A stretch of DNA of 47,834 nt, taken from NCBI GenBank assembly GCA_016217695.1, contig JACRHE010000164.1, positions 1 through 47,834 on the forward strand, in the 5' to 3' direction. Shown in pieces: positions 1 through 47,834 of the stretch. Each line of letters starts with the position of its first letter. Within the stretch, counting starts at the first letter, position 1. This DNA comes from Nitrospirota bacterium. GTDB lineage: Bacteria; Nitrospirota; Thermodesulfovibrionia; Thermodesulfovibrionales; UBA6898. The notes beneath the pieces were generated by a model that saw only the letters and a list, made by a program, of their open reading frames with translations, ran no database searches and was not told where the DNA came from. The translations under genes were made by a program, and so were the position numbers.

Positions 1-847
1 CAAGTGGTACCTGCAGCTCCGTCACCTGCTCCCTCGCGTATTTCAGTGTCTGCCTGATATCATCGTGTATGGCCCACATCACCTCAGAGGGTCCGGAAAT
101 ATTATGCTTTTCGAGGATCGGGAACAGCTGGTTCTCCTTGCGCAGGTAATGGAGGTTAATCTCTTCCAGGCTGTCGATCAGATTTCGGAGCTCCTTTTGA
201 TGCTGCCTGAACAGGTCCTTATCCGGTGATTCGTTGAGAGTTTCAAGGATTCCCTCAATCGCCAGGATAATGTCCTCCGCAGCCCTGTTTTCCATCATAA
301 GAGTGTTCACCGGATGTCCGGCAGGAGTAGCCGGAACCTCCTGCTGCTCAAGGGATTCCTTAAAGACCTGGACGTGGACATCGCAAAGCCTCTTCACCTC
401 AGTCTCGGGCATGCCCTCTTCCATCAACCTCTGCTCCATCTTTGCAATCTCGGAAGGGTCAATGTGACTGATAAGTTCAGAGAACCTCTTTTTCAGGACA
501 GGCATATCGACCCCTTTATGGAGATCCTTGATAATATCCTTCAAGACCTCTATGCGGGCTTCTGGCTCCCTGAGCACTCCGACCTCGGTCCCGGCTGCTT
601 CGCCGGAGACTGCGACCTCTTGCCCTGTCTTGGCCCTGATCTCTGCAGCGATCTCGGACAGGAGCGTGGCAGGCTCTATGCCGCCGATAGAAGCAACCTG
701 CGTTAAGGTCGCCATCCTGCCCACGGTCTTTCTCATAAGCGAACTTTCCAGGAGCTTGAACTTGGGAGATCGGCTGAGAAAAAAATCCATCAGAAAAGGA
801 TAATCCTTCAACAGTTCATCTATCTTTGTCTTTGGGCTCAGCTGCAT
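1..847 (-). CDS. DUF1858-DUF438-hemerythrin protein (C-terminus beyond window)
   Basis: The frame is open from ATG at 847 to the window edge, giving 282 residues with no stop; the start has GGAGG six bases upstream. Residues 1-65 resemble DUF1858, about 95-165 resemble DUF438, and from H178 onward there is a hemerythrin-like four-helix domain. Candidate iron ligands are H178, E186, H233, E238, H248 and H261. In this family a PAS domain usually follows, which would lie outside the window. Hemerythrin/DUF438 proteins are thought to sense or handle O2 or NO in the cytoplasm. The gene follows the PAS histidine kinase by 79 bp on the same strand, so the two probably share a transcript and a redox-sensing job. 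The family call is from remembered motifs; the ligand assignment is inference. Confidence 0.85.
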   Translation of the reverse strand, partial: MQLSPKTKIDELLKDYPFLMDFFLSRSPKFKLLESSLMRKTVGRMATLTQVASIGGIEPATLLSEIAAEIRAKTGQEVAVSGEAAGTEVGVLREPEARIEVLKDIIKDLHKGVDMPVLKKRFSELISHIDPSEIAKMEQRLMEEGMPETEVKRLCDVHVQVFKESLEQQEVPATPAGHPVNTLMMENRAAEDIILAIEGILETLNESPDKDLFRQHQKELRNLIDSLEEINLHYLRKENQLFPILEKHNISGPSEVMWAIHDDIRQTLKYAREQVTELQVPL

Positions 848-926
848 CTTCACCTCCGGAAATATATTGACCTATGCTTCTCTGCAGATTTCATTATAGC
901 TCTATCCGGCTGTCAGGCATAGTTTT

Positions 927-2834
927 TCAGCAGGCAGGGAGATAGATGTCAAAGGTGGTTCCTGCACCGGCCTCTGAGTGCGCGATAATTATGCCGTCGT
1001 GTTTCTTGATGATGGAATAGCTGACAGAAAGCCCCAGCCCCATGCCTTTTTGCGCTCCCATTTCCTTGGTCGTGAAGTAGGGGTCGAATATCTTCGGCAT
1101 ATTCTCCTCAGGTATACCGATGCCCTGATCAGCGATCGAGATCTTTATGTACTTACCCTCTTTCAGGGGCAGCCCTTTAGGCTCATTGATCTCGACATTT
1201 TGGGCAGATATGGTAATCTTCCCTCCCCCTGGCATCGCTTCCAGGGAATTGCTGATCATGTTCTGTATTACCTGTCTCATCTGCCCTTCGTCAACCGCGA
1301 CCTGCCAGAGATCATCAGGCAACAGAAACTCGCCGGTAACCTTGCTGCCTTTCAGAACTGGACGCGCGAAATTCCTGAGCAGTTCTCCGATATTAACATG
1401 CCTTCTGACAGGCGCCCCTCCTTTGGCAAATGTTATCAGCTGGTTTGTCAGGTCACGGGCATGTATGTAGGAATCCTCGGCCTTCTCCAGAATCTTATAG
1501 GCCTTTTCCTCCTGGGGAACAAGCATCTTTGCGAGCGATACATTCCCCATGATCGCCTGAAGCAGGTTATTGAAGTCATGGGCAATTCCTCCGGCAAGGA
1601 TGCCGACAGACTCAAGTTTTCTTGCCTTTGAAAGCTCCTCTTCAAGCCTTTTACGTTCCGTGATGTCTGTAACAGAGGCAAGCCATCCAGTATGCCTTCC
1701 GGCAGCATCCACAAGCCTGGAAATTGATAGAAGCACAGGGAAGCGCTCACTGTTTTTCTTCTGAAATCTGAGTTCGAACCCCTCAGGAGGAATTTCGCCT
1801 TTGAGGGTCTTTTCAAAGGCGTGTGAGATATGCTCTGTTTCCTCCAGCGGCCAATAGATGTAAGGAGGTATCGCACCGGTCAGCTCCTCCTCGGTCCAGC
1901 CTACCATCCTGCAGAGAGAGGGATTCACGTATATCTGCCTTCCTTCAAGATCAGCGACCGCGATGCCTGCGCTGATGGAATTCTCAATAATCTTCCTGAA
2001 TGCGTGCTCAGTCCTGAATGTCTCCTCTGCATTTTTTCGGTCAGTGATATTTTCCACCAGGCCGTCATAACGCTTCAGTTGTCCTTTCTCATCACGATAA
2101 GGCACCATCGTATTGCGGACCCATACGATCGAACTGTCACGCCGGATAAGCCGGTGCTCAATGGGGGGAACCTCATGCCCGGCCATTATGTCCTTCACAG
2201 CCTTTTCTACCACTGTGCGTTCCTGAGGATGGATCATGGAATACCACAGAAAAAGGTCTTTCTCATAATCCTCCGGCATATAGCCGGTAACGGCAAAACA
2301 TCCCATGCTGTGCTTTGTGGAAACAGCCTGGCCTTCCCGGACCTCCACAGAATATGTATAGGTCGTGACTGCGTCAACCATCTTGCGGTAGCGATTTTCG
2401 CTCTCCCGCAATGCCACCTCCATCTTCTGCCGTGAGGTTATATCCCTGTTGCTGCTGCGCTGTCCGAGCCAAACACCCCCTTTACTGAATACCGGCTGGC
2501 AGAAATGGCTGACCCAGCGTTCCTCTCCGTTCTTCTTAATGATCCTGAAGTCCATCTGATGCGCCTTTTGAAGACCGGCCAGCACCTGATGTCGATGTGC
2601 AGATGCCATCTCACGATCATCAGGATGGACAATCTTTATCTCAAGTTCAGGGTCAGAGAGGAACTCTTCCGCACAATAGCCGGTTATACGAAGGCAGGAG
2701 GGAGAGACAAAGACATAGGTGCCGTCAGGGCTGAGCCAGTATTCCCAGTCATGGGCATATTCGACTGCCATCCGGTATTTTTCTTCATCTATGACCGACC
2801 GGTTTTTTTCGCTGTTATGTTCCGGCGTTACCAT
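927..2834 (-). CDS. Soluble triple-PAS sensor histidine kinase
   Basis: This 635-residue protein has no transmembrane segment or signal peptide, so it should sense a cytoplasmic cue. PAS-like domains lie near residues 20-137, 145-270 and 283-395; the first two have PAC-type ends (NRDITSRQ, VENITDRK). The HisKA-like dimerisation segment carries the H-box GGIAHDFNN, with the phospho-accepting His at about 415. The HATPase domain shows an N box (NMISNSLEAMPGGG), a G1 box (DQGIGIPEE), an F box (FDPYFTTK) and a G2 box (GMGLGLS). There is no receiver domain and no response regulator gene alongside, so it is an orphan kinase in this window. It lies just upstream of the hemerythrin gene and downstream of the CPBP protease gene on the same strand. 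The ligand cannot be read from sequence. Confidence 0.93.
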   Translation of the reverse strand: MVTPEHNSEKNRSVIDEEKYRMAVEYAHDWEYWLSPDGTYVFVSPSCLRITGYCAEEFLSDPELEIKIVHPDDREMASAHRHQVLAGLQKAHQMDFRIIKKNGEERWVSHFCQPVFSKGGVWLGQRSSNRDITSRQKMEVALRESENRYRKMVDAVTTYTYSVEVREGQAVSTKHSMGCFAVTGYMPEDYEKDLFLWYSMIHPQERTVVEKAVKDIMAGHEVPPIEHRLIRRDSSIVWVRNTMVPYRDEKGQLKRYDGLVENITDRKNAEETFRTEHAFRKIIENSISAGIAVADLEGRQIYVNPSLCRMVGWTEEELTGAIPPYIYWPLEETEHISHAFEKTLKGEIPPEGFELRFQKKNSERFPVLLSISRLVDAAGRHTGWLASVTDITERKRLEEELSKARKLESVGILAGGIAHDFNNLLQAIMGNVSLAKMLVPQEEKAYKILEKAEDSYIHARDLTNQLITFAKGGAPVRRHVNIGELLRNFARPVLKGSKVTGEFLLPDDLWQVAVDEGQMRQVIQNMISNSLEAMPGGGKITISAQNVEINEPKGLPLKEGKYIKISIADQGIGIPEENMPKIFDPYFTTKEMGAQKGMGLGLSVSYSIIKKHDGIIIAHSEAGAGTTFDIYLPAC

Positions 2835-2926
2835 AAGATTACGGCCTCAAATCCGCGCCGTGCTCGCTAGACCCATCCTTTTATGACCTATTATGTTACA
2901 AGCCAGCTCGTCAAGGGTGAGTGCCT

Positions 2927-3430
2927 TCATTTTGCAAGACCCAAAAAGATAACATTTGAAAAAAAATGAAAAACCGTCGACGACAATACATTGGATGTAT
3001 GCATATAGAGAAAGCCCATCACAAGAGATGGGAAAAAGACCAGAAGCGAAGAGACATCGCCATAAAAAAGATACCGGGGGATATGGATTACGGCGAAGAG
3101 CATGCTGACAATCAGCAGGGCTCTCACATTATTCCCCAGTCCTTCCTGGAGATAACCTCTGAAATAGACCTCCTCAGGAAATGAAATGCCAAGAAATTGA
3201 AAGAGCATTGAGGAAGCTGAAAGAGAGTGTAAATTCTTCCCGTAAAGGAACAGGATGTACCAAAACGGCAATAAGATTGCCGCAGAAACTGCAATGCCGA
3301 GCAGGATATCTTTTTTCCTGAATACAAGATGTATCTTAGGAGCAAGGATTATCGGGACAGTCAAAAGGAATGCAGGAATCAGATATCTGAAGAGAGAAAA
3401 TGAAAAGGCATGATATACGGCTACCATCAC
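2927..3430 (-). CDS. Small CPBP-family glutamic intramembrane protease, possible C-terminal sorting enzyme
   Basis: This 167-residue protein is nearly all hydrophobic helices. It has the three CPBP (Abi/CAAX-like) motifs: EExxxR as E86-E87 to R91, FxxxH ending at H116, and HxxxN as H155 to N159. At 167 residues it is shorter than most CPBP proteins (about 200-280), but the catalytic core is complete. It starts 69 bp after the stop of an S8 protease that carries a Gly-rich, Cys, TM and Arg C-terminal tail. CPBP enzymes of the Mrt (myxosortase-like) group process tails of that kind, and small dedicated enzymes next to one target are known for that group. The enzyme family is seen in the sequence; pairing with the upstream protease is inference from adjacency. 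Confidence 0.88.
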   Translation of the reverse strand: MMVAVYHAFSFSLFRYLIPAFLLTVPIILAPKIHLVFRKKDILLGIAVSAAILLPFWYILFLYGKNLHSLSASSMLFQFLGISFPEEVYFRGYLQEGLGNNVRALLIVSMLFAVIHIPRYLFYGDVSSLLVFFPSLVMGFLYMHTSNVLSSTVFHFFSNVIFLGLAK

Positions 3431-3499
3431 ACAGAGTGTGATATACGTACACCATGCCTTTTGTTTATTAATAGTTATGGCACCCGCGCAATGTGTCTG

Positions 3500-5365
3500 T
3501 TATCTTCTCCGTCTTAAGAAGGCCATTGCCGCAAGCGGCAGCAACACTAGCGCAATATCGGCAACTGCAGTCGGCGCATCCTGCATCGAACCGATTGAAC
3601 AGCCTCCGCCTCCGCCACCGCTGCTCCCGGAGGTTCCGGAAGAGAGCGTCGTTACAGACGCCTCATTTGAATAGAAGGAGTCGGCTTCTATCGTCCCGGA
3701 TGGAGGATTGGGCAGCGTGCTGGTTGCCTTCACCCTGTATGTATAAGCTGTAGATGCGCTGAGCCCTGAATCAGTATAGGTCGTTATGTTCTGGGCTACC
3801 TCGGCAATCTTCACAAAGCCGCCGCCGGACGGCTTTCTCTCTATGACATATTTATCCTCTCCTGTTGCCCTGTCCGACCACGACAAAGCGACCTGCGAGG
3901 AAGATGCTGCAGAGGCAGCCATACCTGTCGGCGTCTGCAGGGCCGAAAGAGCCTTGTAAGCATTGATCCTTCCGCCTGTATATATCCATCCATTGAGCGT
4001 ATACAGGTTCGGGCTGGAGCTGAGCGTATCAACATATTTGAGGATCATGCCACGGATCTGGGCATAGCTGAAATGCGGAACATCCTTATTATAATGGCTG
4101 TACAGAAGTGCTGCAAGACTTGATACATATGGTGCCGCCATGGAAGTTCCGTCACAGAAATCATATCCCGCAAAAGGGGAGCCTGTACACATGGAAAAAC
4201 TCAGCCCAGGAGTAACAGTGCTCAAAATATATACGCCAGGCGCTGCAACATGCACAGAGGCAGGTCCGAAATTACTGAACGAGGCCAGACGGTCGTTCTG
4301 GTCAGTGGCTGCAACGGAAACTATATTCGAAAGTTTATAGCTGGCTGGATACTGAGGCATAATATCATTATTGTCTCCGTTACCGTCTTCGCCGCCGTTT
4401 CCGGCATAGGCGATAAAGAGCACGCCTGCAGCGTTAGCTGCAGAAATCGCATCTGATTCAGCATTTGAAAATTCACTGCCGCCGAAACTGCCGTTTATTA
4501 TCTTTGCGCCTTTTGCTACTGCATACTGTATCGCTGCAATCTCGTCAGAGATTGCCCCATCTCCGTTTGAATCAAAGATCTTAAGAGGAATAAGTTTCAG
4601 ATTCCAGGCCAATCCGCTGATCCCGGTACCGTTATTGCCGACCGCGTCTGCGATACCGGCGACATGTGTGCCGTGACCCATATCATCAAGGGGATCGTTG
4701 CTCGAGCTGACAAAATTCCATCCCCTCCAGTCATCGATCAACCCATTTCCATCATCGTCAATGCCGTTATTCGGATTTTCGGAAGTGTTCGTCCATATAT
4801 TACCGACAATATCAGGATGGTTATAATCAATGCCGGTATCCAGGACCGCCATCACAACCGCGCTGCTCCCGCGCGTGACTTCCCAGGCATCATAGGCCCT
4901 GATATCGGCGCCCGGCGTGCCATTGGCAAATATGCCAAGGTTCCTCAAGGCCCACTGCTGCGTAAAATATGTATCATTAGGGGTGACACTTACACGTCTT
5001 ATATAGTTAGGTTCGGCGAATTCAACATTCGGATCCTGCATATATTTCACAATTGCTTCCTCTACAGCGATGCCTTTCGGAAGTCTGACGTGATCAATAT
5101 TTGCCAGGGACAGCCTCCTGACGACATCCGCCCCAACAGCCTGGTGGGCATTTATTGAAGAGGTTGCCAGTTTACCTGCCCTGAATTTAACCAGAAGTTC
5201 ACCCTCCCTGAACTTACCTTTATCCGCATGGGATAAGATCGATTGTACCGTGGCCTTTGCACTGCTGATTTCTCTGGCTGCATCACCGGAAATGCCCGTA
5301 GTTTTATCACTTCCGCAGGATACGAGCAAAAGAGCAATCGCCATATAGATAAATTTTTTCATCAT
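3500..5365 (-). CDS. Exported S8 (subtilisin-like) lipoprotein protease with FnIII domain and C-terminal sorting tail
   Basis: This 621-residue exported serine protease starts with ATGATG behind a GA-rich ribosome site. A lipobox (LLVSC, Cys17) ends the signal peptide. Residues 50-125 look like an inhibitor-type propeptide. The peptidase domain has catalytic D176 (VLDTGID), H231 (GHGTHVAG) and S408 (DGTSMAAP). A fibronectin type III domain spans about 478-575. The tail is a run of six Gly, Cys589-Ser, a hydrophobic helix (about 600-617) and four Arg, the three-part layout of Cys-containing C-terminal sorting signals processed by CPBP-type intramembrane proteases. Such an enzyme is encoded next on the same strand. 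Having both an N-terminal lipobox and a C-terminal anchor tail is unusual. The native substrate is unknown. Confidence 0.93.
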   Translation of the reverse strand: MMKKFIYMAIALLLVSCGSDKTTGISGDAAREISSAKATVQSILSHADKGKFREGELLVKFRAGKLATSSINAHQAVGADVVRRLSLANIDHVRLPKGIAVEEAIVKYMQDPNVEFAEPNYIRRVSVTPNDTYFTQQWALRNLGIFANGTPGADIRAYDAWEVTRGSSAVVMAVLDTGIDYNHPDIVGNIWTNTSENPNNGIDDDGNGLIDDWRGWNFVSSSNDPLDDMGHGTHVAGIADAVGNNGTGISGLAWNLKLIPLKIFDSNGDGAISDEIAAIQYAVAKGAKIINGSFGGSEFSNAESDAISAANAAGVLFIAYAGNGGEDGNGDNNDIMPQYPASYKLSNIVSVAATDQNDRLASFSNFGPASVHVAAPGVYILSTVTPGLSFSMCTGSPFAGYDFCDGTSMAAPYVSSLAALLYSHYNKDVPHFSYAQIRGMILKYVDTLSSSPNLYTLNGWIYTGGRINAYKALSALQTPTGMAASAASSSQVALSWSDRATGEDKYVIERKPSGGGFVKIAEVAQNITTYTDSGLSASTAYTYRVKATSTLPNPPSGTIEADSFYSNEASVTTLSSGTSGSSGGGGGGCSIGSMQDAPTAVADIALVLLPLAAMAFLRRRR

Positions 5366-5456
5366 CCACCCCTCTCCTTCCGTCTTTAATTACTTTAATT
5401 AAAAAGAGATTTTCGTCTATTACAGAATAAATTGAACCACATTAATGAGTTCTTGT

Positions 5457-5483
5457 CAAGTAATAGTTCAAGTAATTCTTGAA
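5457..5483. promoter_or_regulatory. Repeat and dyad in the S8/hyd divergent control region
   Basis: Between the S8 start (5365, minus) and hydB (5663, plus) lie two copies of CAAGTAAT (5457-5464 and 5469-5476). The second overlaps a perfect dyad, TTCAAG-TAATT-CTTGAA (5467-5483). The spacing and position fit an operator for one or both divergent genes. No regulator is identified. The rest of 5366-5662 is AT-rich with no gene I can support. Confidence 0.35.
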
Positions 5484-5662
5484 ATATTTGCGGGTCTATC
5501 TGCAATGGGAAAAAGAGACAGGCAGGGGGGCTGATGATCGATATCCTTCCCAACAGATAAAATAGCGCTTCCCTTCTTCCCCTGAAAAAAATATTGAACC
5601 GGGCAAAAAAATGGCCGATAATGTGCTTGAAGATAATCGCCTGTAGAGACGAGGTAGGGATA

Positions 5663-6706
5663 ATGATCTTTAAAGTCTTTGCTAAAGAAGAACTGAGAAG
5701 CTTTTTTGATACCTTGGCAAGTTCAAATAAAGTTGTCGGGCCTGTCGGAATCGGTAAAGACAGGCATGGCGACACCCTGTTTGCGTTTGAAGATGTTGAC
5801 CGGTTCGGGGATCTCCGTCTCGACTACACAACCACCCGGCTTCCGGCAAAACGCTTTTTCCTCCCCTTCAGGGAATCTATGGCCTCCTTCTCCCTTGAAA
5901 AGGGTGACTGGAAAAAGGATATCAGTTACAACATCGACCGGCCGCATATCTTCTTCGGCCTTCATCCCTGTGATATCAATGCCCTGAATAAGCTCGATAA
6001 GGTCCTTCTGGGCAGTGCCTATCCTATGCCCTACTATGCCGTCAAGAGGAAAAACATGTTTATCATCGGCATTGACTGTACCCCCCAACCATACTGTTTC
6101 TGCCGCTCCATGGGCTCTGACACAGCGCTTCACGGCTTTGACATGTTCCTGACCGACCTCGGGGACCGCTACTTTGTCGAAATCCTTTCTGACTCTGCTT
6201 ACAACCTGCTCAAAAACATCAGGACCTCTGATCCTGTTGAGGGTGACCATGTTCATTACATGAAAGTCGTCTCCGAAAAAACCAGGAAGTTTGTGACCCG
6301 GGTGGACACGACCGACCTGACCAAGATCCTGGACATGGAGTTCCAGTCAGATGTCTGGAAACAGTGGGGTGACCGGTGTCTTGGCTGCGGGACCTGCGCC
6401 AATGTGTGTCCAACCTGTTACTGCTACAATGTAGATGAATCGGTAGACATAAGCCTGCAGAGGGCCACAAAGGATAAGATGCTCTATTCGTGCACCGTCA
6501 TAGATTTCGCCCAGGTTGCAGGCGGCCATAATTTCAGGCCGGAGCGGCATAGCCGCCTCAAATACCGGTACTATCACAAGCACCGGGGATTTGTGGAGGC
6601 TTACGAGGAGTCTTTATGCGTCGGCTGCGGACGCTGCGGTGAGTCCTGTCTGGCCGGCATCACCGTACCTGAGGTTATCGCGAGCGTAAGAGGGGAGGAA
6701 GTCTGA
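5663..6706 (+). CDS. hydB: [NiFe] hydrogenase (group 3b, sulfhydrogenase-type) beta subunit, iron-sulfur electron-transfer protein
   Basis: The subunit moves electrons between the diaphorase-like gamma subunit and the hydrogenase pair. The start chosen is ATG 5663, after GAGGTAGGGA, giving 347 residues; an in-frame ATG at 5594 adds 23 residues unlike the family and has a poorer ribosome site. Two 4Fe-4S motifs are clear: C239, C242, C245, C249 (CLGCGTCANVC) and C319, C322, C325, C329 (CVGCGRCGESC). Further Cys residues occur at 139, 145 and 147. The protein resembles the HydB/AsrA-type dicluster family. It is the first gene of a tight four-gene operon in the order beta, gamma, delta, alpha, the same order as in archaeal sulfhydrogenases, and lies 2 bp before the next gene. 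Confidence 0.92.
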   Translation: MIFKVFAKEELRSFFDTLASSNKVVGPVGIGKDRHGDTLFAFEDVDRFGDLRLDYTTTRLPAKRFFLPFRESMASFSLEKGDWKKDISYNIDRPHIFFGLHPCDINALNKLDKVLLGSAYPMPYYAVKRKNMFIIGIDCTPQPYCFCRSMGSDTALHGFDMFLTDLGDRYFVEILSDSAYNLLKNIRTSDPVEGDHVHYMKVVSEKTRKFVTRVDTTDLTKILDMEFQSDVWKQWGDRCLGCGTCANVCPTCYCYNVDESVDISLQRATKDKMLYSCTVIDFAQVAGGHNFRPERHSRLKYRYYHKHRGFVEAYEESLCVGCGRCGESCLAGITVPEVIASVRGEEV

Positions 6707-6708
6707 TC

Positions 6709-7608
6709 ATGGAAAACCGGCTTGCATTTAACGACGTTGTCGACCCGAAGCATCACCGGAAAAACGACCTTGGTTTTTTTGAATATACCTACAAAGCCGA
6801 GATCACGAGCATTCACCGGCTGACCGGAATGGAAAACCTATACCGGATCCAGATAGTCAATCCGGAAGACCGCAAGAGCTTCACTTTCCAGCCGGGGCAA
6901 TTTCTCATGCTTGAGCTCCCGGGCATCGGGGAGGCCCCTTTCTCTATATCATCATCTCCGTCAAGACATGGAGACGTCGAGCTCTGCATCCGCAAGGCCG
7001 GGAATCTGACAAATTTCCTCGCGAGGGTCCCGCGCGGCGCCAAAGTCGGAATCCGGGGTCCGTTCGGCACAAGTTTCCCCATGGAAAAGATGTACGGCCA
7101 GAATTTATTTCTGATCGCAGGCGGCCTTGGTCTGGCGCCTCTGCGTTCAGCTATCTCATATGTTCAGGAGAATCGGAGCCATTTCAATAACGTCGATATT
7201 ATTTACGGAACAAAAGAGCCTTCCCAGCTCCTCTTTACCTATCAGTATGATCTTTGGACTGCCGATGACATAACGCTGAGTATCACCGTGGACAAGCCTG
7301 ATCCGTCGTGGAAAGGAGAGGTTGGGCTCATAACCGGAATCCTCGAAAGGATCTTTTCTGAACGTGACGATTCCTTTTTTAAAAACACCTACGCCATCGT
7401 CTGTGGTCCGCCGGTCATGTTCAAGTTCGTCTGCAACATGCTGACGCAGAAGGACATACCCATGGAGAAGATGTTCGTCTCTCTGGAGCGTCGCATGCAC
7501 TGTGGCATGGGCAAATGCTGCCGCTGCAATGTCGGCTCGACATATACCTGCCTGAAGGGGCCGGTCTTTGACTACTGGACGGTGATGAACCTGAAGGAGG
7601 CGATATAA
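6709..7608 (+). CDS. hydG: [NiFe] hydrogenase gamma subunit, FAD/NAD(P)-binding reductase
   Basis: This 299-residue flavoprotein couples hydrogenase electrons to NAD(P). The N-terminal beta-barrel has the flavin motif PFSISSS, followed by a pyridine-nucleotide-binding Rossmann part (LIAGGLGLAPLRS) and the CGPPVM motif. The C-terminal end has four Cys in CGMGKCCRC plus a later TC, the 2Fe-2S pattern of the dihydroorotate dehydrogenase electron-transfer (PyrK)/sulfhydrogenase gamma family. It overlaps the next gene by one base (TAATG), which suggests translational coupling. NADP(H) versus NAD(H) preference cannot be read with confidence. The gene symbol follows the P. furiosus hydBGDA convention, not the unrelated [FeFe] maturase HydG. 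Confidence 0.92.
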   Translation: MENRLAFNDVVDPKHHRKNDLGFFEYTYKAEITSIHRLTGMENLYRIQIVNPEDRKSFTFQPGQFLMLELPGIGEAPFSISSSPSRHGDVELCIRKAGNLTNFLARVPRGAKVGIRGPFGTSFPMEKMYGQNLFLIAGGLGLAPLRSAISYVQENRSHFNNVDIIYGTKEPSQLLFTYQYDLWTADDITLSITVDKPDPSWKGEVGLITGILERIFSERDDSFFKNTYAIVCGPPVMFKFVCNMLTQKDIPMEKMFVSLERRMHCGMGKCCRCNVGSTYTCLKGPVFDYWTVMNLKEAI

Positions 7609-8417
7609 TGGATTCGGGCCGACAGCAGTCAAGAACATACCTGGGCGTGCCTCTTTTTCGCCCGCGAGTAGGTTTTTTTGAACTCTCGTCCTGTGAAGGA
7701 TGCCAGCTTCAGCTGCTGAACAACGAGGCTACGCTTCTCGATTTCCTCTCCCTCGTGGAGGTGGTTAATTTCCGGGAGGCGATGAAGGAGAGGTCCGAAG
7801 ACTATGAAATCGCCTTTGTGGAAGGCAGTGTCACGAGGGAGGATGAGATTGAAAGACTCCGGAAGATCAGGGAAAACGCGGGGATCCTGGTTGCATTCGG
7901 ATCCTGCGCCTGCTTTGGCGGCGTAAACCAGCTAAAGAACCGGTTCAGCCTTGACTGGGTCAAAAACGAGGTCTACGGCAACTCTCCCATAAAGACCGAT
8001 TTCGTCAGGCCCCTGGAAGCAGTGGTCAAGGTTGATCTGAAGATATTCGGATGTCCTGTCAAAAAAGAGGAGGTGGAAAAGATCATAACCCACATAGCTC
8101 TTGGACAGGAGGTCGTCCATCATAAATATCCGGTCTGCATGGAATGCAAGGCAAATGAGAATGTCTGTCTGTTCGATATCGGAGAACCCTGTCTCGGACC
8201 GGTCACTCGCGGCGGCTGCGATTCCTGGTGCCCCACCAACAGGGCCGGCTGCTGGGGATGTCGCGGTCCTGCGGAAGACGCTAATCTGGAGCAGATGGAA
8301 AAGATTATGAAGGAAAACGGATTCTCACCTGATACGATCCTTGACCGTATTGAGTGTTTTGGAGGGTTCTCCGTGTATGCAGAGAAATTAAGAAAGGATC
8401 TGGGAGACTCGAGATGA
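7608..8417 (+). CDS. hydD: [NiFe] hydrogenase delta (small) subunit
   Basis: This 269-residue small subunit carries the iron-sulfur relay next to the NiFe site. The proximal-cluster motif SSCEGCQLQLL lies near residues 26-36, followed by FGSCACFGG and GCPVKKEE. A C-terminal Cys-rich block (CMECKANENVC, then GEPCLGP, GGCDSWC and GCWGCRG) provides the remaining clusters. There is no twin-arginine signal, as expected for a cytoplasmic group 3 enzyme. The stop overlaps the start of hydA (ATGA at 8414-8417), so the two catalytic subunits are translationally coupled. Confidence 0.93.
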   Translation: MDSGRQQSRTYLGVPLFRPRVGFFELSSCEGCQLQLLNNEATLLDFLSLVEVVNFREAMKERSEDYEIAFVEGSVTREDEIERLRKIRENAGILVAFGSCACFGGVNQLKNRFSLDWVKNEVYGNSPIKTDFVRPLEAVVKVDLKIFGCPVKKEEVEKIITHIALGQEVVHHKYPVCMECKANENVCLFDIGEPCLGPVTRGGCDSWCPTNRAGCWGCRGPAEDANLEQMEKIMKENGFSPDTILDRIECFGGFSVYAEKLRKDLGDSR

Positions 8418-9688
8418 AATTAGACTGCAATGTCAATATACACCACCTTACACGGGTGGAAGGACACGGCAATATAAGGATAAAGATTCAGGATGGAAAA
8501 CTCCTGCAGGCACAATGGGAGGTCGTAGAAACACCCCGCTTTTTTGAGGCTATCCTCGTAGGGAAGAGATGGGATAATGCCCCGTGGATCTGCGGGAGGA
8601 TATGCGGCATCTGCTCCATCGGCCATACCCTGGCCAGCATCAGGGCAGTAGAGAATGCATTCGGTATTATGCCGTCTCTGCAGACACAAAAGCTGCGCCT
8701 TCTTCTTAAACATATGGAGACCCTCCAGAGTCATATCCTGCATATCTACTTCCTTGCTGCGCCTGATTTTCTGAGCGCCGGGAGTGTATTTCCCCTCATT
8801 GAATCCCATCCCGCTGTGGTACTGAGGGCAGCGGGCCTGAAGAAGCTCGCAAATGACGTCTGTGACTCTGTAGGTGGAAGACGCCTCCATCCGACAAGGA
8901 CCGTAGTCGGAGGGTTTACCATGCTACCAGACAAAAAGGATCTCGCCAGATTCAGGGAGCGCCTCGCAGATGCTGCGGGTGACCTGCTGCTGACTGCCGA
9001 CCTTATGAAAACATTCAGTATCCCTGACTTTACCAGGGAAACGGAATTTGTCTCTCTGAAGGGTGCAGGAGATTATCCGTTCATTGGCGGCGAGCTGATA
9101 TCAACTGACGGAGTTCACAAAAAAGAATACGAATACAGGCAGATGACAAACGAATATATCGTTGAGCATTCCACCTCCAAATGGTCACGCCTCTCCCGTG
9201 AATCCTTTGCCGTCGGTGCGCTTGCGCGGGTAAACAATAACTTTGACTATCTCCTCCCCGAGGCAAAAGAGGTCTGCCTCAGCCTCGGCCTGAAGCCGGT
9301 TATTCATAATCCCTATATGAACACCGTCGCCCAGTTAGTTGAATGCATCCATGTGGTAAAGGAATCTATCAACATGATCGATGAACTGCTTAATTCTCCC
9401 TGGACCGAGCCGAAGCAGCCTGTTATTGCGAAAGGCGGCGCAGGGGTCGGTGCGGTCGAAGTCCCGCGCGGCATCCTTTATCACAATTACGAGTTCGATG
9501 AAGCAGGGCATATCACCAGGTGTGACTGTGTTATCCCGACAAGTCAGAACCACGGCAATATCCAGTATGACCTTCAGGAGCTTGCGAGAAAATATGCAGC
9601 AGAAGGCATGCAGGACCGGGATATCGAACTTCTGGCCGAGATGCTTGTCAGATCCTATGACCCCTGCATCTCCTGCTCTGTACATTAA
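8414..9688 (+). CDS. hydA: [NiFe] hydrogenase alpha (large, catalytic) subunit lacking a C-terminal maturation extension
   Basis: This is the catalytic H2-activating subunit. ATG 8414 overlaps the hydD stop and gives 424 residues; an upstream in-frame start at 8354 would add 20 unrelated residues. The four nickel-binding Cys are C64 and C67 (RICGICSIGH) and C418 and C421 (DPCISCSVH). The protein stops exactly at the final His of that motif. Most large subunits carry a short peptide after this His, which an endopeptidase removes once nickel is inserted, so this version may mature without the protease. No hyp maturation genes are in view. The four-gene set and lack of export signals place it with group 3b bidirectional NAD(P)-linked hydrogenases. 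Assignment to 3b is by architecture, not by a tree. Confidence 0.95.
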   Translation: MKLDCNVNIHHLTRVEGHGNIRIKIQDGKLLQAQWEVVETPRFFEAILVGKRWDNAPWICGRICGICSIGHTLASIRAVENAFGIMPSLQTQKLRLLLKHMETLQSHILHIYFLAAPDFLSAGSVFPLIESHPAVVLRAAGLKKLANDVCDSVGGRRLHPTRTVVGGFTMLPDKKDLARFRERLADAAGDLLLTADLMKTFSIPDFTRETEFVSLKGAGDYPFIGGELISTDGVHKKEYEYRQMTNEYIVEHSTSKWSRLSRESFAVGALARVNNNFDYLLPEAKEVCLSLGLKPVIHNPYMNTVAQLVECIHVVKESINMIDELLNSPWTEPKQPVIAKGGAGVGAVEVPRGILYHNYEFDEAGHITRCDCVIPTSQNHGNIQYDLQELARKYAAEGMQDRDIELLAEMLVRSYDPCISCSVH

Positions 9689-9715
9689 GCCGTCGAAATC
9701 ACCAGCTCAATTTAT

Positions 9716-9735
9716 CAGGAGACTTATCACTCCTG
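9716..9735 (+). terminator. Weak hairpin after hydA
   Basis: CAGGAG, an eight-base loop and CTCCTG form a hairpin 28 bp past the hydA stop. It overlaps the end of the convergent gene at 9727. There is no U tract, so it is at best a weak or Rho-assisted end. Confidence 0.25.
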
Positions 9736-10185
9736 TTGATGCTCGTCCCTCCTGGCGCCGCCCTTTGCGCTCATTACCGAACTTGCCGGACAGTCGATGA
9801 CGTTGAACGTCCCCCGAAAGCTTGTCACCTCTGCGCCGACCATCTGGACTGCATCATACGTTCCTGTAAGCAGGGCGTAATCAATAGTCGTGTTGTATGT
9901 TGTACTGAAAACAGAAGGCTGGAACCCGCTCTTCGTGAAATTAAGGTGTAATCCGTCGTTTCCAAGTTTAATAGTTCCATAGAGCAGCCTGTTCGTCACA
10001 TTGCAGCCATATTCCCAACCGCTTATGGTAAATATATAAGGATCCGGGGTTTCGCTCCAGACCACTTTGATGTCATTGCACGACGTTGGCTGCTGAAGAC
10101 AGAAAAACCCGCCGGCTATAGCCCCATCGGCAAAAACAGATAATGTGCCTAATACGATCAATCCCATCGTAATTATTTTCCTCAT
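9727..10185 (-). CDS. Secreted hypothetical protein
   Basis: This 152-residue protein has a clear Sec signal peptide with likely cleavage near residue 24 (after AIA). The mature part is rich in beta-type residues and has four Cys (in GFFCLQQ, TSCND, YGCNV and IDCPAS) that could form two disulfides. It ends in a polar tail, RRDEHQQE. I do not recognise the family. It converges on hydA from the opposite strand and is followed in the other direction by the YIP1-type gene, so it is probably transcribed alone. The export call is strong; no function can be supported. Confidence 0.75.
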   Translation of the reverse strand: MRKIITMGLIVLGTLSVFADGAIAGGFFCLQQPTSCNDIKVVWSETPDPYIFTISGWEYGCNVTNRLLYGTIKLGNDGLHLNFTKSGFQPSVFSTTYNTTIDYALLTGTYDAVQMVGAEVTSFRGTFNVIDCPASSVMSAKGGARRDEHQQE

Positions 10186-10328
10186 GACTATTCCCCCTTT
10201 TGTTGTGCAGTATATGCCCTTCTGCCATCTACATTTTCATCCCAAACAACATGGATTGTCAATCCAAAAGATACTGATGGTTATACGCAGCCAACCACTC
10301 TAATTCATGAATTTTAAAGAGATTTCCC

Positions 10329-10357
10329 TTGACAGATCGCTCCCCCGGCTGTATTGT
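10329..10357 (+). promoter_or_regulatory. Sigma70-like promoter for the YIP1-like gene
   Basis: TTGACA (10329-10334), 17 bases, then TATTGT (10352-10357). A perfect TATAAT at 10362-10367 sits too far from this -35 (27 bases) and may be a second weak start. TTGACA and the TGTCAA at 10355-10360 form an inverted repeat that could be an operator. Confidence 0.45.
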
Positions 10358-10431
10358 CAACTATAATGGTATTGTGATTAGATAATCTCGGGGCTACCCT
10401 TTACAGGGAAGAAAAAAAAGGAGAGGTGATC

Positions 10432-11181
10432 ATGGAAAAGGCAAAGGGTATCGATTTTGCGGCAATTCCTCAGACAGCCATCAGGGTCATAACATCGCCC
10501 GCGGCTTTCTTCAGGGAAATGCCAAAGGCAGGGGGCTTTGTAGAGCCGCTTATCTTCGCAGTTGTCATGGGGATTGCAGGAGGTCTCATACAGACAGTTC
10601 TGCATCTCGCCAAGCTGCAACTGGCTGTGGGAATGGGCATGGGATTGGCATCGATCATCATCATGCCGATCGTTATCGCCGTCTTCAGTTTTATCGGAGC
10701 AGCAATACTGTTTGTCATATGGAAACTCATGGGGTCTCAGGAATCCTATGAAACAGCATACCGGTGCGGCGCTTATCTTACGGCACTCACACCCATCACG
10801 ACCATCCTCGGTATTATCCCCTATGCAGGCTCAGCCATAGGCCTCGTCATTATGACGTTTTATCTGGTGGTCGCGAGCGTGGAGGTCCATAAGATACCTG
10901 CACAGAAGGCATGGCTTGTGTTCGGCATTCTGGCAGCAATATTTATCGCGATGAGCATAAGTGCCCAGTTTGCTGCAAAAAGGATGGCAACAGAGGCGTT
11001 AAAGTGGCAGAAGGAGGCTGAGGAGGCCTCAAAGGTCATGCAGAAACAGGCAGAAGAGATGCAGAAGGCTGCAGAGGAAATGCAGAAAAATATGGGGCAG
11101 CAATCCGAAGAGGCAAAAAAGGCTGCTGAGGAGATGCAGAAACAGATGGAACAGATGCAGAAGCAGATGCAGAAAAAATAA
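10432..11181 (+). CDS. YIP1-family-like membrane protein with Met/Gln-rich coiled-coil tail
   Basis: The start chosen is ATG 10432, with AGGAG eight bases upstream; a GTG two codons earlier (10426) is the alternative. The 249-residue protein opens with a soluble stretch typical of YIP1-type proteins (TSPAAFFREMP), then four or five membrane helices between about residues 40 and 180. The last 60 residues are a repetitive charged helix built on EEMQK and AEEMQKQM units, which should form a coiled coil in the cytoplasm. The repetitive tail also appears as iterated codons in the DNA. The role is unknown; YIP1 proteins are membrane scaffolds. A hairpin terminator follows the stop. Confidence 0.82.
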   Translation: MEKAKGIDFAAIPQTAIRVITSPAAFFREMPKAGGFVEPLIFAVVMGIAGGLIQTVLHLAKLQLAVGMGMGLASIIIMPIVIAVFSFIGAAILFVIWKLMGSQESYETAYRCGAYLTALTPITTILGIIPYAGSAIGLVIMTFYLVVASVEVHKIPAQKAWLVFGILAAIFIAMSISAQFAAKRMATEALKWQKEAEEASKVMQKQAEEMQKAAEEMQKNMGQQSEEAKKAAEEMQKQMEQMQKQMQKK

Positions 11182-11210
11182 GCATACTGCGCTTAAATCA
11201 AGATTAACGA

Positions 11211-11250
11211 GAAGGCAGGTCCGGACTCGGACGTGCCTTCTTTATTTTTC
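11211..11250 (+). terminator. Rho-independent terminator of the YIP1-like gene
   Basis: GAAGGCA pairs with TGCCTTC across an inner GTCC/GGAC stem, followed by TTTATTTTT. It lies 29 bases past the stop at 11181. On the opposite strand the U tract is poor, so it serves mainly the plus strand. Confidence 0.8.
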
Positions 11251-11281
11251 AGAAGCAGGCCATGAATTATGAGCAGCCAGG

Positions 11282-11827
11282 TTATGAAGCTCTGAGAATC
11301 ATTACCATCTGGCGTCCGTCCATCTTGGGCTGGGATTCCACTGTTGCGATATCCCCCAGTTCCAACGCCAATCTGTTCAGAACACTGGCCCCCAGGTCCT
11401 GGCGGCTGAATTCCCGTCCTCTGAATCGAATGGTCACTTTAACCTTATCCCCGTGATCGATGAACTTCCGAGCGTTGCGCTTCTTGAACTCATAATCGTG
11501 GGTATCGATCATGGGGCGCATCCTGATTTCTTTGAGGGTGAGGGTCGTTTGATTTTTTTTGGCCTTCCGCTCTTTCTTGCCTTCCTCGAACTTGAACTTC
11601 CTGTAGTCCATGATCTTACATACCGGCGGCTCTGCCTGGGGGCTGATTTCCACGAGATCCAGCTCCCGTTCTCCTGCGATCTTCAAGGCCGAATCAACGT
11701 CCATTATGCCGATCTGCCCCTCATCGTCGACCACCCGTATCTCTTTTGATTTGATCAAGCGGATCTGGTTGTTTACGCGGGTCTTGTCTACGACCCGTCC
11801 GTGCGATACTCGTCTTTGATTAACTAT
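11282..11827 (-). CDS. infC: Translation initiation factor IF-3 with an AUA start codon
   Basis: IF-3 binds the 30S subunit and checks start codon selection. Homology continues upstream of the first conventional start (TTG at 11756-11758): the residues RVNNQIRLIKSKEIRVVDD are the conserved IF-3 N-terminus. The reading frame runs back to ATA at 11825-11827, placed seven bases after a perfect AGGAGG (rc of 11835-11840), giving 181 residues. Rare starts such as AUU are the known basis of IF-3 autocontrol in enterobacteria. The N-domain (about 1-95), helical linker (KKERKAKKNQ) and C-domain are all present. The usual downstream partners rpmI and rplT are absent, because the next gene on that side is the convergent YIP1-like gene. 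Confidence 0.95.
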   Translation of the reverse strand: MVNQRRVSHGRVVDKTRVNNQIRLIKSKEIRVVDDEGQIGIMDVDSALKIAGERELDLVEISPQAEPPVCKIMDYRKFKFEEGKKERKAKKNQTTLTLKEIRMRPMIDTHDYEFKKRNARKFIDHGDKVKVTIRFRGREFSRQDLGASVLNRLALELGDIATVESQPKMDGRQMVMILRAS

Positions 11828-12147
11828 GGTGTGTCCTCCTTTTTGCCGGTAGTCTTTGCCGGCTTCGTCCTGGACGTGCCGTGCACAACAATCAGCTTAT
11901 ATAGTGTAACATGTTTGCGATCTTAAAGCCGCTTTTGCTCAGTGGTTTTTCAGGGCTCACTCACAACCCTGCTGCTTTCAGCAGGCCTTTCTCCAAACAT
12001 TGCCTGACCGCTCTCTTTGATGAGCTAAATTTTCACTTTTCTCATCTGCCCGCCTGAATTTCCGTATAAGTCATAAAAGGAAGGGCGGTTTGCAAAGGCC
12101 GGCCCTGGCTTGCTTCTTTGTCAAATATTTTTCCTGATGGTTATTTT
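11828..12147. other. infC upstream region, no gene seen
   Basis: This 320-bp gap lies between infC and the Fic gene. Besides the infC ribosome site it holds a short hairpin, CCTGCTG-CTTT-CAGCAGG (11968-11985), and an AT-rich TATATA-type stretch near 11896-11905 that could be the infC -10 region. The matching -35 is weak. I see no tRNA or coding region. Confidence 0.4.
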
Positions 12148-13479
12148 TCAGGCTATTTCCAGTTTTTGGACAATGTCGGCAGCCGGGGTGAATACGAACT
12201 TTTTGCCTTCCTTTCGCATCTCAAGCAGACCCATATCCTTGAGCGAGAGCAGGTCCGTGCGCGCTGTCTGGTAAGTGACACCGTGCACGTTGGCGTGAGT
12301 CTCAATGGTGTAAACCTCCTGAGGTTTTTCTAGTGCGCTCGCAAGCAGCGCGCGCTGTCGCAGGTTTAAGGCCGGGTATTTCATGGCAAAGCGATATGCA
12401 TTCTTCTTTTCTTTCTGCTTTCTCTCAATGTATGCGTTGAGTATTTCCAGTGCCTTATGAATGGCTCTGAGGTTATAGACAATGAAATATGTGGCGTCAT
12501 TGTCATCCACCTCGGAATAAAGAAACGCCCTGTAATACTGGGCCCGCGCGCTAAGGATGGCGGTGGACACAGAAAGATACTCAAACAGCCAGTACTTATG
12601 TTTGAGCATATACCAGTAAAAGAGGGCCCGGGCTGTACGTCCATTGCCATCCATAAAGGGATGCACATATGCCAGCCAGAAATGAATTAGTGTCCCTTTG
12701 ATGATCGGATTGACGAACTCGTTCTCCCTGTCGCCATTTGCGAAGTTGCAGAGGTTCTCCATCGAGGCGAGGATGTCTGCTGCCTTCGGCGGAACATGGA
12801 GGACCTGTCCGTCGCTGTCAAAGACATGTATTTCATCATCATCAGGCGTCCTGAACCTCCCGGCCCATGAAGGGTCTTCAAGGGTCTTCTCTGTTATGGA
12901 GGCGTGAATTTTAAGTATCAGGTCTATAGTGAGTGGTTCCGAGAGATGTTCTTTTAGCAGCTGCATGGACTTATAGTTGTTATATATCATCTGCTCAGAG
13001 CGGTCCTTGGGCTTTCTGCCTGTCCTGAGCATATCTTTGGCGACCACCCTTGTGGTCACCGCCCCCTCTATCTGGCTTGATGATATCGCCTCGTCGACCA
13101 GAGATCGTATCATATATCTTTGTTTCTCTTCCGAGTGGACAGAAGGGTCTTCAACCAGAATGGTCCCTCCCGCCTGTTGATCTATATAGTGAATCTCCCT
13201 AAGGACACCGTCCGGAAGCCAGTAGCCAAATGGGTGTTTGCTTGAGTCAGAAAGGGAGATGTATCGCGTCTGAACAAGTCGCGACATCTTCAGCACAGCC
13301 CATGCATATTCAGGGGTCACTCCTTCTGGCATCGGCTGGTATTTGAAATCATCCCAGTACAAATACTCGCTGTTCGCCTTTTTTGCTAATTCCATTGTTT
13401 CTACTATTTTGAGCATCAATTCAGGTTTGAGTCCTTTTGCTGCTTTTTGTAAATCTGGAGCTTTTTCCGGTATTTTCAA
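12148..13479 (-). CDS. Fic-domain AMP-transferase (class II type) with C-terminal winged helix
   Basis: Fic enzymes usually transfer AMP to hydroxyl side chains of target proteins. The catalytic loop HPFMDGNGRTAR is at residues 273-284. An inhibitory helix motif of the S/TxxxEG/N type (SSQIEG, residues 134-139) precedes the domain, so this is a self-inhibited class II protein. Residues 371-433 look like a winged helix-turn-helix. The start chosen is TTG 13479, because GGAGG sits seven bases upstream; an in-frame start at 13536 would place 19 extra residues over the promoter repeats. Length is 443 residues. The DNA-binding end and the repeat cluster just upstream suggest autoregulation, which is inference. 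The cellular target is unknown. Confidence 0.92.
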   Translation of the reverse strand: MKIPEKAPDLQKAAKGLKPELMLKIVETMELAKKANSEYLYWDDFKYQPMPEGVTPEYAWAVLKMSRLVQTRYISLSDSSKHPFGYWLPDGVLREIHYIDQQAGGTILVEDPSVHSEEKQRYMIRSLVDEAISSSQIEGAVTTRVVAKDMLRTGRKPKDRSEQMIYNNYKSMQLLKEHLSEPLTIDLILKIHASITEKTLEDPSWAGRFRTPDDDEIHVFDSDGQVLHVPPKAADILASMENLCNFANGDRENEFVNPIIKGTLIHFWLAYVHPFMDGNGRTARALFYWYMLKHKYWLFEYLSVSTAILSARAQYYRAFLYSEVDDNDATYFIVYNLRAIHKALEILNAYIERKQKEKKNAYRFAMKYPALNLRQRALLASALEKPQEVYTIETHANVHGVTYQTARTDLLSLKDMGLLEMRKEGKKFVFTPAADIVQKLEIA

Positions 13480-13491
13480 GGGGTTACCTCC

Positions 13492-13630
13492 AAATACTAA
13501 TTTGACATTAATTAGTATTAAGTTAGTAATTAGCAAACTAATACTATATCTAAATACTAATTTAGTTTAGATTATTACTTGCCGGCTGTCAACAAATACT
13601 AATTTTAGGGTAATTAATAGTTAATTAGTA
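13492..13630. promoter_or_regulatory. Fic promoter with a cluster of TACTAA operator-like repeats
   Basis: The core TACTAA occurs at 13495-13500, 13555-13560 and 13597-13602, and its reverse complement TTAGTA at 13512-13517, 13523-13528 and 13625-13630; a degenerate copy lies near 13535-13546. The extended form is AAATACTAATTT. A minus-strand promoter, TTGACA (13587-13592), 17 bases, TAAACT (13564-13569), sits inside the cluster. The first repeat is directly next to the Fic ribosome site. Confidence 0.6.
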
Positions 13631-13730
13631 TTTGCGACGGGCTTCACAGATATAATCTATGGTTGAACCAGTCAGATGATCTGCCATGAATCCTTTGATG
13701 GAGAGGGAAACGATGAGAGCAAGCGTCAAC

Positions 13731-14144
13731 TCATCTCGGCCATACCTTAAACGCCCTCTTGCGGGTCATACGATATGCGCCGAACCCTCTCAAATCCAAT
13801 GTAAATATTTCATCGGTTTCCATCTCCTCTGCCAAAACAACGAGCGTGGCATCGGCAAAGTCCATGGGAATATCCTTATATTTTTCCATTAACGAAACTG
13901 CCCTCGAAAGACTTTCCATGGATTGAGGCACAAGGGTCACGCCGCCCTGTAACACAAATTCGACACAACTTTTTTGCGCTTTGATCGTCGAGTTGAGAAG
14001 ATAAAGCGTTTCGGTCAGGACCGGCTCTGTTGTGAATAATCTGCCTATAAACTCTCTGAAAAAATCGGCGCAGCGCCCATGGTTCTTTTCACTCCTGTCA
14101 AGCAGCGCAACAAGCGGCCCCGTATCCAGAAGGACATTACGCAT
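13731..14144 (-). CDS. PIN-domain ribonuclease toxin (VapC-like)
   Basis: This 137-residue PIN protein should cleave RNA. It starts at ATG 14144, inside the end of the antitoxin gene. Acidic residues typical of the PIN active site are visible: D in LLDTGPL near the N-terminus, E in EPVLTETLYLL, D in MDFADATLVVLAEE, and D in IFTLDLRGFGAYR. The length is normal for VapC. It overlaps the ribbon-helix-helix gene by eight bases in the classical antitoxin-then-toxin order, so the pair is a likely toxin-antitoxin operon. The RNA target cannot be predicted. Confidence 0.9.
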   Translation of the reverse strand: MRNVLLDTGPLVALLDRSEKNHGRCADFFREFIGRLFTTEPVLTETLYLLNSTIKAQKSCVEFVLQGGVTLVPQSMESLSRAVSLMEKYKDIPMDFADATLVVLAEEMETDEIFTLDLRGFGAYRMTRKRAFKVWPR

Positions 14145-14391
14145 GTTTTTTGAACTTTGTAAGGAGATGTCTCCTGTGCGCCTCTCCCAGGTCTGAAACA
14201 CCGCTCCCGACACTGCCTATAAGGCCCTTAACCTTATCGTACGGCCTGCCTTCTTCAACGTTCGATTCGCCGAGAAACCGTTCCAGCGCAATCCTTACTA
14301 TATCGGAGCGTTTCAGATGGAGTTTTCTGGCCAGGGTTGATATGCCTTTGTCGAGGTCTTCGGAAAGTCTCACTGTCAATTGCGCCTGCAT
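14137..14391 (-). CDS. Ribbon-helix-helix antitoxin paired with PIN toxin
   Basis: The 84-residue protein starts with a beta strand and two helices (AQLTVRLSEDLDKGISTLA, then a helix with RSDIVRIALERFL), the ribbon-helix-helix DNA-binding fold of CopG-type antitoxins. The C-terminal half is charged and likely wraps the toxin. ATG 14391 has GGAGG six bases upstream. It overlaps the PIN gene by eight bases. A 19-bp palindrome 24 bp upstream of the start is the probable autoregulatory operator. Confidence 0.85.
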   Translation of the reverse strand: MQAQLTVRLSEDLDKGISTLARKLHLKRSDIVRIALERFLGESNVEEGRPYDKVKGLIGSVGSGVSDLGEAHRRHLLTKFKKHA

Positions 14392-14414
14392 TTAACACCT
14401 CCTCAATATGTGAC

Positions 14415-14433
14415 TGCATTGTATTGCAATGCA
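14415..14433. promoter_or_regulatory. Palindromic operator of the PIN module
   Basis: TGCATTG, five bases, CAATGCA form a perfect 7-5-7 inverted repeat just upstream of the antitoxin ribosome site. Position and size fit binding by the ribbon-helix-helix antitoxin. Confidence 0.55.
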
Positions 14434-14478
14434 ATTCACTGTGTCAAGCACGCCCTGGGAAGGTGACGGGCGTTACCG

Positions 14479-14772
14479 ATGCTACCGTCTGAAAATTGGG
14501 AACACGGGACCGAACCGGAGCTGATACACATTCCGGCGGCACTCGCCTTTCTTGGTTATGTGTCCTGGGAGTGTCCTGACGATCCTGTGGGCCGCCTCGC
14601 TCATTTCAAGAAGGTCAAAGGCCTGTCTTTGAACCGACTTGGGCCGCTGATGGGCCGGGACCCTGAGCAATTGGCTGACTGGTTGACTCGGCGTAATGTA
14701 CCGATAGAGAGGAATCAGCGAATGATTACTGAATTCCTCGACGGGCAGGACACCGAAGAGCAGATGGAATGA
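14479..14772 (+). pseudogene. C-terminal half of a two-repeat XRE-type HTH regulator
   Basis: The 97 residues match the second half of a known two-repeat helix-turn-helix family: a linker (IPAALAFLGYVSWECPDDP) followed by one HTH unit (GRLAHFKKVKGLSLNRLGPL and the next helices). The first HTH repeat normally in front is missing, and the ATG at 14479 has only a distant GGAAGG. I therefore treat it as a truncated remnant, though a short functional HTH protein is possible. It points away from the PIN module. Confidence 0.5.
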
Positions 14773-15096
14773 GAGTTGTAACGCTATTGCTTAGCACTGT
14801 TATGTTGTAGCTTTATTAAATTATAATCAAGCAGGTACCGATATGCAGGGGCTTGGCCGAGGCTTGCTGAAGTTCGCTGTCCTTGCAAGGCGCTGGACAA
14901 GCATGGAGGGCGCGAAGGCGTGAGCTTGCTGCTGGCATGAGGTCGAATCGACTTATCCCCTTGCAAAGCCGGAATGTTCCGTGCGAAGTCAAAGGATCAT
15001 GAAGGCGATCCGTGCAAGGGGCATGACAGGACTCCAAGCGTAGTGACTGAGCGACTGGGGGCTATGGCGAACTTGTGGCTGTGAATGGTGGGCGGG
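14773..15096. other. GC-rich non-coding stretch
   Basis: The part from about 14838 to 15075 is GC-rich, with repeated GCTTG and CAAGG words that can pair (for example CCTTGCAAGG), and no convincing reading frame. Its composition differs from the AT-rich flanks. It could be a structured RNA or a mobile-element scar. I recognise no family. Confidence 0.3.
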
Positions 15097-15297
15097 TTAT
15101 CGTTTTTTCTTTATTTCCGTTACGATCTCATGAATACCCATATCTTTAAGCCCTTGACGTCGCTCTTTGCTATAATCTCCATACCCTGTCTCGAACTGCT
15201 GCAGAAACCGCACCATTCCAAGCGGTCCCAGCTTCTTCGCAACCGCTTCCAGCCCGGTCTTTCGTATAACGGCAGGGCTCATAGTTTGCGTGGTCAT
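15097..15297 (-). CDS. Small partner (antitoxin-like) of the truncated PIN protein
   Basis: The start chosen is ATG 15297, which overlaps the PIN stop (ATGA) and has GGAGG upstream; an in-frame start 21 bases earlier is less likely. The 66-residue protein contains a segment (RKTGLEAVAKKLGPLGMVRFL) found in small partners of this PIN family, then a basic C-terminus ending IKKKR. The order here is PIN first, partner second, the reverse of the other PIN module. Its role as antitoxin is inferred from position. Confidence 0.7.
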   Translation of the reverse strand: MTTQTMSPAVIRKTGLEAVAKKLGPLGMVRFLQQFETGYGDYSKERRQGLKDMGIHEIVTEIKKKR

Positions 15298-15656
15298 TTC
15301 AACACCTCCGTTACCCACCGCAGTGGGTTCTCAATCTTTAGTTTCAACATTTTCTTGTTATGGGTGGCCTTACTCAAAAAAAGGTCGTCTGTTGTGAGGA
15401 GAACATCGACCTTCGCGGTCTCTGCACAGGCTACATGCAAGGCATCCAAGGCTTTCAGGCCCACTTGCTTAGGTTCCATAGCTCGCCGTTCAATTCCCGC
15501 ATCGACTTTGACATGAGTGTCATGCAAAGTTGAAAGAATCTGCACCTTGACTCGCTTGTCGTGATCGGGCATTTTCCCAATTTCAAAATCGATTGCGTCA
15601 CTGCCTATCACGCGCCAACCGGAAATTCGGCTGTGATTATCGAAATATATTTTCAT
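15294..15656 (-). CDS. PIN-domain protein with an internal deletion
   Basis: The 120-residue protein starts MKIYFDN, the usual PIN opening with the first Asp, and ends with the acidic segments ALDALHVACAE and LLTTDDLFLSKA. In this family about 25-30 residues (the first helix region after YFDN) normally separate that start from the segment seen here at WRVIGSDAIDFEIGK. Here only HSRISG bridges them, so part of the fold seems deleted in frame. The catalytic acidic residues remain. It may be a weak or dead toxin, or a compact variant. Confidence 0.7.
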   Translation of the reverse strand: MKIYFDNHSRISGWRVIGSDAIDFEIGKMPDHDKRVKVQILSTLHDTHVKVDAGIERRAMEPKQVGLKALDALHVACAETAKVDVLLTTDDLFLSKATHNKKMLKLKIENPLRWVTEVLK

Positions 15657-15724
15657 AGTTATAATTTATCAGATGAGCACTATGACTGCCAAGCCTTAAA
15701 AAAGTGGCGTCTTCTTGCAGCCCC

Positions 15725-16399
15725 TCAATACTGCCCCCGATCCAGGGTCCTGTACTGTATGGCCTCGGAGATATGGTGAGCCGACAGCTCTTCCGACGCC
15801 TCAAGATCCGCTATCGTGCGAGACAGCTTCAGGATTCGTGCATAGGCCCTTGCCGACAACCCGAGCTTATGCATTGCGGTTTCAAGGAGGCTCTGGGCGT
15901 CTTCTTTGAGTCTGCAGTATTTCTTTATATGCCGTGTCTTCATCTGGCCGTTACAGTAAATCCTGTCTCCCCTGAACCGCTCAAGCTGTATATCTCTTGC
16001 AGCAACGACCCTTTTTCTTATGTCTTCCGACTTCTCTCCGACATAGTCGGCAGAAAGCTCCTTATACGGCACAGCCGGAACCTCTATATGTATATCGATC
16101 CTGTCAAGCAGCGGCCCTGAGACACGCCTTTTGTAACGGTGTATCTGGCCGGGCGTGCATGTGCACTGATGCCTCGGGTCTGACAAAAAACCACAAGCAC
16201 AGGGGTTCATCGCGCTGACCAGCATAAATGAAGCGGGATAGGTGATGGATGCCACGGCCCGCGAGACAGTAACCTCACCGTTTTCAATCGGCTGTCTCAG
16301 CACTTCGAGGACATTTCTCTTGAACTCCGGGATCTCATCGAGAAACAGCACGCCGTTATGGGCGATGCTGACCTCACCCGGCTTCGGTGTCTGACCGCC
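15725..16399 (-). pseudogene. comM: comM (yifB) 3' part, cut by the Tn7-like element
   Basis: ComM is a hexameric AAA+ helicase that helps branch migration during natural transformation. This piece holds the Walker B region ([11 protein letters not shown]), the arginine-rich [13 protein letters not shown] segment and the C-terminal domain up to a normal end. Homology begins at the conserved GGG motif (here GGQTPKPGE) and stops abruptly at position 16399, where a TGT-type transposon end starts. The Walker A half is missing from this side. The open frame continues 24 bases into the transposon by chance. The rest of comM should lie at the far side of the element and is not in the window, so this copy should be inactive. 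Confidence 0.9.
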
Positions 16400-16603
16400 T
16401 GTAAGAAATATAAGATAAGCCAACTGGATTGAACCCCTCCGGCATCATAGAATGTCCTAAAAAAGACAATAATATCATTTACTTAGCGTCAAGCGACCAA
16501 GGCTTTCCCCGAGTTAAGAAACTTATAAGATATAAGCCAACTATTACAATATATAGTCCAACAATGTTGCAAAAATATAGAAGATATTCCAACAGTATGT
16601 AAC
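16400..16603. repeat. TnsB-binding-like repeats at the transposon end
   Basis: Related sites: ATAAGCCAACT at 16415-16425 and again at 16532-16542, ATAGTCCAACA at 16553-16563, ATATTCCAACA at 16584-16594. The first lies 15 bases from the TGT tip. The last three are spaced 21 and 31 bases apart, and the innermost is next to the tnsA promoter, which would allow TnsB to repress its own operon. Confidence 0.65.
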
Positions 16604-16606
16604 TTC

Positions 16607-16634
16607 TTGAAAAAATTGGCCTAATCGCTATAAT
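16607..16634 (+). promoter_or_regulatory. tns operon promoter
   Basis: TTGAAA (16607-16612), 16 bases, TATAAT (16629-16634). Transcription should start about position 16641, only two or so bases before the tnsA ATG at 16643, so the message may be leaderless; there is no ribosome site in front of that ATG. Confidence 0.6.
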
Positions 16635-16642
16635 TCTTTATT

Positions 16643-17299
16643 ATGGGGGCCAGGAAGATTCCGATAGGCATACGCACGCTGACAGCGGACTTCTACAGCT
16701 TTAAAAACCGTTGCCACGTACCGTGCGAATCTCTTCTGGAGAGAGACTTCTACCTCACACTTGAGTTCAAGAAAGAGGTTCTATCCTATAAAGCCCAGCC
16801 CGTTAGGATACACAAGAAGGGTCGTAAAAAATCCATCTATCCTGATTCTCTTGTGACCTTTACTCCGCAGTCCGGCTGCCGGCCACTTCTTGTAGAGGTC
16901 AAGGACTCTCAGGACCTTGATGACCCTGAAAAAGCCACAGAGATCAAACTGAAGGCCGCAAGCTGCCGAGAATACGCGGAGAATCAAGGTTGGGACTTCC
17001 AACTCGTGACCGACAAGGATATCCGAGGCGTCAGGCTCGACAACTATAAGTTCTTATATAAATACACCACTTCTCCTTCCACACTCCCGCAGTACCGTGA
17101 GACCATCATCCTTAGGTTGACGGAAAACGGTCCCATGAGCGTTACGATGCTAATGGAAGGACTCTTCCAGGACAAGATGGAGAGGAGCCGGGCCCTGCGT
17201 TGTCTGTGGCACCTGGTGCGCGCCGGGGAGACTATAATCAATATGGACAAGCCGTTAACAAATTCAAGCATGGTGGAGGTAAGCGATGCCGACGCTTAA
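16643..17299 (+). CDS. tnsA: TnsA-like transposon endonuclease
   Basis: TnsA cuts the 5' ends of Tn7-type elements, so that transposition is cut-and-paste. The 218-residue protein has the restriction-endonuclease-like core: acidic residues in ESLLERDFY (E29, E33), D68 in YPDSLV, and E85 and K87 in LLVEVKDS. A C-terminal winged-helix-like part follows from about residue 130. It overlaps tnsB by 14 bases. There is no ribosome site before ATG 16643, in line with a leaderless start. Confidence 0.9.
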   Translation: MGARKIPIGIRTLTADFYSFKNRCHVPCESLLERDFYLTLEFKKEVLSYKAQPVRIHKKGRKKSIYPDSLVTFTPQSGCRPLLVEVKDSQDLDDPEKATEIKLKAASCREYAENQGWDFQLVTDKDIRGVRLDNYKFLYKYTTSPSTLPQYRETIILRLTENGPMSVTMLMEGLFQDKMERSRALRCLWHLVRAGETIINMDKPLTNSSMVEVSDADA

Positions 17300-19193
17300 A
17301 CTTGGTCAAGGTAATATAGTTTATAAAGGAGATCGAAAGTACGAGGTCATTAAACATATGAACTTCAAGTCGATCCTGGTGAAGGATACGGAGACAGGCA
17401 AGATCGAGGCGGTGCCGCTGGGGCATCTCCGCGCCGAGCCGGAAAAAGCCCGAAAAGAGAAGCACGGTGAGGATGCGAAGCCGGAATTCATAAGCGATGC
17501 CCATTGGGAGATCGCCAAGCAACGGCTGGAGATCATCAAGCCCTTACTCTTTCGACGCCGAAGAAAGGAAGAGGTCCTCGCGAGGGCCGGCGAGTTCGGG
17601 CTGAATGTTACGACGCTTTACGAATGGATCGGCGCTTTCGAAACAACGGGCAGGTTAGATCTACTTGCCCCTCTTTATACCAAAAGAGGCGGGAAAGGTA
17701 AGTCGAGGCTAAAGCCTGAGGTGGAAGCCGTAATCGAGAACACGATCAAAGAAATATTGGAAAAAGGCCAACGCACGACGCTGGACCGGGTCATGGAGGA
17801 GGTCAAAAAGCAGTGTGAGGCGGTAGGCCTTGTTATTCCACATAAGATGACGGTCAGAAGAAGACTGATCGGTCGTTCAAAGACTAAGTTAAAGAAGATA
17901 TTAAAGGGGGAAAAAATGAGCCGTCCGATAAGAGGTAAACATGAGGTTTCGGTGCCGCTTGAAGAGATCCAGGTGGACGAGAGCCCCCTAGACGTCATAG
18001 TTGTGGACGAAAAACACAGGCTGCCTATCGGCCGGGGATTCATAACCATTAGCACCGACGTTTGCGCGAGGGTAGTATATGGCTTCTGCGTTCACCTTGA
18101 ACACCCGAGTTTCTTTACCTTCGGGCGGTGCATGAGCATGGGCATCCTGCCTAAGGATGGGTACCTTCGCAATATCGGCGTAAAAGGAGACTGGCCGGTA
18201 TGGGGTCTTCCCGAAGGCGTGACTATCCATACTGACAACGCGAAGTGGTACCGCGGAAAGGATATGAAGAGATTCGGCGACACTTATAACCTCTCTGTGA
18301 CATTCCGGCCGAAAAAAATCCCGGAGGCCGGCGGACACATCGAGAGGCTGATAAAAACCATCAACCACAAGCTGCACGAACTCCCGGGTTCTACTTATTC
18401 CAATCCGCAGAAAAGGGGAGATTACGACTCTGAACGCTGGGCTGTCTTGACTCTTAAAGAGCTTGAGAAGTGGATCGTGGAATGGATCGTCAATGTCTAT
18501 CATCGTAAGGAGCACAGCAGCCTCGATGGAATGTCCCCCATTCAGCGGTGGGAGGAAGGCATTCGTGGCAACGATACGGCGCCAGGCATCGGGCTGCCCG
18601 ACATAATCCAGGGGGACGAGGCGGAGTTTCTAAGGATCAGCCTTCTGCCGACTATCGAGAGGACGATCCAGAGAGGCGACGTAACAATTGAGCGCATTCC
18701 CTATTTCCATGAGGCGCTTGTCGCTGTCTGTGAGCAGGAGTGGGGCAACAGGACTAAGCTGCATCGCTTCAAAAGGGATTTGCGGGACATCAGCTTTCTA
18801 TATTACCTGGACGAGGATCACAGGACCTACTTCAGGATCCCCTACCGAAATCCCGGATGGCCTCCTATGTCGGTATGGGAGCTCAGGAAGGTCAGAAAGA
18901 TGCTCAGGGAAAAGCATATCTCGGATCAGGACCCGGAGAAGATCTTCGATGCCTACGAGCGTATGCGGAACATCGAGGAGGAAGCGGCCGCAAAAACAAA
19001 GACGGCCCGGCGGTCGCAGGAAATGAAGAGGCATCACACTGAGCAGTTAAAGCGTGAAGCTGCTGAGAGTAAGAGCGAAGCGAAGGACAACCAAACCGAG
19101 AGGATACGAAGCATATTCGCCAATGCTAAACCTGCTAAAAACATAAGAATCGCCGGTAAATGGGACAGAGAGAAAGGAGAAAATGATGACTGA
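17286..19193 (+). CDS. tnsB: TnsB-like DDE transposase
   Basis: TnsB binds the transposon ends and joins their 3' ends to target DNA. The 635-residue protein has N-terminal helix-turn-helix DNA-binding parts (about 70-200), then an RNase H fold with D231 (QVDESPLD), D317 (IHTDNAKW) and E353 (GGHIERL), and a beta-barrel and Lys/Glu-rich C-terminal tail (about 560-635) of the kind that contacts TnsC. ATG 17286 has GGAGG upstream and overlaps tnsA. The tail overlaps tnsC by 11 bases. Confidence 0.93.
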   Translation: MPTLKLGQGNIVYKGDRKYEVIKHMNFKSILVKDTETGKIEAVPLGHLRAEPEKARKEKHGEDAKPEFISDAHWEIAKQRLEIIKPLLFRRRRKEEVLARAGEFGLNVTTLYEWIGAFETTGRLDLLAPLYTKRGGKGKSRLKPEVEAVIENTIKEILEKGQRTTLDRVMEEVKKQCEAVGLVIPHKMTVRRRLIGRSKTKLKKILKGEKMSRPIRGKHEVSVPLEEIQVDESPLDVIVVDEKHRLPIGRGFITISTDVCARVVYGFCVHLEHPSFFTFGRCMSMGILPKDGYLRNIGVKGDWPVWGLPEGVTIHTDNAKWYRGKDMKRFGDTYNLSVTFRPKKIPEAGGHIERLIKTINHKLHELPGSTYSNPQKRGDYDSERWAVLTLKELEKWIVEWIVNVYHRKEHSSLDGMSPIQRWEEGIRGNDTAPGIGLPDIIQGDEAEFLRISLLPTIERTIQRGDVTIERIPYFHEALVAVCEQEWGNRTKLHRFKRDLRDISFLYYLDEDHRTYFRIPYRNPGWPPMSVWELRKVRKMLREKHISDQDPEKIFDAYERMRNIEEEAAAKTKTARRSQEMKRHHTEQLKREAAESKSEAKDNQTERIRSIFANAKPAKNIRIAGKWDREKGENDD

Positions 19194-20082
19194 CCAGGAG
19201 TACTATGAAATGCTATTGCCCGAGTCTCGACGGGCTATCGACTTCGACCTTGAAGACAAGATCAACTTCGTATTGAGTGGGAAGTTTATCCCTTACAGGA
19301 CAGCTGATGGCATTCTTCAGACGATGGAGGCTCTTCTGAAAGAACCCCGGAAGTCGCGGATGCCCTGCCTGGTCGTTTACGGAGACAGCAACAACGGCAA
19401 GACAAGCATTATCGATGAGTTCGTCGATAGGCATCCGCCTACGGATGGGCTTGAGAGCGATCCTTTGCCTGTGATCGACGTTGAGGCGCCCGGGGGCCCC
19501 GACACTTCGGCGCTTTACAACAACATTCTCGACAAGATTCTTATCCCTTATAAGAAGAGTCACACCTTGTCTCAAAAGGAGCACCTCATCAAATACCATT
19601 GTGCGAATCTCGGGACGAGAATGTTGATCATCGACGAGATTCATAACAGTCTTGCCGGCACGCCGGCTAAGAGGGCCTTTTTTATGAACTCGGTAAAGGG
19701 ACTGGGCAACCAACTGAGATTGAATATCGTCGTCTTCGGCGTTTCTACTGCGTTATTGGCGACGAGCACGGACGAGCAGATACAGAGCAGGTTCAGGCCG
19801 ATAAAGTTGCCCAAGTGGTTGCTCGATGAGGAATATGCAAATCTCCTGGCCAGTCTGGAGCTCACCCTTCCCTTCAAAAAACATCCGGGGATATCCACGA
19901 ACGCCGAGCTGGCCACCAAGATTTATGATATAAGCGGCGGAGTGCTTGGATATGTCGTGGAGATCGTCAATAAGTGCGCGGTGAATGCCTTGGAGAAAGG
20001 TAGAGAGAGGGTCGGCCTTGATGATCTCAGGGAAATCCAGTTCATCAGCCCGTCTGAGCGGCGGGCTATCGAGCAGATTTGA
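19183..20082 (+). CDS. tnsC: TnsC/TniB-like AAA+ regulator
   Basis: TnsC is the ATPase that assembles on target DNA and links the target selector to TnsAB. The 299-residue protein has Walker A GDSNNGKT (67-74) and Walker B LIIDE (148-152), with a sensor-like segment at VFGVSTALLA. At 299 residues it is close to the short TniB/TnsC form rather than Tn7 TnsC (about 555). ATG 19183 follows AGGAGA and overlaps tnsB. It probably pairs with the TniQ encoded next. Confidence 0.92.
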   Translation: MMTDQEYYEMLLPESRRAIDFDLEDKINFVLSGKFIPYRTADGILQTMEALLKEPRKSRMPCLVVYGDSNNGKTSIIDEFVDRHPPTDGLESDPLPVIDVEAPGGPDTSALYNNILDKILIPYKKSHTLSQKEHLIKYHCANLGTRMLIIDEIHNSLAGTPAKRAFFMNSVKGLGNQLRLNIVVFGVSTALLATSTDEQIQSRFRPIKLPKWLLDEEYANLLASLELTLPFKKHPGISTNAELATKIYDISGGVLGYVVEIVNKCAVNALEKGRERVGLDDLREIQFISPSERRAIEQI

Positions 20083-21337
20083 AGCGTCTATTGAGCTTGC
20101 CTATAAGGTCAAGAGCTATCGCTTCGATCTGGATAAGCAAAAGTTCAGATATCGTGTAGAGCCAAAGAAAGACGAGCTGCTGAGCTCGTGGATCGTTAGG
20201 GTTGCCCTTGTCCATCTTACCGACCCCGCAACATTTGTGAACCTGTATCTGCCCGCCTGGAGAAATATACTGTGGACGAGGGATATTGATATCGCCGCTG
20301 ACAACACTCTTTTGGACGCTCTCGCCATGAAAAGCGGGATTGAGCATAGAGAGCTTTACAACCATACTATCCGGGCTTACGAAGGATATCTGTCCGAAAC
20401 AATCAATCCAAAGACGAGGAATCCATTCGTTCAGTCCCTGAAGAGTCGAGGTCGCGTTAAACTGGGCTACGGGATCAGGTTTTGCCCGAAATGCCTTCAG
20501 AAAGACGCGGAGCCCTATTTCAGGAGAAAGTGGAGACTCTCCTTCTCAACCGCATGCGTCACACATAACTGCTTCTTGCTGGATAGATGCCCTTATTGCG
20601 GGACCCCGGTTACTTTGTGTCGAAGCTTTTTGGGAAAAGTGTTCCCTGTATGCAGTAGGTGTCGGCTTGATTTCAGAACTGCGAATTCGGAGGATGTCGA
20701 TCAAGGGTCTTACGGACTGGAGGCTATCAGGAGACTCTATGAGATCTTGGATACGGGTATGTTTAGGTTTGTGAACAGATATGCGTATTCATTTCTCTTT
20801 TTCAGAGTACTGAGGCAGTTTGTACGGATAACGAAATTCCAGGGTTATATCAGAGGTCTATTGAATCACGAAGTCTTGACGGAGAGTATCGATTTTACAG
20901 TTAAGAAACGGCGCAAGAATATAATCGACTATATACCCATTAGGGAACAGTATCTTGTGTTTTCCGGCCTGATGAAGCTGTTCGAGAATTATCCTCAAAA
21001 CTTTCTATCGTTTTGTAGTCTCAACCACTTGCGGTTTACCGACCTCTGCAGAGACATTGCTCTATTGCCCTTCTGGTATGCCGAGGTCGTAGATAGGCTC
21101 AATCGAGGAGGCAAAAAGATCAACATCAAAGAAGTGCGCAATGCAATAGCCTATTTGAGTAAGAAGCAGGGGTGGACCTGCAAGGAGCATGTATCTAAAA
21201 TCATGGGGGTATATCTGGATTACGGGAAGACGAAGGGGCTCAGAGAGTTATTTTATAGCGGCGGTTCTGGCCGTCTTCCAGGACAAATGGAACTTGACAC
21301 CCTAATCCTTTGCCCTGATGAAAAAGTAATATATTAG
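20021..21337 (+). CDS. tniQ: TniQ-family target selector (TnsD-like)
   Basis: TniQ/TnsD proteins choose the insertion site. The conserved N-terminal block begins near RVEPKKDELLSSWI. A zinc-binding set follows: CPKC, TACVTHNC, CPYCGT and CSRC. The C-terminal half would bind the target, here plausibly a site in comM. The start is uncertain: ATG 20021 (438 residues) has GAGAGG about ten bases upstream, and an earlier in-frame ATG at 19985 is possible; both overlap tnsC. The length is longer than TniQ of Tn5053-type elements and shorter than Tn7 TnsD. Confidence 0.85.
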   Translation: MISGKSSSSARLSGGLSSRFEASIELAYKVKSYRFDLDKQKFRYRVEPKKDELLSSWIVRVALVHLTDPATFVNLYLPAWRNILWTRDIDIAADNTLLDALAMKSGIEHRELYNHTIRAYEGYLSETINPKTRNPFVQSLKSRGRVKLGYGIRFCPKCLQKDAEPYFRRKWRLSFSTACVTHNCFLLDRCPYCGTPVTLCRSFLGKVFPVCSRCRLDFRTANSEDVDQGSYGLEAIRRLYEILDTGMFRFVNRYAYSFLFFRVLRQFVRITKFQGYIRGLLNHEVLTESIDFTVKKRRKNIIDYIPIREQYLVFSGLMKLFENYPQNFLSFCSLNHLRFTDLCRDIALLPFWYAEVVDRLNRGGKKINIKEVRNAIAYLSKKQGWTCKEHVSKIMGVYLDYGKTKGLRELFYSGGSGRLPGQMELDTLILCPDEKVIY

Positions 21338-21831
21338 AAAGGAGGATTGGAATAAAATGACTCAAGCTGCCACCAAGCTCCACTGTGGGTTGCGCAAGTA
21401 CTAAGAAATGACAGTGATGCTAATTTTTAGGAAACGACCAAGTACTCTCAATGATTTTCTCAATGCGGGTTTAAAATAGCATGTTTCCTCGAAGCTACAA
21501 CCTGGCATACGATGATATTCACATTATTCAGTGGTTACCACTGATATCATGCATATTAAAAGAGCTGTTATTCAATTATCGTTGGCAAATCTATTTTAGG
21601 ATGAAGGCGATAGATGAGATCGAAGTGTATGAAATGTTACGGCAGACTGCAATACTTACCTTGGTGGCCAAGGCTGGCCCCGCCCCGGGCAGGGTCCCTG
21701 ACCAGGGGTCGGCCCTGCCGAGGGCTTCCCAAAGCGCGCCACGCGCTTCGCTCCAGCCATTGGATGGTGTCGAGTTGAAATTCTCTGAAAGAAGGATTAA
21801 ATGTGGCTCTCTTTGCTAGGCAAGAGATCAA
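21338..21831. other. Region after tniQ: leader-size ORF and GC-rich hairpins
   Basis: A 14-codon frame starts at ATG 21357 behind GGAGG and ends at TAA; it could be a decayed gene start. At 21659-21673 CCTTGG-TGG-CCAAGG forms a hairpin, and GGCAGGG (21688-21694) pairs with CCCTGCC (21713-21719). The GC-rich patch (about 21660-21770) stands out against AT-rich flanks. No coding call is supported. Confidence 0.3.
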
Positions 21832-22548
21832 ATGAAAATGGACGGACATATTGCTCCTTTGGTTGATGCGCTAAACAGCATCCCGGGATTAACAACACAT
21901 TATAGTTGCCACGGGCATTTCGGTCGACCCAACCCATGGGTGATATTTTCGGCGGACGATTTATTACTTCCTTATGTCCTTTGGAAGCGGCTGAAAAAGG
22001 TTTGCAAATCTTACCGCCCTAGTGGATTGAAGTATTTCTGGACTATAAAACCGTGGTTCAGCTTTTATGGCGGCCGCCCGGGATTTCAAATGGTCGGAAA
22101 ACCGGTTGGGCACTACGGTTTTTTATCGAGAGGTTGTCTTCAAAAAGAAACTAATAGCCTCAAGGAGATGATCTTTCTTGATTATCAAAAGAATAGCGAT
22201 AAGGACCATTGTAAATATGCCGGAGATAAACAGAGAATTTCTATAGATCCAACTTCTGCCAGGATTTTTCGTATCGCAACTTGGACACCTCTGAGCATCA
22301 GAAGCAATACTGCTTCTGCAAACATGACATTCAACGAGCTTTGCCATGAGGTAATTTATCAGATGGGCAGAATCAAGTCAAACAGAAGAAGCGAAATAAT
22401 CATAACGTCGCCATTATATGCCGGATCTCATTTGTGGACCATAGTAGATATACTTGAAGCACTCAACTTCGAAGATGCGTTTAAGCGGAGCCCTGAGTTC
22501 GAAGGACATTTTCTTGAAGGAGATAGCGTTCTTCTGAAGATTACATGA
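21832..22548 (+). CDS. Hypothetical protein with a SCxGH motif domain
   Basis: This frame encodes 238 residues. The first 80 are protein-like: VDALNSIPGLTTHYSCHGHFG resembles small domains in which an SCxGH motif follows a PG turn, seen in uncharacterised bacterial proteins. The middle part (residues about 98-172) is antisense to a convincing zinc-ribbon/TM gene on the minus strand (22123-22347), so either two genes truly overlap or this frame is composite. The C-terminal part (SPLYAGSHLWTIVDILEAL) again looks protein-like. Start codon choice between ATG 21832 and ATG 21838 is open. No function is assigned. Confidence 0.5.
   Translation: MKMDGHIAPLVDALNSIPGLTTHYSCHGHFGRPNPWVIFSADDLLLPYVLWKRLKKVCKSYRPSGLKYFWTIKPWFSFYGGRPGFQMVGKPVGHYGFLSRGCLQKETNSLKEMIFLDYQKNSDKDHCKYAGDKQRISIDPTSARIFRIATWTPLSIRSNTASANMTFNELCHEVIYQMGRIKSNRRSEIIITSPLYAGSHLWTIVDILEALNFEDAFKRSPEFEGHFLEGDSVLLKIT
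22123..22347 (-). CDS. Small zinc-ribbon membrane protein, antisense within another ORF
   Basis: The 74-residue protein begins MAKLVECHVCRSSIASD and has CHVC and CPSC pairs spaced as in zinc ribbons, then a basic segment and one membrane helix (about 39-57) ending in KK. This layout is common among small bacterial proteins and unlikely to arise by chance on an antisense strand. No clear ribosome site precedes the ATG. It lies wholly inside the 21832-22548 frame on the opposite strand. Confidence 0.5.
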   Translation of the reverse strand: MAKLVECHVCRSSIASDAQRCPSCDTKNPGRSWIYRNSLFISGIFTMVLIAILLIIKKDHLLEAISFFLKTTSR

Positions 22549-22590
22549 CGGAGCGCACCGAATTACGCTGGACCTCGACATCTGTCGACA

Positions 22591-22725
22591 GAGTCAAGGA
22601 AGAACCTTGTCTTTGGAGATACTGTATTGACTCCTCCGTCGGTCAGCTCGTCGCTTGCCGATATAGGCGGTGTCTTATCAAGGATTACGGTAAAAAGCTT
22701 TCCCGTCTCTGTGTTTAAGACAGAC
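22591..22725 (-). pseudogene. Fragment of the Rhs protein's Ig-like region
   Basis: The DNA closely matches 26842-26982 inside the large Rhs gene: long shared words include CTTGTCTTTGGAGATAC and TTGACTCCTCCGTCGGTCA, with a short internal deletion (the GCTGTCTCA part) and base changes. It encodes part of the loop repeated in OmpL47/Ig-like repeats. It has no start or frame of its own, so it is debris of a paralogue or a recombination product. Confidence 0.8.
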
Positions 22726-22759
22726 CCATCAGCGGGGCTTGATTAGTTGTCTGCTTTTG

Positions 22760-22775
22760 TGTAATATGTCTTACA
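22760..22775. promoter_or_regulatory. Dyad in the ParDE-like promoter
   Basis: TGTAA, six bases, TTACA lies just upstream of the antitoxin ribosome site (GGAGG at 22780). It could be the antitoxin operator. Confidence 0.4.
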
Positions 22776-22793
22776 TATAGGAGGCAAAAACAA

Positions 22794-23063
22794 ATGAGCA
22801 CGACAATTACAATTCGCATTGATCCCAAAATTAAAGACCGTCTCGAAAAGCTAGCGAAGGTTACGGACAGATCAATGTCATATTTCGTAAGTCATGCGCT
22901 TGAACAGGTCTTAGAGCAAGAAGAATGGCAAATAGGTGAGATAAAGCGCAGGGTTGAACTTGCGGACAAGCCGGGTGCAAAGTTCATTCCTCATGAGGAC
23001 ATTGAGGTATGGCTAAAGTCATGGGGCAAAACAAAGGAGAGGAAGCCGCCTAAATGCGGATAG
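22794..23063 (+). CDS. Ribbon-helix-helix antitoxin (ParD/RHH type)
   Basis: This 89-residue protein starts with a beta strand (TTITIRIDPKIKDRLEKLA) and a second helix (SMSYFVSHALEQVL), the RHH fold. The tail after residue 50 is charged, with a Trp-rich end (VWLKSWGK) that would wrap the toxin. GGAGG precedes ATG 22794 by nine bases. It overlaps the toxin gene by ten bases, so the two are translationally coupled. Confidence 0.88.
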   Translation: MSTTITIRIDPKIKDRLEKLAKVTDRSMSYFVSHALEQVLEQEEWQIGEIKRRVELADKPGAKFIPHEDIEVWLKSWGKTKERKPPKCG

Positions 23064-23338
23064 AGTGGTTGCCCGAGGCAGGCCAGGACCTTGTTGAAAT
23101 TCGGCGCTTTATAGCGGCGGATCATCCGGGCGTTGCTGCACAAGTGGCTAAACGTATTCTTCATACCTTCGCCTATCTCCGTAATCATCCGGAGATAGGC
23201 AGGGTAGGACGGCTTCCGGGCATACGTGAACTGGTAATTCCCGGCCTTCCCTATATCGTACCGTACAGGGTAAAAGGTATGGCGATAGTAATACTAGGCG
23301 TTCTCCACTCAGCCCAAGAATGGCCAAAGGAGCTTTAA
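23054..23338 (+). CDS. RelE/ParE-superfamily toxin
   Basis: The 94-residue protein has the ParE pattern: a first strand and helix (RIEWLPEAGQDLVEIRRFI), the HPEIGRVGRLPGIREL segment typical of ParE toxins, and the closing strand-turn VIVPYRVKG-like part followed by a VLHSAQEWP end. ParE proteins poison gyrase, RelE types cut mRNA on ribosomes; sequence alone favours ParE. The module sits between two Rhs fragments, suggesting it was inserted into that debris. Confidence 0.88.
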   Translation: MRIEWLPEAGQDLVEIRRFIAADHPGVAAQVAKRILHTFAYLRNHPEIGRVGRLPGIRELVIPGLPYIVPYRVKGMAIVILGVLHSAQEWPKEL

Positions 23339-23442
23339 TGGGAATCATGGCAACGCTCGATTTACAATAACTCGTCAAACAGGAAAAGAGTATTCCTAAA
23401 ATTAGTTTTCTGCATGACGACATGACCAGCCCTCCCTCTTTT

Positions 23443-23808
<366 letters not shown>

Positions 23809-24100
23809 TGAGCAACTACCACGTTTATCTTCCTCGCATCTGTCTCATAAGCCAGCCTATATCTTTCAAACGTTGAAACAACCCTTGCCGACAGGCTCCA
23901 TTTGGCCTGCCAGATCTTAAGCAATTCGTCCAGAGACAGTCTTACGGCTGTAACATCGGCCGAGATCTGCTCAAGCTCCTTAATGGCGCTAAGAATATAG
24001 CTTAGATTGAGCTGCGCCTCAGCCTTTGTGATTCCTTGATGATCCGTTATAAGATTCAGATAGTCAAGGGCAGCAGCCACGTGAGCCGCATCGGCAAATT
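23809..24100 (-). pseudogene. Fragment of the Rhs protein's helical pre-core region
   Basis: The DNA is highly similar (I estimate close to 90% by eye) to 25385-25680 in the large Rhs gene. Encoded words such as LITDHQGITK, AQLNLS and LLKIWQAKW are shared. It lacks a ribosome site and the Rhs core that should follow, and ends in unrelated residues. Its order relative to the fragment at 22591 is reversed compared with the intact gene, so the debris has been rearranged. Confidence 0.82.
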
Positions 24101-24118
24101 CTCAAATTAATCGATGCA

Positions 24119-24598
24119 TCATTTTATAGGCCATGGATCGACCATCGGTCTTTGATCGACGACTCCGTGCAAGTATGTTATTCTCTCGCCTAGTTCTTTC
24201 AGCTGCTTCTTTGTCAGCACAAAGGTTTGCTTGGTATCCTCTCGCATAACAACCCCGTAGTAATCCACCAAATATATTAAATCTTTTTCTACATTTCCCT
24301 TTAGTTTTACCTTGAGCCTAATCCTATCTTGAGCAAGAGGTTTTTTTGCTGGCTGCTTTTCCATCAGACCACGTAGCGTCCCAATAAATGCATGTTGGCC
24401 ATAGAACCAAATGCTATAGTCCTGCCACTTTTCAATACTCTCCGAAGTGTCAGGGCCATATGGAACTACGTCAAAATCTATATAATAAATTCTCATGGTC
24501 GGCTCAGATGGCATTGTGTTTTCACCAAACGTGTTGTTAACGAGAAGGTGGACCACCAAAATAACGAGAACAGGTATTGACCTTATTCTGTTATTCAT
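24119..24598 (-). CDS. Exported candidate immunity protein for the Rhs zincin toxin
   Basis: This 159-residue protein has a signal peptide (hydrophobic PVLVILVVHLLV, cleavage near residue 25) and a soluble mature part ending VVDQRPMVDPWPIK. The start overlaps the Rhs stop by eight bases (ATGAATAA), the position where Rhs and other polymorphic toxins keep their immunity gene. Export would place it in the periplasm, where it could block a protease delivered there. I do not recognise the family, and immunity is inferred from position, size and export. Confidence 0.65.
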   Translation of the reverse strand: MNNRIRSIPVLVILVVHLLVNNTFGENTMPSEPTMRIYYIDFDVVPYGPDTSESIEKWQDYSIWFYGQHAFIGTLRGLMEKQPAKKPLAQDRIRLKVKLKGNVEKDLIYLVDYYGVVMREDTKQTFVLTKKQLKELGERITYLHGVVDQRPMVDPWPIK

Positions 24599-27500
24599 AG
24601 GTCACCCATGTATCAATTCTTTCAAGTTCCCCTATCGCCTTGGCAACAGGATTCTCATTATCTATGATATTCAACAGTTCATCATTCAAATAGGCGGTTC
24701 CAGTCTCTTGTCCGTATGCGTGCCCCATTTCATGAGCTAACTGTCGCGCAAGTGACGCGTATTTCTCCTCGCATTGTCCGCCACTCTTCTGCGTAACGTG
24801 AATTTTTACCTTTAAATTAGGATTCAGTCTTATTGTTCTTATACTCTCTCTATATTCAGGTTTTCCAACCGACGTTTCAAATAACGTAAACGTATTCGAA
24901 CTAGATTTTAGTGCATCGTAAAGAACAAAACCTCGGGAGGTTCCCGCAACTGTAACAAGTGCATATTCCAGTCGTCCAGCTTTACTTGCATCAATTTTCA
25001 TCCCATTCGTGTCGGTAAGGCCGATAGGGTTGTTAGCTGCATAACTGTATAGATTCATTCCTCCTGCAAATCCAGCTCCATCTCTCTCAATATACCGCCC
25101 CACCTGCGGCTTATAATCCCGATGCCAGTTATAATGCAGCCCCGTCTCCTCATCATAATACTGTCCTGGGAATCTCAGATTATTTGTCGCCGGTCCAGTT
25201 ATCGAATACGCCTCTCCGAAAGGCAGGAACTCTCCTTCCCATACCTTTTCCCCTTTGCCGTCTGTCATCATAATCGGCGTCCCGAGATGATCGGTGTGGT
25301 AATAATACAGTACTTCGATTGAAGCTGTTGAACTCATCAGGCCCGACAGAGAACCGGCAGAGGCAACAAGAACAGGTTTCTTTGATTGTGCAACTTCTTT
25401 CTCCAGCTTCCTCGCATCTGTCTCATAAGCCAGCCTATATCTTTCAACAGGTGAAACAACACTTACCGACAAGTTCCATTTGGCCTGCCATATCTTAAGC
25501 AGTTCGTCCAGAGCCAGTCTTATGGCTGCTACATCCGCCGATACCTGCTCAAGCTCCTTAATGGCGCTGAGAATATTGCTTAGATTGAGCTGCGCCTCGG
25601 TCTTTGTGATTCCCTGATGATCCGTTATCAGAGTCAGATAGTCAAGGGCAGCAGCCACGTGCGTCGCAGCATCCCCTGCGACCGGCCAAGCCTGCAAGGC
25701 TGCAATGACTTGATGAAGGAGCTCTGCTGAGCTATTTGCTACCGTAATTGTGAGGCTGTAGTTGCCATAAAGCCGGTAAAGCCCATGGTTGCTGTATCTC
25801 AGCTCGGTTCCTATTTGGTAGTCACCGGCCATATCAGGCAGGTTTAGCCAGTAGCCAAGAGTTTTCTTCCCATTAGCAGAGAGAGACAAACTCCACTGAA
25901 TGGGATTTCCTGTTTGTGTTGCCGCCGGCTTCACGCTATCAGCTGTTGTTTGAGACGGCAGCGTCTCCGTTACTTGTATTTCCACAGGCTCTGAAGAGTT
26001 ATTGAGGGTTATCCTTATCGGCTCGTCTCCAAGTGCCCTTGTGAAGCGTTCCTCAGGAACTACATAATTTAGCGAATTCACAATCAGGGACGAGGCCTTC
26101 GCCTTATCCAGTGAGTTCAGCAAATCAAAGCTGAAAAGCACCGCTTTTCCTCGTCCGTACTGGTTCATTATGATCACCGGGTAGCTTTCTTTCTTGTCAG
26201 TAACCGAGCCGAGAGCTTGAGCGGTTGTGGCTGTGATCGTAGTCTTAACCACCTTGCCCTTGCTCTGAAGTGTCGATAACGAACTGATGGGGCTTTCATT
26301 GAGATTTACTATCAGGTCCTTGTTCGTGCTCATCCCATTAAAGTCTACCCCAAATACCTCCTGAAGTGAAGGGAGCGCATTAGGCAGGGTTTTGATATAT
26401 ACAAGCCCTTCTCCATAGTTAACCGCCTCTCTCAGTTCATCTGTGAGACCGTCTGTCTTGAAGTCAACGAGGAGGTATGTATTGAATCTTCCATTTCTCA
26501 TGGAGACCTTGAACTCGTCCTCTGTCTGAGGGATATAGTAGTTTAAACCTGATGCCTGAAGTATCGAGATCAAGTTGCTTACGGCAGTCTGCGTTGAAGG
26601 CGTCGATCCCCAGGCTCCGGCAAGCAATACAGGCTCAAGGGATAGCCCGCTGGCCAGATCGATAACGATCATCCGGACTGTCAGGGTCTTTTCAGTCTCT
26701 TCGTTGCCGAGGGTATCTATTGCCTTATAGCCGATGGTATGTTCACCCGCAACTGACGGAAGCGGGAATCCCGCAAGGTATGTATTCCAGTTTCCATTGT
26801 CTATTCTGTATAGTATTTCCTTTATTCCTGACCCTGCGTCAGCAGAGCCAAGGAAAAACCTTGTCTTTGGAGATACCGTATTGACTCCTCCGTCGGTCAG
26901 CTCGTCGCTTGCCGATATGGCTGTCTCAGGCGGCGTCTTATCAAGGATTACGGTAAAAAGCTTTTCCGTCTCTGTGGTCAAGACATTATCGGTTGCCCTG
27001 TGCTTTATCGTATGTGTTCCGTCCTGCAATGCAGAAAGCGTAATCGGACCGGCATAGGGAGCATATGAACCATTGTCAACGGCATATTCGATCTTCCCAA
27101 CCCCGCTTCCGGTATCTGATGCCAGGATAGTTATGGGGGTATTGCCGCCTATATAGAGCGCGTTTTCTCTCCGATACTGAGGCATGCCTGCAGATATGGA
27201 ACTTGAAGGAGCCATGATGTCGAGGGTCACGGTCAGGGTCTTCGGTTCCTCGATATTGCCTGCTTTGTCTATGGATCTATATGAGATCCTATGGCTGCCT
27301 TCTGAGTAACCATTAAGGCTGAATGGTGCTGTGTATCTTGTCCATAAGGCATTGTCATTAAGCCTGTATTCGGTGTAATTGACACCCGATGGGTTTTCAC
27401 CCGGATCTGTGGCCGAAAGACTTATTGCCGCGGATGCGCTGATATAAATCATGCCCCCTGACTGGTACTTCGGCTCGCCGACGGCTATGGCTGTTGTAGG

Positions 27501-30500
27501 TGGGGTTACATCGTACCTAACATCAACCTTTCCAATAGGTGTGCTTCCAAGATAGATATAGTCAGTGACAGGCCTTCCTTCCTGGTCTGCCTCCTCTATG
27601 AGGTTTCCTGTCTGGTCATAGATGAAATATGTTGTCTTTCCGTCGACAGTCTTCTTCACCCTCTGTCCGTTGCCGTTATAGGCATATTCGCCGAGTACCT
27701 TTGAGTTTTCGACTGCCTTGATGAGCCTCTGGTTCTGGTTGTAAATGTACTGCTTCTGGTTGTCTGATATCGAATTACCGTTACTGTCGTAGGTGAAGGC
27801 AAAGGGCTTTACGCCTGTGCTTGAAATGAGTTTGTTGGCGCTATATGTATAGCTCGTTGTACCTGCCCCTGTTGTCTCCAATGTCCTGTTGCCGACAGGA
27901 TCATAACTGTACCGTATTGGTCCCCATGGGCCAGTGGCCATTGTAAGCCTGTATAAGGCATCGTATGCATAGGTCTTGGTCTTTGCCGGATCAAGGGCGT
28001 CTGTGATTGATGTTATATTGCCGACATCGTCTCTTGTGTATGAGAGCTGCTTCAGCATCCCGATATTCAGGCTGTTCAACGCCCCTCTGCTGTCATATCC
28101 CTTTGTGGTCATGATACTGTTTCCGCCAGTGATTGACGATGCCGCTCCACCGGGGTTATAGGCAATGTTTGTTATTACATCATGGGCTATAGAGTCTCTT
28201 GTCTCTGTCACCTTGACTATCCTGCCTGCCGTGTCTTTGTCATATAGAACTGTCCTGCCGCTCGGATAAGTAATGGATGACAGGCTGCCGCTTGCCGTAT
28301 AAGTATAGCTTGTAGCATATCCACGCCCGTCTATTGTCTTGGTTTCATATATAAGTCTGTTTGAATTGTCATAAGCATAGGTACTTATCCCTGACTGGTC
28401 TGTCATGGTGAGCATCTTGCCTGTTGTGTCATAGGTATATGAAATGTTCTGAGCTGGGTCAGGATAATTGATCGAGGTCAGTCGTTTCAGCAGATCGTAG
28501 GTATATCTGATGGTTATACCTGTTGCGTCTGTCTTTGTTGTTAGGTTGCCTGCTGCATCATATGAATAGGTCATCGCATGGCCTTGAGGGTCTGTCTCCC
28601 TGGCAAGCCTTCCGAGGATATCGTATTCATATGTCGTTGTATTGCCGCCTGCATCCGTTATGGCCGTGAGTTTGTCTGTTCCGCCCGTGCATGAGCCGCA
28701 TCCCGTATTGCCGTATGTGTATCTCGTCACACCTCCGGCAGCGTCTGTGACTTTGACCACCTGGTTATTAAAGTTGAATTCATAATAGGTGGTGTTTCCG
28801 TTTGCATCGGTCACTGAGGTGCGGTTGCCCTTGGCATCATAGATATAGCTGCTTGCAGTTCCGCTGGGGTCGGTTACCCTGCTCAACTGGTTGAGGATAT
28901 TGTATTCAAATTGAGTTGCATTGCCCGAAGGATCGGTCTGGGAGGTCATATTGCCCGCTGGGTCATAGGTATAGGTAGTAGTCCCTCCCGCAGGGTCGGT
29001 CGCGGTTACGAGATTATTATACTGATCATAGGCGAATGAAGTAATCCTATTGTTGGCGTCTCTCACGGAGATTATATTCCCGCGTGAATCATACTGATAT
29101 GTCGTTGCCGCTCCCGAAGGATCGGTCTGGGAGGTCATATTGCCCAGATTATCATAGGTATATAAGGTCTTCTTCCCCTCTTTATCGGTCGCGCTGGTAA
29201 CCTGACCGAAGGTATTGTAGGTATAGGTCGAAGTTTTGCCTACCGCGTCCTTGGCAGAGGTCATGTTGCCTGCCGTGTCATAGGTATAGGTGGTTGTGAT
29301 TCCTCCCGGCTCGGTAGCCGATAGGAGATTGTTGCTGCCGTCATATGTCTTGACTGTCCTGTTGCCCAGCGGGTCCGTAGTCACAAGCGGGGCATTGAGA
29401 ACAGGGTCGTACTTGTACGTCCATATGCCTCCATCTCTTTCCGTTACTGTCGCCATACTGCCTGCCTGGTCATAAGAGATTGTTTTTGTGCCAGAAGGGG
29501 TATATGAAGAGGTGACCATGCCATTGGAATCATACACGTAAGTCGTGGAATATCCTGCAGGGTCTATTTTCGAAAGCATCCTGCCGCCGGAATCATAAGT
29601 ATAATGCCATGCGTTGGCTGCAGAATCCGTAACGCCCGACAGATTGCCTGTGGCATCATAGGCCAGGGTAATCATGTTCTGCGAGCCAGAAGCCTGAAGC
29701 TGAATGAGTCTGTGCTCGGCGCTGTATGCTAACTGAATGGATCTGCCTGTCGGATCGGCTATAGTTATGAGGTCGTTATTGCTGTATGTCAGGGTCGTGA
29801 TGTTTGCATTCCTGTCTTTGACGGAGGCGAGCTTGCCTGACGAGTCGAAATGGTAGATCATCCCTTCTTTGGTTGAAAGGTTATATGTACCATCGGGATT
29901 ATTAACCAATGTCGAATGTTCTCCTGAGCTGGCCTCAGGTATATAAACATTTCCGTTTGATTTGAAGAAAACTCTCTTTCCGTCTTCTTTCATGAGTGTC
30001 AAGGAGCCAAAGCCCCTTGTAATGTTCATATTGTAATTATGCGTCCATCTCTTACCTAAAGGGCCGGTATAGGCGTCTTTTGAGTTATAGGCAATTGAAA
30101 ATGATAGGCCGTGGGGCATAGACAATATGTCCTGAGAGTGATAAAGATTGCCGCTTTCTAAATTGGCTGAAGATCCCATTGAAGTACTGTTGGGTGAACA
30201 TGCCAGCTCAGCTTCACCAATCGTTATTTCAGTAGACCACAAATAATATTTATCCATCCTTCCTGCAGGTGCGACTGCAATATAAAAAATGTATTGCCCG
30301 GGCGGAAAAGCATTTAGCGGAATATTTCCGAAAAGACCTTCATCAATCGGGCCAATAGTCTCCGACCGCCATGGTTCAAGCGCTGACTGTAAGGCATTGT
30401 TTTTTCCTATCATCAATAGCCCAGGGTATACATATGCGGGCGGCTGAATCCCAAGATATATATCTACGGGGCCTGTAAATTGCAAAAAACTAAGATAAAG

Positions 30501-31652
30501 ACTCAGGTTACCGTCAATGTACGCACCATTATCGGGGCTGCCAATGTTGCCCAGTGCAAGGGGCCGTGCTAGAAAAGGATCAGAATTCAGAGCAGGACTA
30601 ACCATAGGAAGGTAATCTATATAGGAAGTTTGACCAGTAGGAACTTCCATGGCATCATCAAATCTAGCTGTAATGGTAATATCTTCAGTCAGAATAATTG
30701 TGCAAATATGCTCGATGTCGCCGGTTTCGGTGTAAATATCTTCTGCGATGTCGCAGTTGTCTGACCATTCGGTAAATGCTGAATTGATATCTCTTTTGGC
30801 TGTCAGCGTTACCTGGGTATTGGAGGCGAAGATTGCCTCACAAGCACCCCCACTGCTGCCACAATCGATTCCTTCAGGAATACTTGTAACCGTACCCCAT
30901 CCTCTTACGCCGAATCCTTCCACATTCACATTGAGTTTAGGCTTGAGATTGAAGATGGCGGCTACTGGAGGTATTTCGGCATTTATCGTAACTTCACAAA
31001 TTGTGCCTGCTTCCATTCCACCGCAGTTCTCCCAACCGCTAAACTCGGACTTCTCGTCAGGGATGGCTTCGAGTACTACAGCAGTGCCCACATCGTGCAT
31101 TTCTGTACATATGCCATCGCATAAAATGCCGGGAGGCTCTATCCAAACCGTACCTGTTCCAGTGCCTGTGCTGGTGGTCACCGTAAGCTCGTATTGCGAA
31201 GTTATTCCAGTCCCCAATAAAAGTAGCTCTCCACCCGCATAAATGTTGGTACGATAGCACCCGGTGGCCCAGTCGCAACTATAAATATATGCCGGAATTA
31301 TTACATATGCTGTTCTGAGCGGATTAGCATATGCTGGTAGGGGCAAGGGTGAAAATTCAATATGGAATTCACAGACGTCGCCATAATATAGGACATTACC
31401 GCTGCAGTCATCGAAATCTATTGTAAAGTCATAGTAATTTGAGCCTGTTATGTTGAGTTCCGGGTACACTTCCACAAATGTGTTTGGAAGTGTATTTGTG
31501 AAAGTGAACCACGCACCTGAAGTGCCTCCAATGTTGACCTCGCCAAAGTCATAATAAGCCGCAATAGCGCTGTCGACAGACATAAAAAACATTAAAGCAA
31601 TAAAAAAGATGCAGAGCGATACTAAATTCTTTGTCTTATTTTTTGTCTTCAT
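24591..31652 (-). CDS. Giant exported Rhs/YD-repeat protein with zincin C-terminal toxin
   Basis: This 2353-residue protein starts with a Sec signal (residues 1-32) behind AAGGGG. Domains in order: an ASPM/Hydin-like beta domain (about 33-150), two or three Listeria-Bacteroides-type repeats (about 155-330), a DUF6531-like start of the Rhs shell (about 495-580), many YD repeats such as YTYDTAGNMTS (about 580-1310), three OmpL47/Ig-like repeats (about 1390-1650), a ThuA-like plus helical region (about 1680-2110), and the Rhs core (YYYHTDHLGTP to PIGLTDTNG). The last 136 residues carry HEMGH (2307-2311), an HExxH zinc site, as in M91-type Rhs effectors. The long insertion between YD repeats and core is unusual. 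An overlapping downstream gene is the likely immunity partner. A c-di-GMP riboswitch lies upstream. Confidence 0.93.
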   Translation of the reverse strand: MKTKNKTKNLVSLCIFFIALMFFMSVDSAIAAYYDFGEVNIGGTSGAWFTFTNTLPNTFVEVYPELNITGSNYYDFTIDFDDCSGNVLYYGDVCEFHIEFSPLPLPAYANPLRTAYVIIPAYIYSCDWATGCYRTNIYAGGELLLLGTGITSQYELTVTTSTGTGTGTVWIEPPGILCDGICTEMHDVGTAVVLEAIPDEKSEFSGWENCGGMEAGTICEVTINAEIPPVAAIFNLKPKLNVNVEGFGVRGWGTVTSIPEGIDCGSSGGACEAIFASNTQVTLTAKRDINSAFTEWSDNCDIAEDIYTETGDIEHICTIILTEDITITARFDDAMEVPTGQTSYIDYLPMVSPALNSDPFLARPLALGNIGSPDNGAYIDGNLSLYLSFLQFTGPVDIYLGIQPPAYVYPGLLMIGKNNALQSALEPWRSETIGPIDEGLFGNIPLNAFPPGQYIFYIAVAPAGRMDKYYLWSTEITIGEAELACSPNSTSMGSSANLESGNLYHSQDILSMPHGLSFSIAYNSKDAYTGPLGKRWTHNYNMNITRGFGSLTLMKEDGKRVFFKSNGNVYIPEASSGEHSTLVNNPDGTYNLSTKEGMIYHFDSSGKLASVKDRNANITTLTYSNNDLITIADPTGRSIQLAYSAEHRLIQLQASGSQNMITLAYDATGNLSGVTDSAANAWHYTYDSGGRMLSKIDPAGYSTTYVYDSNGMVTSSYTPSGTKTISYDQAGSMATVTERDGGIWTYKYDPVLNAPLVTTDPLGNRTVKTYDGSNNLLSATEPGGITTTYTYDTAGNMTSAKDAVGKTSTYTYNTFGQVTSATDKEGKKTLYTYDNLGNMTSQTDPSGAATTYQYDSRGNIISVRDANNRITSFAYDQYNNLVTATDPAGGTTTYTYDPAGNMTSQTDPSGNATQFEYNILNQLSRVTDPSGTASSYIYDAKGNRTSVTDANGNTTYYEFNFNNQVVKVTDAAGGVTRYTYGNTGCGSCTGGTDKLTAITDAGGNTTTYEYDILGRLARETDPQGHAMTYSYDAAGNLTTKTDATGITIRYTYDLLKRLTSINYPDPAQNISYTYDTTGKMLTMTDQSGISTYAYDNSNRLIYETKTIDGRGYATSYTYTASGSLSSITYPSGRTVLYDKDTAGRIVKVTETRDSIAHDVITNIAYNPGGAASSITGGNSIMTTKGYDSRGALNSLNIGMLKQLSYTRDDVGNITSITDALDPAKTKTYAYDALYRLTMATGPWGPIRYSYDPVGNRTLETTGAGTTSYTYSANKLISSTGVKPFAFTYDSNGNSISDNQKQYIYNQNQRLIKAVENSKVLGEYAYNGNGQRVKKTVDGKTTYFIYDQTGNLIEEADQEGRPVTDYIYLGSTPIGKVDVRYDVTPPTTAIAVGEPKYQSGGMIYISASAAISLSATDPGENPSGVNYTEYRLNDNALWTRYTAPFSLNGYSEGSHRISYRSIDKAGNIEEPKTLTVTLDIMAPSSSISAGMPQYRRENALYIGGNTPITILASDTGSGVGKIEYAVDNGSYAPYAGPITLSALQDGTHTIKHRATDNVLTTETEKLFTVILDKTPPETAISASDELTDGGVNTVSPKTRFFLGSADAGSGIKEILYRIDNGNWNTYLAGFPLPSVAGEHTIGYKAIDTLGNEETEKTLTVRMIVIDLASGLSLEPVLLAGAWGSTPSTQTAVSNLISILQASGLNYYIPQTEDEFKVSMRNGRFNTYLLVDFKTDGLTDELREAVNYGEGLVYIKTLPNALPSLQEVFGVDFNGMSTNKDLIVNLNESPISSLSTLQSKGKVVKTTITATTAQALGSVTDKKESYPVIIMNQYGRGKAVLFSFDLLNSLDKAKASSLIVNSLNYVVPEERFTRALGDEPIRITLNNSSEPVEIQVTETLPSQTTADSVKPAATQTGNPIQWSLSLSANGKKTLGYWLNLPDMAGDYQIGTELRYSNHGLYRLYGNYSLTITVANSSAELLHQVIAALQAWPVAGDAATHVAAALDYLTLITDHQGITKTEAQLNLSNILSAIKELEQVSADVAAIRLALDELLKIWQAKWNLSVSVVSPVERYRLAYETDARKLEKEVAQSKKPVLVASAGSLSGLMSSTASIEVLYYYHTDHLGTPIMMTDGKGEKVWEGEFLPFGEAYSITGPATNNLRFPGQYYDEETGLHYNWHRDYKPQVGRYIERDGAGFAGGMNLYSYAANNPIGLTDTNGMKIDASKAGRLEYALVTVAGTSRGFVLYDALKSSSNTFTLFETSVGKPEYRESIRTIRLNPNLKVKIHVTQKSGGQCEEKYASLARQLAHEMGHAYGQETGTAYLNDELLNIIDNENPVAKAIGELERIDTWVTYE

Positions 31653-31759
31653 CTGTTTTCCCCTTATGAACCCCTAATGACAGCATAGTTATTGAGATGA
31701 TTCTTTGAGCACGATTAAATTGACGACCCCGCATTTTTCCTTCCCTCCACTATTCGCTA

Positions 31760-31798
31760 TCTAAAAATAATAAAGCCCACTCCGAAAAGAGTGGGCTT
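31760..31798 (-). terminator. Intrinsic terminator between riboswitch and Rhs gene
   Basis: On the minus strand AAGCCCACTC, a TTTTC loop and GAGTGGGCTT form a strong stem followed by TATTATTTTT. It lies just after the aptamer and 108 bases before the Rhs start, so it is probably the expression platform of the riboswitch. Confidence 0.85.
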
Positions 31799-31814
31799 CG
31801 AATTCGCATTTTCT

Positions 31815-31908
31815 CTGCCACTTCGACGGCCCCTCGATCCTGAACATTCAGGACAGGTGGCTTTGTGTCGCCCGGTTACCCGGGGTTTACCTTTTCGGTG
31901 ACTACGGC
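31815..31908 (-). ncRNA. Cyclic di-GMP-I (GEMM) riboswitch aptamer
   Basis: Minus-strand hallmarks, 5' to 3': GTCACCGAAAAGGTAAACC, a CCCGG-GTAA-CCGGG stem with a GNRA tetraloop, then GACACAAAGCCA, a TCCTGA/TCAGGA stem, and a closing GGGGCCGTCGAAGTGGC. The order of the AAACC, GNRA stem and ACAAAGCC elements is that of c-di-GMP-I riboswitches. It precedes a terminator and the Rhs gene. Whether ligand switches the Rhs gene on or off cannot be read by eye. Confidence 0.78.
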
Positions 31909-32040
31909 TTGATTAGAACATAATGAAGATAAAACATCAAATTGATATTCCAAATCAGTTTATAAGTTCTATTTATAGATGATACCTCTAGCTCGTAATG
32001 TTCGCCTTCAGAAGAACCGATGGCTGATCATCGATCCTGT

Positions 32041-32346
32041 TTATTTATCATTCTCAAATCTCTGAAGCAAAAACATCGTCGGAACCAGATTGTGCCCTTC
32101 TTTCTCTCTCACCTCATAGTAGAAATCGCACCGAGCGCATTCTTTGAACTTCTCTACAAATTCACCCTGCCCCTTGTCATTGCATAGGGTGCCGGATATA
32201 ATCCAGCAGGTCCTTCCTCCGTTTTTACCGTTATGGATTCCATCGAACCTCACATCTATGGAGGCAGGGCATACCCCTTTCTCAAAAGCCCTCTCTCCTC
32301 CGAGCTCTCGTCCGCACTTCTTGGATTCCCAGCAGTTATTCTTCAT
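32041..32346 (-). CDS. Two-CW-type cysteine-rich protein
   Basis: This 101-residue cytoplasmic protein starts MKNNCWESKKCGRE and contains a second CW in GGRTCWIISGTLC, then CARCDFYYEV. Pairs of CW with flanking Cys define a small domain found in many delta-proteobacterial and Nitrospirota proteins, often with sensor domains. Seven or so Cys suggest a metal or redox centre. It stands alone here, upstream of the riboswitch on the same strand. Function unknown. Confidence 0.8.
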   Translation of the reverse strand: MKNNCWESKKCGRELGGERAFEKGVCPASIDVRFDGIHNGKNGGRTCWIISGTLCNDKGQGEFVEKFKECARCDFYYEVREKEGHNLVPTMFLLQRFENDK

Positions 32347-32584
32347 TTGTCTGAGCTCCTGCTCATAACTGGATAAGCATATCTTATGCCCGGTTATTCA
32401 GATCAAAACATGGGGTTTCTAGTGCTTTTCACTTAAAACCTGCCTCTTTTTGTCAATGGTTGTGACATATGGCTCAACTTTCAAACCAGATTCCAGGACA
32501 ATAAACTTTGGTTAAAAAGAAAAAGGTATTTTCAGGCATCCTGCCCCCACTGTGCCACGTTAATCGCAGCCCTCTACCACAATC

Positions 32585-32824
32585 TTACGGATGTATCCCG
32601 CTTGCACTATCTTTTCTTAAAGGGTGCACGCATTTGGACCAGTCATATGTCCAAGAGCCTGGCTGCCGCTCTTTACCCACTCCGCATCTGTAAGAATCAG
32701 AACAATCGAAGCCAACCAGTGCCTCATTGCCCCTTCCATTAGACAGATATTCGAGCTTTATATGAGCGGTTTGCCCTGATCGCTCACAAAGGTAGCTGAT
32801 TCTTTGGATCTTCCTTGTCGACAT
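32585..32824 (-). CDS. Small hypothetical protein
   Basis: A 79-residue frame with AGAGGGGG before the ATG. It has four Cys (SYLCERSG, GFDCSDSYRCG, SKCVHP) in an orderly pattern and no signal peptide, suggesting a small metal-binding fold. It resembles small uncharacterised proteins scattered in environmental genomes, but I recognise no named family. It lies between the two-CW gene and the His-rich secreted gene on the same strand; spacing (over 90 bp on one side, 238 bp on the other) does not prove an operon. Confidence 0.65.
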   Translation of the reverse strand: MSTRKIQRISYLCERSGQTAHIKLEYLSNGRGNEALVGFDCSDSYRCGVGKERQPGSWTYDWSKCVHPLRKDSASGIHP

Positions 32825-32920
32825 CGTATTCCCCCTCTTGCCGGATTAGGCTATGTCCTGAATTGCTTTTTAGATTCCTGCCTCTGGCTTTGCAGCACTC
32901 TACTCGCTCTTATTTTATCG

Positions 32921-33142
32921 CTACCGCGCCTTTGACCTGGAACTCTTTTTCGGCATAGGACCCGACTTGCATTCCGGCGCTTCAGGATGACATGCGCAGT
33001 ATTTCTCGTAATTATGGACATGATACCCTCCGTGCTTACGATCCCTGTGTCCACCACAGGCATCCGTCCTGCCGCCATGGGCAAAGGCAATGGAACAGAT
33101 AAAAAGCAGGGTCGCTACTACTGACAATATTGATTTGATCAT
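32921..33142 (-). CDS. Secreted His/Cys-rich small protein (HGGR...GGYHxH type)
   Basis: The 73-residue protein has a signal peptide ending near AFA (residue 21), then HGGRTDACGGHRDRKHGG and YHVH, a known small exported motif (HGGRxD...GxHxxRxxGxYHxH). The C-terminal part has further Cys (CACHPEAPEC) and a basic tail. AGGAGGG precedes ATG 33142. The motif is thought to bind metal, often at the cell surface or in the periplasm; the role is unknown. Confidence 0.82.
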   Translation of the reverse strand: MIKSILSVVATLLFICSIAFAHGGRTDACGGHRDRKHGGYHVHNYEKYCACHPEAPECKSGPMPKKSSRSKAR

Positions 33143-33164
33143 TGTTCCCTCCTGTTATCTTTTT

Positions 33165-33590
33165 TCATCGCGGTTTACATTCATCATACTTATCAATGTC
33201 ATTGACATCATATTTCTCGGGGTCCAACAGGACTGGCCCATCCGCCTTCGGCGTACAGCTGTAGTCAAAAAGCATTATAGACTTGCTTTTAGGATCTATA
33301 ACCAGTAGAAGGTAATAGGTCCCCTTTGGTTTTACATCGACAGAGTATTTCTTCAGCGCCTTATAGTAATCTTCCGGTATCTTGTCCCTGACCAGCTCCA
33401 TGAACTTATCTCCGGAGAAGTCATCAGGGATGGCATTGCCGTATTCGCCTATCACCTTGTCAGAGGAGAAAGTAACGGCTGACGACAGAATCCCATACTC
33501 TCTTCTTTGTTCCTCGGAAAGAGCCAGACAGGAACTCGTTGAAAAAGCAAAGACAACAAGGATAATGATTGCATATATCTGTTTTTTCAT
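33165..33590 (-). CDS. Small exported protein following PLC-like gene 1
   Basis: This 141-residue protein has a signal peptide with a possible lipobox (TSSC, a weak match). The mature part contains a beta-rich segment YYLLLVIDPKSKSIMLFDYSC. It starts one base after the stop of the phospholipase C-like gene at 33592, so the two are coupled. The same arrangement recurs at 38165, where a clear lipoprotein follows a paralogous PLC-like gene. The two small proteins share size and layout more than obvious sequence. It may be a partner or immunity protein, by position only. Confidence 0.65.
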   Translation of the reverse strand: MKKQIYAIIILVVFAFSTSSCLALSEEQRREYGILSSAVTFSSDKVIGEYGNAIPDDFSGDKFMELVRDKIPEDYYKALKKYSVDVKPKGTYYLLLVIDPKSKSIMLFDYSCTPKADGPVLLDPEKYDVNDIDKYDECKPR

Positions 33591-33591
33591 A

Positions 33592-34518
33592 TCACACCCA
33601 GTAGGTTACCTCTTTACGGGGCGAATCCATATTGACTCCCGTATCGAGGTTCCAGTTTTTGACGGTTTCCTTTAGCGTTATACTCGATCCCAACATTGAA
33701 TAGAGCAATCTCCAGACTGTGACGACATTGCTGACAGCCTTCTCGAATCCTTCCCCTTTGAACGATCCTGTTGTGCCGTCCGGCAGCCTGACCTCCTGAT
33801 AGTATTTCTTATGAAATTGCGGGTACCTGGAGATTATCTCGGCTTTTGTCCTATAGAGGTATCCCTCGGCCACCCCAAGATGCCTGAACAATGCCACAAC
33901 GTCTGAACCGCCCTCGGCTGTATCGACAGCCTTCGTGTAGGTTTCAAACCAAAGGCCCGGGTGCGCTTCTTCTTCCTTATCCTGATAGTTCTTCGACACT
34001 TGATCTTTCCAAAACCGCATTAACTCATCAAAGTATTGAGAGCTGCCGCAGAATTTCAGGGCGGATGAGAATTCGGCATAGTAGATGTCGTTGTTCTTGT
34101 ATTCGTTAAAAAGCAGGGAATCCTGGGTCATCTCGCAGAGCCGGTGTTCTTCCTTGTTCTGCTCGTAGGGACCGACAGTGGCCTGGACAATGGGATGGAT
34201 GGTGGCGTCGGCTACCAGATGCGAGATATATCCCATAAGCCATACGAACTTGATTTCGTCGGCTAGACTCGGCAAGGGCTGGAAGGACTTCAGGGCCTCG
34301 TATCCGCTTGCCGCTATGCTGTTAGTCTTCTCATAATGCATAACGTCCGCCCAGTTCACTCCGCCGGTCTTCAAACTCAAATAGGGCAAGTCCGGGCTGG
34401 CCGCACCAAGAAACAGGAATTCCGAGTGTTTGTTTAAGAGACGATACAGGTCCAGTTTGAGCGTCTGGCTCCGTTTTGCTACGTCACAGATCAGGAAATG
34501 AGTAAATGCCCCTGCCAT
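33592..34518 (-). CDS. Zinc-dependent phospholipase C-like protein 1
   Basis: The 308-residue protein has the pattern of the zinc-dependent phospholipase C family: MAGAFTHF at the start, then SPDLPYL, WADVMHY, GYISHLVADATIHP and EEHRLCEMTQD. The His and Asp in these motifs would ligate the metals. There is no signal peptide. The end, NWNLDTGVNMD...YWV, matches the paralogue at 37222-38184, showing common descent. ATG 34518 overlaps the previous stop by one base (TAATG). It sits in a run of exported or membrane genes (36826 to 33165). The substrate is unknown. Confidence 0.82.
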   Translation of the reverse strand: MAGAFTHFLICDVAKRSQTLKLDLYRLLNKHSEFLFLGAASPDLPYLSLKTGGVNWADVMHYEKTNSIAASGYEALKSFQPLPSLADEIKFVWLMGYISHLVADATIHPIVQATVGPYEQNKEEHRLCEMTQDSLLFNEYKNNDIYYAEFSSALKFCGSSQYFDELMRFWKDQVSKNYQDKEEEAHPGLWFETYTKAVDTAEGGSDVVALFRHLGVAEGYLYRTKAEIISRYPQFHKKYYQEVRLPDGTTGSFKGEGFEKAVSNVVTVWRLLYSMLGSSITLKETVKNWNLDTGVNMDSPRKEVTYWV

Positions 34519-35462
34519 TATTTATAGACCCCTACGACTATGATCTCGTACGGCAAGCTCCAGTTCAGGACGTCGGGCTTTTCCTTTGATTTCTCTACTC
34601 TCCATGATACGAGAGCGAGGTCTATTCTCGGTATGCCCAGGACATGCACTCTCTTGCCCTTTTTAAAGTTCTTGATGGCTTTGTCGGGAGGGGTATCTTT
34701 AACAAAGACCATGCGGACTTTCCGCACGAGAAGTTCTCCATCGAGGTCTCTTACGGCAGCCATGACAAACCGGCCGTCTTCAGTCTCTTTTTGCTCATCA
34801 TCCAGTATTTCCATCATGAACTCGACGTAGTTATACCCGACCATTCCGGTCACAAGGGATGTCGTAGTATCTCCTGGAATGATCCTGAACCGGGTGTTTT
34901 CGTATTTCACAAAGGCGTCGTGGGCATCTTTGGTCTTAAAACCCTGAATGGACTTGAAAGATCTCAGGACGCTGATATCGCCTACACGAGATACTGGATG
35001 GATCTCGAAGACGTGGTCAGGGTTTGACGTCTCAAAGGGATCGAGTCCTTCGCCCTGGATCTGATCGGTTCCCCCGGCATGTTCGCACCACAGCCTCCAT
35101 GCCCCGGATAATTTGATGGATTTGCCGGTTCCTTCGACTTCGTGGACCAGGTCGACAGCGGTCTTCTCGAACTTGGCGTTCATTATTTCAGCCACGACCG
35201 GTAGCTCGACTTCCGGAGAGCGGCCAGCTACATGCAGGTCTCCGTCTTTGCTCGGCGCATTGGGTTTCTTGTGGGCCATATCTACTGTAAATGTCGTATC
35301 GATCGTTGCCCTGTTTTTGTATTGCTCGATAAAGGAGTTCTTTAGGCTTATCGTTACCTCCGCAGAGGACACGACCGGCAGGCATAAAAGAACGGTCAGA
35401 ACTATGCTTAATGTTATGCCATTGAATATTTTTGCGAGATTACTGCTTCTTCTGATTTCCAT
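34518..35462 (-). CDS. Secreted hypothetical protein in the PLC operon
   Basis: The 314-residue protein has a signal peptide (VLTVLLCLPVVSSA, cleavage near residue 34) and a soluble, beta-rich mature part with motifs such as WRLWCEHAGG and HVFEIHPVSR. The pattern of mixed strands and one Cys does not point to a family I recognise. It precedes the PLC-like gene with a one-base overlap, so the two are translated together. GGAGGG precedes ATG 35462. Confidence 0.78.
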   Translation of the reverse strand: MEIRRSSNLAKIFNGITLSIVLTVLLCLPVVSSAEVTISLKNSFIEQYKNRATIDTTFTVDMAHKKPNAPSKDGDLHVAGRSPEVELPVVAEIMNAKFEKTAVDLVHEVEGTGKSIKLSGAWRLWCEHAGGTDQIQGEGLDPFETSNPDHVFEIHPVSRVGDISVLRSFKSIQGFKTKDAHDAFVKYENTRFRIIPGDTTTSLVTGMVGYNYVEFMMEILDDEQKETEDGRFVMAAVRDLDGELLVRKVRMVFVKDTPPDKAIKNFKKGKRVHVLGIPRIDLALVSWRVEKSKEKPDVLNWSLPYEIIVVGVYK

Positions 35463-35758
35463 CTGACATCCCTCCTTACAAAGCGATTATTGTTTGATGC
35501 AAGCATGCCGGGGTTTGTTCAGACTGATTCCCGGCATTCTTCTGGTCATCTGCTAAAGACATTAGACATCCCCGAGATGTCTTCCATAAGCTCCCTCCTT
35601 TTACCGAGTTATTGTTGACGCCTTTATCTGCGGCAGCCGTCTCATGGCCTTTGCCCGATATCCGCAAGAAATTACTGCGCATAGCCGTTTTGTTCCCTAA
35701 GTTCCTAAAGGAAGGCGTCATTTTCTGAAGCGCCCATTCAATCCGGATCGATCATGCC
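35463..35758. other. Gap in the PLC operon: short ORF and hairpin
   Basis: On the minus strand a 13-codon frame (MEDISGMSNVFSR) starts behind a strong GGAGGG at about 35585. A hairpin, ATGCCGGG (35505-35512) with CCCGGCAT (35530-35537), follows with no U tract. The gap could be a leader with attenuation or a decayed gene. A longer open frame here (to 35721) looks non-coding. Confidence 0.3.
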
Positions 35759-36826
35759 TTACTCTTTTTCGAGGTCCTTGAGGTCCAGTCCTATGCTTTC
35801 CTTCCCGGTATCTTCCTTTGTCGGCTTCTTTTCTTCTTCCTGCGCTCCCTTGTCCAGATACTTACTGAGGAAACTGAAGCCTGTGTAATTGCCGATGAAG
35901 CCAATCGCAATCGCTCCCCAGAAATCATTAATGGTAACGCGTATTAGAAACTGCGTCTCCGAGATTCTGGCAAGCAAAATGGTAATAATAACGCTTAGGA
36001 GGATCGAGCCCAGGATGCCTAGGATCTCTTTCCCGTACGGAAGGTCGAAAATCTTTCTGGTCAGGCTTTTCGGGAATGGCGAGGCATCTGTCTCAGATGT
36101 TTCAATGGATACCTTTATGAATCTCCTCCTGGCCACCGGCAGTATGAAATAGGCGATAAGCCCTCCCAGGGCAGAGCCCACTATGATGACAGACTGAGGA
36201 GTCGAAACAATGATCTTCTTGCTCTGGGTTATAAGGCGGTAATTGTCCTGAGGGAACCTCGGGTCTGTCCAGTACTTGGCTATCACGGATATCTTGTATT
36301 CGCCTGGAGAGAAAAACAGGTAATTCAGCTCGGCCAAAATGATTGAGCTTATATTCCTCATCAACGACCAGACATTGCCGTCCTGAAATCTGGTTTTCTG
36401 GGAAGTCGTCCAGAAGACATTGTAGGTGTCGCCGGGCTTGATCAATATGGAACGATCATATACGCTCTTGGTTACGTCTTCGATGGACTGGGTGGGAAAG
36501 AAAGCGAACCACTCATTGATGCCGGTGAACTGTTTATCGAGTTCGGGCGGCAGCACTAAAGTGGTGTGCAGGCTCTTCAGATATACCGTGCTGTTTGAAA
36601 TATTCTTTATTTCGGCCACTATGCCGAGGCCCGGTCCCGCTGTCGGCTGGTTCCTTGAGGCCTCCAGTTTCAGGTCAATCAGATTGTTAGTGACTGCGGG
36701 AGTGTCTGTCACAGGCTCTCCCTGAGTCGACGTTCCTGCATAAGCCAGCCCGAATAATGCAAAAAGGCATAAGGTTACATAAATGAAATTCTGCAGTGTG
36801 CGTGGAAAAAAAGATTTGGATGACAT
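35759..36826 (-). CDS. Membrane-anchored hypothetical protein
   Basis: The 355-residue protein has a signal or anchor helix (about 18-30), a periplasmic beta-rich domain (about 35-220) with a long DUF-like stretch, and three membrane helices between about residues 230 and 330, ending in a Lys/Glu-rich tail. The start chosen is ATG 36826, with GGAGGGG seven bases upstream; the preceding ATG (36829) is too close to it, and a start at 36937 would add unrelated residues. The bulk of the protein lies outside the membrane, with a cytoplasmic tail. Function unknown. It is the first gene of the minus-strand PLC block. Confidence 0.75.
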   Translation of the reverse strand: MSSKSFFPRTLQNFIYVTLCLFALFGLAYAGTSTQGEPVTDTPAVTNNLIDLKLEASRNQPTAGPGLGIVAEIKNISNSTVYLKSLHTTLVLPPELDKQFTGINEWFAFFPTQSIEDVTKSVYDRSILIKPGDTYNVFWTTSQKTRFQDGNVWSLMRNISSIILAELNYLFFSPGEYKISVIAKYWTDPRFPQDNYRLITQSKKIIVSTPQSVIIVGSALGGLIAYFILPVARRRFIKVSIETSETDASPFPKSLTRKIFDLPYGKEILGILGSILLSVIITILLARISETQFLIRVTINDFWGAIAIGFIGNYTGFSFLSKYLDKGAQEEEKKPTKEDTGKESIGLDLKDLEKE

Positions 36827-37015
36827 CATTTGACCCCTCCTTGTACTAATCCCGTGAACCGCCTGTTTAGAAAAATGTATCAGAAACCAAAAAGGTAATG
36901 CAAGAGCAAAATCACACCATTGACTGGGTATCTGCAATTGTGAGATAATGCGTCGAGCTTATTAAGAAACAAGAATGCGAGTTTCTTAAATCTAGCATCG
37001 TACTCGGAGGGAAAA

Positions 37016-37159
37016 ATGTCAAAAAAACTCATCGCTTCGTTTTTATTGGCTTCGATCACTATTTCTTTATTAGTCGCAATCATATCCGTAGATGACGTTC
37101 TGGCGACTTCAATACAGAGGATGCTACCTGGACAGCGCCGATCTGGGGATCTGAGATAG
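37016..37159 (+). CDS. Short secreted peptide
   Basis: This 47-codon frame starts at ATG 37016, with CGGAGGG six bases upstream. It encodes MSKKLIASFLLASITISLLV, a perfect signal peptide, then about 27 polar residues ending GDLR. It is followed 63 bp later by the second PLC-like gene. It may be a small exported factor or a truncated gene. Confidence 0.4.
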   Translation: MSKKLIASFLLASITISLLVAIISVDDVLATSIQRMLPGQRRSGDLR

Positions 37160-37221
37160 GTCATTAGAAGGGTTTCTGTAATGACAACGATGTCTATAAC
37201 GCACCGCGAAGGAGGTTTCTA

Positions 37222-38184
37222 ATGCCCGGAGCTTTTGCGCACATGATCGCCGCCGACCTGGCAAAAACCAATTTGGAGGCAAATAAAATAAGGCTTCCGA
37301 CCTTGATACTTAATCGCCACCCCCAATGGCTTCAGGCTGGAGCTGTGGGGCCTGATTATCCCTATCTTCATCACGTTCTAACCAGTCATGACAAATCCGA
37401 CAGCTGGGCAGATATCCTTCACTATACAAGGACCGGTGATGTCGTGCGCACTGGGGTAAAGCTCATGCGGGAAAGGTATCAGGCCGAAAAAGGAGAAAAA
37501 AACTTTCAACGGGCTCTTGCGTGGCTTTATGGATATTCATCTCACGTTATTCTTGATGCCAGTATTCATCCTGTTGTCAGATCCATAGTCGGAGAATATG
37601 AAGATAACAAACCCGAGCACAGAACGTGTGAGATGTATATGGATTCATATATCTACAAAGAAACTTATGCTGTCGAACTGGATAACAGTGAATGGTCGGA
37701 TTATTTGAGAGCGTTGACGGATGGCAAGTCAGGCGGAATGGATGAGTCTGTGGTTAAGCTCTGGGATGCAATGCTTTTAGAGGTTTATCCTGAGGATTAC
37801 GCAAAGAACCCCCCACTGATTCATGAATGGCACAAAGCATATGTGAAAAAGCTCGATTCGGCGGATGTGAGATTGGGATTTTTCCGGCATATGGCCGCTG
37901 AGAATGGGTTTGTATACGCGCTGAGTTCCGAGATACCCCCAAACAAAAAGAAAGAATACATTGATAAGGCCACCGTCCCTGAACATAATAGATTCGGAAA
38001 GCAGATCATGAGATATGAGGAGATCTTCGATTTCGGGGTGAAGAACGTGGCTAAGTTCTGGAAGTTGATAACGGAAACGGTCGAAGGTGCCGGGGATACA
38101 AACCTTGCCGGATTATTAAACTGGAATCTCGATAAAGGAACCGTAGACCCAAAAGGAGAAGGCGATGCGACGCTCTGGGTATAG
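37222..38184 (+). CDS. Zinc-dependent phospholipase C-like protein 2
   Basis: This 320-residue protein is a paralogue of the one at 33592-34518: MPGAFAHM, GPDYPYLHH, WADILHYTRTGDV, GYSSHVILDASIHPVV and EHRTCEMYMDS align in order, and both end with NWNLDKG...LWV-type residues. The His/Asp set is kept. No signal peptide is seen. AGGAGG precedes ATG 37222. It overlaps the following lipoprotein gene by 20 bases. The orientation is opposite to paralogue 1, so the pair flanks the membrane-protein block as an inverted duplication. Confidence 0.83.
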   Translation: MPGAFAHMIAADLAKTNLEANKIRLPTLILNRHPQWLQAGAVGPDYPYLHHVLTSHDKSDSWADILHYTRTGDVVRTGVKLMRERYQAEKGEKNFQRALAWLYGYSSHVILDASIHPVVRSIVGEYEDNKPEHRTCEMYMDSYIYKETYAVELDNSEWSDYLRALTDGKSGGMDESVVKLWDAMLLEVYPEDYAKNPPLIHEWHKAYVKKLDSADVRLGFFRHMAAENGFVYALSSEIPPNKKKEYIDKATVPEHNRFGKQIMRYEEIFDFGVKNVAKFWKLITETVEGAGDTNLAGLLNWNLDKGTVDPKGEGDATLWV

Positions 38185-38593
38185 TGTTCTCATAATTCTG
38201 CTCATAGTTTTTGTCCCTCTTCTCGGAGCTTGTGATGAGAAAAAATACGATGAAAAAAAGATGGGACAACTTGCTACGTTTGTAAGGGTAATAATGGATA
38301 TCGTCAGCACCGAATATATAGATCGTCCAATTCCAAAAGAGGTTTCAGAAAAACAGATTGTCGAGATAGTCAAGAAAGATAATACCGACTTTCAGGAACT
38401 GAAGTTGCTTGATACTTATGACATAGTTATGGTGTCAGACGGAGTTCAGCTGGGAGCTGTAGTCTGGGACCCTGATAACGGTAGAAAGCTTATTCAGGAT
38501 CTTCGTTGTACCAAGAGCCCTGACGAGCTAACATGGAGTCAGGTTGTTTATGGCCAGGAATTTACTTTAAGCTGGGGGTTGTGCGCAAAGTAG
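38165..38593 (+). CDS. Lipoprotein following PLC-like gene 2
   Basis: The 142-residue protein has a clean lipobox (LLGAC, Cys23) after a hydrophobic signal, then a soluble mature domain. ATG 38165 has AAGGAG upstream and overlaps the PLC gene, so both should be made together. It has three further Cys. By analogy with lipoprotein immunity partners of phospholipase effectors it could protect the cell, but this is only position-based inference. No known domain is recognised. Confidence 0.7.
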   Translation: MRRSGYSVLIILLIVFVPLLGACDEKKYDEKKMGQLATFVRVIMDIVSTEYIDRPIPKEVSEKQIVEIVKKDNTDFQELKLLDTYDIVMVSDGVQLGAVVWDPDNGRKLIQDLRCTKSPDELTWSQVVYGQEFTLSWGLCAK

Positions 38594-38680
38594 CCATTAG
38601 TTAGAGAACGACCACGAATGGTATGCTCCATAAGAAATCCCCTTTAAAGACAAAAGCCGCTAAGGTATGCCAGGCAGTCT

Positions 38681-38962
38681 TTGGATGAGGAAATTAACCG
38701 CATCTTCGACGAAAAGATCGGATTTCATTTCTTAATAGTGATCTTCTTTATTGCACTGACCCTGTTTGAATGGTACAGGTGGTTTCTGAAGATTTCCGTC
38801 AATCCTAACACGTACTCAACCGTCCTAGCGACACTAATCGTAGCCTATTCGATCAGAAAGATATACATTCTCAAAAAATGCATCAGGCGGCTACAGATGG
38901 CGAGGAACGGAGAAAGAATAGTCGGAGAATCTTTGGAGTTTCTACGTGAAAAGGGATCGTAA
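38681..38962 (+). pseudogene. N-terminal part of a NERD-domain membrane protein, cut by the IS element
   Basis: The frame opens with TTG 38681 and encodes LDEEINRIFDEK, two membrane helices (IVIFFIALTLFEW and STVLATLIVAYSI), then NGERIVGESLEFLREKG, the start of a nuclease-related (NERD) domain. In full proteins of this type the NERD core follows (FHDIV...IDHV). Here it stops at TAA inside the inverted repeat of the IS element at 38958. No continuation was seen beyond the IS. NERD proteins are linked to DNA processing and defence. Confidence 0.65.
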
Positions 38963-38971
38963 GCTTCCCCA

Positions 38972-39795
38972 TCAGGTTGACAGTTGCAAAGTAGAGGTTT
39001 CAGCATTTTGTTCCATGTATTCAGCCGGTGTCAAGTCTCCCAGCGCATCATGAGGCCGTTGCTCGTTATAATCGATTATCCACCAGTATGTTGTTTCTCG
39101 GACTTCCGTTAAGCTTTCAAACAAATAGAGGTTCAGAACTTCCTCCCTGTAGGTCCGGTTGAACCGCTCAATATAGGCATTCTGATTCGGCTGCCCAGGC
39201 TGGATATATCGTATCATCATACCTGCGGCTTCAGCCCAACTCACAAACTCACCACTTAGGAACTCAGGGCCATTATCAACCCGAAGCACATCCGGTAGGC
39301 CACGGGTCAGCCCTAGTCGCTCAAAAACCCTTATAAGCCTCTTCGCTGTTAAAGAGGTGTCGATCTCGATGGCAATTGCCTCTCTGTTGAAATCATCGAT
39401 TACGGTGAATGCTCTGAACCGGGTCCCCGCATACAGTGCATCGCTTACGAAATCAGCAGACCAGACATGATTTGGCCGCTGTGGCACCATCAAGGGCTGC
39501 CGTGTTCTCTTCGGCAGTCTCTTTTTAGCCCTGCGCTTCTGGTTCAGTTTCATCTGACAGTACACTCCATAAATCCTCTATGATTCCAAGGGTATTTCTT
39601 CTGTCTCAGGAACTTGCGACACTTCCAGAAACCCCATGTTGCATGCTTCTCTAATACACCACTGATTGCCATAATGACTTCGGCATCTCGATCAGCGCTT
39701 GACCGTGTGCCACTGTAATAGGCCGCCAGGGATAATCCGATGCTCTTGCAACTTCTCTGCACTGACAGGCTGTGCTCTGCTACCAGATACTGCAC
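38972..39795 (-). pseudogene. IS3-family orfB transposase, frameshifted
   Basis: OrfB holds the DDE domain. The first part (39795 to about 39580) encodes YLVAEHSLSVQRSCKSIGLS; the second (39565 to 38972) encodes the catalytic region with D in VWSADFVSD, D in RVDNGPEF and E in NAYIERFNR. The join is a one-base frameshift near PWNH: the normal continuation (RIYGVYCQMKLNQ) is found in the next frame. Either the copy is dead or the base is a sequencing error. Confidence 0.85.
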
Positions 39796-39818
39796 TGCCT
39801 CACGCTTTTCAGATGGCC

Positions 39819-40085
39819 TTACAACTTTTTTTCAATCAGATCCTTCAACGCCCTGTTTTCAAGCGCCAGATCAGCATACATTCGTTTCATCTGGCTCAAT
39901 TCCCGTTCAATATCTTTCATCTTCTTCAGATCAGATGCCTCCATCCCCCCATACTTCGATTTCCAGTTGCAGTGGGTCTGATCGCTGATCCCATGCTTGC
40001 GGCATAGGTCCCTGACTGGTACTCCGCTGTCCGCTTCTTTCAGGACTGCCACGATCTGCGTCTCGGTAAATCTCGTCTTCTTCAT
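39819..40085 (-). CDS. IS3-family orfA (HTH)
   Basis: The 88-residue protein is the DNA-binding OrfA: MKKTRFTETQIVAVLKEAD, then an HTH (VRDLCRKHGISDQT), and a leucine-zipper helix (ADLALENRALKDL). In active elements a programmed -1 shift between orfA and orfB makes the OrfAB transposase. AGGAGG-type sequence lies upstream of ATG 40085. Confidence 0.9.
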   Translation of the reverse strand: MKKTRFTETQIVAVLKEADSGVPVRDLCRKHGISDQTHCNWKSKYGGMEASDLKKMKDIERELSQMKRMYADLALENRALKDLIEKKL

Positions 40086-40268
40086 TTAGAACCTCCTGAC
40101 TGTTATTGTGCCAGAAAGCTCTACTTATCAGGTGTCTACTTCTTAGGGAAGCTTACGCATGTAGTGGGTCAGTTTGATTTTTATTTGTGACATTGACATT
40201 TCTGACAGTAGTCTATATTTTATTACAGTATCTTTCATGGCTTTTATTTGTTCTTTGGAGGGACATTA

Positions 40269-41210
40269 ATGGGTCTTGATTTACAGCTTGCCTACTTACT
40301 TTCTCTTATTGGTGCTTTCGGTTTTCTTGGTGGATTTATTTCTGCAATATATGACCTTCAAAGTTCTCCTCCAATAGCAGTTGAACATGGGGCTATCATT
40401 GACTGTAGTGATTGTAAATGGAAATTTTCTTATTTATTTGAAAAAAAACGCATTGTTTGGACTTTCTTAGGCAGGGGGTTGATTGGTATCGCTGGCGCTT
40501 TTAGCATTATGTTGGTAGGTCTTTGGGTCGGTAAAATTACCGTGGATATGACTCAAGGCAATCAAATATTTATTATTAGTTTAGCTTTGGTTTCTGGGAC
40601 CATAAGCTATAGAATGCTACCTAAAATTGGTCACAAACTTGAAGAACAAATACTGAAGCAGAAAATGGAAGAAACGGAGCGATCTGCCAAGACAGAATCA
40701 AAAAAGGCAGTAGATTTTTCATCGGCCATGAGTGCAGCAGAAACGGCACTTAGTAGAAATAATTTTTTCGAGATGCCTCAAGCCATAGCTATGTTGGAAG
40801 CCCTGCGGCCAGCATTTCCCTCACATCGGACGCTTCATATTTATCTGGGCCGACTTTATAGAATGGGCAAGAAGTTTGATAAGGCAATACTGGTGCTGCG
40901 AGATTTTATCAACGCATTGGAAATAGAAAAATCTAAGGGTGTGGCTTCAGCATCTTACGATGCAGATACTGCTGCTGCTCATTACAATATTGCTTGTTAC
41001 CACGTGCTGAAGGCTTTTCAGCCTGAAGTATCAGAACAAGGGAAAAATCGTCTTATCGTAGAAGGTATGAATGATTTAAAAGAATCACTAAAACGATATC
41101 CGACTGGAATAGAAAAAGCAAAAGATGATGATGATTTCAAGTTTGTTAAGGATAATCCCATTTTTCAAGCTTTAACTAAAAAGAGCCATGAAGATGTCAT
41201 TTCTCCTTGA
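40269..41210 (+). CDS. Membrane protein with C-terminal TPR-like domain
   Basis: The start chosen is ATG 40269, with GGAGGGA eight bases upstream, giving 313 residues. There are four or so membrane helices (about 6-27, 62-90, 98-118), with a CSDC pair near residue 46 that may bind metal, then a cytoplasmic helical part (about 140-313). That part contains TPR-like repeats (LHIYLGRLYRMGKKFDKAIL, HYNIACYHVLKAF). It ends with a strong terminator at 41364. No family is recognised; scaffolding is the usual role of such layouts. Codon use is AT-rich compared with neighbours. Confidence 0.7.
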   Translation: MGLDLQLAYLLSLIGAFGFLGGFISAIYDLQSSPPIAVEHGAIIDCSDCKWKFSYLFEKKRIVWTFLGRGLIGIAGAFSIMLVGLWVGKITVDMTQGNQIFIISLALVSGTISYRMLPKIGHKLEEQILKQKMEETERSAKTESKKAVDFSSAMSAAETALSRNNFFEMPQAIAMLEALRPAFPSHRTLHIYLGRLYRMGKKFDKAILVLRDFINALEIEKSKGVASASYDADTAAAHYNIACYHVLKAFQPEVSEQGKNRLIVEGMNDLKESLKRYPTGIEKAKDDDDFKFVKDNPIFQALTKKSHEDVISP

Positions 41211-41363
41211 CAAGAAGAAAGTATCTTCTATACTGTAAGTGTAAGGGAAAATTGGGTCAGCAAATATAGAAGAAATAGGGAGGCAGCACTATGAAATTAT
41301 TGAAGGAATGGGGGTTTTAACGGATATACTATAAAAGGTATAATTGTTATAAACCTAAACTTC

Positions 41364-41402
41364 AAAACCCCCGAATACATTGAATCTATTTGGGGGTTTT
41401 TT
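41364..41402 (+). terminator. Rho-independent terminator
   Basis: AAAACCCCC, an 18-19 base loop and GGGGGTTTT, followed by TT. It ends the plus-strand transcript of the membrane TPR gene, about 155 bp past its stop. Confidence 0.75.
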
Positions 41403-41539
41403 CGATGAATTACAGTAATTTTAATATATCCTCAACGTCCCAGACATGATCCGTAACCTGCTTCCATGGCGGGGGTATCTCTCGATAGTGTCAAGAATCT
41501 TTCGCACATTTGATCTGGTGGGACCTCAACTGGTTTGCC

Positions 41540-41819
41540 CTACGCTGCCAATTCCCTTGCCTGATCTTCAAGCCGATCCATCTTCAGATACTGTCTCAGT
41601 CCCACTTTGTCCCTGTGATATGCCTGAGTCTAGCCGCCACCAGCATAAGCGCTGAGTTGCCGTCAGGGAATGCCCCTACCACCCGCGTCCTTCTTCTGAT
41701 CTCCCTCATGATCCTCTAAGGGGATTATTCGTCCGAATCCTCCTGGTGATGCTCTTCAGGGAAGGCATAGTAGCTCAATGTCTCCTGTATTCCTAAGCGG
41801 AAATAGTTAATCTGAAGGT
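41540..41819 (-). pseudogene. IS256 (Mutator)-family transposase remnant
   Basis: Reading the minus strand with two or three frame changes gives the C-terminal part of an IS256-type transposase: TLSYYAFPEEHH, RRIRTNNPLE-like, REIRRRTRVVGAFPDGNSA, LMLVAARLRHI, then RQYLKMDRLEDQ and a stop. No single frame is intact. Both ends of the element are gone. It lies just past the MBL gene at 41859, so it may have disturbed that gene's 3' end. Confidence 0.85.
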
Positions 41820-41858
41820 GTTCCAGCAAGAAACAAGACCCCTCTGCACCTCATGCTT

Positions 41859-42737
41859 TCAGAGTGCCGATATACTTGCCATAGGTGTTGGGCATCTTCT
41901 TATTATCCAAAAAATCGACGGAATAACTTTTCTCGGAAGGACATAAATGTGCGTCTGCCCGGGATCGCATTCCAGTGCAATATGGCCAGCAGAATTCTGA
42001 GTAATTGTGTTATAACCCGCGTAGTAATTCAGATCCTTGGATGGCGCTTCACCTATTATTACTACCTTTGGTTTCATAATCTTGAGCCAGTCTTCTGGAA
42101 TTTTGCCGGAGTCTCTGCCATGATGAGGCGCGAATACTACATCAGCTGGAGCCATAGTAATTTTACCCTTTATCTTTTCCATGAAATTCGTTTCCATATC
42201 ACCCATCCAAAGGACTGTCGCTCCATCCTTCAGGCTATATTGGATTATGGGAGAGATATTATTTGGACTGCTTCCCTCCTTGGCTTTCTTCAACTCATCC
42301 TTGTAATCCTCGCCACTTGTGACGGGCCAGAGAATCCTGATTCCAGCACCGCCCCGCTGCTCGTCCGTTTCGTTCAACCACGCTCTCGAACATCCTTGAA
42401 AAAGATAAAAAGCTTTTCCCGCATCATCCCTAAGAGCACAGTATTCATCAAAATCATCGGTAGGATCTGACTTTGTGGCCTCGTTCTTGACGCAGTAAAA
42501 ATTACGGATCGGCATCTTTTCATTAAGATAAGCTAAACCCAGAATATGGTCATCGTCAGGGTGGGTTGAAATAAAGCGTGTTACATTTTTGCCCTTAGAT
42601 TCTGCTTTAAGCTCTTTGATTATTTCTCTTCTTTCCTGATCAGACATACAGCAATCAATAATTGTAAAACTGTCAGTGCCATGCTTGATATAAAACATAT
42701 CCCCTTCGCCGACGGAAAATGATTTGACAATGCTCAC
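41859..42737 (-). CDS. ComEC-like metallo-beta-lactamase (MBL) protein 1
   Basis: This 292-residue MBL-fold hydrolase has the motif HPDDDH (59-64), D180 in LWMGDME, and PHHGRD (204-209), the pattern of ComEC/Rec2-type domains. It has no signal peptide or membrane helix. The start ATG 42737 overlaps the stop of the metallophosphoesterase gene by four bases (ATGA), so the two form a unit. The C-terminus looks frameshifted: one extra T in a T6 run (41889-41894) would give LDNKKMPNTYGKYIGTLKA with a stop at 41851, which looks more natural than the ending read here (RRCPTPMASISAL). Substrate unknown; a nuclease or phosphodiesterase is likely. Confidence 0.85.
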   Translation of the reverse strand: MSIVKSFSVGEGDMFYIKHGTDSFTIIDCCMSDQERREIIKELKAESKGKNVTRFISTHPDDDHILGLAYLNEKMPIRNFYCVKNEATKSDPTDDFDEYCALRDDAGKAFYLFQGCSRAWLNETDEQRGGAGIRILWPVTSGEDYKDELKKAKEGSSPNNISPIIQYSLKDGATVLWMGDMETNFMEKIKGKITMAPADVVFAPHHGRDSGKIPEDWLKIMKPKVVIIGEAPSKDLNYYAGYNTITQNSAGHIALECDPGQTHIYVLPRKVIPSIFWIIRRCPTPMASISAL

Positions 42738-43870
42738 TTTATGGCCTTACGCACGGTACCGCTCTGATCGACGCACATGCATTGAATACTCGGGTTCTCC
42801 CCCATATCGGTCTCGATCTCAATGAAGGTGATGGCCATGCCCCGATCAAGATAGCATGATCCGGCATTATATACATCCACTCCTAGCCGGCTTGTTTTTC
42901 CTTCGTCCTGATGGTGGGTGTGACCAAAGACAAACCAGCGCGGAGGTTTTTCGTATCCACAGAATTTTTCCAGGTAGTATTCGATGTTGAGGAGCTGTTT
43001 TGAGGAGATTTGCTTGCCCTTAATGCCTTCTCCGGAAAAAATAAGCCTTAGTAACCAGTCGCCACATTTGTTTTTGAGCTTCTTGAGTTTGTTGCCAACT
43101 GCGTCAGGGCCGACTATGACATTCACCAAGCTTCGCCAGAATATTGTGAAGGAAACGGCATTGGCTACAGTCTGGTATTGCGCAGTCTCGATGAATACCC
43201 TGCGTTTAGCCTTTTTTATGTCCGCTGGAGATGCAAGCTCCCGAAAATGGTCAGAGAGGTTATTGAAGCCAGTCTGCGTAGGATCCAAGTAATGCCCGTG
43301 GGTGAGAACCATCATCTCTTGCTCCTTGCCGAAGAGGATCTCATGGTTGGGATACTCGACGACGACTTGATCTTGTACACCGTAGGGTCGGAATATCCCC
43401 GCAATAAACGATTCCATGCCTATCCACTTATACTTCATCAAAGGGGTGGGCACCGAACCCATTGGTTTTCCATCAGAGAGCACATCTGTGCACACAACTG
43501 TCGTAGCAAGCATGTCCCAGATTTTATAATCGTGGTTGCCAGGCACGTAGTACCAATTTTTGGCGAGTTCCTTCAATCCCTGAGGCGGTTCTTTCTGCTT
43601 CATCAAAGAGTCAAGTGCCTCAATGAATGTTCGAAACCCGAATAGGAGTTTGTCCTGACCTTCTCCAGTGGTTCCCTCAATGGATCTTGTAAAGGTAGAC
43701 AGATTGATATCGAGCAAATCGCCAATAAGTACGATTTCCTCCCAGGGCGCACGAGAGACCATGTATTTGATGAGAGCGCTATTGAAACGCATGTCATTGA
43801 TAGAACTCTCGGGCGTTCCAAAGTGCATATCACTTAGAACAAGGTATCGAGCTTTCACATCATCCGTCAT
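42734..43870 (-). CDS. Calcineurin-like metallophosphoesterase
   Basis: The start chosen is ATG 43870, with AGGAGG six bases upstream; a GTG at 43885 is an alternative. The 378-residue protein has the standard dimetal motifs: D14-x-H16 (LSDMHFG), GD (50-51, LIGDLLD), GNHD (111-114), HGHYLD and FGHTHH. Insertions between motifs are longer than in the minimal fold. It has no export signal. It is the first gene of the minus-strand arm of the conjugation island and is translationally coupled to MBL 1. Phosphoesterases of this type act on nucleic acids, cyclic nucleotides or phosphoproteins; the target is unknown. Confidence 0.9.
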   Translation of the reverse strand: MTDDVKARYLVLSDMHFGTPESSINDMRFNSALIKYMVSRAPWEEIVLIGDLLDINLSTFTRSIEGTTGEGQDKLLFGFRTFIEALDSLMKQKEPPQGLKELAKNWYYVPGNHDYKIWDMLATTVVCTDVLSDGKPMGSVPTPLMKYKWIGMESFIAGIFRPYGVQDQVVVEYPNHEILFGKEQEMMVLTHGHYLDPTQTGFNNLSDHFRELASPADIKKAKRRVFIETAQYQTVANAVSFTIFWRSLVNVIVGPDAVGNKLKKLKNKCGDWLLRLIFSGEGIKGKQISSKQLLNIEYYLEKFCGYEKPPRWFVFGHTHHQDEGKTSRLGVDVYNAGSCYLDRGMAITFIEIETDMGENPSIQCMCVDQSGTVRKAIK

Positions 43871-43929
43871 ATCAAGCCTCCTCACGCTGTTATGGGGTAA
43901 TTATTTCTTACTACTCGATAGCCATAATA

Positions 43930-43943
43930 ATGTACAAGTACAT
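43930..43943. promoter_or_regulatory. Perfect dyad in the divergent control region
   Basis: ATGTAC-AA-GTACAT is a perfect 14-bp inverted repeat, 60 bp from the metallophosphoesterase start and 168 bp from MBL 2. It is a candidate operator shared by both arms. No regulator gene is in view. Confidence 0.4.
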
Positions 43944-44049
43944 AGGGGTTCATAACAAGATGGCCTATTTTCGGTACTCAGCAGGATTATTAGTCTGAGC
44001 ATCGATCTCTGCCCCGGGCCCCTGTTCTCAAGAAATTTGCAATACAATA

Positions 44050-44079
44050 TTGACATTTTACTACATATTGTGGTTTAAT
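44050..44079 (+). promoter_or_regulatory. Sigma70-like promoter for MBL 2 and the E2-E1-JAB gene
   Basis: TTGACA (44050-44055), 18 bases, TTTAAT (44074-44079). The start of transcription would fall near 44086, about 25 bases before ATG 44111. Confidence 0.55.
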
Positions 44080-44110
44080 CGCTACGTAAACACAAGATAT
44101 GGGAGGGAAT

Positions 44111-45298
44111 ATGACTGCAAATATAACTTTTTTCCCGGTCGGCAATGGCGATATGACGTTGGTTAAGCTGGGCGATTCTGATGAAACGGCCATTCTTATA
44201 GACATCAATATCCGAAATGCTGCAGACGACGATGACGACGACGCATGTGATGTTGCTGCAGAACTGCGGAAACGCCTAAAAAAGAATTCGAAAGGACGCC
44301 CTTATGTCGATGCATTTTTATTGAGTCACCCGGACCAGGACCACTGTAACAGCCTCCAAAAGCACTTCCACCTCGGACCGGTCGACGAGTACGAGGATGA
44401 ACCCGAAGAAGGCGAAGAACTTAAAATTTTCATCAGGGAGATGTGGTCATCTCCCATGATTTTCCGTCGTGCCAGCAAGAATAACACGCTTTGCGAGGAG
44501 GCAAAGGCCTTTCAGAAAGAGGCAAGGCGTCGCGTTAAAGTATACAGAGACAAGAATGGGACCGAGATAGAGGAAGGCGATAGAATAAAGATAATCGGAG
44601 AGGATGAAAACGGCAAAACGGACGGACTGGAGAAAATTATTGTAAAGGTCGATGAAACTTTTTCAGAAATCAACGGCAAGAACAACAGTTACGTTAGTAT
44701 TTACGTCCTGGGGCCTGTACCCAAACAGGAACTCGAAGAAGACGAAGAAAAAATAGCCAAAAACCACTCCAGCGTTATCCTGAGGTTTTCACTTTCCTCC
44801 AGCAGAGGAAAGAAAGACGCCTGTCTATTTCTGACAGGCGGTGATGCTGAAGTTGCGATATGGGAGGCCCTTTGGAAAAAACACAAGGATAACGCCGATT
44901 GTCTCAAATATGATATGTTGTTATCGTCGCACCACTGCTCCTGGCACGTGCTTTCCTATGATTCCTGGAGCGACAGCGAAGACCCTAAAGTCAACGCCGA
45001 TGCGAAGGCAGCGTTATCGCAGACTATTGAAGGGGCTTTTATAATTTCCAGCAGCGTGGCTATTAAGGATGATACCGCTGATCCCCCGTGTATGGGCGCG
45101 AAAGACGAATACATCTCCATTCTTAAATATGACAAGGAACGTTTTTTCTGCACGGGCGAGCACCCCAGTGAAAAAAATAACGAGCCCTTGGAATTCTCGA
45201 TAACTGACGAGGGACCCCAGCCGCCGGCTAAAAAGAAAGGCCCGTTTATGGCAACCGCCGGCATCATGACTTCGAGAGAACCCCTGGGGCATGGGTAA
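44111..45298 (+). CDS. ComEC-like MBL protein 2, cognate partner of the E2-E1-JAB protein
   Basis: The start chosen is ATG 44111, behind GGGAGGG (44101-44107); an in-frame ATG at 44099 has no ribosome site. The 395-residue protein opens ITFFPVGNGDMTLVKL, has the MBL motif HPDQDH (73-78) and LLSSHHCSW further on, and a long acidic run (five or more Asp near residue 40). A flexible tail rich in Pro and Lys (PQPPAKKKG) ends in LGHG. Its last eight bases overlap the E2-E1-JAB gene, so the two proteins are co-translated. The terminal Gly is a possible activation site for the partner E1. The closest relative in view is MBL 1. Confidence 0.88.
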   Translation: MTANITFFPVGNGDMTLVKLGDSDETAILIDINIRNAADDDDDDACDVAAELRKRLKKNSKGRPYVDAFLLSHPDQDHCNSLQKHFHLGPVDEYEDEPEEGEELKIFIREMWSSPMIFRRASKNNTLCEEAKAFQKEARRRVKVYRDKNGTEIEEGDRIKIIGEDENGKTDGLEKIIVKVDETFSEINGKNNSYVSIYVLGPVPKQELEEDEEKIAKNHSSVILRFSLSSSRGKKDACLFLTGGDAEVAIWEALWKKHKDNADCLKYDMLLSSHHCSWHVLSYDSWSDSEDPKVNADAKAALSQTIEGAFIISSSVAIKDDTADPPCMGAKDEYISILKYDKERFFCTGEHPSEKNNEPLEFSITDEGPQPPAKKKGPFMATAGIMTSREPLGHG

Positions 45299-47612
45299 GA
45301 GGGGGACGGCCAAAGAGCGTCGCTCGTCAGATCCTGCGGACAAGCCTCCGGCTCCTGTTCAAGAAGCATTCCGTTTGATCGCTTCACATAGGGCTATAGT
45401 CGCTGACAGCGTTAAATCACCTGTCCTTATAAAAAAAGGAATCTATCGGATAGAGGCGGTTATTGAAGTGCCGCTACCGTCTCGCGTCAGGAATAAGGGA
45501 ATCAGCAAAACCGGAGTTAAAGCCCGTGAACCGATCATCCTGGACTTTCCCAAAGAATATCCCTTCTTATCACCAACCGTTAGACTCAGGAAGGATTTCA
45601 ATAGGTCTCTGCCTCACATAAATCCCGGAAGCCCCGACAGCTATGTTCGGCCGTGCATTTTCGAAGGAGATATTAATGAACTATTACATCAGGAAAACGG
45701 TATTTACGGGATTCTCGATCAGCTTTCCGACTGGCTACGAAAAGCGGCGGCGGACCAGTTAATAGACCCTAAGCAGGGGTGGGAGCCTATCCGTAGAGAT
45801 GACTTCCACGGGGTTCTGTGCTTCGATGCAGACAAGCTGCGGGGGTATGTATCACGGGATGAGGGCTTCGTAACGTTCCTTTGTGGTTTCAGGAGTATTC
45901 CTGCTTATTTTATGGGGTTCGTCCTCGAAAATGAGATTTCGAAACATATTATTTACAAAGCAAAAAAAGTCGGCGTCAAGACGCAGGATGGAATAACGGG
46001 CGGCGTTACTATGGGCATATTGTCTTGGCCGCCGGCTTTTAACACTGATAAGACTCCTTTGACAACTGACGCCTACCTGCCCGAAACAGTAATGACATTG
46101 AGGGACCTGCTCGACCGTGCAAAATCGTATGGCAATTACAAGAGTCTGAATGAACGGATTCAAGAAATTTATCTTCAGATCCGTCAAGAGAAGGGCGACG
46201 TTCCCGATGGCTTCATGCTGGTAGTCATCCTGTGTGCCCGACGTCCATTTAATCTCATCAAGGAAGATTCAAATCTAGAACTTATTCCATATTTGATTAA
46301 ATGCAAGAGGGCAAATGGGCCACTCCTTAATATTGACCCTGATTCTCCCGTATACTGGCTTGGGCACAGACATCGGTTAAGTACAAGTCTTTTGAGAAGA
46401 ATGTCAGGCAGTCGCAAGAGTGCTGTCAACGCTCCAATCATTCAAATAGGGTGTGGAAGTGTCGGGTCCAAAATAGTCCTCCATCTGTCGAGGGCGGGCC
46501 ATGGACCATTTACGTTGATTGATAATAAGCTTCTGTCACCACATAACGCAGCGCGACATGCTCTCATCGATATTAATGAATTCACTGTTTTTAATAACAA
46601 GGCAGTGGAGCTAAAGAAGGCTATATCTATTTATCCCGAGGCGAGGGCATCTACTGCGATTCAGGATAATGTCATAGGAGTCCTGAACGACCAGCAAAAA
46701 ACCAAAGAAGTTTTTCCTAAAGGCGCCGCTCTTATCATAGATTCCACGGCATCACTTGCTGTTCGCGAGGCGTTCGCAGCAACAGACAGAGACAGGTTAC
46801 CGATTCCCGTTATGCAGACGACGCTTTATTCAAATGGCGAATGCGGTGTCTGTTGCATAGAGGGCGCTTCCAGGAATCCCCGCATTGATGACATCGTGAA
46901 CAAACTCTTTGATTCCTGTATTGACGATAAGGAGCTTGCTGGGAAGCTGTTGACTGCTGAAGGCGGGGTTACCCGGCAGGCTATTGGGCAGGGATGCGAC
47001 TCTTATACGATGGTTATACCTGACACAATGGTATCTATTTTTTCCTCGGCTATGGCGGAGCGAGCGAGGCAATTATTAGAAATCGGCATATCTCCCAAAG
47101 GAGAGTTAAGTGTTGGACTTCTATCGGACGATCACCTGGGTTTAAGTTGGAAAAAATACGAGGTCGGAGAAACAGTCATACTGCGCGGCGAAAACAGATG
47201 GGAGATCAGGTTGCTCGATAATGTTGTACTTGAAATGGCGAAAGAGGCCGTGAAATGTGGATCGATCGAGACCGGTGGTGTCATGATGGGCCGATTATCT
47301 GCTGCTCGTAAATGCTTAACTATAACCAGACTTTTGCCTGCTCCTCCTGACAGCATTCGCAGTGCAAGTGCTTTTGTGCTTGGCACGGAAGGATTACGTG
47401 ACACGGTTCAGCGCACACAGAGGGCGTGTAATAATCTTTTTTGCTATGTTGGAACGTGGCATACGCACCCTCTTGGGGGCGGGCCCTCTTCGCGAGATTA
47501 TGCTGTTATGCAACGTATGAAAGAGATGAGATTGGGGGCGCCTGCTATCTGCCTTGTCTGGACACCGATAGGTTTCCATTGCGTAATGGACTCAGGCGAT
47601 TTTCGGATATAA
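45291..47612 (+). CDS. E2-E1-JAB triple-domain ubiquitin-like conjugation/deconjugation protein
   Basis: One 773-residue protein holds three enzymes of a ubiquitin-like cycle. Residues about 40-155 are E2-like, with the presumed active-site Cys122 in VRPCIFEG followed by ILDQLSDWLRKAA, the usual helix after prokaryotic E2 Cys. Residues 170-370 are a linker of unknown fold. Residues 380-600 are an E1/ThiF adenylation domain: GCGSVGSK (387-394), D411 in TLIDNKLLS, the arginine-bearing PHNAARHAL, and IIDSTAS. Candidate E1 Cys are in GECGVCC (517-522). Residues 640-773 are a JAB/JAMM peptidase: E660 (SIETGG), H724 and H726 (WHTHP), S733 and D736. All catalytic residues are intact. No ubiquitin-like gene is adjacent. 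The layout recalls Cap2 plus Cap3 of type II CBASS fused into one chain, but no CD-NTase is present. Confidence 0.93.
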   Translation: MGKRGTAKERRSSDPADKPPAPVQEAFRLIASHRAIVADSVKSPVLIKKGIYRIEAVIEVPLPSRVRNKGISKTGVKAREPIILDFPKEYPFLSPTVRLRKDFNRSLPHINPGSPDSYVRPCIFEGDINELLHQENGIYGILDQLSDWLRKAAADQLIDPKQGWEPIRRDDFHGVLCFDADKLRGYVSRDEGFVTFLCGFRSIPAYFMGFVLENEISKHIIYKAKKVGVKTQDGITGGVTMGILSWPPAFNTDKTPLTTDAYLPETVMTLRDLLDRAKSYGNYKSLNERIQEIYLQIRQEKGDVPDGFMLVVILCARRPFNLIKEDSNLELIPYLIKCKRANGPLLNIDPDSPVYWLGHRHRLSTSLLRRMSGSRKSAVNAPIIQIGCGSVGSKIVLHLSRAGHGPFTLIDNKLLSPHNAARHALIDINEFTVFNNKAVELKKAISIYPEARASTAIQDNVIGVLNDQQKTKEVFPKGAALIIDSTASLAVREAFAATDRDRLPIPVMQTTLYSNGECGVCCIEGASRNPRIDDIVNKLFDSCIDDKELAGKLLTAEGGVTRQAIGQGCDSYTMVIPDTMVSIFSSAMAERARQLLEIGISPKGELSVGLLSDDHLGLSWKKYEVGETVILRGENRWEIRLLDNVVLEMAKEAVKCGSIETGGVMMGRLSAARKCLTITRLLPAPPDSIRSASAFVLGTEGLRDTVQRTQRACNNLFCYVGTWHTHPLGGGPSSRDYAVMQRMKEMRLGAPAICLVWTPIGFHCVMDSGDFRI

Positions 47613-47834
47613 TTATTCTCTCGTTCGTAACACTGTTAGGTTTTGGAAGAAAATCAACACCCTGGAGAGGATTACCACAGTGTGGAGTATCAGGTGAATC
47701 CAATAACCTTATAGTCTGCGGCGCTATTGGGGGTTACAGGATGTACCTATCCGTCCATGTTTCGGAGCGAAGCCAATACTTCCCCCTGCCGTAGTGGCAG
47801 GTTGGCTTCAGAACAGGCAGCAGAAATCTTCCGA

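What the first reader, a model, noticed from the sequence alone, without database searches (positions are those of the whole stretch)
41851..47612. Divergent island: phosphoesterase + MBL facing MBL + E2-E1-JAB, with no ubiquitin-like gene
Seen: four genes in two coupled pairs diverge from one control region, and all catalytic motifs in the E2-E1-JAB protein, both MBLs and the phosphoesterase are intact. Established: E1, E2 and JAB enzymes conjugate and remove ubiquitin-like proteins; in type II CBASS, Cap2 and Cap3 act on the CD-NTase C-terminus; earlier genome surveys noted MBL genes beside such fusions (from memory, not checked). Inference: this is a defence system in which an MBL or an unknown protein is the conjugated partner and the MBL and phosphoesterase act on nucleic acid or a nucleotide signal. 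The double MBL and added phosphoesterase make it differ from CBASS, Bil and Bub layouts I know.
Basis: partly seen in the sequence, partly recalled or inferred. Interest (0 to 1): 0.9.

Follow-up and report, generated by a model that had tools for sequence, protein, structure and literature searches.

The report
Bacterial ubiquitin-like phage-defence gene island
A probable bacterial defence locus carries protein-tagging enzymes but no separate tag, and its relatives suggest that the missing tag is the neighbouring enzyme itself, which ends in a conserved ubiquitin-like glycine tail.

Summary
The observation largely holds: two overlapping gene pairs diverge from a 213-bp gap, with catalytic motifs present. 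The right-hand pair (MBL2, E2-E1-JAB) passes both NCBIfam cut-offs for the named two-gene "anti-phage 6A-MBL system", an operon type described in 2006 (PMC1779556). So the defence guess is likely right, but the system is not new.

Not found in print in my searches: MBL2 and its relatives end in a variable linker and a conserved glycine (PLGHG*, PRAG|VINQ, STYG|SK): 31 of 32 6A loci against 1 of 26 other MBL-like proteins, then 6 of 6 held-out loci. The same signature pointed to the conjugated cyclase in type II CBASS (PMC10097602). I infer that MBL2 itself is the conjugated protein. 28 of 32 6A loci also carry a TM protein or patatin in an effector-like position.

The left-hand MBL1 is PADLOC candidate PDC-M48B, whose relatives mostly pair with the same kinds of TM or patatin protein. 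A second MBL lies near 8 of the 31 other 6A loci; the phosphoesterase near none. MBL1's last ~26 residues are out of frame; the contig ends 222 bp after the island. No experiment was possible.

The parts
44099..45298 (+). MBL2, 399 aa, 6A-MBL MBL-fold enzyme (HPDQDH, GGDAE, HHCSWH motifs)
   Evidence: NF058524, 432.5 bits against cut-off 220; predicted fold nearest to the ComEC MBL domain 9ic4
45233..45295 (+). MBL2 residues 379-399: low-confidence (probably disordered) linker plus C-terminal tail EPLGHG (residues 394-399, 45278-45295), proposed conjugation tail
   Evidence: G399 invariant in 18 of 18; pLDDT below 50 for 379-399; tail rule 31 of 32 6A MBLs, 6 of 6 held out, 1 of 26 other MBL-like proteins
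45291..47612 (+). E2-E1-JAB triple-module protein, 773 aa (6A-MBL cap2_3)
   Evidence: NF058523, 554.3 bits against cut-off 320; Prok-E2_A 59-179, ThiF 380-493, Prok-JAB 645-744
45654..45656 (+). C122, E2 catalytic cysteine (role inferred from the family)
   Evidence: identical in 30 of 30 aligned proteins
46995..46997 (+). C569, probable E1 catalytic cysteine (role inferred)
   Evidence: identical in 30 of 30 aligned proteins
47460..47498 (+). JAB metal-site motif H724-x-H726 ... S733, D736
   Evidence: identical in 30 of 30 aligned proteins, with E660
43886..44098 (.). 213-bp divergent intergenic region, putative shared control region
   Evidence: none of the 7 promoter-like sites found in 41150-47834 lies in it
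42734..43885 (-). Calcineurin-like metallophosphoesterase, 383 aa, overlapping partner of MBL1
   Evidence: PF00149 26.1 bits against cut-off 21.5; motifs; no homologue in the other 6A loci held
41859..42737 (-). MBL1, 292 aa, PDC-M48B type MBL; last ~26 residues out of frame relative to the family
   Evidence: PDLC04673 447.7 bits, residues 1-266; 50-53% identity to 7 relatives; frames
41851..41943 (-). Family-like C-terminal end of MBL1 lying in another frame (approximate limits)

Best explanation
The right-hand pair is a 6A-MBL anti-phage module that works like type II CBASS with a metallo-beta-lactamase in place of the cyclase. Proposed steps: (1) the JAB domain trims any residues after the conserved C-terminal glycine of MBL2 (none to trim in the window copy, which ends in ...PLGHG); (2) the E1 domain adenylates that glycine; (3) the tail passes through an E1 cysteine to E2 Cys122; (4) MBL2 is conjugated through its own tail to a target, and the JAB domain can release it; (5) conjugation switches or localises MBL2, a ComEC-like hydrolase probably acting on nucleic acid or a nucleotide, and this drives a membrane-directed effector (multi-TM protein or patatin lipase in relatives). 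Shown: gene identities, motifs, tail conservation and its near-restriction to E1/E2-linked MBLs, effector-like neighbours in relatives. Inferred: all five steps, the substrate and the target. The left-hand pair is a second MBL unit (PDC-M48B) whose phosphoesterase occupies the place where most relatives carry a TM protein or patatin, so it is most likely that unit's effector or accessory enzyme; in the window the usual effector of the 6A module is absent or beyond the contig end.
For: Both genes exceed the NCBIfam 6A-MBL cut-offs. MBL2 lies directly upstream of the fusion in 4 of 4 genome loci where it could be seen; the fifth is cut by its contig end. G399 is invariant in 18 of 18 MBL2 homologues down to 31% identity, after a linker that is otherwise poorly conserved. 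Tail rule: 31 of 32 6A MBLs, 0 of 17 other MBLs, 0 of 40 neighbour genes, 2 of 32 E2-E1-JAB C-termini, 30% of shuffled tails (rule set after seeing the tails); with nine weaker or later MBL-like proteins added the control is 1 of 26. Hold-out 6 of 6. The one 6A exception, L077, has a split E1-E2 and JAB and ends in -GYA; C-terminal Gly or Ala is what Cap2 uses in CBASS (PMC10097602, passages). 19 of 32 tails carry 1-6 residues after the last Gly, as expected if JAB trims precursors. Catalytic residues invariant in 30 of 30 fusions. Model tail of very low confidence, as for a disordered end; fold nearest to ComEC. Effector-like neighbours in 28 of 32 loci, including a natural E2-E1-JAB-patatin fusion in L069.
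Against: No biochemical or phage data. The tail rule was made after looking; sequences are related (for example five enteric-type loci; held-out L089 has nearly the tail of L049). One held-out fit (L092...VVTQG) matches the rule only by a looser route although it also ends in Gly. One non-6A MBL-like protein (the weak second MBL of L046...NTLAGFVGR) also fits. Shuffled tails fit 30% of the time because the linkers are rich in Ala and Gly. One further 6A-type MBL, L064, was dropped: only an internal piece is recognisable, its end does not fit, and no E2-E1-JAB is on its 4.5-kb contig. The window copy has no recognised TM-family or patatin effector beside the 6A pair. Only 1 of 199 genomes searched, this one itself, holds the fusion over the cut-off. 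The four-gene joint function rests on one genome.
Confidence: 0.68

Rival explanations
1. The E2-E1-JAB protein conjugates something other than MBL2 (a ThiS/MoaD-like protein encoded elsewhere, or an unlinked partner), and MBL2 is only the effector or sensor.
For: Iyer et al. 2006 proposed that such systems could add available ThiS/MoaD to targets (PMC1779556, passages). No ubiquitin-like gene in the island.
Against: It does not explain why E1/E2-linked MBLs, and hardly any other MBLs, end in a conserved glycine after a free linker.
Confidence: 0.13
2. All four genes form one system in which MBL1 and the phosphoesterase process the same signal as MBL2.
For: Tight divergent layout. A second MBL lies within about 6 kb of 8 of the 31 other 6A loci and in 1 of 6 held-out loci, with a divergent layout again in virus contig L074, where TM and WYL genes lie between. 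The strict M48B family is rare at large (2 of 395 genomes of the phylum including this one; 0 of 376). M48B and 6A loci draw on the same TM families.
Against: The phosphoesterase is in none of the 31 other 6A loci. Most 6A loci show no second MBL; most M48B relatives examined show no intact 6A genes nearby.
Confidence: 0.15
3. The tail serves sulfur-carrier chemistry (thiocarboxylate) rather than protein conjugation.
For: E1-like proteins of the ThiF type also activate C-terminal glycines (recalled; weak ThiF and MoeB matches).
Against: An E2 domain with invariant Cys122 and His109 and a fused JAB protease fit conjugation and deconjugation, not sulfur transfer.
Confidence: 0.06

Closest known systems
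6A-MBL anti-phage system (NCBIfam NF058523/NF058524; row 6a of Iyer, Burroughs and Aravind 2006)
   Same: E2-E1-JAB triple-module protein directly after an MBL-fold gene; both over the curated cut-offs.
   Different: Neighbour pair MBL1 + phosphoesterase; no recognised TM-family or patatin gene beside the pair. NCBIfam gave no hit at E 0.01 or better for three TM and one WYL neighbours of relatives.
Type II CBASS (cyclase + Cap2 + Cap3 + effector)
   Same: E1-E2 and JAB enzymes; an enzyme with a conserved C-terminal glycine as candidate conjugate; in relatives, WYL regulators and membrane-directed effectors (that CapV is a patatin lipase is recalled).
   Different: No CD-NTase in the island: an MBL takes its place; no SMODS hit in this 87%-complete genome. 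JAB is fused to E1-E2. Many tails carry extra residues after the glycine.
Bil and Bub bacterial ubiquitin-like pathways
   Same: E1, E2 and JAB enzymes; the JAB-type BilC exposes a C-terminal glycine on BilA (PMC11354881, passage).
   Different: No beta-grasp ubiquitin-like gene in the island.
PDC-M48 (PADLOC phage-defence candidate, M48A + M48B)
   Same: MBL1 is M48B, 447.7 bits.
   Different: Partner is a phosphoesterase without M48A match and without a predicted TM helix, not a membrane protein or patatin.

Membership tests
6A-MBL | E2-E1-JAB protein over NF058523 cut-off | tested here: met
   554.3 against 320 bits
6A-MBL | adjacent MBL-fold enzyme over NF058524 cut-off | tested here: met
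   432.5 against 220 bits, 8-bp overlap
6A-MBL | protects against phage | not testable with these tools
   no experiment; no held paper contains the name 6A-MBL
Type II CBASS | CD-NTase in the operon | tested here: not met
   four genes only; no SMODS PF18144 in own genome, 87% complete
Type II CBASS | E1-E2 with catalytic cysteines and a JAB protease | tested here: met
   C122, C569, H724/H726/D736 invariant in 30 of 30
Type II CBASS | conjugated enzyme with conserved C-terminal Gly/Ala | tested here: met
   met by MBL2, not by a cyclase; conjugation itself untested
Bil / Bub | separate ubiquitin-like (beta-grasp) gene | tested here: not met
   no further gene in the island by ORF listing; contig ends 222 bp downstream, so only the island is covered
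PDC-M48 | M48B MBL | tested here: met
   PDLC04673 447.7 bits; C-terminal end out of frame
PDC-M48 | M48A partner | tested here: not met
   phosphoesterase has no M48A hit

The most novel reading that the evidence does not exclude
A catalytic MBL hydrolase is itself a ubiquitin-like modifier: 6A-MBL systems are 'CBASS without a cyclase', in which a ComEC-like enzyme carries a JAB-trimmable C-terminal glycine tail, is conjugated by its own E1-E2, and controls interchangeable membrane effectors (multi-TM or patatin); a simpler MBL + effector pair (PDC-M48) uses the same effector families without conjugation, and in this genome with a phosphoesterase.
Probability: 0.6. Interest if true: 0.8.

Novelty: new variant of a known kind. 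Interest (0 to 1): 0.62.

Why it matters
It would explain why an operon type with E1, E2 and JAB enzymes, described in 2006, lacks a ubiquitin-like gene, and turns that into a one-residue test. It would extend "conjugate the enzyme itself" from CBASS cyclases to a hydrolase family and tie two catalogue entries (6A-MBL and PDC-M48) together through shared effectors. Near copies of the pSE11-2 pair occur in 31 of 5426 complete E. coli genomes, so laboratory tests are easy.

Tried and rejected
Rejected: the phosphoesterase as a standard 6A component (no homologue in the other 6A loci; none in phages; one weak plasmid hit; none in virus contigs). Rejected for now: window gene 40248-41210 as the missing TM effector: no phmmer match to the TM families, hhalign probability 11.5% at best, against family TC. 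Rejected: a missed downstream effector in the last 222 bp. Fruitless: structure of the phosphoesterase from a single sequence (mean pLDDT 33, not searched further); virus-contig scans with single MBL2 and phosphoesterase sequences; M48B in 376 genomes of the class of the Paracoccus hit (where no control rang either); promoter scan (7 found against 11.0 expected).

Rows dropped before counts: of 45 loci matching the MBL core profile, 14 were dropped: L064 and its shorter copy L039 (only an internal MBL piece, no E2-E1-JAB on the contig), and 12 that repeat a locus already counted; L065, below that profile threshold, was added by its C-terminal piece, giving 32. The control of 17 MBLs required E below 1e-10 and more than 250 residues; weaker ones were looked at afterwards. 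L002 lacks its MBL because its contig ends there. L080 and L083 are the same contigs as L074 and L078 and were not counted again.

Papers on Bub, Bil and bacterial ubiquitin-like proteins named in PMC13373217's reference list were not held, so prior publication of the tail idea cannot be excluded; searches that did not show it in their listings.
Full report
Anatomy. The four genes are as described: MBL1 41859-42737(-), phosphoesterase 42734-43885(-), MBL2 44099-45298(+), E2-E1-JAB 45291-47612(+), with overlaps of 4 and 8 bp and a 213-bp gap. The window is the complete contig, 47834 bp, of a fragmented genome (3.04 Mb, 221 contigs, 87% complete), so nothing is known beyond 222 bp after the fusion gene. 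MBL1 departs from its family's frame after about residue 266; a family-like end lies in another frame and stops at 41851-41853.

Identity. NCBIfam names the right-hand pair: E2-E1-JAB = NF058523 (554.3 bits, cut-off 320), MBL2 = NF058524 (432.5 bits, cut-off 220), "anti-phage 6A-MBL system". Row 6a of Iyer, Burroughs and Aravind 2006 is such a two-gene operon of a triple-module protein and a specialised MBL (PMC1779556; passages read); that the NCBIfam label goes back to this row is my inference. Chambers et al. [quoted passage not shown] passages). No held paper contains "6A-MBL" or "PDC-M48". MBL1 is PADLOC PDC-M48B, 447.7 bits. The phosphoesterase matches PF00149 (26.1 bits, cut-off 21.5) and has only one weak PADLOC match (E 0.008).

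Distribution. NF058523 exceeds its cut-off in 1 of 199 genomes of the same family, order and class, the window's own. NF058524 exceeds its cut-off in 5 of 385 and 5 of 369 genomes sampled from the classes of the Paracoccus and Marichromatium hits, each count including the genome at the centre of the sample. On plasmids 238 records match MBL2, 230 of them over at least 80% of it. The pSE11-2 pair matches 31 of 5426 complete E. coli genomes, 29 of them over at least 80% of the query. Sporadic occurrence with many plasmid copies fits a mobile defence module.

The tail. In 18 aligned MBL2 homologues (31-56% identity to the window protein) the last residue of the window protein, G399, is invariant although the preceding linker is poorly conserved. 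A profile of the MBL core without the tail recovered 6A MBLs from the loci held. With a simple rule, [HYFA]G followed by 0-7 residues to the end, 31 of 32 6A MBLs fit, 0 of 17 other MBLs in the same data (the 17 hold the window MBL1 twice, one other locus twice, and two copies with the same Acinetobacter-type end), 0 of 40 neighbour proteins, 2 of 32 E2-E1-JAB C-termini, and 30% of tails shuffled within their last 25 residues. Nine further MBL-like proteins that were weaker or fetched later (L046, L062, L033, one each in L028 and L032; L079, L081, L082; the second MBL of L089) bring the control to 1 of 26; the fit is the weak second MBL of L046 (...NTLAGFVGR). The rule was written after seeing the tails, so I tested it on six plasmid loci fetched afterwards: 6 of 6 fit; five end exactly in Gly and one in HG|DDD; L092 (...VVTQG) fits the rule only through an earlier AG, and L089's tail is nearly that of L049. 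In the 32, 13 tails end exactly at Gly and 19 carry 1-6 residues after the last Gly. The exception, L077, has separate E1-E2 and JAB genes and ends in -GYA. A further MBL, L064, was left out because only residues 67-272 or so are recognisable and no E2-E1-JAB lies on its 4478-bp contig. In type II CBASS the same kind of evidence, a Gly or Ala end conserved where Cap2 and Cap3 are present and not in other architectures, accompanied the finding that the cyclase is conjugated, shown there by thioesters and lysine conjugates (PMC10097602, passages; see also PMC11153139, passages). BilA is trimmed by the JAB-type BilC to expose a C-terminal glycine (PMC11354881, passage).

Enzymes. In 30 aligned E2-E1-JAB proteins (of the 32 loci L077, which is split, and L065 were not in this set) E80, H109, C122, W148, G387, G389, G392, R401, D411, R422, K437, C569, E660, H724, H726, S733 and D736 are identical in all. 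C122 is taken as the E2 cysteine and C569 as the likely E1 cysteine (inference). The MBL2 model (11 sequences, mean pLDDT 76.8, pTM 0.85) has pLDDT below 50 at 379-399. Its best solved match is the MBL domain of ComEC (9ic4, E 1.2e-9, TM-score 0.45 by query length), then phosphodiesterase tw9814 and RNase J, so a phosphodiester substrate is likely but not shown.

Effector-like neighbours. Many relatives carry an unannotated third gene. Three membrane-protein families with no detectable relation to each other (TA, TB, TC; my own HMMs), one further multi-TM protein and patatin lipases fill this role in 28 of 32 loci: TA 14 (L078 and L065 weakly), TB 5, TC 5 (plus TC beside TA in L074), other TM 1 (L062), patatin 3. 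TM calls rest on a simple hydropathy scan. Seed members match by construction; 12 of the 24 TA/TB/TC loci were not in the seeds. Position varies: downstream, upstream, or divergent behind a WYL gene. L069 is a natural E2-E1-JAB-patatin fusion. The four without are the window, L075 and L076 (flanks cut) and L032 (ATPase and S8 peptidase genes upstream). In the held-out six: TA 3, TB 1 and a weaker 2-TM gene on the opposite strand 1, and a patatin by its record annotation 1. WYL regulators lie divergently in many loci.

The left-hand pair. Eleven M48B relatives were examined: nine have a TM protein (TA: L027, L029, L033, L074; TB: L031; others: L030, L035, L079) or a patatin (L081) next to the MBL; L028 has decayed JAB pieces directly upstream and a patatin further away; L082 has nothing clear. 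So M48B and 6A MBLs share effector families. A second MBL (my M48B or MBLx profile, E at most 1e-4) lies within about 6 kb of 8 of the 31 other 6A loci, L044, L072, L046, L054, L073, L074, L070 and L062 (L046 and L062 weak), besides the window; L032 has one at 9 kb; 1 of the 6 held-out loci has one. Four of these (L044, L054, L032, L073) seeded the MBLx profile. L074 has a divergent layout like the window's, with WYL and TA genes between. Strict M48B was found in 2 of 395 genomes of the phylum, one being this genome, and 0 of 376 of another sampled class; thresholds differ, so this is only a rough baseline. The phosphoesterase has no homologue in the other 6A loci held, in 198 other relatives, phages or virus contigs, and one weak plasmid match, in L034, where no MBL was found. 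By position it takes the effector's place in the M48B unit; this is inference from one genome.

Judgement. The island is a genuine 6A-MBL gene pair beside a second, MBL-based unit. The mechanism most consistent with the sequences is self-conjugation of MBL2 through its glycine tail, with JAB as trimming and releasing enzyme and, in relatives, membrane-directed effectors. It would work like type II CBASS but is not CBASS, since no cyclase is in the island and no SMODS domain was found in the genome. I cannot exclude that the tail idea is already in a paper that is not held.

Noticed in passing
window 16643-21337 (+): Four consecutive genes that look like Tn7-like transposition genes: TnsB (PDLC01737, 110 bits) and TniQ (PDLC01616, 95 bits) with two genes not searched.
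   Followed up: no
window 38972-40085 (-): IS3-type transposase pieces (rve_3, HTH_Tnp_1) just beyond the island, suggesting mobility or rearrangement.
   Followed up: no
window 40248-41210 (+): 320-aa protein with N-terminal TM segments and weak C-terminal TPR hits, convergent with MBL1; no clear match to the TM effector families.
   Followed up: partly
window 24591-31652 (-): 2353-aa RHS-repeat protein (PF05593).
   Followed up: no
window 33592-34518 (-) and 37222-38184 (+): Two zinc-dependent phospholipase C domain proteins (PF00882) within 5 kb.
   Followed up: no
L069 8454-12002: Natural fusion of E2, E1, JAB and patatin in one 1183-aa frame next to a 6A-type MBL ending GFG|SGFQ.
   Followed up: yes
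L077 7998-11518: 6A-type MBL with split E1-E2 (Prok-E2_B + ThiF) and a separate JAB-motif protein; MBL ends in -GGGGYA.
   Followed up: yes
L028 5592-6004: Decayed JAB-domain pieces of an E2-E1-JAB gene directly upstream of an M48B MBL on a Rhizobium plasmid.
   Followed up: partly
L032 3925-8690: Hymenobacter 6A locus preceded by ATPase and S8 peptidase genes instead of a TM or patatin gene.
   Followed up: no
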